From NCBI RefSeq assembly GCF_018320785.1, contig NC_054873.1, forward strand, positions 20,302,196 to 20,366,195: a stretch of 64,000 bases of DNA, in the 5' to 3' direction. A model generated the notes under the pieces. It ran no database searches, had not been told where the DNA came from, and worked only from the letters and a program-made list of their open reading frames with translations. Position 1 is the first letter of the stretch, and every line of letters begins with the position of its first letter. Of the stretch, positions 1 through 64,000 are shown piece after piece. Source of the DNA: Cheilinus undulatus. Its lineage: Eukaryota; Chordata; Actinopteri; Labriformes; Labridae. Position numbers and translations under genes: made by a program.

Positions 1-784
1 GGCTACTGTGCTGACTCATACCAATCTGAAGGAAAAACACTAGAACTCAAAAAGGAACAGTTGTCTGAGGACATTCCTCTTTGTCTGTGTGAAATCAAAA
101 GGACACCTTCAAAATAATTCCATATGAGGAATGTTGTTATGAATCCCTTTGTTCCCTATAGATCTTTTGGGTTTAAGGGAAGGAAAAATAAGGTTTAAAC
201 ATAACAATGAACCCTCCACACCCCTACTCAACAGCAGATAATATTTCATACAAGTTAAGTCTACAGCAGATCATGAGGCAGGGTTGTAGGTAAATAAAGT
301 ATTTTAGTTTTTACAGAAATGATGTTGCAAAACAAAGATGAGTGAGCTGGCTGGTGGCAGGCAGAAGCAATGACAGGGAGTAGGAGACAATGCAAGAGAG
401 GAAGACAACAAGGTATTAAATTAGTGAAAATGGGAAAATCACTTGTGAAAAACACACTTAATCAGAAGTTGAGAGAGTCACGTGACCACCCGTGAAGCTG
501 AGGGAATACTCTGGCATCTGAAGGCTCAACACGAGGCTGAAAAGAGGAGATCTCCGTTGACAAAAGTTTGTCTGCAGCCGTGACTGCCCAGTGCTCCTGC
601 CCTCCCCTTCCAGCCAGCAATGAGAGGGAGAAAAAAGCACATAAAGAAAGAACACTGGACATCAACCATGACAACAGCACTATTATCTTTATTTAGAATT
701 TCCTGAATTGAAGAGTGACTAAAAAGACAGGCTTATCTAAAATCCTGAGAGATCAAACCACTTTTCAAGCAAAAAAAAAAAAAA
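1..784. other. gene-free left flank
   Basis: No exon with flanking splice signals or similarity to a known protein is visible on either strand; the short open frames have no recognisable domain. The stretch ends in a run of about 19 A at 771-789. Confidence 0.5.
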
Positions 785-965
785 AAAAAGAACCATGATT
801 ATCCAAATCTTCGTCGAGATCCTTTAGTCCTCAAAACTGAAGAGGCCTTTTGAAGCAGAGATGAAACACCTTCAAGAACTTCCAGTTCCTCAAGTCCTCT
901 TGACAAAGATTTGAATGACCATGATCTGGATGAATGAGAATCTAAATGGACAAGAAGCTTTCTAA
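785..965 (+). mobile_element. possible Penelope-like retroelement remnant
   Basis: Directly after the A run, the plus strand reads through a segment that resembles the often repeated 3' part of fish Penelope-like elements, where a stretch like 'TEEAF..RDETPSRTSSSSS' follows the GIY-YIG domain; stop codons interrupt it. The match is from memory of the family only. No GIY-YIG or reverse transcriptase part is visible. It could instead be an unrelated dispersed repeat. Confidence 0.25.
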
Positions 966-1828
966 AGATGATGAAGTTACATGATGAGATCATTTGACTT
1001 TAAGATAAAGCTAGTAGCGCTATCATTGCTTCCTGTGTGTTTCCATTCTTTACATTCAGGCTGCAGGGTCAGCTGCTCTTTGGAGCGTTGTGTCAGCTCG
1101 CTCTCACCCCAGTCTGAAGGCCAATGCTACTTTTACAATCATGCTCTTTCACTGTTACTGCACAGAGACAAAAGGTGCTCCTCACTTATCCACTGTGACA
1201 TCAGCTCCTTGCACAGAGCTGGATCTCTAAATGCAGAGCAGGGTTTGTGCTATTGTCTTCTCTGATAGCACATTGTTTGAGCCACAGAGTGAAATCAGCT
1301 GGAAGAAAAGTGAGATAAAATACACTGCAGCAACAATTTTAGCATTACAAACTGAAATGCAACTCCATGTCTGTATTATGTAGGAAATATTGAATTCAAA
1401 CTCCTGTGGTGGGTGACTCTACTGGTTCATGTCACAGCCTGCGAGTGCAGCTTAGGATCCGTATTGAAAATCAATAGCAGACCACATTGCATTGCATGTG
1501 CTAAAGCGTGCTTTCAGGTTCTGACATACACTTTTCCTATGGTTGTTACATCATCAAACACTCACAATGGAGGAAAAGTTCATTGATAAGTGAAGGCATG
1601 ATGAAAGAGGAGCTGCATGTGGTGCTGATGATGGTCACTTTTCTTCAACAGCAGCTGCTCCCTCTGCTGTGGACGCTTCTCTACTGCAACTCAGCTGTTT
1701 ACAGGAATGAGACGCTCAACAAGGTGTGGTATACAAGCCAGTCTGTGTGTTTGAAATTCTGCTAAAGTTTGATAGGGGGACAAGGAGAACTTCATTAAGT
1801 TTTTTTAAGCTGTAAAAGAGAGAACATA
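966..1828. other. gene-free interval
   Basis: No gene, RNA or clear repeat recognised. The open frames here are short and lack splice context or similarity. Confidence 0.4.
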
Positions 1829-2365
1829 CACTATATGGACAAAATTATTCAGAAGCCTGGCCATTACACCAGAAGGGACTGTAATGACATATTCAAATAC
1901 ATGTACTTTGATATGGAGTTGCCCCTCCCTTCTGGTTTTTTAGATTTTTTGTGGAAATTTGTGCCTTTTCATTCTGTACAGCATTTATGAGGTCAGGCAC
2001 TGATGTTGGACGAGAAGGCCTGGCTTACAACCTTCATTCCAGTTCATCCCAAGATGCACGATGGGTGGATCAAAATCATCAAACCATTTCTTCAAAGTCC
2101 CTGCTTTGGACACTGGGCACAGCCATGTTGGAATAGAAAAGGGTCTTCTCCAAACTGTTGCCACAATGTTAGAAACAAAGCAAAATGTTTTGGGTTGTTG
2201 AAGCATTAAGATTGTCCTTCACTGGGCATAAGGGGCCTAGCCCAAACCCTGAAAAACAGCCCCATACCATTACCCCTCCTCTACCAAACATCAAAGTTTG
2301 CTAAATGCAGTCAGGCAGGTGATATTCTCCTGGCTTTCGCCAAACCCAGACTTGCCCTAAATAAA
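1829..2365 (-). mobile_element. truncated Tc1/mariner element
   Basis: The left end begins CACTATATGGACAAAA right after a TA dinucleotide (1827-1828), the terminal sequence of a very common fish Tc1-like family. The minus strand encodes the C-terminal part of a Tc1 transposase: around 2206-1985 the pattern 'WRRPFSIPTWLCPVSKA..LKKWFDDF' corresponds to the usual segment around the second catalytic Asp. Stops and small deletions break it, and the copy is cut off near 2365 in the middle of the transposase, so the other terminal repeat is missing. It is dead. Family assignment rests on remembered consensus. Confidence 0.75.
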
Positions 2366-2654
2366 CTCTTTCAACGCTAATCAAATCCATCAAACAAAAA
2401 TAAAAATAATTTATGTTGCAGATTTTTTATTGTTTCAAGTAAGAACTGTAGCCCAGCAACTGAAGATTTTACTTAAACTTGTTACAGTAACCAAGGGGGG
2501 AGGGGCTCCACAAAGGTTGATTTTCAGTAGCTCTTCTCTTCTGTTTATAATATTCAAATGGAATCAGTGGATTTTTTTTTTCCCTTCTTTTTTTTGCTAC
2601 CAGTGTTCATTGCACAACAACGGTTTACCTTGACCTCTGTATACCTCCCATGTA

Positions 2655-4261
<1,607 letters not shown>

Positions 4262-4469
4262 TACTTCCACGTAAGGTTGCCCACAATGGAGGATAAAGGG
4301 CAGAGATTTCTGGGGCCCATAGCTTGAATAATAACAACTCCAGTGAAAGCAACAACAAATAAATTATTTATTTATGCTGTGATACAATACAGCTTTTTTT
4401 TCAAAAGCACACCCTTTTTCTTAAAACAGAATGTTTTTTTTTTTTTTTTTTCTTTTTTGGTAAGGATAT

Positions 4470-5536
4470 GAACCGACACACTAGCTGAAACCACTTGGAA
4501 AGAAATGTCAGACTTAGCTTAGCCACAATGTGCACAAATGTCAGGATATTAGCAAATAAAGCAGAAAAACTGATAAGTTGAACGGAAAAGAATAACAAGA
4601 CTGTGAAAAGAGGCAAAAAAACATAGGTGAGAAGCAGAAAACTGGCAAAAAGTGGCATAAATGGACAAAACATGGCAAAATGGGTTAAACTGCATAAAAG
4701 AAGGTGGCAAAAAAAGAGAGAGAGAGAGACAGGTAAAGGACAGATAAAAAGTGGCCCAAACAAAATGGTAAAAACAAAAAGAAGCAGGCAAAGTGGCAAA
4801 AAGTGGGATATAAATGCCAAAAGAAGTGGAGAAATGCACAGCAAAAAACGTGAAGATAGAGCAACAAACAGCAAAAAGGGGCTGGAAGTCGTAAAAAGTG
4901 GCATAAATGTGCACAAAGTGGCAAAAAATAATGTTAAAAAGTGGCATAAACTTGCTAAAAAAGGGTTGAAAACCGCAAAAATTAACCAAAAGTAACAAAA
5001 AGTGTTGAAAAGGGCAAAGAAAGTAATAATGGGACAGATGTGACAAACAGGAGGGGCATTAATGGGTGTATTGTGGCAAAAAAAAACAAAAAAAAACAAA
5101 AAAAAAAATCATGGTAAAAACTGGTTTTAAGTGGCAACAAAACAAATACAAATGCCAAAAAGAAGTGACAAGAAGTGGCAAGCATTGGCATGAACTGACA
5201 AAAAATAGCAAAAACCAGCAAAAAACGGGTTAATGTTGTAAAACAAAAAAGTAGCAAAAACATTGCATAATGCAGCAAAAACCTGTTAAAAGTGGCGTAA
5301 AAACAAAAATGGGCGTAAAACAGTGAAATTTGTTAAAAGTGACAAAACAGTAGTACAAATGGGCAGAAAGCAGTAAAATTGGACAAATGTGCCAAAAATA
5401 AGGGGCAAAAAGGTTCAAAAGCAACAAAATGTAGCATACAGAAAGATGTTATTCAGTAGCACAAGTAAATAATTCAAACATCAGAACCCAGTAATCACAG
5501 CTGGAAAGGGCCCATTTTCTGAGTTTTTCAGGGTCC
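4470..5536 (+). repeat. solo arm of a minisatellite-bearing repeat
   Basis: From 4600 to 5440 the plus strand is a degenerate tandem array of roughly 10-13 bp units related to GTGGCAAAAA (variants GTGGCATAAAT, TGGGCAAAAA). It is flanked on the left by CCACTTGGAAAGAAATGTC (4491-4509) and on the right by ATCACAGCTGGAAAGGGCCC (about 5493-5512). Both flanks recur in the element at 42079-44336, where two such arms face each other; here only one arm is present. A poly-T run sits just left (about 4432-4452). Because the unit lacks stop codons on the minus strand, long Phe/Cys-rich open frames appear there; they are artefacts. Confidence 0.75.
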
Positions 5537-5660
5537 TTCTTGTGGGCAGCCCTTCCTTCACTAATTTGACCCCTCCTCTATCCTGATCCAACTTAACCCC
5601 CCTACAGGAACAGACAGAGCCAAAGAGAGCACACTTTACAGACAGTAAACAGGGGTCTAT

Positions 5661-5666
5661 TTTATT
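5661..5666 (-). terminator. candidate adam10 polyadenylation signal
   Basis: AATAAA on the minus strand, the last one before repeat-rich DNA begins downstream of adam10. Using it gives a 3' UTR of about 2.8 kb. Another AATAAA at 7328-7333 could give a shorter transcript. Which is used cannot be told from sequence alone. Confidence 0.4.
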
Positions 5667-8471
5667 TTGAACCAGTCTTTTAATTAATGCATTTCAAGTA
5701 CTCCAAAAATTACATCTCTTTGCACAATACAATTTGAAATCTTTTTTTCTTTTTTTAGTAAAAATGTTCAAAGTGAACAAAAATTTCCGATACTGTATAA
5801 AACACAGTGAACATTAAAATCAGACAGTAGTATTACTTTTAATCTTGTGTTCTTTCGGCCTACATCACCTACGACATTTCAACTCAATTTGGACATTTTC
5901 AGTGCACGTTTATCTAAAAACATTTTTTTCTTTACCAAGACTACGAAATTAAAAATAAAGTAAAATTTACAGGCATTATTCTTCTGCTCTTCTACCCAAA
6001 CCATGCCACAGGATAACGAAGACAAAAATGAGAATGTAACATTAACTCCATCACCCTGAATTGTTTTTATCATAGACGATGGTGGAGAAAAGTATCATAA
6101 GCAAACTCCATTTTCAACTAGCACAAAGAAGAACATAAATAACTTAGCAGAAAGGAAAGTTTGTCACATATGAACATCTTTGAACAACTTACTCTGGAAT
6201 TAGAATACAAAAAATGGAACAGATGTATCAAAATGTAATTTTCATCTTCAAATGAAATGCAAATTTTTCGAAGTACTGTACAAGTTTACATGTAAATTCT
6301 CCAGGCGTCAAACGGGCGTGATGCAGCCTGGAAGATGAAATTTTAAAAAGAGCTCCTTTTTTGTACAGACATGAGAAGTTTGAGCAACCCCCGACCTGCC
6401 TGATTCATCTGCCATGTGAGATAAAGTGTTGACTGTGATTCCCCTCCAGAGCACATGTGTGACTCCAACAACCATCAGGACAGTATTGTACGATATTAGC
6501 TGAGGTTAGTACTGCATGCATTCAGAAATAATAATGCCAGGATCCAATTAAGTCAGAGCACACGCACACAACAAAACCCTTTTCTGAATATTTAAAGCAA
6601 AATGCCCAAGCTTTTAATGCCTGCACCAAACTTTTACCCACTCCAATAATCCTGTTTGTGTAGGAAAGTTTGCACAGTAAACAAACACTGGGACATCATG
6701 ACCAGATTATGAAATCCTTCCGCTTAGTGTTATCATAGCATCCCTTCCAAGAACGTCCTCCCTGCTGTGCTGCAGCAAGAGGAGGAAGTAAACACCTGAG
6801 GTCAAACAATCCCACAATAAAACAACAAAAAAAACAACAATCACGTCCCTCCTTCATGTCTTCCATTTAAAGTGGCTCCAGAAGCTTCTTGTAGTTTGAA
6901 AATGTGTGCACAAAGCTCAGCTGAAGAAGATGTAAACTCACACTGACGGCAGCACTCATGAGCTCTCAAGGGGAGGATGATGAAATCTGACCAGGATGTA
7001 TCTGGAAGTGAATATCTTTTTAAAAAGTAAATCTAACAGCAGTAGTTTGTCTCCTGTGAAAAATAGTGAACACACCGAGGAATGTGTGAATACTGTGACA
7101 ACACTGCTGCTCCTTCCACGCACTTTAAGACTAACATTAACAGCTGTCAAAGGAAATAGTGTTGAGTGACATACAAATAGTACAGACCTTGGTCAATTAA
7201 TAGTCACATTTAATAAATGTGTCTGCATGCCCACATTGAAAAGTTCTTAGATTCGCTATCTGAAGAATAATAGAATGATTTAATCTTACATTTTTTTGTA
7301 CATCCACACACTGGAGTCGTTTTCAAATTTATTTTAACACTCATGTAAACTAACTCTTTAACATGATACGCTAATCCACAGCAGCCTTCGCTTTCCCTCA
7401 TCTTCATATCAGAACAGGTTCACTCATAACCGTCATGAGCATCAGTTAGTGGTTATTCATTCTTTATCAAAAACAAAATCAAAAAAGACAATAAAAGTGT
7501 ACCAAACTAGACGATCTCCTTCCCTTTCTGTTCCAATAATTCCTTCTGTCATCTAGCTTGTTACACAATATGAGCGAAACATGATGTTAGAAAGACAGTT
7601 TAAAAAAAAGATGAAAAAAGGGACCTTGAACAAAGAAGGCCTGAAAAGTGGGATATGGTGATCTTCAAACTGAGCAATCTAACGATAGCGACAGAGCTCC
7701 ACCTGATTGCACGACTGCTAAGAGGACTCGATGGCATCAAATCCTCAAGGAACGTCGCAGTCCAAGGAACCTGTCGCAACCATCATTCCTTCAATAAATG
7801 TGTTAAGAGTCCTGAGAGCACTAACCGAAAAAATCAAAGAAAAAAAGTGAAGAATTACACATTTACAGTAGAAGAAATAGTTTGTTTTCACTTATGATAC
7901 ACTAAATATGTACAGTCACATGCAGAGGGCTGTCTGCACGAAGAGACCGGAGCCTGTGTCTTTTGCCGTTTTGACATGTGTAAATCACAAAAAGTGCCGC
8001 GAATCCCCACTGAGTGTCTCTCATTCCTGGCTAGAATGGCGAAAAGAAAAAAAACAAAAGAAGCACAGAACAATTCACCAGCAGCCACGGGCGTGTCACT
8101 CAAAGAAGACGTTGCAATAAAACAACAGAAAAAAATAAAACCATCACATAATGTACTAAAGCTACACATGATTCCTTAACTCCTTGGCACTCCTTTAAAA
8201 GAAAAAAAGAAGAGGTGGAAAAAGATGCTTGATCACACTGCATTAAGAAATGGCTGATGTTCGAGTCCACTCCACAAAGAGCCAATCGAGTTGCTAGATA
8301 GTGTTTTCTCTTTTTCTGTAGTGTTTGTCGATGGAGGATGATATGATGATGACTAACAACCATGTCAGGCTTTTCTTTGGATGGAGTGACGCTTTTTGTT
8401 TCCCACTGTAGGCACAAGGAGGAGCCAAGGCATTGGGGGGGCGAAGGGGGAGGAGGGTGGGATGCAGGGTC
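5667..8471 (-). other. adam10: adam10 3' untranslated region (inferred)
   Basis: AT-rich DNA directly downstream of the adam10 stop codon with no further exon, no transposon ends and no recognised gene. Its extent is inferred from the distal AATAAA at 5661-5666. Confidence 0.5.
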
Positions 8472-11400
8472 TCAGCGTCTCATCTGTCCCATCTGATAGT
8501 TCTCTCGGGGCTGGCGGTGGTGCCTCTGGGGCTGCGCCTGCCGCTGAGGCTGCCTCTGGGCTTGCCGCTGGCCGCCGTGCCCGCCGTGGCCTCCGTGCCC
8601 GCCGTGGCCTCCGTGTTGGTGGGAGTGCGGGTGCTGGGACTGGTGCTGCACCTGGGAGCTGGCGTGCTGCTGCGCTCGCCGCCTCTTCAAAGTGCCTGTC
8701 AGGAGGGAGGCAGTTAATTAAGCTTGTTAAAAGCCAGAACGTGGGTTCACTGTAAACTACATGATGACACTTGACACTCTGCAAACATTTTTATTAGAGT
8801 CATCTCTCACACTGTGACAGTCTGTGGCACTCAGTGTCAGACTGTGACATATCAATTTGGAGGCTTAAAAGAGGAGATGATGAAAGTGCGGCACTATAAT
8901 GTATATAGAAATACATGAAACAGTTTTAGGCAGACACATGACATCAACTTGCATCATCTTTGTGAAAGTTTGGGGAATGTAGAATAACAGGGAAATGAGT
9001 TTAGCCATGGAGCTGGTACTTCTACACAGTGAAAACCTGAATAAAAGAGTCAGCCCAGAGAACGACACAACCTAAAGACTAGTCGGCATTTTATTCTGTT
9101 AAAATCCACATGGCTGGTTTGTTAGCAACAGACAAAGACGGCCTATATGCTATCATGTTAAGAGCCAGATCAGGTCCAAAATTCTAGCCTGACTCTACCT
9201 GAGCCAGTGTACCTTCTCTCAGAGCCCAGCATGGCTCATTGCCTAATTTAAACTTTGTATCATTTTATTAAGAAGGCTTTTATAATTAAGGTTTTAAACT
9301 ACATTTCTGTGTTGTTTTAGTGAGTGAAATCTGTTCAGAAGAGTTTGTAATGAGCACAACATGGAGGCATGTATTACAGATGTGGCTTATTATTGATATG
9401 ATGAGAGGACATGCAGACATCACTGTGCGATGAACGTGCAGAGCTTTTTGGAGATAACCAGTCTGTTAGCTTCATTGGTAAACTAAATTGCATTAGAACA
9501 GATGTTTAACTGCTTCCTTTTCCTCCACCTGTGAATAATTACACACTCTTCCTCACTTGCCCTGCATGCACTGTCTCACTGTGTGTCACTGAGTGGAGTA
9601 GCACCACTTTTTTAACAGCTTCTTTCCCTCATTATGCCAAAACATTTATTCAAAGAAAACAGTGGTATCATTTTGCAGTTGTTCTGAGGTAAATTAGAAG
9701 AAAAAACATAGTTATGCTGCTTTGTCTGGGAGGTAGTCTTTCACCTCCTTGAGCCAAGACTCTAAACTCTAGTCCAGTAGTTTTCAACCTTTTTTGGCTC
9801 AAAGCAACAACTGGTTGAAAACTGCTAAGATCAGGACAAAATATCAAGGCACACCATACCCATGCAGGGCATTTTTATGTGTTACAGTATCTCAAACTGT
9901 TGTTCAGTTGTAGAAATAATGTATAGTTGTATATATTCCCGTGGTATACCTAGACTTGTATCTAGGCACACCATTACCCTTAATCCACCAAGCCAGTCCC
10001 CCAGTGCTGGTTCAAAGCTAGAGCCTGACCTGGCACCAGTTCTTTGGTTTTCCATACCCAAATGACTGACTCTGGGCCAGAAAAACTGGTTCTGACAACT
10101 CCTTGCTGGACCAGAGGAAAGAACAAGTGTATGTCAGGACTGCATGCTTTATCTGTGGCTGGGGGGATGGCATTAGAGTAGGTAAAAAGGAAGAATGTCG
10201 TTTTTAAAGAGTCGAGCTTGGTTCGGAGGAGACTGCAAAACTACAAGGAAAATAGATATAAAAACAAAGCAGAAGTGGTCCAAAGAGGTGACAAGCCACG
10301 TTTAAATGCATGTTAATGATTATGATCAACTCCGTGCTCAGAGATCGGCCGTCTTACAGTAGAACAGGAACCTTAAACTTAGCTACAGTACTGCTAGAGA
10401 CCATGGTGGAGGATTCAACATGGTTACAAACTTCCAAAGAACATGATGGAGTGGTTCATACTTGTGTCAGCTATGATTTGCCAGGATGATGATGCTAGCT
10501 TCATACATCGGTGTTTGTAGTGTTTTTAGCTTCTGTTTTTCTAACATTAGCTTAGCCACCAGTTTTGGTAGCAATCGATAACGTTAGCATGCAAGTTATT
10601 TTCTAGTGTGCCTTAGCATAGCAATTGGGAACCACTGCTCTAGTCATGGTAGACCTAAACATGTGACACTGTCTGCTTTATTTAATTAAATTGATAATTT
10701 TTGGGTTGGGTCCTAAAATTTAACTTTGTTTTGAGCCTTGACCAACTTAGCAACAAGATGTTGAAGATTTCCTGAGAATGCCATTCATAAAACACTAAAA
10801 GATTTTGAAAATTGTAGCAAATTAAAGGGTGACACCCCACACACACGAAGAAAAATAATGATGGATCAAACTTTTTTGTTGATACAGTGTGTGGACAGCA
10901 GCAACATAACCTGCACAGATCACCCGATGCTAAAGCTGTGTTATCATCAAGTGGTCTGGTTCAGTTTGGTTCAGTAAAGTATAAAATTATTTGCATTTCC
11001 ACTGTTACAAGATGGAAGTAGTACCCAAATGATTGACCTGTACCAGACTAATTATTTGGCACCCTTTTGATGGGGTACCAAGCGATCTTATCTGACTGGT
11101 TGATTGTAAGAATCTTCAGTTCCTGTGTAACAGTGGTAATAATAGACAAGAAAAAAAGTGTCGTCTTGTACTGAGATTAACTGCTTTTCTCTCTCGTGAT
11201 GTCATAAAAATGGTTTTAAAGAAAACGGTGATATACTGTTTAGCAAATAAATTTGAAAAGACTACTCAGCTAAAGACAACAAGTTACAAACCAATAGTAA
11301 TGTGCTGCTCACAGGGTTTGAAAGCCTGCTCTTTTATATGAACAACAGAAACCTGGTCCCATTTCATTTCTGCTTTTGTTTACTAAACATAAAAAGCCAA

Positions 11401-14400
11401 CATGGTACCTACTGAAGAGCTGTTTGGGAGCCAACAGACCAGCTCATGTTACTGAGCTGAGCCAAATGAGCTCTAAAAAGAGCTGGAATTCCCAACACTA
11501 TGAGCCAGGCTGGACAGGCTTTGGCTGTGGAAAAGAAGGCAAGATCAGAGTTTACTGTACCAAACCATTCCAAACTGTGCTGAACCAAACAGGACGGCTT
11601 GGTGGAAACACACCATTAAAGATCCATTCTTTAGAACTCCTTTCCGTAGAGTAAACAAATATGGCAGACAATGAGAGTAGTAGAAGTTTTTATAATAATT
11701 TACCCTGAAATATACAAAGAAAAAGATTCTTGAGTTGATGAAAGCCAAAGGGGAGTAGAAATCAAATTGCTTTGGTTATTGTGCATCCTTCAGTCAACAC
11801 ATTCCACAATATGCTATTGTTTTGTTCATTTGACAATCCAAAATTTGCGTTCCTGGCTGCTTACAGGGTTCCTCCACACAGCAGGAAACAGGACCAAAAA
11901 TAATGAGCATATTTAATATTTGCAATTTGAAATCAGTGTGGCCAAGATGTCCCTTCAAGCTGATCAAATCCCTCCTAACACACCTCACACAACAGACAAA
12001 TCTAGCAAGGTAGTCTTTTATGTTTAGTTTTGTGGGGATGGGAGACTCTGGTACAGGTCTTCCTGATAATCCCCCATTGTTTCCAAAGCTTCAGTGGCAA
12101 TAGTTTAAGATTTAAACTTGGGTAGGATTGAATCATGAGGCTCTCAAGACCTGGTTAATCTACCAACAACTCTGCCTAGTGTTTTTTTAATTAGAGCTTG
12201 TAAGCATCTTAAAGCAAGATGTTGGTATTTTGTGCATGTGGTTTAAACAACGGACCAGTCAAGACACTTCATTCTCACAACAACTTTTGTACTTTAAATA
12301 TAAGGCTTTTGGGCCTAGTGTAAATTAATGGCATTTACTTTGAAAATCTCTGGACTCACCTGGAAGTGGTTTGGGAGGGGGGAGTTTGGGGTTACTGCTT
12401 GGTGTGTGCACGCTGCAGATCTTAATAAAGCCGGCCATGAGCATGATGAGAGCAATACCCATCAACAACACTGCCCACCAATGAGCCTGGAGGAGAGGAT
12501 GAAGCATGAATCAAAACAATCAATCGAAAAAAATAACAATTACAAATCCATAATATAATACAAGGAAGTTGATGCATACCACAATCCACTCTGCAATGTT
12601 CTCGTAGAGCTCGGGGTTAAAGATGGCCTTCTTCAGTCTGGCCAGCGGGCCGTCTGCATCCACCAGACGGCACTTCATAAACACATCACAGTAGCCCTTA
12701 AAGTCATTGCAGGGTGATCCCGCTGGCAGTGTGGTAACTTTCTTATTGAAGAAACGAGCCAGACGCTCTGATCCTGTGCTGCTGCACGTGTTGGGATTCA
12801 CTGTGGGATATAGTGATCAGACAGTTAACACAGATTTAATGACAAAGACAGAATATAAAACATCTTAAAAAGAAATGATTCATCAAGGTGTAGGAAAAAA
12901 GGTACATGACTCACTCTTCTCCATGCAGCAAACATGGCACAGCTCAGTCTCATCTTTGCCATCTTGGCTGGCACACGTACACGCCTCAAGTCCGTACTTC
13001 TCACAGATGGAGCCAGAGCAACCCTGCGGGGGAGGAACACGAGCACAGGCCAGATCAGATACTGACTGCTATGAATATGAAGTTGCTATAACAACTGGTA
13101 GCTCTAGGTGTGAAGTCTTGGGACACTTACTCCGTTGAGGCAGACTTGAGTCTCTCCATGACAAGCAGTGAAGTTGGCCTTGGGCTCAGACGCTGGGCAT
13201 TGGGCGCTCACTCCGTTACACATACCCTGGTGAGCACACTCAGAGTCCTCCCTGCACTTCTCGTTACCGCCCTTATAGGTGCACTCAGCAGTACAACAAG
13301 GACCCTGGCTGGGACTGATGAGAGAGACAAATGATCAGAAAGTACTCACAAATAATCAGGTGGAAATTAATCATAAAAACAGAAATGATCAGCTTTAAAA
13401 AAAGGTAAAATAGATACATCCATCTACCTGCAGACTTTGTTAGGTTTTAACTTGCACTTGTTGTCACCCTGGTTGGCGTCATAGCAGCACTGGTCTCTAC
13501 ACTGATCACTGTAGCCACAGTCACACTCCTCTCCTGGCTCCACCAAGCCGTTACCACAGATGGGCTGGCCAGACTCTGTTTGGGAAAAGAAAAATAAACA
13601 AGAAGACTGGCTCAGAAATCATTACAGAATGTTGCTTCATACTTTGGTTTTGTTATGACACAGTTTTCAGAGAAATTCTCTGTTTATCATACATTTTTAG
13701 TCGTTAGCACAAAAAGTCAAATCACACAATTATTGATCTGAAAGTAGAAGCAAAAACAAAGCATGGAAGCTGAGGAAAACTGTTCAACTGTTAGTGCTAA
13801 AGGCTGACTGAGCAGTGGGATTAGAGTTACCAGGCCAAAACAATTGTTTACGGTTAAGAAGTACAGTGCCGTAAAAATGTATTTGCTTCCTTTCTGATTC
13901 CTGATTTTTTCTGCATATTTATCACACTTAATTGTTTTGGATCATCAAACCAATGTTAATATATCACAAAGACAACCCAAGTAAATATAAAATGCAGCTT
14001 ATAAATGATGATTTTATCTATTAAGGGAAAAAAATCAAAACTTATCTGGCCCTATGTGAAAAAGTAATTGCCCGCCCTTGTGAAATCATGAGTTAACTGT
14101 GATTAACCACGGTTCTTGGAAAGCTGAGTTCAATTTCACTGGCCACACCCAGGCCTGATTACCACCAGATTTGTTGACTCAAGATATCACTTAAATAGAA
14201 GCTGTCAGACAAAGTGAAACAGGCTACAAGCTCTCTAAAAGAAACACATCATGACACGATCTAAAGAAATGCAAGAACAAATAAGAAACAAAGTGATTTA
14301 AATCTATCAGTCTGGAAAAGGTTACAAAGCCATTTCCAAGGCTTTGGGACTCCAATGAACCGCGGTCAGAGCCTTTATCCACAAATGTAGAAAACTGGGA

Positions 14401-17400
14401 ACAGTGGTGAACCTTCCCCAGGGGTGGTCGGCCAACCAAAATGACTCCAATAGTGCAACGACAACTCATCCAGGAGGTCACAAAAGAACCCAGAATGACA
14501 TCCAAAGAACTGCAGGCCTCACTGGCCTCAGTTAAGGTCAGAGTTCATGACTCAACCATAAAAAAGACACTGGGCAAAAACAGCATCCATGGTAGAGTTC
14601 CAAGGCCAAAGCCACTGCTGACCAAAATGAGCACAAAGGCTCGTCTCACATTTGCCAGGAAACATCTTGATGATCCCCAAGACCTTTGAAGAGATATTCT
14701 GTAGACTGACGAGACAAAGTTGAACTTTTTGGAAGGTGTGCGGCCCGTTACATCTAGCATAAAAATAACATAGTATTTGATAAAAAGAACATCATGCCAA
14801 CAGTCAAACATGGTGGTGGCAATGTGATTGTCTGGGGCTGCTTTGCTGCTTCAGGACCTGGACAACTTGCTGTGATTGATGGAACAATAAATTCTGCTGT
14901 CTACCAGAAAATCCTGAAGGCCAACATCCGGCCAGTGCCCTCAAGCTCAAGCAATCTTGGGTTATGCAGCAGGACACCGTCATGAAACATACCAGCAAGT
15001 CCACCTCTGAATGGCTCAAAAAAAAAAAAAGTAAGGTTTTGGAGTGGCCAAGTCAATGTCTGTGTACACAATGTGTACCACACAGATTAATGCAGTCAGG
15101 GGATTTCTCGACTTGAGTATTTATTTAGCACTAGCATCCAGCTAGTGACATATCCCGTTTGCTGTCCAGGCAGCTACAGGGCTGGATGGAACACACTCTG
15201 TCAAGCCAGATGGAAAAGATTTATACAGATGCTGATGTCTGAAATTACAACTTTGCAGATTTAATGGTTCCACAACCACTGAACAAATCTGCAGCAACTG
15301 TTTGATGCTATCATGTCAATGTGGACCAAACTCTCAAAACTATGCCAGAAAGAATTAAGGCAGTTCTGAAGGCAAAAGGGTTTCCAAGCTGGTACTAGCA
15401 AGGTGTACCTAATATGTCCAGGAGGCACCCCAGTCAGGTGCCCGACCACCTGAACTGGCTCCTTTTGATGCAATACAGCAATGGCTCTACTTAGAACTCC
15501 CTCAAATGTCCAAGCTCCTAAATGAAGAGCTTATCCTGATAATGGGCGGCGCTAGCATTGAAAGCTAGCGCCACCCGCCTTTGTTCCTCTTTGCAGATTA
15601 ATATCGTGCTTTGATATTTGGCCTCTTTTCACTTCGGGTGAGTAGCTATACGTGAGCTTAACCCTCGATAGCCCACATACCACTTTATCTCCATTTACTA
15701 CTTTGGAAAACTGTCATACCGCAGTCTTCCTACTATACCCTAACAGGTTAGCCATTAGCCACCGCCGTACTCCTCATTGTTTATATCCGGTGAAGGGTCA
15801 GGGAGGAAGGCTGTGGCCATTAACTGAAGCTACAGCAGTCTCTAGTGGCGGGGGGTTCATTAAAGAGCATTATAGACAGGGATTTATAACTTATACTCAG
15901 TTGTTGTTGTTTTTTGGATAATGCTGATATTTATTTTTTAGTAGTAGTTCAAATAAATTTGTTTGGAATACATTTAAGTTCAATTCATTTTTGTATTTTT
16001 TTTGCTTTTTAATAAGAGGAGCTGGGTGGTTTACTACAGCCTCATGTAACCTCACACATTATACCAACAACAATAATAGTTAAAATATATCGGAATCAGT
16101 ATTGGTATCGGCACATATTTATCGGAATTGGATCGGAACTGTAAAAAAGTGGATCGTGCATCCCTAGTTGATATCATTAGATACCAATGTATCCCTTGTT
16201 AAAATAACACTAGACTAAAGCCAGAATACTTCTCAAAGCTTAAAAACTTGATGGAGCATTTCTAGTTGGCTGGAATTAAATCATTAACTGAGGCACTAGG
16301 GTTGAAGTCTTCCACACTCATTAGTAGAGAGAGAGCAAAATAGAACTAGACTGTAGGCTGTATTATAAAGACACCTTAAGATTTTTTCACAGATTTGGCA
16401 ATACTTGTAAAACGTACCAACAAAACAGTTCCCCCTCTTCTTCTCCAACACCTGGCTGATGTTGCGCACGCTACAGATGGAGAACTTATTGTTGTTGAGC
16501 TTGTCTCCAGATGTAGCTCTTGCATACATGATGTAATTGCCCTTCTCCTTCTTGTCTTGGCTCTTGGCTTCTCCGGGGGTGCACTCAGATCCAGAGTCGT
16601 GCTGAGAGTGAGACAGAGAAAGAAAAATTTCAATTTAAAAGAAGAAGGGACAGAGTTCAAAAGGCTAATAAATTCCTCCTTGCCATGCATGAAATGTAGC
16701 ACGCCTAAGTAACTCACCGGGGATCCAAAGTTGTGTCCTACTTCATGTGCAAAAGTGATATGGGAGACTTTAGGAGGTACGTGGGAGGCATAGTTCTGTA
16801 CAGTGATTATACCAGTGTTGAGAGATTTCTTCTTTCCGTCGGAGTAGAGCTTACTTTTTTCACAGATGCCTCCGGAGCTCCCTGGGAAAGGAAAAATGCA
16901 GAAGTTGGAGCACACCGTCTTTCAAATCAAAGCTTTAAGACATGAAGGATTTCACCTCCTAAAAGAGAGGCAATTTGATGTATTCCAATACATTTTGTCA
17001 GCTAATGTGCACATGTCTGAATGCCCTACTTCAAAACATAATAAGCCTAAGTTTTCAATATTTTTCCATGTTAGATAATTCAGTTTTGTTTTTCATCACT
17101 GGCATGAGACAAACATCCTCCCACAGTGAATTAAAAGTTCTTAACAGTGCATATAATGAAAGAAGATCAATGTTGTATCGTGCTTTTAAAATGTCAGCAT
17201 CAGTTGTTGACTAAAGATGATACAATGTGTTTTTGTACCTGATGGGGCTCCAACCCAGGCAAGACCCAAGACCCCGTCATCAAAGTCTCTGTCAGTAAAA
17301 ACATAAGCTAAGCAGTAGTCGTCATGGTTCTGCTCTGAATTCAGCTCCAGGAACTTCTCTACCCCGATGTTGGCAAAGCGAAAAGGGTTGGACCTGTCCC

Positions 17401-17994
17401 TCTCGTCACTGGTGGTGTTTATCTACATAAGAAAAAGGAGAAGGATGAGCATATGGGACAGTATCTGAGTGTAAGCGTATGGATAAAAAATCAACACAGT
17501 ACTCACCCTGATCCTTTTCACCATGAAGCTGATGTTTCGAATGCCCATGAAGTCTGTGCCCTGATAGATGGCATCAATGGCCTTGACATGACTGGAGATC
17601 TGGGGATAAGATGCAGAAAAAAAGAAAGGCACTTTAACCCCATATAGCTGAAGTACAAATCAAAGAGTATAATTATAATTTTTTAGTAGAATTATCTAGA
17701 ACTAGATCAAGCTTCTCAGGAATACACTTTGAGGGATATTTCCGTAGATTTGAAGTTGAGTTGTATGAGATACTTGGCAAGAGTAGAAACATTAGTCAGG
17801 CTTATACAACCCAACTTCAAAAATACCAAAATATCCCATTAAAGGCTTTTGTGAAAGAAGCTGTAGGGCAAACATGGCTCCCATAATATGTCCCTGCATA
17901 TGCCCTTTAAATCTGAACGCAGCAACAAGGAGTGGATCTGTCCCTCCATATATATACATACATACTTATATATATTTACACACACACACCCACC

Positions 17995-18026
<32 letters not shown>

Positions 18027-19602
18027 GTGCTTAACAAATTTATTAGACCACCACTCAAAGTAAGGTGTTTGCCACAGCTGCCCTAAATTAACAGCATTGA
18101 TAATTACCAAAATCATTTTTTATGTTTCTGCAATGGTTAATACACCAATATGTAGAAGCTCTTTAACCCAAATGATATTTTTAATGCTAAAATATCATTA
18201 TTATTGTTATCCATGAATTTTCAAATTTACTGATTTACAAAAAAACTGAAAAAATAGTAAAGCACATTATTATTTCTTGATTAATATGTCAAATTATAGT
18301 TATGTATTTGCATTCTTGAACAGAAAAATTAGTTTTAGTGGTTGACTGTTCTGCTTGATTAATTTCTGACTTCTCAGAGAAGCCCAGTGAGCCAGCTCAA
18401 ACTTGGGTATAAAAAGATGAATTCAGTTTGAAATTCCTCATTCCTGTTCAAATTGATAAAACGTGGAGAGCTCACTGAAAATTAAAGAGTCCGTATTAAA
18501 GCACTTCATGATGCTGGATGGTCTCTGAGACAAATAGGGAAAGACATAAAGTGTTCTCACAGTGTGGTCAAGTATGCTTTGGAGTCAATTGCCGAGACTG
18601 GTACTTACAAAATGCACCAAGGAAGAGGCAGGAAATGAAAGCAGATGTCAGACACCTCAAGTCCTAGAGACAGAAGGAAGACCACTGCTGATCTTCAGGC
18701 AGAGATGAATGCTTCTAGATCAGCAGTCTGAGAAAGTCTCCAGAATGACCATAAGCAGACGACTGATGGAACAAGGCTTAAAGGGAGAAATAGCTGCCAT
18801 TATTGAGGCCTGCAAACATCCAGAAATGCCTCAGGTTTGCCAGGGAGCACAAACACTGGACTGTTGATGACTGGAAGAAGGTACTCTGGATGGACGAGTC
18901 CAAGTTTGAACTCTTCGGTCATAATGGTCGTGTTTATGTCCACAGAAAAGCTGGAGAACGTTTTGATGACAGATGCACTGCACCCACAGCGTGGGCAAAT
19001 GAGGGAAAATGGACGGTATCATGAACAAGAACGTCTACCACAACATCTTAGTGCATCATGGAATCCCTTCTGGACTGAATCTGATTGGTCGTGGGTTCAT
19101 ATACCAACAAGACAATAACCCCAAGCATATTTCAAAGCTGTGCAGAGACTATTTGACCAAGAAAAAGTATTCGGATTACTGGAACTGATGGACTGGCCAA
19201 TTCAAAGTCCAGATTTGAATTCTACTGAACAAATTTGGGATTTAGTAGATTCAAAGATTGATGGCACAAAAGTTTCATCTAAAGCAAGTCTGTGGGAATA
19301 GCTGGAAACTATTTGGAATTCAATAACAAAAGAGACTGTGGAAAAGTACATAAAAACAATGCCAGCAAGAATGCAAGCTGTTATCAAGGCCAAAGGAGGC
19401 CATACAAAAAATGAAGTTTTTTGGTTATTATGTGTGAAAAAGGACTATTTAGTTGTCTTCGTTTGTTATTTGCCAAATAAATAACAATAACATTTTCAGT
19501 TTTAAACAAGATTTTGAAAGATTTCTAAAATATTCATGTTTTCTCGTTTTTGTAACAGCTGGTCTAATAAATTTGTTAAGCACACATATATATATATGTG
19601 TG

Positions 19603-19647
<45 letters not shown>

Positions 19648-22600
19648 TTTCCTGTATTTGGAAAAAGGACAGAACAGTGCCCCCCAAAAATGACTATGAA
19701 GGCTCTCAATATCATAAAATTCAATATAATTCTAAGAATATGAAGCTATAGTAGGAGACACAATTGGTTTTGTTTGGCATAAAGACAAAGGAAAAGAAAT
19801 ATACCCACCACCACCCATATCCAATTACATAAACTATATAAAAGGACCCCTTTTTGACCCTCATTTGAAAATTTGGCAACAATCCTGTCACTTCACTTTT
19901 GGCTAAAAAAGTAAGTGTGTATTACAAAAATATTAATAAAAAAAAAAAACATTTATCATGGTTGTGTACAATCATTATCATGCTGTGTTTTAAGCCGCTC
20001 TTTACATAATTAAGAGTGATTTCTATGCCTGTAGTCAACCTTGGGCTGGGCAATTAATCGAAAAATTAGATTAAATCGCAATATGGCCTGCTGCAATTTT
20101 CAAATCGCAGAAAGTGCAATATTTCTTTGACCTGAAATTTGTGTAAAAATAGTACATTTAAACTTTTTTTGCAGCAGAAATGTTGTGCATGACATATCAT
20201 GCAATCAATCAAGTGTCAAAATGACACTGACTCCCAAAGACTCCCAAAGTGATCAATATCCTACCTCATTAAATATGAGAATGAGAAAAACCCTTCAATG
20301 CAACAATTCATAACCAATGTGCAACACGAGTCAAAATCAGAATTAGATATTTCTAAAGAATTGTTCAACCCTTGTTTAGGAATAAAAGAATTAAGGTGTA
20401 ATTGCGTACCAAATCGCAATCACAATGATTGGGAAAAAAATCACAATTAGATCATTTCTCAAAATCGTTCAGCCCTTAGTCAACCTAAAAAATGAACATA
20501 AAGCTTTATGGAGCACCATTAATTATTTTTCCCCTCATTCTGTTGTACTAAAATGACAGCTGACTCAGTCGCCATCTATCATATGATTTCTGTGATCTCA
20601 GCATGATAACTATTTAGCATCATATAGCCTATAAAATAGCCTCAGTTTATTGTTTGTATTAATTCATAATGTTAACTGTTAACAGAATCACCTGTTCCAG
20701 CCTGTGCTGTATCTTTTACAAGCATATATCAGACAGCATGAAACATTTATTTACCAAGGTGAAGGGGGAAAAAAGTTCACTGGTTGGGACGTAATGACAA
20801 GAAGGCATCGTCTTGTCTCTCTTCTGCTCTCTGTCTGTTTGTAACAGACACTGATGCTGATGTGTTTTTTTTAATGAGATGACAAAAGGACTTAATACAT
20901 GCATTTTCAAACCAGTTAATTAAACAGGCCATGGGAGATGAGGCTCTGACAGAGGGTAGCAGAGACACTCAGCCCCACTTCTATACAAACATCCTGTACC
21001 TTCATGTTGAGTCTAAGACGTGTTGTTTCCAAGTTATTTACAGGATAACAGCTGTGAAATAATCAGAATATTAAGTGTTCTGCATCACTTTGTGTGCCCC
21101 CCACCGTGATTGCCAAGTGCTGAATTGCTCTTATCTGTCTCCAGCTGTGCGCCTCTCATTCAGTCAGCTGCGCTCCTGTCATTTTGTTTTCACACGCACA
21201 TAAGTACGCATGTGATCAACTGACAAGCAGGATCTTGGTCAGATGAGAGCCCATCAAATAACCAACCAACCGACTGGAAGGTGTCAGCCACAGTGACTTC
21301 ACTGTTCATTTTTATCTGATCTGTTACTCTTGTCAGTTGGCACCCCCCCTTATCCTCCCAAAACCTAATGTCTCGTTCTCTTTGTCAGTGTTTCTTTAGT
21401 CTGAAAGGTCATGTTGTCACTTGTCATGAATCAGTTTTCATCACACAAATCATGCTTTTGAGCAGCATCAGAACTTTTTAACAAGGTTTTGAAACAGTGA
21501 CAGGAAGAAGTTCACATAGTAGTAGATGTATTAACATTAAGATGTAGCATACATCAGCATATCACTGCATGCTCGTAAGTGTGCTTGTGTCTGTATGTGT
21601 GTCATCCCCTGGAGAGATAAAGTTAGAGATTAAAATGTCTCAACAATCAGTCCTTGATGGTGCTTATCATCAGATGTATAAAAATATACAAACCAAAAGA
21701 TCAAAAAATGTTTTTTTTTTTCAATCAAGTTTAGAAAGCTACAGTGGACAACTCTAGAAACGGTAATGTATGATGCCAGTGTGATAAATTTGTGTTAAAT
21801 ATTATGAAGTTTTTTTGTGTGCCAATAATCTAAATCAATTAGCTATTTTAGCAGCCCAAGAAAAAATGTACTGTCCAAAAGTGATGACTAAAATGTAATG
21901 AGTTTTTGCAGACTAAAACTGGTCCTATAACGCAAACTAAATTTGTAGATTTGTTTCGTATTTAGATATGTCTAAGTCAATGTAGAATCTAAAATTTGAG
22001 ACATCAAAAAAGGTGGGTGTTGTAAGACATTTAATGACCTTAGGTTTAAAGATTCTAGCTTAAACCTTTTTGATGAGCATTCTCCTAAGCTCTGAGTTTG
22101 AATCTCAAAGTGTAAAACGAACATAACTCACAAGTGATATTTTAAATGTTTTTTTTTTCCTCTTTTGTAAGTGTTATGATGCACTCCTCACACAGAATAA
22201 AGGCCTCATTACTCCACTACTAATTAGTCTTTACACTCTTAGATGTTGCTGCTGGTTAAAAATATACCACTCTGCCAACATCAGACACAAATCCTACCAA
22301 CTAGCTGTGTGAATCTAATCCCTCAAGCACTGCAGGAGGAAGTGTCAGGTGAGTAACTGGCTGAGTGTTACCTGAGAGATGACAGCCTCTCTGGTCTTGT
22401 AGTACTTGTAGAAGAGGTGGTCGGTCTGAATAAAAAGCTGGCAGGTGTTTTTCTCAGCCTGGGCCATCCTCTTCTTCCTCAGCAGCACAGGTTCATTAAA
22501 TGCCGTTTCAGTGTGGAGCTCCTGCTGTGAGCAGCACCAGGGATGGAGACGAGGAAATAGATGGTTAAATAAAACATATATATAGCATTTCCTACCAAAC

Positions 22601-25600
22601 AGTGGCTAAATAAATAATGTCCGGTATGTTTAGGCAGTGGTTTTTCAGCTACAGTATGTTCCATCAAGTGCAGCAAAAGAACATGTTCTCTATATGTACC
22701 ATACAAGAACATTATGAAGGAAGAGGGGGGAAATACCTCTAGAAATAGCACAAAAATGTTAAAAATAATAAAATAATAATCTAAAAGATTTTATAGATTT
22801 TATTATGCAAAGTGAGCCATTTTTTTTACTAGGAGGGGGGGATTTTTCACTTTATAAAACATGTATCCATCTATCATTTCCTGAGAGCTCACAAAGAATA
22901 AGCTACTGTGATGTGTCTCCTATATGCACATTCATTTTCTTTATGAGAACAGTAACACCTGCACCTAGATATGTCTTTTCACCTGGATTGAACAGCAATG
23001 ATTATTTTCCCACAACACTACAGCAAAAAAATACAGCCAACCCAGAAGTGTTCTATCCAAAGAGAATACCCATTAATAAGATAAAAAAAGGTATCCTTCA
23101 AATATTTTTAATTCATTTATGAATCTCTAAATGAATGTATTGAAAATTGGATATTGGAGATTGGAACAAAGAGTACTCGCTCTGTTAGGAACATCCTGAA
23201 ACTGCACACCTATTTTGAAATTACTATATATCATATTCGTATTTTTCATATTTTCTGCTAATTTCTTAAGATTCTGTCTGGAGAATTATTCTTTATGATA
23301 AACTTAATAGTACTGCTCAAAACAACATTATTCTTGTCCTGCAGTAGGTTGAACAAAATGTGAATATTGATAAATCCCTGGCTTTTCTGTTAATTACATA
23401 TTTATTTATATGGCTCTCCTTTAGCCACTGTAGGAAGTAGCAACTAATTTTTCTAGAGTCCAACAAATTAAATCCTCCCAAATTACATCATAAAAAGTCC
23501 AAAGCAAAATGAAGATGTTAACAAAAATGACTGCTTATATATTATCCCCTGTAAACTAAATCTGTTTGATGCATTATTTTGAGTGAAAAGAGAGGTAAAA
23601 GAGAAAAGTTTTAACCTTGTAAGACTGCACAGCTTTGTGCTTAATTACTCTTCACATGTTAAACCTTAGTCGAGAATTTCTTCCTTTATTCATGAAATAA
23701 GCACAGTCAATTAATCAAGCATAAAACGATTAGCAACAACAAAGTTTTCTAAGGACCAATTTATTGTGTAGACAGCCAACTAAGTGGTGAAAGGCTTTTC
23801 TGACAAATCATGATAGCATTGAAGTTCACTTGTAGACTTTTAACAGGCATCCATGTGGACCTCTAACCCTGACTACAAACTAAACTCTCTATTGAAAACT
23901 GGAGGGTTTTCCTGTGGTGTGTAGATGAGCTCACCTTGGGTGGCTCCTCGACAGCTGAGGATTGGTACTTCTTCATCTTTTCAAACACTGAGCTATCAGC
24001 ACAGCCTCCCTCTGGGCCATACTTGTGCGGGTAGTCTGAGTGAAAAAAAGCAGACACAACACTGTCAGGATTATGGAAGACAATGATAGCTGCTTAACCC
24101 CCTGAGTCACTCTATTTCTGGCTCTATTCGCGATCAGCTAAAGGATGTACTTACAGAACACTTGAGCCTAGCTTTGCAATGTGAGCTGTTACTTTGCTTT
24201 CGTTCTCATTAGCAATTCGTCCCACGTTTGTGTTTAATTTGCCCCTCAGCCACGTACTATATGTACACAGATGATTTCAAATTAGGGGATGCCAGTGTAG
24301 TGGAGGAAGCTCAGTGCTCACTAGCAGTACCAACATTATAAAGTCTGTTAAAACGAGCCCGTAGCCCGAGAGAAAGATCATGTAACTCAGCTAATGAGCA
24401 CTGTGGGTATCTGTGATCCCTGGAGGGCGATCACACCAACCTGCCTCTATCAGCTCAGCTGCCCTATGCTTGCACTTTCTCCATCACACATTTTCTTTTA
24501 CGTGCATACAATTACACATACTATGTGATTACAAGAAAATTGCCTGTCAAAGTGTTTGTGTAGCCAAGGTTGGCAGGGACTCACGTATGTCGTCTTCGTG
24601 ATAGATGACAGAATGGAAGGGCACATCTTTACCCTCCAGATACCTCTCAGCGGGCTCCACGTAGTAGGTGCCATGGTAACTTTGAATGAAGCCTTCAAAC
24701 TTACCATCAACAATGGCACCATGAGTTAGAGTACCTTTCTCACCTAGGAATCAGATCACATTATCAGATATATTTTGCTTCAATGGTTTTAAAAAATACT
24801 TCCAATCACATGATTGTAGCCACAAACTACCTTAAAAAGATCAATCATACCATAGATTTCTCCAGTGTAGATATGTGAGGTATCAAATGGAACCTCTTGT
24901 CCCGAAACTTCCACCTTCAAATCTTGGGAAAACAGCTTGGTATCCCTCTTCATTCGTAAATTAAAATGCCTAAAAATAAAGAGATGAAACTATAAGCAAC
25001 AGAGGAAAAAAGACAAGGCTGGCATTTATCACAAATAAAACCTGGCAGATAAGTGCAAGCTGACTACGGATGTCAAGATTTTGAGTCTGATTCTTTAGAT
25101 GCCACATGCTTTAAAATGGCACAATGTCGGTAATTTATCCATCCATCCTTTTTCTATACCATTTATCCCGTTGGGGGTCACAGGGGGGCTGCAGCCTATC
25201 CCAGCTATCATTGGGCAAAAAGCAGGGTACACCCTGGACTGGTCGCCAGGCAATCACAGGCCTGACATATAGAGACAAACAAGCGGGCACACTCACACCT
25301 ACGACCAAATTAGAGTCACCAATTAACCTACCCAGCATGTCTTTGGTGGTGGGAGGAAAAGGCAGTACCTAGGAGAGAACCCCACACATGCACGGGAAGA
25401 ACAAGCAAACTCTGCACAGAAAGGCCCTGACCAGGAAGCGAACCAGGAACCTTCTTACCTCTGTGCTGCCATGCACCCTCTGTAATTCATATTCTACATA
25501 AATAACATTAATGAAAGAGACTGCTTTTGTTTGCCTGCTGGCTTTTATTACTTATTTTAGAAACTGACACACTATGCATGGAGGCATGCAGCTGTTTTAG

Positions 25601-28600
25601 TGCAAAAATAGTACGGATGGTGCTGACCAGTACATCAATATTTTACTTTGTCATTCTGAGTTTGATTTTGTTTAATAGAAACCCTGCTTTCTGTTGATCT
25701 GGAAGGAATTATTTACTACCTCCTTTCTATTTGTTATAGCTCTGACACCTGACAGTAACTCTCTTGGTTGAAGCAGTCAGTTGGTCAGATCGATGAAAGA
25801 AATACGTCATCCTTTAGAAGCTGTCTGACTTTTACCTGGGTAAAAGTTAAGTCTGTGTCCTTCTTTTGTTGCCCCCTCTCCATCAACAAAAACTTCTTTT
25901 CAACTGCTGGACAAAGTAACATAGTGTGGCATATTAAACTTCTGACCCCTATGCTACTTTTTTAACCACTGTATCTCGCCTGGACTTTTTGTCTTTAAAA
26001 GCTTGTAAAACATCAACCCTGTGGTGCACAGTCAAGCTCTCAACATTCTTTTTTTGGGGCTTTGAGAATATATGTCCTGCAGTAATTTCACTTGAACATT
26101 AAAAAAAAGAGATGGGACTATAAAGACAAAAGAAAAAAACTACATAGAAATTAAAACTCAAAGATTTTCATGTATTACACACAGTAAACAATAGTGACTA
26201 AAGTTTCTTTTGCACAAACATGATCTCTTATGTCTTGGGTGCCAAAAAGTGAAAAAAGAAATACCATTCTTTGACATAAAGTCTTCAAAATATTCCAATT
26301 TTTACCAAAAAAAAACCCCAAAACAAACCTGACCAGGGTGATCTTGGTTGGAATAAAGCTTTTCGATCAATTAATTGACCAATCAAATTGAAGCTGTCAG
26401 CCCTAAAAATTTGAGGCATTATTCAAAGCAATTCCTGTTTGCAGTGCCAGAGGAACACACAGTCGCTCTGTGTCTCTTTCTCTCCTTTGTGAGTCATTTA
26501 GGCCATCTCCTTCAGTTTCTCAGTGTTTGCACACGAGCTGTTTGGCAAAGCATGACATAATAACAGAACAACCTGCCATTGGTTGTCACAGCCCAGTCAC
26601 AATGCACTGTGGGATACAAACAGACAATATGGCGGACAGCATTAGCCGCTAGGGAAAGGGACGACCGAAAAATGGATTATAAAATGGATAAAGAGATGTT
26701 TAATATCGGAGCTATTGGTGTGGATTTAATCTTAGAAGACCCAGGAAAGTCACCCAGGTTCCATGACTGCTAGGAAATGTTGTGTATCAGCTAAGATGAC
26801 GTAGATAGCATCATTGTCATAACTCAGGGCTTTCAAAGGAAAAACAAGTGGCTATGATTTATAGTTCTAAAGTTATTCAACTTTGAATAACACATCTCTC
26901 CTTGTCGTGTACAACAATGCAAGGTTCAGGGGGTTAATTCAACAAGCAGGAATCCAGAATTTGGGTTGTGAGACTGTGTGCATACACACAAGAATAATCA
27001 TTTGATATAACTTTTTTTTTTTTAAATAACTGGTAGAATTAATACATTTATAATCAAAAAAATAATAAAAACGGAAAAAATAGAGGATAAATAAAAAATA
27101 CCGGGCCACCACCCCATACATAAAAAAAAAAAAACCCTGGGGTAAACACTGCAAGTAGCAGAGGGTCCATGTCACCTCATAGTAAAAGCTTTTCTTATCA
27201 CCTCTGATTTAAGACAAACTGTGAACATATCTTTTCAATCTTCATGAGATGCCAAAAGGACTTACTATCAGTACTTCCCCATCTGTGAATGGCTTTTGGC
27301 AGCTTTATATTTAAAAGACCGACTGGAAATTTGTAGTATTCAAAAAACATTCAGTCCTTTTTAATACTATGGATCAATAAAATATCAGATTGTACAGTCT
27401 GCACTACAAATGATTGACCATTACGATGCAAAATAATGGCTTAAAAGTTATTGAAAGTTAGGTTTCAGAGAATTATCAGATACAATTTGAATAGCCATAC
27501 AGGTGCAAAATGGCATGGAACTCTGCACAGAAAAAAATCCCCTTACGAGGTGGCAGTTAATTTGATTTTCAAATCTAAAACAGTATCCATTTAATAAAGT
27601 CCATCCTGGTTGCTTTTTCATTCTACAGTACACTGTGTATCTATATTGAGAGATGTCCCCAAACTGTCTGCTAATATTATTCATGTCACATAGTTTGTGC
27701 CTATGGATTTGGCTGTGCATATGAATTTACTTCACTTTGGGAGGTAAGCAATATTTGCCAAGCAATTGAGAAAAAGCAGAATGCAAATGAAGGGCATAGC
27801 TTGATAGAGAGAAAAAAATCTAAACTGTTTCTGTTGCACAAGGAGAACTGCAGTCTTTATCAGCAAGCAAGACAGGGAACAAAAAAATCAGGACATCTTG
27901 GAACAATGCAGTTTTGTATTGCGTTACATATGGCAGAAAAACAAAGATGTTACAGTAAAACCTTGGGTTTCATGTAACACCTACACAGTGCTCTTATTGT
28001 ATGCTTGTAATGTGTGCAAGATGCTTAAATGTGGGTCAGTCTAAGCAGTTTAATTAACTCGAGAAAACAAAGACCTCTACATTTTGACAAGATATATATG
28101 GTTAAACTGGACGTGCTGGCACACAAATCTGGCTGTGAATGTGCACAGAACTTATTGAAACACAGTTGGATTCTGCTTTGACTTAATCTCAGGGGAAAGG
28201 GGGTATTGGTACATTGAAATTCTATCACAGAACACACTAGTACACAAAAACAGAGAGAGAGGGAGATGGATGTGGATGTGGTGCAGCAAATTAAATGGAA
28301 GAACTTGCGGTTGTGTCTCCTGTTTGTCATAAATTCAGAGGAAAAGCAGCTGACACATTCTAGCTTTTCAAAAGAACAGACATCTTCTGTCCGTTTGTTT
28401 GTTTGCTCAGCTCTCATCATTCTCTTCCCTTTTAAGCAACATCAGTGTTTGGGAACAGCAGGCCCTGCTACAGGCAGGACCATGAACAGCCTTCGCCAAG
28501 CTTCTAGCCAGATGGTCTTGACTTTGTCATGGAGAGCGTAGAGATTTTCTATCAACAACAAGAACAACACTTCAAAATACTGGATGAAAGACCATCACAG

Positions 28601-31600
28601 GCCTCAAATGTATGGATTCACCTGTCTTCTTTACCTAGAGGGGGTTCCCACCCAGGTATCAAGTGTACACAAACAGGCCTAAATCTCACACACTCCATCA
28701 CAATACCCATGTCACCTGGCCTGTTGTAAGATTGTGACAAGAATCAGAACAAATCAACTCTGCACAATTACGGATATGTTTTTCAGTGACCGTGCAAAAT
28801 AATGTCATCCACTAAAAACTGAATGCAAACATTATATCCTCTTCCTACTTATTTTCCCATCCTTAGCCTGAATTTTTTTTATCAGTCAAGCTTTTGATGA
28901 TTGTCCATATAATTGGGTTATCTTTACAAGAGTAGCAAAATAAATTGCAAGTTAATTATTATCACAATATGAGCATTTGCAATAAACACGACCCCAAAGT
29001 CTAAAATAATCACTTTAACTAAGTGTTAATTTTTGAAAACAAGCAATGCTCTCCCACTGAGTGTCTAATTTTCCCTCGTTGATTGGAGGCCTACATAATA
29101 CAGCTGCTCTTCCACACCATAAAAACAGTCAAAGGATACTCAATCTAGCTATCAGCTTCCCTCAGATCAACTGGTTCCTTTAAATGGTGAAAAAAAGCTT
29201 TCTGGATTCAGGTAAAACATTTAGAAAACAGACATAGCTAAAGCTAATATTGTTGCTTTAATACCAGTCTATTTATTCCACTTCATTTGTCATAATACTC
29301 AACAATATAATGGCACATCCCATTTTTTCTGATAGTGTTATATAAATGCATAGAAAGCCTAAAATAGTTTAACCATGATCATATTAATTAACTGTTAATT
29401 ACCTATTTTTATTTGTTGCTTTATTTGTTATTTAGTTGCTGTCAAAAGATAATTTACCTAAAGCATGGTGACTTTTGGGGGGCTAATCAAAGTTGTGCCT
29501 TAGGCCTTATGCCCACAGTAAGTTCTTGTGGCACCAACAACCTCAGTTTCAAAGTGCCTCCTTATAGTCATTCCTTGTTACTGGATTATAGAGGTTGACT
29601 TCTGCCTTCCTCAGTAGTATCTGTGACAGCATTTGCTGTGTGTTTCGTTTTTCTTTTTCTAAAGGAAATATCCCTGAGAAAAGGGATCCTGTCCTGACAC
29701 AGGCAGCAGCTGTAGTCCTGGAAACTTTACCCTTAAAAGGATGAGTCAGATCAGTTTCTCTCCCCTTTCCTGATTTTGATTGGCCACAGTTCCAAGAGTT
29801 AAATTGTCTTTGACTAAGGGCACATTCACACCAGAGATTTTTGATCCACTTTAAACGAACTCTGGTCCATTTTCCCGGATAGTCTGGTTTGTTTGGAGTG
29901 GTGTGAAAGCTCAAACGAACTCAGGTGTGGACCAAACAAGCGGACTCTGGTCCACTTGAAAACAGGGGGTCTTGGCCTGCTTCCAAACCCTGGTGCAGTT
30001 CGTTTGAGGTGTGAAAGCAAAGCGGACCAACTTGTGAACCAAAGGCAGTAAGTGGCATAGAGCGTAATGATATACAGATTTATATGTGATTTAATACAGT
30101 CAAATACATGTCGATACCTCGCTTGGCGTCTGTGTAGCCATAGCAACACGTTGTCATTGGTGCCGATTTATTTGTCTCATGTAAAAAACGACATGCTGGA
30201 CAGCTCATTGCCTCGCTGGCTGCTCCCCAATCTCTGCAGTTTAAGTCTTGTTCTGAATTAAGGACTCTGTTCATTAAAAATGGCACACCATAGGTTTACT
30301 GAACAGTTAACTGATGTTTTGGTTTCACCTCCAAATTTCACAATATGACAAAGATAAGCTGTAAATAGTGCTCTTCTGGGGTCATGATGTTTCTTGCAAG
30401 GCATGCTGGGATACTAATTTTCTATGGCCAACGTAGCTACAACCAACCACCAGTATTAACTTTACACCAAATGCACCATTCACAGCATAGAGCAGTAGTT
30501 GGTACATCTGGTCTTATCATGTGTGTTTGTGTGAACGTTCGCTGAAAGGTGAGGGTTGCAGAGAAACACACTTCCCTACAGTTCTAACTTCTATCAAACT
30601 AGAATATAAAAAAAAGTCAAAATCTCTTTGTTAAGCAAAAAAAAAAAAAACACTTCTTTTTAACCTAAATGTTGTTGCTGATAAATATCAAAGTGTTTCA
30701 CACATGATTTAAAACACCCCTTGCGCTTGCTCCACTGTCTTAAATCAAGAGTTTCTTCAATCAAATTGGTACCTCACACATTTATTTACTGAATACTTTA
30801 TCACTGTTTTTTAAATGGATGATTATAACACAGCCTACTGAGTGAGAAAGGGAGAGAATCAGCACCTGCAGGGCAGGGACAGATCTGTTTCACATCACCC
30901 CAGTGTCACATCTTGTAGCATAATTAGAGAGTATTACTCTGTTATTCAAACAGAGCTCATCTGCTAACAAGCTCTTTTCATCAGGTGACAGTCTATGTCC
31001 ATTGTCCAGTCACAGATTTCTCTCTCATCCTCATGCCTATTCATTGATAAACATTTGCTTCCATCATGTTTCCTTCATTTTATGATGACCACAGTTCACT
31101 TCCCATTCACAGCATATTAGTTGACTTAATAAAGTTACACCTACTCCATCCTAGACATAAGAGTTACACCCAGGCATGACTCAAACAGAGCTTAAATCCA
31201 AATGGTGCATAGGGTGGAACTTTAAGTCAGTCGTAACCTCTGGTTCTAACTTCGGGCATGACGTTAACCCCAGGCGTACAACGAGCTGGTGCACTTGTCC
31301 CCAGGAGTGCAACTTTGATGAACAGAGTCTTCAAATCAAAACAAGAAGTTAGTCACAGAGGTTGGCACACTCAGCAGGGAGTCTCATCATGACCCAACCT
31401 GGAAATGCCTAGTGGGTGCAAGTGAGGGGGGGCATCAGCCGGGGTCAGTTTGGGCGATTGGACTTGCAACTAGGGGTGCACCGATCGATCGGCGCTGATT
31501 TCCTTAATTTGGGGGGATCGGTGATCGGCCGATACTTACATACGAAACCGATCTTATCCACCGATCTTATCTACTTCTACCTACTAAAATGTGAAAAATG

Positions 31601-34600
31601 AAAGACTAAAGGAACTGATATAATTTAGTAGTTTGGACAGAAATGCTCTAAACTTTTAATTTATATTTGAGAGAACTACCTCATGTGCAGTTAAAACAAC
31701 AAGTTTATATTGTTTCATGGGTATTGTTCAATGTTTTTCAATAAAATAAGATTGGAACATTGAAGGTGTATGCTGTCAGTTATTAAAAAAAAAACAGTAT
31801 TGGCCAAAAAATTGCAATCGGTGCACCCCTAGTGGCAACTGATAGCAGCCACCAGAAGAAGACACGTCCCGTTACAATTCTAAAAATCAGGAATTTCTCT
31901 GGTTTTGAAAACCGTTGTAAAATATCTGAAGTAATGTAGGAACTCAACTTAAAAATGCATCGCATACGAGTTGTGATTTTTTTTAAATTTACATAGACAT
32001 TTCAGTATACTGTAGCTTCACACCAGCATTCTCATGTGTAAGCAGGGAAGACAGAATTGACTCATATTTTTGACTGTTTTTTTTTGCTCCAAAGTAGACA
32101 AAAGAACAACAAGTGGGAATCCCATGACTATGAATCAAAAAACATGTGTAAACAGCATTCAATCACTGTGCAAGTCTCTGCCATAGTTATAGTAGGGACA
32201 AAGACTCGACAAAGTTTTCCTTCAGGGTTAATATGAAAGAATAAAAAAGTGTGACAAACCTTCCATGGGCATGAAAATCTAAATGAAGGAAAGAGTCTTC
32301 ATGAGACAGCGCTCTCTTGGCCCTCTGATGCTTGCTGTGCACAAGCTCTGTGTCGTAGGACAGGCCTTCATAGTGAAGGATGTACTTGTTCAGGGGATTT
32401 CTATAGTGTCCTGTGTGAAAAAACAGAGAAACTCCTGTTATTAACTAAAAGAACAGTACAGCTTAACATATCACAGATCCTTCTAAAAGCATAATAAAAC
32501 ACAGTAATCTCAGATGTATAATCAATTATTCATTCCAGGTTATAACTGAATATGTATATGCTTCTAAAGAAATGTGTGTGCACACAGAGCCTCCATTAAT
32601 TATTCATCATTTATTAAATTCACATCATAGCAAGCCAAAATAAAAAAAATAAACAACACAAATGTATATTTCTAAACTTCTGCTAAAATAAAAAACAAAT
32701 GCATGGCTTTAACAACACTGTTTGTCTGCTGCATTCATTAATCTTAGCAGATGGGAGCTGAACTGAAGCACACCATACTTTATTTTGACTCTTTTGGCAG
32801 AGTGTAACAGCCAAGTTTATCAGAATAAATAACTTTGCCTTAATACATTTTTATTGTAAGTCAAACACACAAAACGGATGATGGTGGCAGATATCTGACA
32901 GCATTAATAGACACTGACAGCATACATGTAGAGTCTGTGTTTTAAAATTCAGCTAAATCCATTTAAGTCAAATGGATGCTAGTTCTGGAGCTGTGCTCAA
33001 CAACAGCCCCCAGCGTCACAGCATTATTATTTAGCCACCAGAAGAGTGGGTGGTGGGCTCTGAGGAAAATATTCTCAAGCACCTCCACCCATTTCACCAA
33101 CTGCTTCACACTCAAAGGCTTGCATGAAAACAATAATTTTGTAAGAGGACTAAGGCCCACCTGAAAGTAGATTTGTTTTTGATGTTTACACAGTATTCTG
33201 GGTGAATGGGTGTATCTGAAAAAATAATCTCTCTACTCACATAGCATGTACACCAAAAGAGAGTACTTTCAGTGAATGCAGTAATTTGTACCTTCTGATA
33301 CATAATTACTGCATGACTAGTGAGCCATAAATTACAAGATTCTGTGTCTTAGTATATAACATAGATGCTTAAGTAGACCAGTCTTCTGTGAGTTTCTTGT
33401 TCATGTGAATAATGAAATATTAAAGTGGTGACATTAAATATTTTAGTGGGACAGTCAATATTTAAAAGAAGGTAACGACAGTTAGGAAAGGTTCTGATTT
33501 CTAAACTACCTACAGCAAATACAATACTCAACACTTCCCATGTTCCTGTCACCATTCATTGCTTACAAACACTCAAACCCCCCACAAAACAACATTTGAT
33601 TATTTAAACTACCCAAAACAGCACATTACCACCATATGCATCACTTCATTTACATTTTATCACGTTTAACAGCCTTGTTGTGTGAAAAGTTGAGACTTCT
33701 ACTGTTGACAGTTTGACATGAAATCCATCTCAGGATTAAAAACACTATGAATGCCAAAAGAAAGTATGGACCATATCACCAACAGAGACGTTTTAAGACT
33801 GAAATTTGAGTCCTATATAGCTAGTTTAGTTCCGATAATACATCCATTAGCCATGTAGAGGTAAGTGGTAATTACATGATGCCATATATAAACAACCCAC
33901 TATTCTATAGAATTTTATTGAGAGGAAACTTCGCTACAATAAGTATCGCGATATTTTAAATACTTCAAATAAAAAGTAACTGCCGCTTACCACGTTAAAT
34001 TACATATTAGCGATAACAGCACAGGACACAGCATCGGCTATGACAAACACGGGAACAAAAATAACATAGCAAACCTGAAAACTTGTGTCATTTAATTCGC
34101 AACCACACATACTGTTTAGTTTACATAATTTGAACAGCCACTTTTAATATTTTGGACGAAAACCGTTCCGTTAGCTGCTAAACCGTTAGCTAGCACAAAG
34201 CTAGCGGTCCGTTAACCGAGTCGGCATCCCCGTCTTCTCATAACAATGGCTGTCGGCGCTATTCACACGATAACAACAAAACCGAGCCAAGGCTGACAAT
34301 AAAGACGGTGACAACACATGGAAATAACTCCGCAATATAAGATTATTTTAATGAACTGCACAAATAAAAGTCGACTTTTACGCCTCGTATAATTTGTAAG
34401 CTAGAACTAATACGGCAAAAAGGGTGCAGTCCTCTTCATAACAAGCAGGCCCCGCTGCTGATCCCTTCTGTTAGCTACAAGGCTATCAGCCTTTCTGCTG
34501 CTCTCTGCCACCGCTTCATGAATTCAACATAACTTCAAAGGTTTTCACTGAAAACGCCTCACTCACCTTGGGTGTCGTTTAGTAAGTACACGATGAGAAA

Positions 34601-34633
34601 AACTTTAAGAAGAAGCATATCTGCCAAATCCAT
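8472..34633 (-). CDS. adam10: ADAM10 metalloproteinase (alpha-secretase)
   Basis: Membrane-anchored zinc sheddase that cleaves APP, Notch, cadherins and other type I proteins near the membrane. Sixteen exons, all GT-AG and in phase: 34633-34567, 32410-32260, 24969-24851, 24743-24585, 24035-23935, 22524-22372, 17599-17507, 17422-17239, 16881-16718, 16601-16418, 13575-13428, 13314-13131, 13023-12915, 12800-12580, 12486-12360, 8695-8472; 795 residues against about 748 in human. Order: signal peptide (1-24), prodomain with cysteine switch GGCADS (Cys177) and furin site RKKR (215-218), catalytic domain with [11 protein letters not shown] (His388, Glu389, His392, His398), disintegrin and Cys-rich domains, one membrane helix (679-701), then a 95-residue cytosolic tail rich in His, Gln and Gly. 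The C-terminal QMGQMRR matches the vertebrate family end. An in-frame second ATG (34618) could also start translation. Teleosts have two paralogues and I cannot tell which this is. Confidence 0.96.
8571..8615 (-). repeat. adam10: GGH-coding tandem repeat in ADAM10 tail
   Basis: Nine-base units reading GGN GGN CAC on the minus strand, five Gly-Gly pairs separated by His, inside the last adam10 exon. Alternating wobble bases give a higher-order 18-bp period (GGAGGCCAC / GGCGGGCAC), the mark of slippage. Flanked by His/Gln-rich coding DNA on both sides. Confidence 0.85.
9775..10637. mobile_element. hAT-like non-autonomous element (adam10 intron 15)
   Basis: An 863-bp element between perfect 8-bp target duplications CTCTAGTC (9767-9774 and 10638-10645). 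Ends are imperfect inverted repeats: CAGTAGTTTTCAACC on the left and, read inward from the right, CAGTGGTTCCCAATTG. Eight-bp duplications and CAG-type ends fit the hAT superfamily. No transposase is encoded, so it is a MITE or internally deleted derivative. Confidence 0.8.
13864..15060 (+). mobile_element. truncated Tc1/mariner element (adam10 intron 10)
   Basis: Begins CAGTGCCGTAAAAATGTATT right after TA (13862-13863), a typical fish Tc1 end, followed by about 200 bp of terminal repeat. Plus-strand transposase remains: a start at 14251 ([16 protein letters not shown]) runs straight into a stop, later pieces include [10 protein letters not shown] (around 14650) and [20 protein letters not shown] (around 14803-14862), up to 'LEWPSQ'-like coding near 15040-15058, after which similarity stops. 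The C-terminus and the right terminal repeat are missing. Dead copy. Confidence 0.8.
15061..16074. other. adam10 intron 10, unassigned part
   Basis: No exon. Contains a short GC-rich hairpin, GGCGCTAGC and its reverse complement GCTAGCGCC separated by 7 bases (15548-15572), otherwise AT-rich DNA of unclear origin. Confidence 0.4.
16075..16166. mobile_element. hAT-like terminal fragment
   Basis: Repeated ATCGGAA/TATCGG motifs run into GGATCGTGCATCCCTAG, which read in reverse resembles the end of the MITE at 31471-31831 (TAGGGGTGCACCGATC). No partner end is found to the left, so this is a fragment. Confidence 0.4.
17971..18024. repeat. (CA)n/(CCCA)n microsatellite
   Basis: CA and CCCA repeats preceded by a TATA/CATA tract, abutting the left end of the Tc1 element that follows. 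Confidence 0.9.
18025..19584 (+). mobile_element. degenerate Tc1/mariner element (adam10 intron 6)
   Basis: The ends share GTGCTTAACAAATTTATTAG in inverted orientation (18027-18046 and near 19565-19584). Between them the plus strand carries broken transposase: [17 protein letters not shown] (helix-turn-helix part) near 18525-18575, then [20 protein letters not shown] and [13 protein letters not shown] near 18815-18923 with the first catalytic Asp. Later parts are full of stops and shifts. The element sits exactly between two CA/TA microsatellites, and its outermost bases and TA duplication have been blurred by them. Confidence 0.8.
19585..19648. repeat. (TA)n/(CA)n microsatellite
   Basis: Alternating TATA and CACA tracts directly outside the right end of the Tc1 copy; mirror of the tract on its left side. 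Confidence 0.9.
20041..20477. mobile_element. hAT-like MITE (adam10 intron 6)
   Basis: A 437-bp element between perfect 8-bp target duplications AGTCAACC (20033-20040 and 20478-20485). Ends: TTGGGCTGGGCAATTAATCG on the left and, inward from the right, AAGGGCTGAACGATTTTG. The subterminal AAATCGCAAT-type motifs near both ends are also inverted. No coding capacity. Confidence 0.8.
20486..22371. other. adam10 intron 6, remainder
   Basis: AT-rich intronic DNA without a recognised gene or complete element. Confidence 0.5.
25135..25490. repeat. dispersed fish repeat, probably LINE 3' tail
   Basis: Starts with a short CATC-rich stretch and contains segments well known from many fish genomes: GGGGTCACAGGGGGGCTGCA, CAGGGTACACCCTGGACTGG, CACTCACACCTACGACC and a block close to GCACGGGAAGAACAAGCAAA. 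I believe this is a non-LTR retrotransposon tail, but the family is from memory. Confidence 0.55.
25491..29819. other. adam10 intron 2, central part
   Basis: No exon belonging to adam10 or another gene. The longest open frame here (28420-28025, minus, 131 codons) has no recognisable domain. Simple A/T runs occur. Confidence 0.45.
29820..30060. repeat. possible non-autonomous DNA element fragment
   Basis: The words AAACGAACTCTGGTCCA and CAAACGAACTCAGGTGTGGA, plus GGTGTGAAAGC twice, show internal repetition typical of MITE subterminal regions, starting near AAGGGCACATTCACACC. No matching opposite end was located. Confidence 0.3.
31471..31831. mobile_element. hAT-like MITE (adam10 intron 2)
   Basis: A 361-bp element with inverted ends TAGGGGTGCACCGATC (left) and, inward from the right, TAGGGGTGCACCGATTG. 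The flanking octamers CTTGCAAC (31463-31470) and GTGGCAAC (31832-31839) match at 6 of 8 positions, as expected for an old 8-bp duplication. No coding capacity. Confidence 0.75.
32411..34566. other. adam10 intron 1
   Basis: First intron, between the signal-peptide exon and the prodomain. The part near 34000-34566 is less AT-rich and may include regulatory DNA; no other gene is visible. Confidence 0.5.
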
Positions 34634-34800
34634 TGTTAGAGCATTGATGCCGATTTCACTTTATTGTCCTACTTATATAGGCGCAGACGCCCTGTGTGTT
34701 TATTGCACCTTCCTCCTCTCATCGCCTCCTCTCTCCTGCGTCGTGACGTCAGACGCCGCACAGCTTGGGCATCCCTTCCCCCAAATGCATCCACGATAAA
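34634..34800 (-). promoter_or_regulatory. adam10: adam10 core promoter with TATA box and CRE
   Basis: Read on the minus strand toward the gene: a perfect cAMP-response element TGACGTCA (34744-34751), then CCTATATAAG (34671-34680) about 38 bp upstream of the first ATG. A TATA-driven start would lie near 34645-34650 and leave a 5' leader of only some 15 bases, unless an upstream start is used. Sequence-based inference only. Confidence 0.45.
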
Positions 34801-35311
34801 GGCCTGCATACATTACAGCACGACCATGCACAGCATCAAACATTACTGGGTGTAATGTAATGAAGGGAATTAATTTTTTTTTTCTGTTTCAGAGCCACTT
34901 TAAAACACAGTGAAGAAGAGTGCCAAAGCTGTCTTTTAAGGTTTTAGTTTGGTAAGAAATCAAATAATTAAAATACAAGAGTCTTGCAGTTACTTTTATA
35001 TACAATTCAACCTCACCAGTCACTATCTGCCAAATCTTTTTTTTTTTCTAAGTCTGAAATCTACCCATACAACTATCCAATTCAACACTCCCTACATTAT
35101 TGTATTATTACGGTATAGTGAATGATTTATTTGGTGGAATTACATTTTATGTAATAGAATTAAAGTAGCTAACATCTGACAATCTATTGCTTTTTTGTTT
35201 TGATGCAAAGCTTGAGCAGCTCTGAACAATTTTGGGGGTGTCTTTTGGTCAGAATATATGAGCAAGGTCATTAAAGATGATATATTTGGCTCTAAAATTC
35301 TCATGTTCTGT
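34801..35311. other. adam10-fan1 intergenic DNA, first part
   Basis: AT-rich, no gene or clear repeat recognised. Confidence 0.4.
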
Positions 35312-36061
35312 CAGGGTTCCTACACACTTTTAAAAATCAAGTTTCAGACTTTTAAGACCTGATCTGAGAAAATGTAACACCACTTTTTGCACAGTAAACA
35401 GTAAAAAAATAAATAAATAAAGATAAAAAGAAAGGCATGAGATTTCTACATTTACCAGACCTTGGCTAAATGTTCTAATCCAATGAACTATCCATGAAAT
35501 GTTAAATGGTATAGGGGCAAAATAAAATTTCATATTTCCGGATCATTAAAGCCTCTATTCAATCAATATGTTATATGGTGATATTTCTCAGAACACATTT
35601 TTGCTGAACTGATTATAAACAGTTAGACCATTAAAAGAAAAATAAAGTTTTTTTTTTTGTCAAGGAAGACCTATTAAAGTAAGGGTTAGCAGCAAGGATT
35701 CTTAAGTGGGCAACTATGTGGCCCAGATGACTGAGAAGTGGACTGTGTTTCACAACAGAACAAGGTTTATTGAATCAAAGTGAGTCAGTTAAAATCAGAG
35801 AGGGGTCAAGGGTCCTCCCTAATGAAATTCAGAATATGTAGCACTGAATTTTATAGAATGTTCATGCAAACATTTTTTTAAAGGAAGCCAATAAAAATTG
35901 TATAATGTTTGCTAAAAAACAAAGATTGGATAAGGACAGGTCTTCTAAAATATAAGACCTCTCACTGCTAAAAAAAACAATTTTTAAAGACTTTTTATGT
36001 CCTTAAATTTTGAATATATTAACTGACTATTTAAGACTCCTCAAGGATCTGCATAAACCCT
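35312..36061. mobile_element. putative hAT-like element between adam10 and fan1
   Basis: The left end CAGGGTTCCTACACACTTTT, followed by 'CAGACTTTTAAGACC', and the right end, read inward as AGGGTTTATGCAGATCC with AGTCTTAAATAG, are imperfect inverted repeats resembling a common fish element. No convincing target duplication is seen and there is no transposase, so borders are approximate. Confidence 0.45.
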
Positions 36062-36596
36062 ATTTATTTACCAAACATTTGTTTAATTGGAAAAAAATAC
36101 AACTTCTGTCATTAAGAGCATAATCATTTATTGTAGCCTTTAATTCTGTCTTTATACGCAACTGATATTTATCATACAGTAGTGTAGATTTATTGGCAAA
36201 TTACTACAGTAATTGGTTGCACAGTAAAAACTCACAGAGTTGTCCAATTCATAAGCAGCCAACCGATTGTGAGTTTCTGTTGCTTGGCAACCTAAGATCA
36301 AGAGAACATAGCGTTCCAAAGGAAAACACCATCAGTTTGGTGTGGTTGTTAGATCCCCTTCCTCTCATGCATCAGCTCAGATGATCTGTAAGCAAGCTAT
36401 TTCTGATCCTGGGAGTTCTCATCTTCGTTATGATGCACCTCTTCACGATGAATGCAGTGGATTTAAATGGCTTGCAATAACATTTCCAAAAGTCATGCAG
36501 AGTTCAATCTGTGATGCATGGAAAATGCATTCATTTCTTCAGACAAACTCTGAACATCTGTTCTAGATTAGCAGAATCAGAAAAAGTATTCAGATA

Positions 36597-36602
36597 TTTA
36601 TT
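36597..36602 (-). terminator. fan1: candidate fan1 polyadenylation signal
   Basis: AATAAA on the minus strand 87 bases past the fan1 stop codon. A second AATAAA overlaps the stop itself (36688-36693) but is too close to be the main signal. Confidence 0.5.
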
Positions 36603-36688
36603 CATAAACTGCTTCTGCACATGTTTTCATATCAACCACACAAGTATTAATTAGCAGCAAAGTCTTATTAGTCATATTTTCTGTCTGT

Positions 36689-39600
36689 TTATTCCAGACG
36701 AGCTCCTCTGGCTCCAGTGGCCTCCACGTGGCACACCTCCACATCAGCTCCTAGTTTCTGCAGCTCATCCAGCCAGATCTGTTGTTTCTGGGACAATCGA
36801 TCATTGGGCCCCTTCACCTCCACCAGCTACAACAATAATAACACATTTCATCTCACACTGAACAGTGAAGAATTAATCATGTAGAAAATTTCAAATTACA
36901 AGGGCAGAATTTGACATTATTTCACCTTGTATGTGTTGTTTGAAGTGTTCCACACCACTAGATCAGGCAGACCTCCACGGCAGTGTCTGAAGTCCTTTGA
37001 CATCCTTGCTATTACCCCTCCTAAGAAAGCTCCTCCCAAGCATGAAACCAGGGACTGCAAACAGAGTGTCAAAGTGGTTTTGTCACAATTATTTCAGAAG
37101 CTTTAGTAACACATGTAAGCCCAATCTTAAATCTCAGCATACCAAAATGAAAAAAGATGTAGAAAATATTACAGAGCAGCTTTTAGATTACAAATATCAT
37201 GTACGGATATAAAGAGGTAGTGACTTAAATACATGTTTTAAGTCCCAGTTGTAGTGATTGGAGGGCTTGTTTTGGACTGCACTGTCTTGAATAATTTTAG
37301 ATTTCTTTCCCTCGTGATAAAATTAAGTCCAGTGTAAAGCATTGTGAAAAGTAGCCTCAGTTACCAATCAACATAAGACATGTTTATCCTTGTCAAGTTT
37401 AAATTTAAAGCCATGCTTTTGGACTTCCTTTACATTTTACAGACGTTCTATGCATCTGATTATGTACGTGAGAGTGACAGGAAGTACCTGTGCCTGTTGA
37501 AGGGATGAGAATCGTTCCCAGTTGACCAATGAACACACTTTACCCTCCTGAGGGGTCCAGACATTTTCCATCATGTCATGCAGAGTCTCAGAGGATGCCT
37601 CACTAATTAACTGCACACGAGAATCGATCACCTCTTTTCTGTTCTCATAGAAACAGTCGGTGTAAAAATCCAGTGGACATGTCTGAGGAGAAAGGAAGAT
37701 GATTTAAAATGATAGAAATGCACAGATAAATGGCTTAAATGAAGGTAAAGCAAAGCTTACCTGGTATGGATTTCTGAAAACATCAGGAATCCCCTCCATG
37801 AAAATGATGTCCCACAGTAGAAGAGCAAACAGTGTTGAAAAAGTTGAGCCTTCTCCATGGATTCCTGATGCATTTACAATGAGAAATCAATGTAAAGGTG
37901 ATAAAAGGAAGTGTAGATATTTTTTATAGGTGTGGGAAATCAGCTTACCTTGGTCAAAGCCTTGCTGACGATAATGTGCTAAAGACAGCTCTTCCACTGA
38001 GCATATTACAGTAGCATTAGCACCCTCATCTCCCTCTCCATTTGATGGTAAAAGAAACCTAGATTTTCCAGTGCCTCCTTCATGGGGGAACAGCTGTCCA
38101 CGGATAGTCACCTGCATGCAAAAGTAGAAACATTCAATCTTTAAAACATCATTCTACATACATGCATCAGTTTATATTTAGACATGTGCAAAACTCACAT
38201 GTCTGACATCTTGGACATGAACACTGGGCAGTTCTTTCAGTCGTAGGCGATATTTCTTGAAGCTGGCGGACTCTTTCATCCTTACAGCTCTCTGATGAAG
38301 GGAGAGTTTATGTCCAGTTCGCACTAAAGGGTCTGACAGCCCATCTCTGATAGCACTAATGGCCTAGGATCAATAGAAAAGTTGTGAAAATAAGACAGCC
38401 ATAAGTGAGCACAAAGTTGAACATATAGTTAATACCAAAGACAGCTATATTTCAAAAATAAATTCTAACAGGTTTACTTGTCAAAAATCTAGTATAAAAT
38501 ATCTCATTGCATGTACTGTAAACTACAGTATACCTGTGCAGAAAAGCATCTTATTTAAAGATACAAAAGCAAAAAGAAAAGGTCTGAATTTCTAGGGAAA
38601 AGCTAAAATGTCTGCTAATGCAGCAGAAATAATTTACTTGAGTATCTGAAGTCCTTGAAAAATCTCATTTAAAAGCAATAAGTAAAACTCCATGCTGCGC
38701 CAGGAGGCACTTTATCTGATGAGCAATTCAGACTTTATTTTTGCTAGTTATATCCTGAAATAAGATGTTTATCTGGATTTTTCAAGTGAAAATGGCTAAT
38801 AGTAAGTGTAATGAGATTTTTTACAAGTTATTTGACAAATACACCACTAGGATTTCAGTTTAAGCGTCCTCACTTGCTCAGGTTTTTTCAGGTGCTGGTG
38901 AAGGTTTAGTGCCAGTCTGTCCCACCATCGTCCTCGACTATCAGGACAGTAGATCGACTGCAACAGCAGGGATTGAAGTTCCTCTATTGCTTCCTGGATA
39001 AAAAAGTAGACCAATAACACAATTGATCTTTGTTTATAACACACAATTGGAATTTAAATATGCAACATTTTTAGTAACAGTGAGCAAATTAGATAGATAA
39101 AAACAAAATCAAACAAACAAACAAACCTCATAGCGTCGTAGCCTCTGCAAGATCTCCACCCCTCTGGATAAGATGCGAGTGTAGGCCCAACCTGTGGTGA
39201 AACTGCGCAGGAACACAGGCAGCTGCTCCTGGTGACTATTCAATACAATAATATTATTATAAAGGGCTTAAAATGCAACATGAGTATTAAAAACCAAATG
39301 TCACATAATCCAGGTGTAAATATATTCTGGATGAAATGACTTCACAAAAAGCACTCTGTTTACAGCTTTCAGAATGAGGGTTTGTCTTGATATACGGCTT
39401 ATTCATATGTAGTTCAGAGGCTCAGACATACTTCATTAATGCAATCCTCAATTCCAAAAAAACTGCCAACTTATGCTAAAAGATACAGGGGTTTGCTAAT
39501 CATTTAAAACCTATATTCAACTAAATAAAGCACCAAGACAAGATGTTTAATGTTCAAACTAATACTAGTGCATCTTAAAAAAATTAGAATATCATGAGAA

Positions 39601-42600
39601 AGTTCAATATTTTTTGTCACTTGTTTCTGAAAGTGAAAACCATATGTAGACTTGTTACACATAAAGTGAAGTATTTCAAGCCTTTATTTCTTGCTGAAGT
39701 ATTTAAAGTCAAATTTTTCTTCCCATTATTCCTTGATGTACATCTTTGTTGCTCAGCAGTGCAGGGGTGCCATTGTCATATTTTGGACTTCTCACCATAC
39801 ATTTTCTAATGGGAGACAGGTCTGACCAATCTAGCACTTGCATGCTTTTACTGTGACACCATGCTATTGTAACTCATGAGGAAGGTGGCTTGGCATTGTC
39901 TTGCTTGAAGAAGCAGGGATGTCCCCGAAAAAGACGTCATCTGGATTGAAGCATACAATGCTCCAAAACCATTTATATACCTCTTAGTATTAATAGTAAA
40001 TCCACAGTTACCCATGCCATGGGCACCAATACACTCCAACACTAGCACAGATGCTGGCTATTGAACTTTCCTCTGATAATTTTAAGTATGGTACTTTTCC
40101 TTCAGAGCTTGGAGGGCTTGATGGCCATTATTTCCAAAAACAATTTAAAGAGGGGAGTCATCACAGCATTCTTTTCCACTTTAGGTCAGCCCATCCCAGA
40201 TGAGCTTGGGCCCGGAGAGGTCTGCAGCACTTCTGGACGTTGTTGATATATATGCTTTCATTTTGCATGGTAGAGTCTTAACTTGTATTTGTAGGTGTAG
40301 TGACATACTGTTTTAACTGACAAGGGTTTTACTAAGTGTTTCTGGGCCCAAATTGTGATATCCATCACACAATTATGGCAGTTTTTAATACAGAGCTGCC
40401 TGAGGGAATCAGAGGTTTCAGACATTCAGTGTTGGTTTTCAGCCTTGCCCCTACATGCAGAGATTGTTCTTACTGAATACCTTATAGACATTAAGACCTT
40501 TTAGACTTAACTTGACAAAGGAAATTAGAAAAGAAAAAATGGTGAGTAATTTAGAAAAAACAAAGAGAATCTATGTTGTGGTAATAAGACAAGTTTACAA
40601 AAAGTCTGGTCTGAGAGTACAGACACATGTGATCCATTTTTGCCAATTATCGATAAATTAATCTTTTTGTGCTCAAGGTTAAAAGTTATTCTTTCCATCA
40701 CAAATATGCTATGCACCAGTTCAATAAATTCATCTACATTGGGTATCTCCTTTTTCAGCAATTTCCTGGTTTAGCACTTTTTACATGACCAGTTAACTTA
40801 CTTAACTGTGGAATGTTGTGCTTGTGAGGCATTCCCCACTTGTCCCTATCCCAACACGTCGCAGGCATCAAATTCGGAATTTATGTCTACTAGTATTTTT
40901 TAAAGTTTGTCAGTTTGAACAATGAATGTCTTGTCTTTGTGCTATCTGTAACTGAATATATGTTAAAAGGTTTACAAATCACTGTATTGTTTATAGCATT
41001 CCACACATCCCAACTTTTTTGGAATTTTGTTTGTGGAGGTTTATCACCACTTGTCTACTGCTCTCAGTCTCAAAGACACTTGCAGTGTCTGAAAGTTGCC
41101 TAGTGTTACTTTGAATTATATCCAAGAAGCATGTATCTCTGTTAGACACAAGAAGCAAATTAATAGATCTGTCACCTGAGGTCATGGTTCTGCCTCAGCT
41201 CCAGCCAGATATTTTTGGCAGCAGAATAAAGCTCCATGGCCTCTTCCCACTGACCTCCCTGCATAGCTGAGACGATCTCTAGCAGGGCTCGCATGGAGGC
41301 TTCATATCTAGTGTAATAGATGGAAAAATTAGTATGCATTCCTGGTAAAACAAACGTAAATCAACTCTTCCGTTTGACCCTCACCTGATAAGATCGTCCC
41401 TGTCCAGGAACACCTTTGCCTCACGCTGTACTTTGTAATCTGGGAAAGCTAGGCGTCCTGTGTTAACCAGTAGGATGGTGAAAAGCTGGTTCTGACCACC
41501 AGCTGCCATCTCCTCCTCATCCATAGTGTCTGTTAAGGAGAAAAGAAGGAGGATGCGAGAAAAGACGGCCCTGGGACCACGACACAGACGCACGCAGGAA
41601 CCAGCAAGCTGCCTTGCCCTTTCAGGGTAGAGAGAAGAAGAATGAGATCACTAAAGCAGAGATATTAATGCGAAAGAAAGAAAAAATATGTTATTTCATA
41701 TGTTTCACCTTTTCAGGATGACAGCCCCAATATTGTTCTGTGCATTAGTCACAAAGAACAGGGACTTTTGTTTGCTCAGACGGAGAAGTCCATCCACTAG
41801 CTGCTGTTTTTGAGTCCCAGAGTTACCCAGGTGGAAAGTTTTGGCCAGAGATTTGAGTTCAGGTGCTGGAAGGAGATCCAGAGCTTCCCCTAAGTCCTGA
41901 AGGTCACTCTCTTTGATTGACAAAACAAAAGAGAAGAATATACAACAAAAATCACATTTTGAGGTTTGTTGACTAAACCTTAAATGTACTTTACAAACAT
42001 GATGTATTGTATCACACTTTATAAAAACTTGATTTTGTCGTGTACAGTCGTGTAAGTAGGCCTGTCCACAGAATTGGCTGGGCCCCTGAAAAACCCAGTG
42101 AATAGGCCATCCCCAGTTGTGATTTATTAATGATATCAATGCATGGAAGGAAAAGACGCACTGGTGCTAGTGCCCACCAAACAGTTACTTCATTTTGGAG
42201 CTGAAAAGGGTGTCAAGCTGTAATTTGATTCTGGTGTCATAAGAATTTATTTTGTGCCGCTTTTCAACCAATTTTCACTACTTTTCTGCCCAATTATGCA
42301 ACATTTTTTCCACCTTTACCTCATTTTCAACACTTTTTGCCCCTTTTTGATCCCTTTTAACCACTCTATCTGGCTATTTTTGCAAAAGTTTTGCCACTCT
42401 TTTTCCATTTCTGACACTTCTTGACCCTTTAACCCATTTTTGCCACTACTTCTCACTACTTTCTCAAACTCCTTTTGCAACATGTTTGCCACTTTTAATA
42501 CATTTTGACCTCATTTGCCTCTGTCAACCCATTTTCCCCACTCTGTAATTCTTTTTCACAACTTTCACTGCAATTTTTTTTCTAACCCATTTAGGACATG

Positions 42601-45600
42601 TTTAACCCACTTTTTGGAATTATTTAATCATTTTCCCTTAAAGTTGTCTCACTTCCCCCGTGTTACTTTCTGGCATCTTTTTGTTTGTGCACATCATGGC
42701 TTAGCTTTGAAGTCTGACATTACTTTCCAAGTGGTTTAGTCAATGTACCCATCCACACTGTGTCAAGCATTAAAGAAAAAGATGTAATCAGTCTTTATGC
42801 TGATCATCACATTTTCTTGTGCAGGTCACATAATGGTATCACTTTTGTTTTTTATTTGTTTCCTAACCAGCTAAAAGCTTCATGCAGGATTTTTGATAAA
42901 ACAAGTAAGCAAAAATGGATGAATTTGGCAAAATTACTGTTACCATGTAAGCAGCAGCGAAAGGTTAAAAGGTGGATATAAGCAAAGACATTCAAAACTG
43001 GTCATGGAGGAAGAAAATATGCTAACAACATAATTGTTTTAGGGACTTTTCTTACTTGCAAACCCAACTAATCACTCATTTACTGGTAAAGACTGAAAAG
43101 ATTTTGTATTGCCTATCCTAGCATGCACTGGTAGGGATTAATAAGATGTCAGATCGGTTTCCTATCTTGTCCTCACTTTCACTACTGCCTACATCCCCTT
43201 TGGTAAACAGCAGTACTATCTAAAGAAAAACAGTGCAATAGAGTAGTTCAAATAATTGATGTCTCCTGGTTATACCTTGAAAACATAACCTAAACAAAAC
43301 TCAACAGCATAGTAAAGAAGCGAAGTTAAAAATATATATATATAGATACTTTTGGACATCATCAAATTCTAAGAATTCTGAGTCAACAGTACTGAAAAAT
43401 ACTAAACTAATAATAATAGTTTAAAAAAGCAACAGATCTTCATCAAAGCCAAAAGCTGCTGTAAGCAAAAGAGAGAGCTATTGCCATTGTATAGTTAATG
43501 TGATAATTTTTTTATTTAACTATTTTAACTGAATAATAACCAATTATTGAAGAAACCCGTCTTAATTTATCTATTTATATTTATTTTTATGTATTTATTT
43601 CTGACACAGTATATAGGCTTCTTTAAAATGTTAGCCCTTTTTCTTATAACTACATTTTAATGGGTTAAAAGTGGCAAAAATTGTGTTGATGGGAAAACAT
43701 GGGTGAAAAACAGGCAGAAACATTGTAAAAAGGGGTTAAAAAGGCAAAAATGGTTTAGAGTGACAAAAATGTGCACACCAAATAGTGAAATGTGGGAAAA
43801 TGGGCAAAAAAAAAGAGTGAAAAGGGGTTAACAGTAGTAAAACTGGGTTAACTGGGTTTCTGAAAGGCAGAAAAATTGGTTCAAAGTGGTAAAAACGTGT
43901 AGATATAGTGTCAGAAAGAGTTTAAAAAGTGGCAAAAATAGGCCTAAAAGATAGTGAAATGGGATCTTAAAAGTTGCAAAATCTATTGAAGGTGGCAAAA
44001 CTGTTTATGTGGTAAAAATGGGCAAAAAAGCAATGAAAATATGTTAAAAATGTGGGGAAAAAATGGGTAAAAAGTGTGAAAATTTGATTTGAAAAGTTGC
44101 AAATGCAGTGGCAAACATGGGCACAAAACATAGGTAAAAGGAAAGTGGCACAAAAAAAAAAAAAAAACAATTTTAACATCAGGACCCTATAATAGCTTGA
44201 CACACTTTTCTGCTCCAAAATGAGGTAACTGTTAGCCAGGATGCTAGCACCAATGCCACTGATCCAACACACAAACACTGATACCATCAGTAAATCACAA
44301 CTGGGGAGGGCCCATTCTCTGGGTTTGCTGGGGCCTAGTCCTGTCTAGATGTAGTATTTTTGTTGCCTCGGTGTAACAATATTGCTTGACTTTTGCTAGA
44401 ATTATTAAGTTTATATAGTTTAAAAATCTGGATTTATAAAAATCCAAGATATGACTTTAAGAAATGGACTCTCCAAAAGATCTTCCAAAATGTAAAATCA
44501 ATCACCAGGATTCATTTACCTGACTGTAGAAAACCAGCTTGAACAAGCTCCTGTGCAACAGGCCCCAGATCACTGCTTATCTCTTCATAATCCAGTTTAT
44601 TCACCTGAAGCCACTTCAGTTTCCTCTGGAAGAGTCTCACGTACAGTTTCTGGCCCATGACTTTAAGAAGACAAACACATTAGTGACAAAATCTAACTTA
44701 CATCTAACAACAGCTGGTTGATATTACTTGTGCATACCTGATAGCTTCTCAAAAGCATTCACTACTGACATGTCATGATCATCGAACAGTGCTCTATCAT
44801 CCTCATTCTCCAGGACAGCCTCGAGCACAGTGCGGAAGTTACGCAGGTAGTAGGGAAGCCATGTGGGGTGAGAGGTCTCAACAGCCTGGTCACTTTTAGT
44901 GTTCACAGCACCAGAATCTGTGAGCGAATCACTATTGATCACTGCAGCACTTTCCTGGGATGTTTCCTCTGAAGTCAGGGGAGGATCACATGTGGCGGTG
45001 GTAAGAGGTAGGTGTGCTTCTGTCGTCTCTTCTTTTTTTCCAGACACATTATTATCCTGCTCTCTGTTTTTGTAATCATATTTTGCTTTCTTTCTAAAGA
45101 CAGATTTGTGGCCAGTGAAGGGTTTTCTCTTTGCAAGTTTAGAGGGAGAGGAGTGCAGCTTTGGGGTAATCCGTTTTTGGACTGATTTAGATTCATTTGC
45201 TTTGAGTCCTTCCTCTGAACACGATAGACTTTCCACTGCTTTTGGAGTCTTTGGGCTGCTTTCTGTCAGGTCAATGACCGTCACACAATCTTTTCTGTAT
45301 TCTAAACTCTGAATCAAATTCTCTTTCTGTGAGTTGCTGAGTGTCTCAGAAGAGCATATCTCCTTTTCAGTAAATGTTTGTGAATTTGAATCCTCTTTCA
45401 CTGTGCTCTCAGGTGCCTTTTGACATTTCTTAGATAACTTGGAGGCAAGACTTCCCAGGTCAAGCGTCCTGACCACACGATTACTGCTCAGCTCCTGTGG
45501 TATGTGCTGGCAGTTATTCTTTTTAAAATAAGGGCTGGTACTGGTCTCTTTCACCTCTTCTTCCTTGCTTAGATTCAGCTCTGGGGATTTTGGAGGATTC

Positions 45601-45899
45601 CTTCTGGGTGACAGCTGGGTGTTTGGCACAACACTACCACTTGCTGAGGTTGCACTGCTGTCTCCTCTCTCAAAGTTCTGACATTGTAAATCAATGTGCT
45701 CATTGATCTTGAATCTTGGTACCAATCGGCCACACAGGGGGCAGGCAAGCCGAGGAGGAGGCTGGCTGCTGAAAAACGAGGTGATTGGAGATGTGGTAGC
45801 AGGACTGGCAGAAATCCCAGCTTTAACACTTCCTTTCTTCTTGGTCTTGGACAATGATAGCCTCCTGTTTGCTGTGTCTTTGGTAGCTCTCTCGGTCAT
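36689..45899 (-). CDS. fan1: FAN1, FANCD2/FANCI-associated nuclease
   Basis: Nuclear 5' flap endonuclease and 5'-3' exonuclease of interstrand crosslink repair, also linked to mismatch repair through MLH1. Thirteen exons, all GT-AG and in phase: 45899-44738, 44660-44520, 41910-41709, 41618-41385, 41307-41176, 39235-39127, 38993-38874, 38363-38199, 38111-37949, 37864-37761, 37682-37488, 37054-36926, 36826-36689; 997 residues against 1017 in human. A UBZ4 zinc finger (Cys53, Cys56, His68, Cys73) is followed by SPYF (122-125), the MLH1-binding motif, and a conserved LGSLASKLS. The SAP-like segment ([18 protein letters not shown]) and TPR-like helices follow. The C-terminal VRR-NUC domain keeps GGLPDLVVW (Asp940) and LVEVKG (Glu955, Lys957), so the catalytic triad is intact. 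Introns hold two large repeats (39451-41025, 42079-44336). The first ATG (45899) is in the expected place before the zinc finger. Confidence 0.96.
39451..41025. mobile_element. nested DNA transposon relic (fan1 intron 5)
   Basis: The left end ATTCCAAAAAAACTGCCAAC and, read inward from the right, ATTCCAAAAAAGTTGGGATG form inverted termini that stay similar for about 100 bp (both contain a 'CAAGACAAG(A/C)' block before GTTCAAACT). The internal segment near 40130-40260 (AGATGAGCTTGGGCCCGGAG, GTTGTTGATATATATGC) belongs to a common fish DNA transposon. Near 39565-39700 a different element end is embedded (CTTAAAAAAATTAGAATATC), so the copy is nested or chimeric. No intact transposase. Superfamily not assigned. 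Confidence 0.6.
42250..42670 (-). repeat. minisatellite array, left arm
   Basis: Degenerate tandem units related to TTTTTGCCACTTTT, the reverse complement of the array at 43660-44165. Followed inward by TTTGTGCACATCATGGCTTA and CTTTCCAAGTGG, which also border the solo array at 4600-5440. Confidence 0.8.
43660..44165 (+). repeat. minisatellite array, right arm
   Basis: Degenerate units related to GTGGCAAAAA and TGGGCAAAAA, spaced by GGGTTAAAA variants, ending in a run of A (about 44151-44167). Direct-orientation relative of the array at 4600-5440. Confidence 0.8.
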
Positions 45900-46560
45900 G
45901 ACGACGTAAGGAAAGTTGAAAACTCATGCGTTTTTCAGGGGCTTCCCTGCTTATTCAACGAGGATCTATCCGTGTAATGCCACGGTTTTTGATTACTTTA
46001 AACGCTAACGCCGACTTAGAATTGAACACAAGTTGTGCCAACCGCCTAAAAATATCCAATTTTTATTAGTATGCAAGAAAACGCTAAAAGCATTTGTATA
46101 AAAGGAGTGACAGCGGCTAAAATGGAAGCTAACATACCGGTGGGTCATTTGTTAACAGGAACAGCAGCAACAAAAACAATCCCGCTTCCCAGGCTCAACC
46201 AACAGAGCGCAGAGCGTCTTTGAAGTTTGAGTAATCGATCCCAGCAACATCGATATTTTCAAACACTCCCTATTCTTAAACGCTCGGGTAATGTAAATAA
46301 AATACGTTTATCAGTTTACATGATATGTATGCATACAGATGTAATGGTAATATATTTAAAACTTGCATGAAAAATCAACTTTTAATTCTCAGTGGCACCC
46401 CAATAAATTGTTACATATAATCAATAGATGATTGGCTTTAGGATTTCAAACAAAGATAATGTAAGTATATTATTTAGGAATATTTGAATGCTGATCTCAG
46501 TCGGTTTTAGGTGAGTTATTTGTCGGGGAACAGGCAGCATTGAACACATGATTGGGGGTG
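45900..46560. promoter_or_regulatory. fan1: fan1 5' region and spacer
   Basis: Upstream of the fan1 start codon; the less AT-rich DNA up to about 46260 is the likely fan1 leader and promoter. No TATA box is obvious at the expected distance. Divergent with apba2. Confidence 0.35.
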
Positions 46561-46686
46561 TATTTTCTACACAGGTTCCTGGGCTGCTGTGCGGCTTTTA
46601 TTCAAAAATCACCATTCCGGAGAGCAACCTGATCCGATCAGTACACGGGCATTTCACAACGAGGGCCACCGGTTGTACAGATGCTG
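46561..46686 (+). other. apba2: candidate non-coding first exon of apba2
   Basis: A moderately GC-rich segment ends in a strong donor, ATGCTG|GTAAGTACC at 46686/46687, and lies upstream of apba2, whose first coding exon begins with an acceptor at 50201-50202 and therefore needs an upstream leader exon. A second possible donor, CACAA|GTAAGCC, lies near 47108. The left border is not determined. Confidence 0.3.
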
Positions 46687-47575
46687 GTAAGTACCACACA
46701 TATTTTTCTCTGTAAAACAAATGTAAAACGAGGTTTTAGAGATGCACAAAGGCCTATCCGGCTCCCGACAGGGATGAGGAGGACAAAGCTGGACGTCTGC
46801 TACAACATCAGCTCATAAGCTGGATGTCAGCATGGTGCAGTCTCGATGCTTCAAATCAAGGTCGCTGTAAATTGCAGCAGCAGGGTGATTTTGCTCCCAG
46901 ATGGGGAAACAAGTAGTGTTTACGGAGGGAGTCAGACCCATCACTGCGGGCTATGTGCGCAGGAAAAATATATTTCTGTTTATCTTGTCGATATCTATCC
47001 GGACGGAAATGAGGCGTCCACTTGTAGGGAAACCAGAGCAACCACAACAACCACTCCTGCAGCTGCGGCAAAAGTTCAGCGTAATAGGTTCATAAAATAC
47101 CATCACAAGTAAGCCAAGGGCAGGGCAAAATACGTGAAATGTGCTTCTGAAAAAGACTGCTCCTCCACTCGGCTAATTATGCGTCTTATTGTTTTTAATT
47201 AGCAGTTCAGCACCTTGGAGAGGTCATGATCGGTCCGCGTATTATTGGAGGTGATCTGTGGGGATTAGTTTTTTTCCTCTCATAATACCATAATCTCAGT
47301 CGCATTATAAACACCGGAAGATTCGGATTTATTGTGTTCATAGCTTAAACCCTCAGTCATCCCTAAATGGTTGCGCCCAAAACAGCTCAAACGAACTGTT
47401 TTTCCACATTAGCCACTAGCTGAGATGTTCAGATGAGGGTGTTGACTTGTTTGGACTGGGCGTGTACCACAGGCTACCAATACTGTCAACGTGATATTCA
47501 GAATACAAATAATAGTGAAAAAACTTCATTTTTATAACCAGGCCGAGAAGACACGTTCAGTTTCAGTGTTTATCA

Positions 47576-47612
<37 letters not shown>

Positions 47613-48329
47613 CAAAATATGGATTTTTTCACTGTATTAGTCCGTCAAAATTTAAAAAATTCAAAACTAACGGCATTATTTTCCTTAAAAATGGATCTTT
47701 TTGGGTGTTATGAATGAATGTTAGCCAATTAACCAGTAATTTTGTTGATGATTAAGTTATGTTGGGTCTATTTTTTGCCAGGAAATTTTGATGTACATAT
47801 CATATTTGCCCTAAGTACTAGGTGAGGACTGTAAAATAGATTTTTCAAAATACAAAAAGCTTCATATGACATTATAAGCCTACTAAAAGAGAAAACAATG
47901 CCGTCAATCCAACAATTGTATTTTGGATGTACTTTTCTTCTCCTAAGCTTTTGATCTCTTAAAAAGGTCATAATAGAGAACAAGCAAAATGCAATTTATT
48001 TCTTATAAACATTGTTTGCATTCTTATTCATTATATGTTTATTTACAGAACAGAGGATGTGATGCTGTCTTGGTCCAGCAAACAGATCCTTTAAGAGATG
48101 CCTTTCAGTGCAAGTCAAGAATGTTGTCTCTCACCACATGATATAGTAGTTTCACTTTTACAGTTTATATACAGTATTAAGAAATTCTAAAAAAAAAAAA
48201 AAAGATAAGGATGATTTAAGCATCAGAAAACGTCAAATGCAGCTGGTCTTTGCCAATTTTGACTGTTGTTCTGTTGTGCAAGTCATCAAAGATAAAACAA
48301 ATTAGATCTAGTTTTGAAAGTCAGAGCAT
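46687..48329. other. fan1-apba2 spacer or apba2 5' intron
   Basis: No coding exon recognised. Contains a (TTA)n microsatellite (47577-47611). Confidence 0.4.
47577..47611. repeat. (TTA)n microsatellite
   Basis: About eleven uninterrupted TTA units. Confidence 0.95.
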
Positions 48330-48610
48330 TGGTGGTCATTATCTTAAAAGACTTTTGACACTGTTAGTCACAATGTTCCTCTTTGAAAATTTAATTTCTT
48401 TTGTAATGCACTTACATGGATGAAGGCATACTTGCACTCATAAAATATGTGCACTAAGATAAATTATGCATGCTTTTCTTTTACTGATTGTACTTTTGGT
48501 GTTCCTCAGAGATCAGTCTTTGAACCAATATTATTTAGCTAGTCTATTAATGACGTACCCCTGATTTGCTAAGAGGCCCATATCCAGATGAAAGCAAAGT
48601 TCAGTTGCCA
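48330..48610 (+). mobile_element. LINE reverse transcriptase remnant, copy 1
   Basis: Plus-strand reading gives KTFDTVSHNV..L near 48348-48380, ALTWMKAYL near 48405-48430, and CTFGVPQ(R)S near 48488-48515 with an IND(V)P tail near 48548; these are the ordered conserved blocks of a non-LTR reverse transcriptase (FDxxxHxxL, then GxPQGS, then YINDL). Frame breaks and stops throughout. Family probably L2/CR1/Rex-like, from memory. Confidence 0.6.
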
Positions 48611-48860
48611 CGATCTTGGCACTGTTCTCTGTTGAAACAAGCTTTGGTGGCAGAAGTGTTGTCCTGTCCAGCCTGTGGCTTCCCCCTGTCATTCCTCTAC
48701 CTCTCATCCCTGTTTCTTTTTACTGTCCTCCTCTATAAATAAAGGCATAAAACACACAAAAATAAATATTTAATTTTGAAACTTTGATGAGTATAGCAAG
48801 GCCTGTTTTGATACCACGGGTACAAAAAGAAGTCCTAGGCCAGCATTATTAGGTAATTTC

Positions 48861-49139
48861 TTGGTTTCCATTATCAGGAATTGCAGGCAAATCTCTGCCA
48901 AACGACTAAATTACACAAAAAACCAAGGCAATATCCATTGTCTTTGTGTAATTAAAACAGTGTACAAAAGCCCTGCAATATTTGTTGATTGTACTTTTGG
49001 TGTTCCACAGGGATCAATCCTTGAACCATTATCATTTATTTTGTATATTAATGATGTACCCCAGATTTGCGCAGAGGCCCATATCCATTTTTATTCCTTA
49101 CCTTGTATTATGAAACCCAGTCATGTGCATAAGTTTTAG
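48861..49139 (+). mobile_element. LINE reverse transcriptase remnant, copy 2
   Basis: An open segment reads DCTFGVPQGSILEPLSFILY then INDVPQICAEAHIHFY (near 48986-49105), the GxPQGS and YINDL blocks of a non-LTR reverse transcriptase, stopping just short of the FADD catalytic box. Nearly the same 120 bp occurs about 500 bp upstream in copy 1. Confidence 0.7.
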
Positions 49140-50202
49140 TCATATATACTGCTAATGATTCATTATGTGCCTGACACACATGTGTCACTTGGCAGCCAAG
49201 GTCAAGCTTGATGGCATCTCTTTTGTCCAGGCCTTTTCTGGTAACATGCCCAGTTTTTGGGCCTTGGGACATTCACAGCATGACCAGGGGCTCGTGGCAA
49301 CCCTACTACCAATCCGGACAGTACCCTAGGCTGTGCTTATTCGCCACATCCACTTCTCACTCTAAACTAAAGGTGCCGACTTTGTTATTTTTTTCAACAG
49401 ATTACTGCCCCGTGGTCCTGGTGGTACGCAAAGACATCCAGAGCATAACTGGGGTTGTGTCAATCCTCCGTCCCCCCTGATGGTGCCCTCAGGCAGTTTT
49501 CTTTGCCAAAGCTACACCTTACTGCAGCCTCAGTTTTTGGCCCAAACCTTCCTAAAACTTATGCACAGTACTGTAGATGCAGTTTTTTCAGTTTTGGAAA
49601 GTTTTGCTTCCAGGCATTGGCATTATTTCAAATCATGTGGAATCCGAAAACTCTCAATGTTTTGAAAATTTTGACAAACTTAGTTATGATAATATTTTAT
49701 GTGCTATTTATTTCAACTCCTCTCAACAGTACCGCCACCTTTCATACAAAAAATAAGCAGCCCAAAGTAGTTTATCAAAGAACAGATGGACAGGAACAGA
49801 TATTGATAGGAATAGATATAATGCTAAAGGATTAAAGCAAGAATAAAGTAAATACGTACTGTATATATAATCTAAGAAATATGAATAAAACAAATTCAAA
49901 CCAGCAAAACGTTTATTTAGACAAATTAAATACCAGTGATATAAGAAATGTAAAAACAATGATAAAACTGTTAAAAGACTGTAAATTACTCTAAATTTAA
50001 AGGAACACTATAAAGATTGGTTTTAAAAAAAAGTTATTTATCCTTATACTAGGTAAAAAGTTCTGGCCACAAAAGGAAAGCATTATGTGTTTGTAAAGGG
50101 TAAAAATGTGCACAGATATGAATGAAAAATGTGCATGGAGCATTCTGCAAACATCTCCTGGATCTAATTGATTTAATTTTGGTCATCTATTAATATCCAC
50201 AG
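49140..50202. other. apba2 5' intron, distal part
   Basis: No recognisable exon before the acceptor at 50201-50202. Confidence 0.4.
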
Positions 50203-50233
50203 GGTTGAGGGCAGTGGGCTTACAGGGCCAGTT

Positions 50234-53200
50234 ATGGCTCATGGAAACAGGCCAGGAATCATCTCCAAAATACTGGCCCCCAGCCCTCTGTCGTGCCCTG
50301 GTCCAGGACTCATTAAACAGAGCCAAGAGGAGCGGCGCAGTCTGGTGAGGGAGGCATCCGAACAACCACCGAGCACCTTGAAGGATGATAACAATGAGCA
50401 GCTGACTCCTCCTGTCCCTGAGAGCCAGTATTACATGAGCTGTGACCCCAGTCCTGAGGACATGGAGGACACCTGCTCGGAGTACGACAACGTGGGCTCC
50501 GACGTGGAGCAGGATTATGACGAGGTGCTGCATTTGAACAGAGAGGGTGTGGTGGACATGAGGTATTACAAACAGTACCCTCCTGAAGGTGGTAGCTTTA
50601 TAAAACATGCTTTAGGTGAGGATGTCAATGAGAACAGCAGTGATCAGTACATGCAAAGGCCTCGGCATGTCACAGAGGTATGTGAGGGATCACAAGCAGA
50701 TACTAAAGCTCATAAGACAGGCCATCGCTTTAGGTCACATTGTGCTCCTGCTGCTGGGGATGAAGCAGCTAGAGAGGTGGGGAAAGGGCAGGAGAACAGG
50801 TTCTTCTTCAGTGATGGAGATGAGATAGAGGAGGTGCTGGATGGAGCCAAGTTTATTGAGGATTTAGAGGAGCCTGATGAGAGCGTTCAAAGGCAGACTG
50901 TAGTTTGTCAGGACAATGAGAATGAAAGAATCAGAAAGGGAGCACAGGAAAGGGGAAAAGAGGATGACACTCAAGTTGTGATAAACCAAACTATCCCAGG
51001 AGCTGCTAAGAAGTGTGAGCCGCCTCATGGGGGTGCAAAGGAGAAAGAAAGGCAGGGGAAAGGCCGGGGGAGGAGGGCAGCAGGAGAGGACGGGGAGCAT
51101 GCTGTCTCTGGGATCAAAGGCTGCTCCACAAATAGCACTGACCAGCGTCCAAAGACTTCCTCAAAGGACTGTAAAAAATTCGCTGTACGCTCTAAAACTA
51201 GATCCACTTCCAGTAGGCAGCATCCCCCTGCACCTCCTCGCCAGGCCAGCGCCCAGTCACCTACAGACACCCAGAAGGCCCCGTCGCGTAGAGACCCCCC
51301 TCCAGTTCCCAGACCCTGTCCCGCTCCTCCATCTATCAGCCGGGAGAGCGACACCAGGGTTATCAAACCATCACTCGCTCCTCTTCACACACCAGAGCAA
51401 CAGAGGGAGACTCCTGAGGAGAAACAGAGACGACCAGAGAAACTCCAGCAGGTAACAAATAAGGCGGGTCTTTGTCACGTCTCATCCCCTGTGGCGTGTT
51501 TTTGTCCAGGTTTCTGCACACTCAACTAGCCCCACAGTCAATTTAGAGTGATTTTGAATATAGATAGTCTTTTTCACCTCCTCCCCATGGGGTTATCATC
51601 TTCACAAGACTACAAGAAACCTTTAAAACCTTGCCTAAAGCTTCTGTGAGGAGCTCTCAGGTTGTGTTGAGTTTGGCACACCTTGTGAAAAAGTAGCACC
51701 TTTCATCTCTGAGCTGATTTTGTTTTTTGTACGTAGTGTTTTTTTTACATAATACATCTCATCCTGTTGCATTTTAATAGTTAGAGGTATAATGTGCAAC
51801 TTTCAGAGTAGATGTCAAGTAGATGTCACACTTAAGTACTAGTCTCTCTGACGAGAACAAACTTTTCTTTGACCATACCTTCTCTGACCCTCAGTGCACA
51901 ACCTTCTCTCCTCCTCTTATTTCTTTAAAGTAAAGAACAAAAGAAAGTCTTTTTATTTGCTACATTTCCTGGAGTTGTACTCTGTTGTGTCTCTACATAC
52001 AGCGTCCCTGAGTTGGTGAGGCTGTCCCACTTCCTTCACGTTGAGCCAAGGCTATCAGTTAGCTAGAGAGAAAAAAAAAACAATAAACAAAATACAGAAA
52101 CATGAATTAGCCTTTATTAGTATAGAATTTGCTAGATATAATGACATTTAGGCTTTTTCAGGAACACTCCCTCTGGGAATTTCCTAGACAAACTCTATTT
52201 TGATGCTATGCAATTTATTCTTATTCTGTCTGTACATTCAAATGATATCATATTATAATTGATGCACTTTAATTGATTAATGTTGAGTGAAAAAATTATG
52301 AAGTTTTGGATGCACTTTTAATAACTAAACCAGTCGATACAATACATTATATTGAGTTTCTCAAATTATGTAATGTATCAAGTGAATATAATTCAAGTTG
52401 AGCCAACATTTTCTGGGGGTCCAACTTAAATAGTTGGCCTAAATACTTTAGTTGGGCCAATTTAAAAAAGGCCAACTCACCTTTTTTTAAATTAAGTTTT
52501 TTATGACTTGTATTTTTATATTTTATAGTTACCAAATCAGTCATAAACAAGTACAAAAAAACATCTTATTCTGTTACAAAAACAGCTTCTCACCCCCCAC
52601 ACACAAACCAAGAGGGGTCAGCGTACCTTTGTGTGGCTAAAAATATATACAGAGATTAAGTTTCAAAAGTAAAAACATGATATGTTCTTTCGTCTCCTAC
52701 CAAATCCATCAACCCACTGCTCATCCATTTTATTTTCACTCTGGCCTACATTTTTTGAGTAAGTATTAAGTTGGGACCCTTAATTTAAAGAGCTACAAAA
52801 CTTGTTTCACTATTTTACTTTGGGCCCCCCTATTTTTTTATCTTTTATTTTGAAATAAAATACCTTTGGGTAGATCAAACATTACCACTTGAATTTAATC
52901 ACAGAAAGCCACTTTTTAAATGAGTAAAAAAGGGGGAAAAAGGGAAAAGAGAAGAGCAAAAATGTTTGAAAACCCTAGGTGCAGCTAAGTTTTGACTTGT
53001 CCACTGAGCTCTCTGTGAGGTTTTTTTTTAAGTGAAATCAGATATTAAGGAGCAGAGGTGGACTTATCTTACATCCGTGTGGCTGCAGAGAGATGTTGCA
53101 GTGGCTTAACCAAAGTGTGCTGAACAATAAAGCATGCCAGTAATAGCAAGCAAAAAAACGTTGCTCTAATTATGGATCTTAATCAATCTTGATTAACGCT

Positions 53201-56200
53201 GACAACCCTAATTTTAAAAGCATCACTCACTGAGAGCGGATGAAAAAAAGTGTTGGTTTTCATAAGCTCATAGTCAATCACACCTACTCTGCAGAAGAGA
53301 TTCCAGACACCAAAAAATACAAAATAAAAATGATTTGTCTATATTCTCCTTGTCACTTTTGCTTTTTTAGGTCATAAAGCAAAGGTGACAGTCATTTTAG
53401 TTATTTCATAACAAGAAACTAACTCCTCCAGGTAACTGCAAGCATTAAAGCAGATGTTTTTCTACCACAGATTGAGAAGCCAGTGACTGCTGCTGCTGTT
53501 ATACCTGAGGAGGTGCAGGAGCCGCCACAGAGGCCTCAGTGTCCTGAGCTCGCCCCTGCAGAGGAGAGCAACACAGCCCAGGTGAAAGCTCATTCATCAT
53601 CCATCATCAAACATGATGCGTTCAGACTTTGTCCTACTTTGGCACTTTTTGCTGCTTCTCTTCATCTTTAAGCTGGAGTTTTTTTTATAATTTACCACAA
53701 ATTAAGAGAACCTTTTTAAGACTGTGCATGGGCTAAATGACTACATGTCAAACAAAGTAGGACAACTACAACGGTCTTTTCCTTTTAAGTCTTTGATAAG
53801 AGGATATGCTTTTAAAAGTCCTTCTTGTATATGATTTTATTCATTTTCTTATCGTTGATTCTATTCAGGCATTATTTCAGACTATTAATCTTGGATATTT
53901 TAGTAAACAACTGAATTATGTAGCTCCTCTGTCACTCTTTTATTCAGACACACTACTGCAAAACTCAAATTTAAGCACGTTTTTGTGTTTCTTCTAGAAT
54001 AAAAAATCATATTGCGCTTATTTCAAGACTTACAATCTATCAGAGGAGGTTTTTTTTTTAAGTTATTATAAGCAGTGCAGGATATATTTTTGGGTTTTTG
54101 CATCTGAAAATAAAAAAATTGTCTGGACTTGTCAGGTCAGCGTATCTTTTAACGTGCAATGTTATCTTTTTGAAATTAGATGATTTGCTGTGCTTTCACC
54201 AATATCATTACTTAGATTTGAGTTTTTGCGGTGTGTTTAATGTAGTCCCTCTTTTTTGGTGTCTTTATATTTTATCCCTTCACTGTTGTGAAATTTGTTG
54301 TTGAGCATTTATGTTTTGCAGAGCCCCTTGTCACGCTGGTATAACCACTATAGTTATTATTATTATTGTAAAATATAATCTTTGACAGCTTGCTTTGAAT
54401 GTTTCTTTGAGTGCTATGACCACAAAATGTTTCTTTTTCAAGCTTTAAGCCAAACTAACCAACATGTTCACTTATTTCTAACAAGACACAGGAAGCTGCT
54501 GCTTTCCCCAGCTTTGAGGATGGTAATTACTCTTAAGTAATATTCTAATACTTCATTGTTTGTTTGATTTGTTTGAGCACATTATAACTCTTTCATCATT
54601 GTTAAGTCCCAGGTCCCTGTGAGCCAGAGGATCTTATCGATGGGATCATCTTTGCTGCAAACTACCTTGGCTGCACTCAGGTGTTGTCAGATAAAAACCC
54701 GTCCAAGTCTGTCCGTATGTCGCAGGCCCATGAAGCTGTCAGTCGTATCAAGGTAATCAGCATGACACATTAAAATCAAGCCAGAAACGTTACTGTTCAC
54801 TTTGTTCTGGTTAAAAATGTAGGGACAGCTTTCAGAAAATTTGGCACAAGGTTGGCCCTGTGCTTGGGAGAAACTGAGCAGAATTTTGTAGTGATTAGGA
54901 TCAGGGATTTATGCAAAAAGACGGTTTCCTTTGAGCTTCAGCTTTCAAATTAACTGAGATACAGAGTTGATTCTTTATCCAAAGGGTGCTATAGCAGCTT
55001 CAAGGATGAAATCAATGTCAGTGTGTTTAATAGAAAGGTGCTTTATCCATAAATATCTGTTTCCCCTCTCTCAGCTATGATGCAAAATCACTTCTGACCA
55101 CATGGTGGAGCTGTTGTATGGCACAACTAACTAGCCCATGTTTGTGTTCTGATTATGAGCTGAGACAGGATTTTCCTCCAGGATACAGGTCTCATTTTTC
55201 ACAACTATTTATAAGGCATTCATTGAAATACCTGGAAATTCAAAATTCAAACCCTAGAATATTATTGGTCAACATCCCAAAATTTTTTTTACTTTTTCAC
55301 TTATATATTTATTTTATTATTATAAAGTGTATGCATCTTAAAATGTTAATTATAGAAAAATAAATACACACCACGCCAAATGAGTTTTAACTTACACGTT
55401 AGAAGATTATTTAAATGCTAAATATTTATTCACATAATATTTGAAAGAGGATTCAAAATGCTGCTTTTTGATGAAACTTAGGACATGTAAGACTAAGAGT
55501 TACCTGGGGTTCAGAGATATCAGGGTTCATGAGGTTGCCTTTAGATTCTGACCTCTTTTGGAGGCAAGACATGACCGGCTTCAGGATACTGTTTAAGTCA
55601 TGGTGGCACCAATAGTTTTATCTTATAATTCCAATAGGAGAACTATAAAAATATAACATATATTGAATTGCTAAGTAAATCTTAGCAATGATTAGGCTCA
55701 CAATGAAAAATAAAACAGATTTATGACATTTAAGTAGAATATAACTGTTTGACTTTAGTAAAACTGACTAAAATCACAAATATTTCACTATTATACCAGT
55801 CTATTTTTCTTATAATTCCAACAGAAAACCTAAGAAAAAAACAAATATTTAATGTCTAAATTGATTTAAGCAGAAATAAGGCCCACAGAAAGAATGATAT
55901 AAACTACAAAACAGCTTTAAGGTTATAAAACGGACCAAACATCACACCTATTTTACTATTTTCATCTTGAAAATTTCTATGAATTGGCAAGATTTACCAA
56001 CTTTGTGTTGTTTTTTACAATCCTGTGGCAACATCTTACTGCACTACAGAGCACTGTTATCATACATTTAATAAGTTATTTTCCAAGAAAATACCCTAAG
56101 TATGGTTTGATAGATGAATTGGCCAAATGTTTTATAGGCACCATTTTACACCCCTAAATGGAGGTAAGATCAAATGTGGTTCCTCTAAAATTTCAGCAAT

Positions 56201-59200
56201 TGCTAGAAATTCTTCACAGAAAACAACTATCATGGCATTTTGCCCTACTATTGACCTTTCTAATGTGAGAGTTTCATCAACTTAGCATTGTGATTTTAGG
56301 GTCATCTGTTTGGGACCAAGAGAGACGTAAAACTGCATTTTGCATGTTCTGAAGGAAACAGGAAGGTTGAGATGCTCTGGGTCACTGCTGATTGGTCAGA
56401 TGCTGTGATGTCATCTTATGTGACATTGACCAATCTCCAATGATTGGCTGGTTCTACTGTATCATAGAGAAGTGTTTCTCAAATGGTGTGTCAAAGTACA
56501 CTGGTGTGCCTTGAGGTGCACAATGAAATTCGTAAAACCATACACTATTACTACAACTATACAACAGCTGGAGTTACTGTAAAATGTTTTTTAAAGGGCT
56601 ACTTTGTATGTATGTGGATATGGATATGGTGTGCCTTGAGATTTTGGCACGATCTCAGCTGTGCCTTGCGCAAAAAGAAAATGTGAAACTGTAGTAGAGT
56701 TGGGGGAAGACCACAAAGGAAGTTGACCATATATGATTTGTTACCCCAGCTTTTGATTATAGTACATGAATATAAACTGTCACATTAAAACTACTTATTC
56801 TTTATTTAAAGAGCCAGGATGAAGACTCTCAGATGATGACTGAAGTAGACCTGTTTATCTCCACAAAAGCTGTCAAAGTCCTGAATGCTGACACTCAGGT
56901 GAGAACTATTTTACTTGTACTAACCCCTGAGTTGAATCTGTTAGTTAATCAGGCATATTTAGCTGTGATTGATATTTTTCTCCAAATAGGAGACAATGAT
57001 GGACAGCGCCCTGCGGACCATCTCCTACATCGCTGACATTGGCAGTATTGTGGTTCTGATGGCACGTAGGCGCATGTCTCAGGCCTCTTCAGAGGATTTC
57101 TCTGAATCTGCAGACTCTTCCAGTGATGGGAAGAATCAGTACAGGATGATCTGCTACGTCTTTGAGTCAGAGGATGTGAGTGTTAAAACATCATATACAT
57201 TTTTAGTTTTCGGTTTATACTTCTTTTTAAAATGTGCAGATTTCCTTTTACTTCCTTGCTGGGAAAGCCTTTTCTACTGAGTGGTTTCCCTCAATTTCTC
57301 TCCTTCCCAAAGGCGCAGCTCATCGCACAGTCCATTGGTCAGGCCTTTAGCGTGGCCTACAGAGAGTTCCTGCGAGCCAATGGCATCAACCCGACCGACC
57401 TGAGCCAGAAACAATACAGTGACATCATCAACTCCCAGGAAATGTATCACGATGACCTGGTTCATTTCTCAAACTCAGACAACTGTAAAGAGGTGCGACA
57501 GATTTTATTCTTCTGTGGGTGAAGTTTGGATGATGAGTGATGGGTTTCATAAACATAAGAGGCTGCAGCAGAATCTCTGAAAATCTGAAATAAGCTTTTT
57601 TTTCCTGCAATTCAGTTGTATGTGGAGAAGCAGAAAGGAGAGATCCTCGGTGTGGTGATCGTGGAGTCTGGTTGGGGTTCCATTCTGCCCACTGTCATCC
57701 TGGCCAGTATGCTGAATAGTGGCCCTGCAGCTCGCTCTGGAAAACTCAGTGTTGGGGACCAGATTATGTCCATCAACGACACCAGCTTGGTGGGGCTGCC
57801 ACTTGCCACCTGTCAGGGCATCATTAAGGTACAGAGCAAACTATATCACTGCTTCCAATACAGGATACATTTTACGGTTATTTAATCTTTTTTAGGGGGG
57901 CTTTTTAGAGGGTTGCCATTCTCTCTACTGTAAACTTTATAATTTTTTCTCATCCAGGGTCTGAAGAATCAGGTGAAGGTAAAGCTGAGTATCGTGAGCT
58001 GTCCTCCAGTCACCACCGTTCTCATCAAGAGACCTGATCTAAAGTTTCAGCTTGGCTTCAGTGTGCAGAATGGCATTGTGAGTAACACATAAAGAATACC
58101 TTAAGATTGAAGCTTAGGATGAATGGAGATGTCTGAAGAGTACTGTTGTTTTTAAAGAGTGAGGGCTGCTTTAAAGCTGCTTTTTCTCATCCTCAGATCT
58201 GCAGTCTGATGCGAGGGGGTATCGCCGAGCGAGGCGGTGTTCGTGTTGGACACAGAATCATTGAGATAAACGGTCAGAGTGTTGTTGCCATGGCACACGA
58301 GAAGATTGTTCAAACCCTGTCTGTCTCAGTGGGTGAGGTAAGAAGTCCCCTGGCCACAAGATGGCAAATTTACCTCACCACACAGATCACAACCATTCAA
58401 GCCTTTTAAAGATATATTACACCTACTTCCAGGCTCATATTTATGGATAGAGTACTATAGCGTTCAACATTTAATCACTTATTAATAAAATTAATTATAT
58501 ATGCTGATAAAAAGGAATGATTTTATTATCAAATCATTGTGGATATTTTATAAAATCCAACAAAAGAATTTCAGCAAATGAGGGATGATTGTGGAAAATT
58601 TTGAGCAATTTACTTATCTTCTTAGACTCAAATTGTAGTGAATGAGAAAAGTATCACAGATTGGCTTCATGCTTATTTACCTTCTTTCTTGCTAAGAGTA
58701 GGTAAGATCAGTATCACTCTCATGTCTGTAAATATGCCGCTGCTAGCAGCAGCTGGTTACCAAACCATGAAGACTAACACAAAATCTGTATACCAGCACC
58801 CCTGTAGATCATGAATTAACACATGATATCTTGATTTTTTTATTTTTTGCACTAAACTGAAGAGTAAAAGTAAGGAGTAATGAGTACTTGCCCATTGTTT
58901 CAACAAGTTTTTTTTTTTGTTACCCTAAATTAGGGCCAGGCTAGGAGTGAGGTAGCAAAACTGCTAAGCTAAGCTAGCTAAGCTAAGCTAAAGTAAGCGA
59001 AGCTAAGCTAAGTAGCTATCTGCTGTATTTTAAAAATTTGAAATGAGTTATACAAGATATAGCCGTCATTTTAATAGCCATAAAGTTGAGTGGAGTCAGC
59101 ATTTCCAATTTGGCGATTGCCATCACCTCATCAGGCTGTGAGATTTCTGAGACTATACCCGTTCATGCAGTCTAAAGGGTCCAAAAATTTTATTAGATAA

Positions 59201-59427
59201 ACATAAAAGCAACCTATTCGTCATCATGTATCTAAGGTCCTTTCTGTCTGGGTCAGGTGGTACAGAGGGATGTAAGGATTCAAGTGATGTGATAATGTCC
59301 CTGCCTCCTGGGTGACAGTATAATTCTCCTCTGCTGTTTCATGTCTGCTCCTCAGATCAACATGAAGACGATGCCCGCTGTAATGTTCAGGCTGCTGACG
59401 GGACAGGAGACGCCTATCTACATCTAA
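50234..59427 (+). CDS. apba2: APBA2 (Mint2/X11-beta) adaptor
   Basis: Cytosolic neuronal adaptor that binds APP through its PTB domain and Munc18-1 through its N-terminal half, with two PDZ domains. Coding exons, all GT-AG and in phase: 50234-51451, 53471-53581, 54486-54522, 54607-54752, 56812-56898, 56990-57175, 57313-57492, 57616-57828, 57958-58077, 58197-58337, 59356-59427; 836 residues. The non-coding part of the first exon starts at 50203. A Munc18-interacting motif lies at about 80-128 ([21 protein letters not shown]). A proline-rich stretch follows at 328-367 ([13 protein letters not shown]). PTB is about 460-625 ([17 protein letters not shown]), PDZ1 about 661-745 ([11 protein letters not shown]), PDZ2 about 751-825 ([11 protein letters not shown]), and the end is [14 protein letters not shown] and ARSGKLS favour APBA2 over APBA1. 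The first 450 residues are strongly diverged. I found no equivalent of the short Lys-rich segment that mammals carry inside the PTB domain. Confidence 0.93.
51452..53470. other. apba2 intron after first coding exon
   Basis: AT-rich. Near 53170-53212 it ends in a TTAATCAATCTTGATTAACG stretch followed by CTGACAACCCTAATTTTAA, resembling the right terminus of a fish hAT-like MITE; the left end was not found. No exon recognised. Confidence 0.4.
55610..55990. repeat. degenerate tandem repeat, period about 190 bp
   Basis: In the apba2 intron, CTTATAATTCCAATAGGAGA (about 55622) and CTTATAATTCCAACAGAAAA (about 55810) start similar blocks, each continuing with ATTGAATTG/ATTGATTTAAG and GGCTCACA/GGCCCACAGAAA; a third, weaker start follows near 55950. 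Confidence 0.45.
55748..55922 (+). repeat. inverted-repeat copy A (apba2 intron)
   Basis: About 175 bp whose reverse complement occurs at 60757-60932 with very few differences; shared words include TTAGTAAAACTGACTAAAAT and AGAATGATATAAACTACAAA. Confidence 0.8.
56465..56690. repeat. hAT-like fragment
   Basis: Begins GTGTTTCTCAAATGGTGTGT and repeats GGTGTGCCTTGAG (about 56502 and 56630), as in the one-sided remains of a CAGTGGTTCTC-type hAT element. No target duplication seen. Confidence 0.35.
58338..59355. other. apba2 last intron
   Basis: No exon. Contains an (AAGCT)n-like tract at about 58965-59015. Confidence 0.5.
58965..59015. repeat. (AGCTA)n pentanucleotide tract
   Basis: About ten imperfect AAGCT/AGCTA units, self-complementary through their AGCT core. 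Confidence 0.8.
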
Positions 59428-60146
59428 AAGACCCTGCATGGATTGGCCCGCTGTAGTTCTGCATGTCTGGCTGTGTGGAGGTGACGGACAGATGGCAGGT
59501 GGCTCAGTGGGAACAAGGAGAGTTTATTTTTCTATCATTTTATTTTTTCGGCCTCCTGTTGCAGTGCTGTAAAGAACATCCAGTTCTCATTTTCAGGTTT
59601 TCTCTTGAATTACATTGTCATAATGGCCTTACAATGTGAATACTCTGTCTGTAGTTCTGTGCGTGAGTGTCTGCTGTTGAAGAGAAGTAGCTTTAAGGTC
59701 ATGATTATTTTCTTATGAAGAGATAAATTAGTACATTTATTTTTTATTTAGTCATTTTTATAATGTGTATGGGGTTAAAAAATGTACCTACTGTAAATAC
59801 TTTGGATTACTCAAGGACTTGGTTGGAAAGGCCATATTACTCCTACAGTATATGCATGTTATTAAGAGGAAATACCGACCAGGGATTAATTATCAATCTG
59901 ACATGATAATCTATCACAGTAAGTAGTAAAAGAAGCTAAAATATGCTGTAAAAAGCACTATGTGTATTATGGTGATGCTGAAGGCCAAAGACTCTCCTAC
60001 TTTTCAAAGACATGCAGTATAGGGGATCCTTACCTTTACTGGGATGTACAGTACAAGAATGTATTAAAATATACATTACTGAATGAATGTAATGTTATAC
60101 CACAGTAAGAATACAATCTCACAGCTGAATCAGTGTTGTTCTGTTC

Positions 60147-60152
60147 TTTATT
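60147..60152 (-). terminator. duoxa: candidate duoxa polyadenylation signal
   Basis: AATAAA on the minus strand, about 320 bases beyond the proposed duoxa stop. It lies inside the proposed apba2 3' UTR. Confidence 0.4.
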
Positions 60153-60179
60153 TTGAGGTGTTACTGCAACAATGGCAAC

Positions 60180-60185
60180 AATAAA
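60180..60185 (+). terminator. apba2: candidate apba2 polyadenylation signal
   Basis: AATAAA on the plus strand about 750 bases after the apba2 stop codon. Confidence 0.5.
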
Positions 60186-60469
60186 CACTCAGAGGGAGGT
60201 GAATCAGTGAGGAATTAAACTGTGAAATTTAATCTTGTGTATTTACATCATATGGATCCCATACAAGTTACTATATTGAAGTTGCAAATGTTGTTTTCAG
60301 ATAACAATCTTTACAAATGCTATTTACATTACATTACAAAACACTTACAGCCCATATGAGTCTTTAAAAGTAGTGTCAAGTTAAGACAATCCATATAGGC
60401 AACACATTCAGGAGAAAAAGTCTTCAAGTATTGGCTGGAGCAGATTCCAGGAAGGAAACATGGATGGCT

Positions 60470-62667
60470 TCATAAATCGTCCTAAAATACAAAGACGAAA
60501 TAATGAGTCACAGAGCAGCAGAGATGGGAATGACCCTACGTAATATGAATAGAAACACAGTAAATGCAGCTAACCAATCACTAAGCCCTGCCCTTCAATG
60601 CCATGAACCAATCACATTTCTTGCAGCTCCAAAATGCAATAGAGCTCCACAGCAAAATATTAGAAAATGCTGTTTTATTTACATTTATTAAATTATTACT
60701 TAGAAAAATGGTCAAATGATGTGCATGGGGTAAATACAACATTAATGTGAGGTAGCTGTTAAAGCTGTTTTGTAGTTTATATCATTCTTTCTGTGGGCCT
60801 TATTTCTGCTTAAATCAATTTAGACATTAAATATATGTTTGTTTCTTAGGTTTTCTGTTGGAATTATAAGAAAAATAGACTGGTATAATAGTGAAATATT
60901 TGTGATTTTAGTCAGTTTTACTAAAGTTAAGTCATTTGGTAAGATATATGCTGAAATGAAAGCGATGTTTAAAAAAGTCCTCGAAATATAAATCTGCACA
61001 TGGCTATTCTTGTTTGCACGCAGCTGTGTTCAACTATGCTTCAACGCCCTTCAGGTGTGGGGGTCCCTGGTCTCTTCACTCCTATTGAAGAGACCGGGGC
61101 TGGCTGAAAAGTTTGGGATGTAGCAGACCACAGTCAGTTCAGTATAAAGATCAACAAAGATATATACATTTGTTCTAGTTTTGGTGTTTTCCAAGGTAGT
61201 GTTCGCTAAGTTTGCTTCAAAATGTGCAAAGTTAATGTAGTTATTCACTGCATTTTGGTGTCAATTTCACCTTTTAACATGCTCTATCTGTTAGCTTTTC
61301 TTATTGCTGCCTGAGATTATCCTGTCTTCTTTTTCATTTGCCTGTTAACTTTGGCCAATTCAGCTCTTATTACCTTAATCAGGCCATAAGCACAACCATG
61401 AGGAATCATTCAGTGGTAATGAAACAAGTCAAAGGGGGTCAGAGAATCAGTTTACAATACTGGATTTTTTTTCAGATATATTATTGATATGTTGTATTGA
61501 TTCCTATTGTGCATCCTCTGTTAATAATGCATTTGCCCCATGTTTTAAATGTCATAGAGTAGAATGCACTGTATATTGTCTTCTGAGGCAATTCTTTGCA
61601 ACAAAGTCAAATTTCCAACAAAGTCATTAGAAAAGAAAAATGAAAATGCACTACTGCAGGTTGTGAGTGAATAAGGAATAATAATGCTTAAGTGCCAACC
61701 CACTAACTTACATTTGCTTTTAATGTCAGTGGTGAACTTGTCACTCTGTCAAGAAAAACAGCATTCAGGTATCCCTCCCCATAAGAATCGTCTTCATCTT
61801 CATAAATGTCGACACCAGCACTGAAAGCCTCCCTCATCCTCTCCGGCATCATAAAGTTGAGAATAAGCACTAGAATCCCAATGATGGTGCACAGCACACC
61901 TGCAAATCATTTCCCATCAGTAAAAATTGAATCTTTCAGAAAGTTTTGTTTAATCAAAAATACATGAAATCAAAGTGCAGCTTGCGTTTTTTTTACCTGT
62001 AGCTAGAGCCAGCCAGAATGAGTGGCTGTACTCAGTTTCAAAGGAGTCTGTACCTATGGAGAAAACACACTCTGGCACGTTCCTGATGGTGGAGAAAGAA
62101 GCCATGGAGAAGAAGATGAAGGCAGCAGTTGCCACCATCATGTATCCGGCGTACAGAATAACCGGCATGGAGAAGAGGATGTTGGCGAGCATCCAGGTGC
62201 AAAATGCGGTCCTGTAGAAGCATGCAACCATTTTATTTTTCCCTTTAACTATTATCTAACATGACTGCACTGTATTATGTTACAGTGATTATACTGTAAT
62301 GTCCTTGGCCCCATTTGTTACATGTTGGTAAAAAAATAAAAATAAAAATAAGTAAGAGTATTAAAAGGACATAAATAAGAAATAAAAAGTTTCATTACAA
62401 AAAACCCAACTTATTCTGTTAAATAAACATGAATATAAGTTGCAAGACTATTTTGTTACCAAAGAGTTGCGGAGGCGTATCTTCCTGAGTATCTGTACTG
62501 AAAGATGAGTCGACATGGGCTGCCCATGGTGAATTTCTCAGCGATGTACAGGATAGGGCTGGGCAGACCTTTCTCCAGAGCTTCCTCATACTCGTCTTCA
62601 ATTGTATCATGCCAGCTGAACATCTCGTTGTAGTCGATAGTTTCATTCAACTGTACAATGGGATTCC
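60470..62667 (-). CDS. duoxa: dual oxidase maturation factor, partial
   Basis: ER membrane protein needed to mature and traffic dual oxidases (DUOX), which make hydrogen peroxide for thyroid hormone synthesis and epithelial defence. Exons seen: 62667-62460 (starts in phase 1, conserved [15 protein letters not shown] with a glycosylation site, then [17 protein letters not shown]), 62211-61997 (membrane helices [20 protein letters not shown] and onward, then WLALATG), 61899-61712 ([18 protein letters not shown], then an acidic cytosolic tail [10 protein letters not shown]), and probably 60481-60470, which adds only Asp-Asp-Leu and a stop. Without the last splice, reading ends in VS-stop at 61703. 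The N-terminal exons, with the first helices, must lie past position 64000; no exon was found in 62668-64000. DUOXA1 and DUOXA2 cannot be separated from this part. Confidence 0.88.
60757..60932 (-). repeat. inverted-repeat copy B (duoxa intron)
   Basis: Reverse complement of 55748-55922, in the duoxa intron before the proposed last exon. Confidence 0.8.
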
Positions 62668-64000
62668 CTGAGAGAAAAGGAGGGCAAAAGTTAAGAGCTG
62701 CGACTTTTCAGTTTTGATGCCACATCTGCGAAATATTTTCTCTGACTTTTAAAGTTCCTGTGCGGAAATTGGCACCAAGGTTTAAACTAAAATGTTAAAA
62801 CATTTTAGTTTTGATGAGAATAAAATAAAAGTAAGGCTTTAAAAAAAAAACAAACCTGTATTATTATAGAGACAAAATATCCTTTGTTATAAGAAAACAG
62901 CAAAGTAAAAAATGATCTGATTTGATTGAAGAAGACTTCACACCGTATTTCATTTTTACATCATGAGCTACATTCAAAAATCTAATATAATTAAATAAAA
63001 TTATTAGTAAAGAATACTTTATGTAAAAGTATTTCTGAAACTGTATGATGTTAATTTTTCTGGCCCTTTTGGGTCTCACCCCTGTATCCCATAGTGCTGA
63101 AAAAACTATAAACACTGAAACAAAAAAAAAACAAAACAAACAAAAAAAAAAACTAAAACCAAGCATTTCTGCAAAGTAAAAAAACAAATTAAACCACCAA
63201 ACTAGAATTTAAAAGAAAAACTAATCAAAACTTGCCATTTATTTTCTTTTTAATTTTGTGGAAACTCAGGTGATTGGCGTATAAGTGTTTGGACAAGCTT
63301 ATTCAACCATTGCTGTATGTTGTTTATGTTTGAAAAGACAATAAAAACCATTTGGAAAAAAAAAACTAATCAAAACTAAACTACATAAGAAAACAAAAAG
63401 TGAAAACAAAAAATAAAAACACAAACTAGTAAGAAAATCCCAAAATATTATAACCTTTTTTGGCACCCCCTGTAGGCAAAGTCATACCTCATATATTCTG
63501 ATTTTTGCTCTGTACATGCTGAAGGTCTTTAGGTGGAAAAAAGTATGCAAGCAATACAGAAACAGGACAAAACCTTTTTTTTTACAAAGCTCAATGTTAC
63601 AGAAGCTTTAGATGAACACGTCTGTAAATCTTATTTTATTTCATTTTCCCAAGAGAGTGGATAGTATGGTCATTTCTTGAGGAATTACCTCATTACCTTA
63701 GGGCAAACCAGTTCTGTCATCCAGACATCTTAGACAATTTTGCCATTTGGTTTCTTCCAAGCACACCTTTGCGACCCACTGAAAGCAGCCCCGCAACCCA
63801 CTTTTGGATTCCAACCCACCAGATAAGAATCCCTGCTCCATGCAAAGCATGACCCTTATTGGAAAACTTTGCCAACAAAAATGTTTAAAAGGTTATTTAG
63901 GAAGCATGCTAATAATTCGTTCATGAATCCCCCATCCCCTGGCAGTGGTTGCAGGCCATAAAAATCAACGTACAGAGAAAGTCTGTTGTTATATTGATTA
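62668..64000. other. duoxa intron, reaching the right edge
   Basis: No duoxa exon found. Contains A-rich stretches (63120-63150, 63355-63365) and, near 63765-63840, a GCGACCCACTG...GCAACCCACTTTTGG segment that looks like the tail of a fish DNA element. Confidence 0.45.

What the first reader, a model, noticed from the sequence alone, without database searches (positions are those of the whole stretch)
42079..44336. Intronic element built from two inverted minisatellite arms
The sequence shows matching inverted terminal domains (about 165 bp), each followed inward by several hundred bases of A-rich (or T-rich) minisatellite of GTGGCAAAAA-like units, around a non-coding core of about 0.9 kb. 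Terminal repeats that contain a long minisatellite are unusual for DNA transposons. It would transcribe as a large fold-back RNA inside fan1 pre-mRNA, which could influence splicing or be an RNA-editing substrate; that part is inference.
Basis: partly seen in the sequence, partly recalled or inferred. Interest (0 to 1): 0.7.

Follow-up and report, generated by a model that had tools for sequence, protein, structure and literature searches.

The report
Fold-back transposon inside fan1 intron
An old, non-coding jumping gene sits in an intron of a DNA-repair gene, probably in a fish; its two long mirror-image arms are built of short A-rich repeats spaced about one DNA helix turn apart, an arrangement of a kind known from insects, nematodes, sea urchins and plants.

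Summary
Two inverted terminal domains (42078-42242 and 44171-44338; 169 columns, 75% identical, z 41.7 against shuffles) enclose inverted A/T-rich arrays (42255-42640, 43655-44165; z 11.6) around a non-coding core of about 1 kb. The element fills most of a 2.6-kb fan1 intron. A diverged second copy lies at about 4270-5545 in the same window: it shares the terminal domain, the array type and a 120-bp inner piece, but has one array only (891 bp). So it is a repeated family, not a chance palindrome.

By anatomy it is a non-autonomous foldback-type DNA transposon, like Tetris, Galileo and Tm1; tandem repeats inside terminal repeats are the hallmark of that kind, not an oddity. New here: the arrays are less a sequence repeat than A-tracts with a period of 10.3-10.5 bp, one helical turn; the 25 best of 894 A-rich stretches scored all lie in or overlap the two elements. 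Exact ends, target duplication and superfamily are unresolved. The genome search did not complete (12 attempts) and no repeat library was at hand. The transcript would fold back strongly; effects on splicing or editing are untested.

The parts
42062..42254 (+). Left terminal domain (best inverted match 42078-42242; outer part 42050-42077 shared with the second copy)
42255..42640 (-). Left array, 386 bp, A-tracts on the - strand, period about 10.5 bp
42663..42780 (+). Inner core piece shared with the second copy (69% over 120 columns; 42684-42737 at 87%)
42641..43654 (.). Core, about 1.0 kb, no recognised coding sequence
43655..44165 (+). Right array, 511 bp, A-tracts on the + strand, period about 10.4 bp
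44166..44345 (-). Right terminal domain (inverted match 44171-44338); outer end not well defined
4443..4559 (-). Second copy: inner core piece
4560..5450 (+). Second copy: array, 891 bp, A-tracts on the + strand, period about 10.3 bp
5451..5545 (-). Second copy: terminal domain
4272..4442 (.). Second copy: stretch to its presumed other end, without an array; tentative
   Evidence: (not significant)
41911..44519 (-). fan1 intron that holds the element (2609 bp; 325 bp without 42062-44345)

Best explanation
It is an old, non-autonomous, foldback-type DNA transposon that inserted into a short fan1 intron. Shown: two inverted terminal domains, each followed inward by an array of A-tracts spaced about one helical turn apart, a middle without a recognised gene, and a second copy of the family with a different array length and arrangement. 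Inferred: the ends were recognised and cut by a transposase supplied by an autonomous relative; the arrays served as many secondary binding sites and/or as bent DNA that helped to bring the two ends together, as proposed for tandem repeats in the ends of other such elements; they grew and shrank by slippage or unequal exchange, so that arm lengths differ. In fan1 it is now most likely a passenger whose transcript can fold into a long imperfect hairpin.
For: Inverted terminal domains and inverted arrays far above shuffles. Second copy in the same window with the terminal domain, the array type and a 120-bp inner piece in the same order as the left half (profile and core hits; the profile was built from the three domains it finds). 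Array lengths 386, 511 and 891 bp. A-tract period 10.5, 10.4 and 10.3 bp in the three arrays (2, 0 and 6 of 500 shuffles reach the power). Intron of 2609 bp falls to 325 bp without the element. Same anatomy as Tetris: flanking domain, repeat block of variable number, variable middle, no transposase.
Against: No target-site duplication is established: the best candidate for element 1 is 10 bp with one mismatch, equalled or exceeded in 17 of 400 random pairs of places, and it falls inside sequence that the second copy shares; for the second copy the best is 5 bp exact or 7 bp with one mismatch. The outermost 40 bases of the right end resemble neither the left end (2985 of 3000 shuffles reach the score) nor the second copy (2751 of 3000). 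Only one two-armed copy is known; the second copy's presumed other end is not significantly similar to its first end in the wider test (score 26, shuffle maximum 31). Within-element arms (41 of 53 columns identical) are hardly closer than arms of different copies (38 and 36 of 53). nhmmer links the arrays of the two copies only weakly (E 0.021 to 0.45). No transposase was found and no genome-wide copies could be counted.
Confidence: 0.72

Rival explanations
1. Two one-armed elements (terminal domain, array, inner piece, like the second copy) inserted head to head in the same intron, and the pair only looks like one element.
For: The second copy has a single array. No target duplication brackets the pair convincingly. 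The two outer ends of element 1 are not alike.
Against: The inner piece that follows the array in the second copy and in the left half is not found inward of the right array: left and right core halves show no inverted similarity (score 26, shuffle mean 27.2), and the best match of the right core edge to the second copy lies elsewhere and within shuffle range (47, shuffle maximum 48). Two insertions with opposite orientation in one short intron are less economical.
Confidence: 0.14
2. A host feature of fan1: an inverted repeat kept because its RNA hairpin controls fan1 splicing or editing.
For: The element folds far more stably than 12 shuffles, with 140 pairs between the terminal domains and 246 between the arrays.
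Against: A copy of the same sequence family lies about 37 kb away, outside fan1. The arms are 25% diverged and no compensatory pairing was tested. The next fan1 exons read in frame without it.
Confidence: 0.05
3. A family already named in Repbase or Dfam (hAT-, Harbinger- or Mutator-like non-autonomous element), with the array an unremarked detail. This concerns naming and is compatible with the best explanation.
For: Two copies in 64 kb suggest a common family. The outer motif begins near (T)AGGSCTGYCCACA, which from recall resembles ends of hAT or Harbinger elements.
Against: Not checked: no repeat library and no fish genome could be searched. No listed title or abstract in the paper searches fits.
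Confidence: 0.55

Closest known systems
Tetris, foldback transposon of Drosophila virilis (PMC4079207; abstract, sections 10 and 16 part 1 seen)
   Same: Inverted ends made of an outer flanking domain, a block of tandem repeats of variable number and an inner domain; variable non-coding middle; no transposase; deletion derivatives.
   Different: Tetris units are about 220 bp, flanking domain up to 866 bp, target duplications of 8-10 bp known; here units are about 10 bp, flanking domain about 170-190 bp, and no target duplication is established. No sequence comparison was made.
Galileo (P superfamily), Drosophila mojavensis F subfamily (PMC3573991; abstract and passages seen)
   Same: Long ends with internal tandem repeats whose number differs between the two ends of one copy; repeats proposed as secondary transposase-binding sites.
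   Different: Units of about 210 bp; a known P-type transposase; hundreds of copies studied there, two here.
Tm1, Mutator/foldback family of root-knot nematodes (PMC3169594; passages seen)
   Same: Ends built mostly of short tandem units (13-15 bp), variable in number between the ends of one element; asymmetric outermost motifs outside the inverted repeat.
   Different: 9-bp target duplications and a Phantom-like transposase known; unit sequence different; not A-tract spaced as far as the passages say.
FB (foldback) elements of Drosophila melanogaster
   Same: From recall (Potter 1982, seen only as a reference entry): ends of 10-, 20- and 31-bp repeats, the same ladder as the autocorrelation here (10-11, 20-21, 31-32).
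   Different: FB unit sequence and mobilising element are different; no comparison of sequence was made.
PATCs, periodic An/Tn clusters of C. elegans (PMC7725773; abstract and passages seen)
   Same: Periodic A-tracts in intronic DNA (the 10-bp period of PATCs is recalled, not seen in the passages).
   Different: PATCs are nematode DNA with tested anti-silencing activity; here the A-tracts are part of a mobile element and untested; no PATC score was computed.

Membership tests
Foldback-type transposons (structural class) | Long inverted terminal repeats | tested here: met
   169 columns at 75% in the terminal domains plus inverted arrays
Foldback-type transposons (structural class) | Tandem repeats inside the terminal repeats | tested here: met
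   Degenerate units of about 10 bp with significant period in both arms; below the Tandem Repeats Finder threshold
Foldback-type transposons (structural class) | Repeat number varies between arms and copies | tested here: met
   386, 511 and 891 bp; the second copy has no array at its presumed other end
Foldback-type transposons (structural class) | Dispersed copies of the whole two-armed form | tested here: inconclusive
   One two-armed and one one-armed copy in the window; genome search unanswered 12 times
Foldback-type transposons (structural class) | Target-site duplication (8-10 bp in those cited) | tested here: inconclusive
   10 bp with one mismatch in element 1, reached in 17 of 400 random pairs; none of that length in the second copy
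Mutator, P, hAT or Harbinger superfamily | Transposase of the superfamily, own or of an autonomous relative | not tested
   None seen in the core: no Pfam match for the single 87-aa frame searched; autonomous relatives could not be sought
hAT or Harbinger superfamily | Characteristic terminal nucleotides with 8-bp or 3-bp target duplication | tested here: inconclusive
   Outer motif shared by two ends (2 of 3000 shuffles) but not by the right end of element 1; no duplication established
PATC-like DNA | A-tracts with a period near 10 bp over hundreds of bases | tested here: met
   10.3-10.5 bp in three arrays; PATC algorithm not run
PATC-like DNA | Protection from germline silencing | not testable with these tools
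   Needs a transgene assay

The most novel reading that the evidence does not exclude
A vertebrate foldback-type family whose arms are kept for helical-turn A-tract structure (bent or nucleosome-disfavouring DNA) rather than for sequence, serving transposase synapsis or escape from silencing in the manner of nematode PATCs, and thereby seeding such DNA and long hairpins in host introns.
Probability: 0.12. Interest if true: 0.75.

Novelty: new member of a known kind. Interest (0 to 1): 0.42.

Why it matters
Foldback-type arms have been described from flies, midges, nematodes, sea urchin and plants (papers seen). A probable fish family with short-unit, helically periodic arms would extend the kind to vertebrates and give many natural replicates for asking whether such arrays are kept for transposase binding, for DNA shape, or not at all. 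It would also be a source of long intronic hairpins in genes. If the family is already catalogued, what remains is the A-tract periodicity as a description of its arms.

Tried and rejected
Rfam at gathering scores: 0 in the window. tRNA-like core: none in 41000-45000. Array unit by motif search: only a 10-bp A-rich motif of 4.4 bits, with no hit above threshold in the three terminal domains, so no sign that the array grew out of the terminal domain as suggested for Tetris. Selection for long-range phase: not supported; permuting the order of units reaches the observed power in 1029, 178 and 467 of 2000 cases. Flanks outside the ends: of 10 comparisons the lowest counts are 20 of 500 (second copy's left flank beyond the Tc1-like element against its inner stretch) and 52 of 500 (left flank of element 1 against the second copy); neither was followed up. 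Paper searches: ten; no listed title or abstract describes a foldback-type element in fish; one search listed 15 of 131. One listed paper with both words, PMC6431247, was checked by passages and has none. The library lacks most subscription journals.

Full report
Observation. The region 42062-44345 reads: terminal domain, T-rich array, core, A-rich array, inverted terminal domain. The terminal domains align over 169 columns at 75% identity (score 161; maximum of 300 shuffle pairs 34). The arrays align in inverted orientation (143; maximum 77) and not in the same orientation (17; shuffle mean 19.8). The inverted arms are therefore real and more than an effect of composition. The left end probably reaches 16-28 bases further out, since the second copy shares that stretch (2 of 3000 shuffles and 3 of 2000 random window 40-mers reach the score; alignment). 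The right end does not share it.

A second copy. blastn of the region against the window finds related pieces at 4488-5536. A profile of the terminal domain, built from the three domains including this one, finds these three and nothing more below E 3.5; the core alone finds 4451-4567 at E 1.7e-07. Read on the - strand this copy has the terminal domain, an array of 891 bp, and a 120-column match to the core (69%, z 14.3; within it 54 bases at 87%). About 170 bp later, beside a Tc1-like element, lies a presumed second end that shares GGYTGCCCACAA with the first (135 of 3000 shuffles and 37 of 2000 random 40-mers reach the score). In a wider alignment it is not significant (26; shuffle maximum 31), and it has no array. 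So the left half of element 1 recurs; the two-armed form was seen once. In 53 shared columns the two arms of element 1 agree at 41, and the arms of different copies at 38 and 36: all three are old.

What the arrays are. Tandem Repeats Finder lists no array in element 1 and two short pieces in the second copy. Autocorrelation peaks at 20, 11, 21 and 10 bp (left), 32, 10 and 11 (right), 10, 20 and 21 (second copy). The spectrum of AAA positions peaks at 10.5, 10.4 and 10.3 bp; 2, 0 and 6 of 500 shuffles reach the power, against 243 and 340 of 500 for the two strands of the core. Of 894 stretches of 386 bp with at least 20 AAA, on both strands of the window, the best 25 all lie in or overlap the two elements; the best of the 800 outside scores 12.3 against 25.3. 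The arms are thus A-tract arrays at helical-turn spacing. A control speaks against selection for long-range phase: reordering the units keeps the power (1029, 178 and 467 of 2000 reach it), so local spacing of about 10.4 bp explains the signal. By nhmmer the arrays of the two copies are only weakly alike in sequence (E 0.021 to 0.45), though above shuffles by plain alignment (z 7.6 and 8.8): the spacing is better kept than the letters.

Setting. The gene is fan1 on the - strand. The frame 44727-45923 matches FAN1 of PDB entry 9gy0 (E 3.2e-25, residues 20-416); its exon should end at 44738. A frame at 41708-42166 matches residues 462-530 (E 4e-16) and holds the Fan1_SAP domain (E 1.9e-23). Residues in between are most likely encoded by 44520-44660, read from splice signals and an open frame; that piece was not searched by itself. 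This gives an intron of 41911-44519, 2609 bp, or 325 bp without 42062-44345. That the host is a fish is inferred from recall (Tc1-like elements, compact introns); no call names it. The fan1-sense strand of the element folds at -678.0 kcal/mol against -533.8 (sd 5.9) for 12 shuffles, with 140 pairs between terminal domains, 246 between arrays, and a longest near-continuous run of 71 pairs. Nothing here shows that this matters to fan1.

What it is. Foldback-type transposons have composite inverted ends with tandem repeats and arose in several superfamilies (PMC3169594, passages; PMC4079207, discussion). Tetris matches feature by feature. For Galileo the authors write that tandem repeats in such ends have been proposed as secondary transposase-binding sites and could be positively selected (PMC3573991, passages). 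I adopt that mechanism as inference. The target duplication is unresolved: the best candidate (10 bp, one mismatch) is equalled or exceeded in 17 of 400 random pairs and lies inside sequence shared with the second copy. The superfamily is therefore open.

Verdict. No listed title or abstract in ten paper searches describes a foldback-type element in fish, but no repeat library was available, and I think prior cataloguing about as likely as not.

Noticed in passing
2652-4264; 14378-15060; 18794-19021: Tc1-like elements: the first has 231-bp ends in inverted orientation at 91% and a DDE_3 match (E 3e-14) and lies beside the second copy; the second is 65.6% like it; the third looks Tc1-like from its translated frame (by eye).
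   Followed up: partly
39508-39560 and 40912-40964: Another inverted pair (53 nt, 79%) with 1351 nt between the arms, just downstream of the SAP exon of fan1.
   Followed up: no
55749-55920 and 60759-60930: Inverted pair of 172 bp at 98.3% identity, 4.8 kb apart: a young repeat, unidentified.
   Followed up: no
48485-48586 and 48986-49087: Direct repeat of 102 bp at 86%, about 500 bp apart.
   Followed up: no
8564-8615 (frame 8475-8717 -): GC-rich tandem repeat of 9/18 bp giving a His/Gly-rich frame; possibly coding.
   Followed up: no
4488-4538 and 42684-42737: The best conserved stretch between the two copies (87%) lies just inside the array, not at the ends; it may be a functional site of the parent element.
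   Followed up: partly
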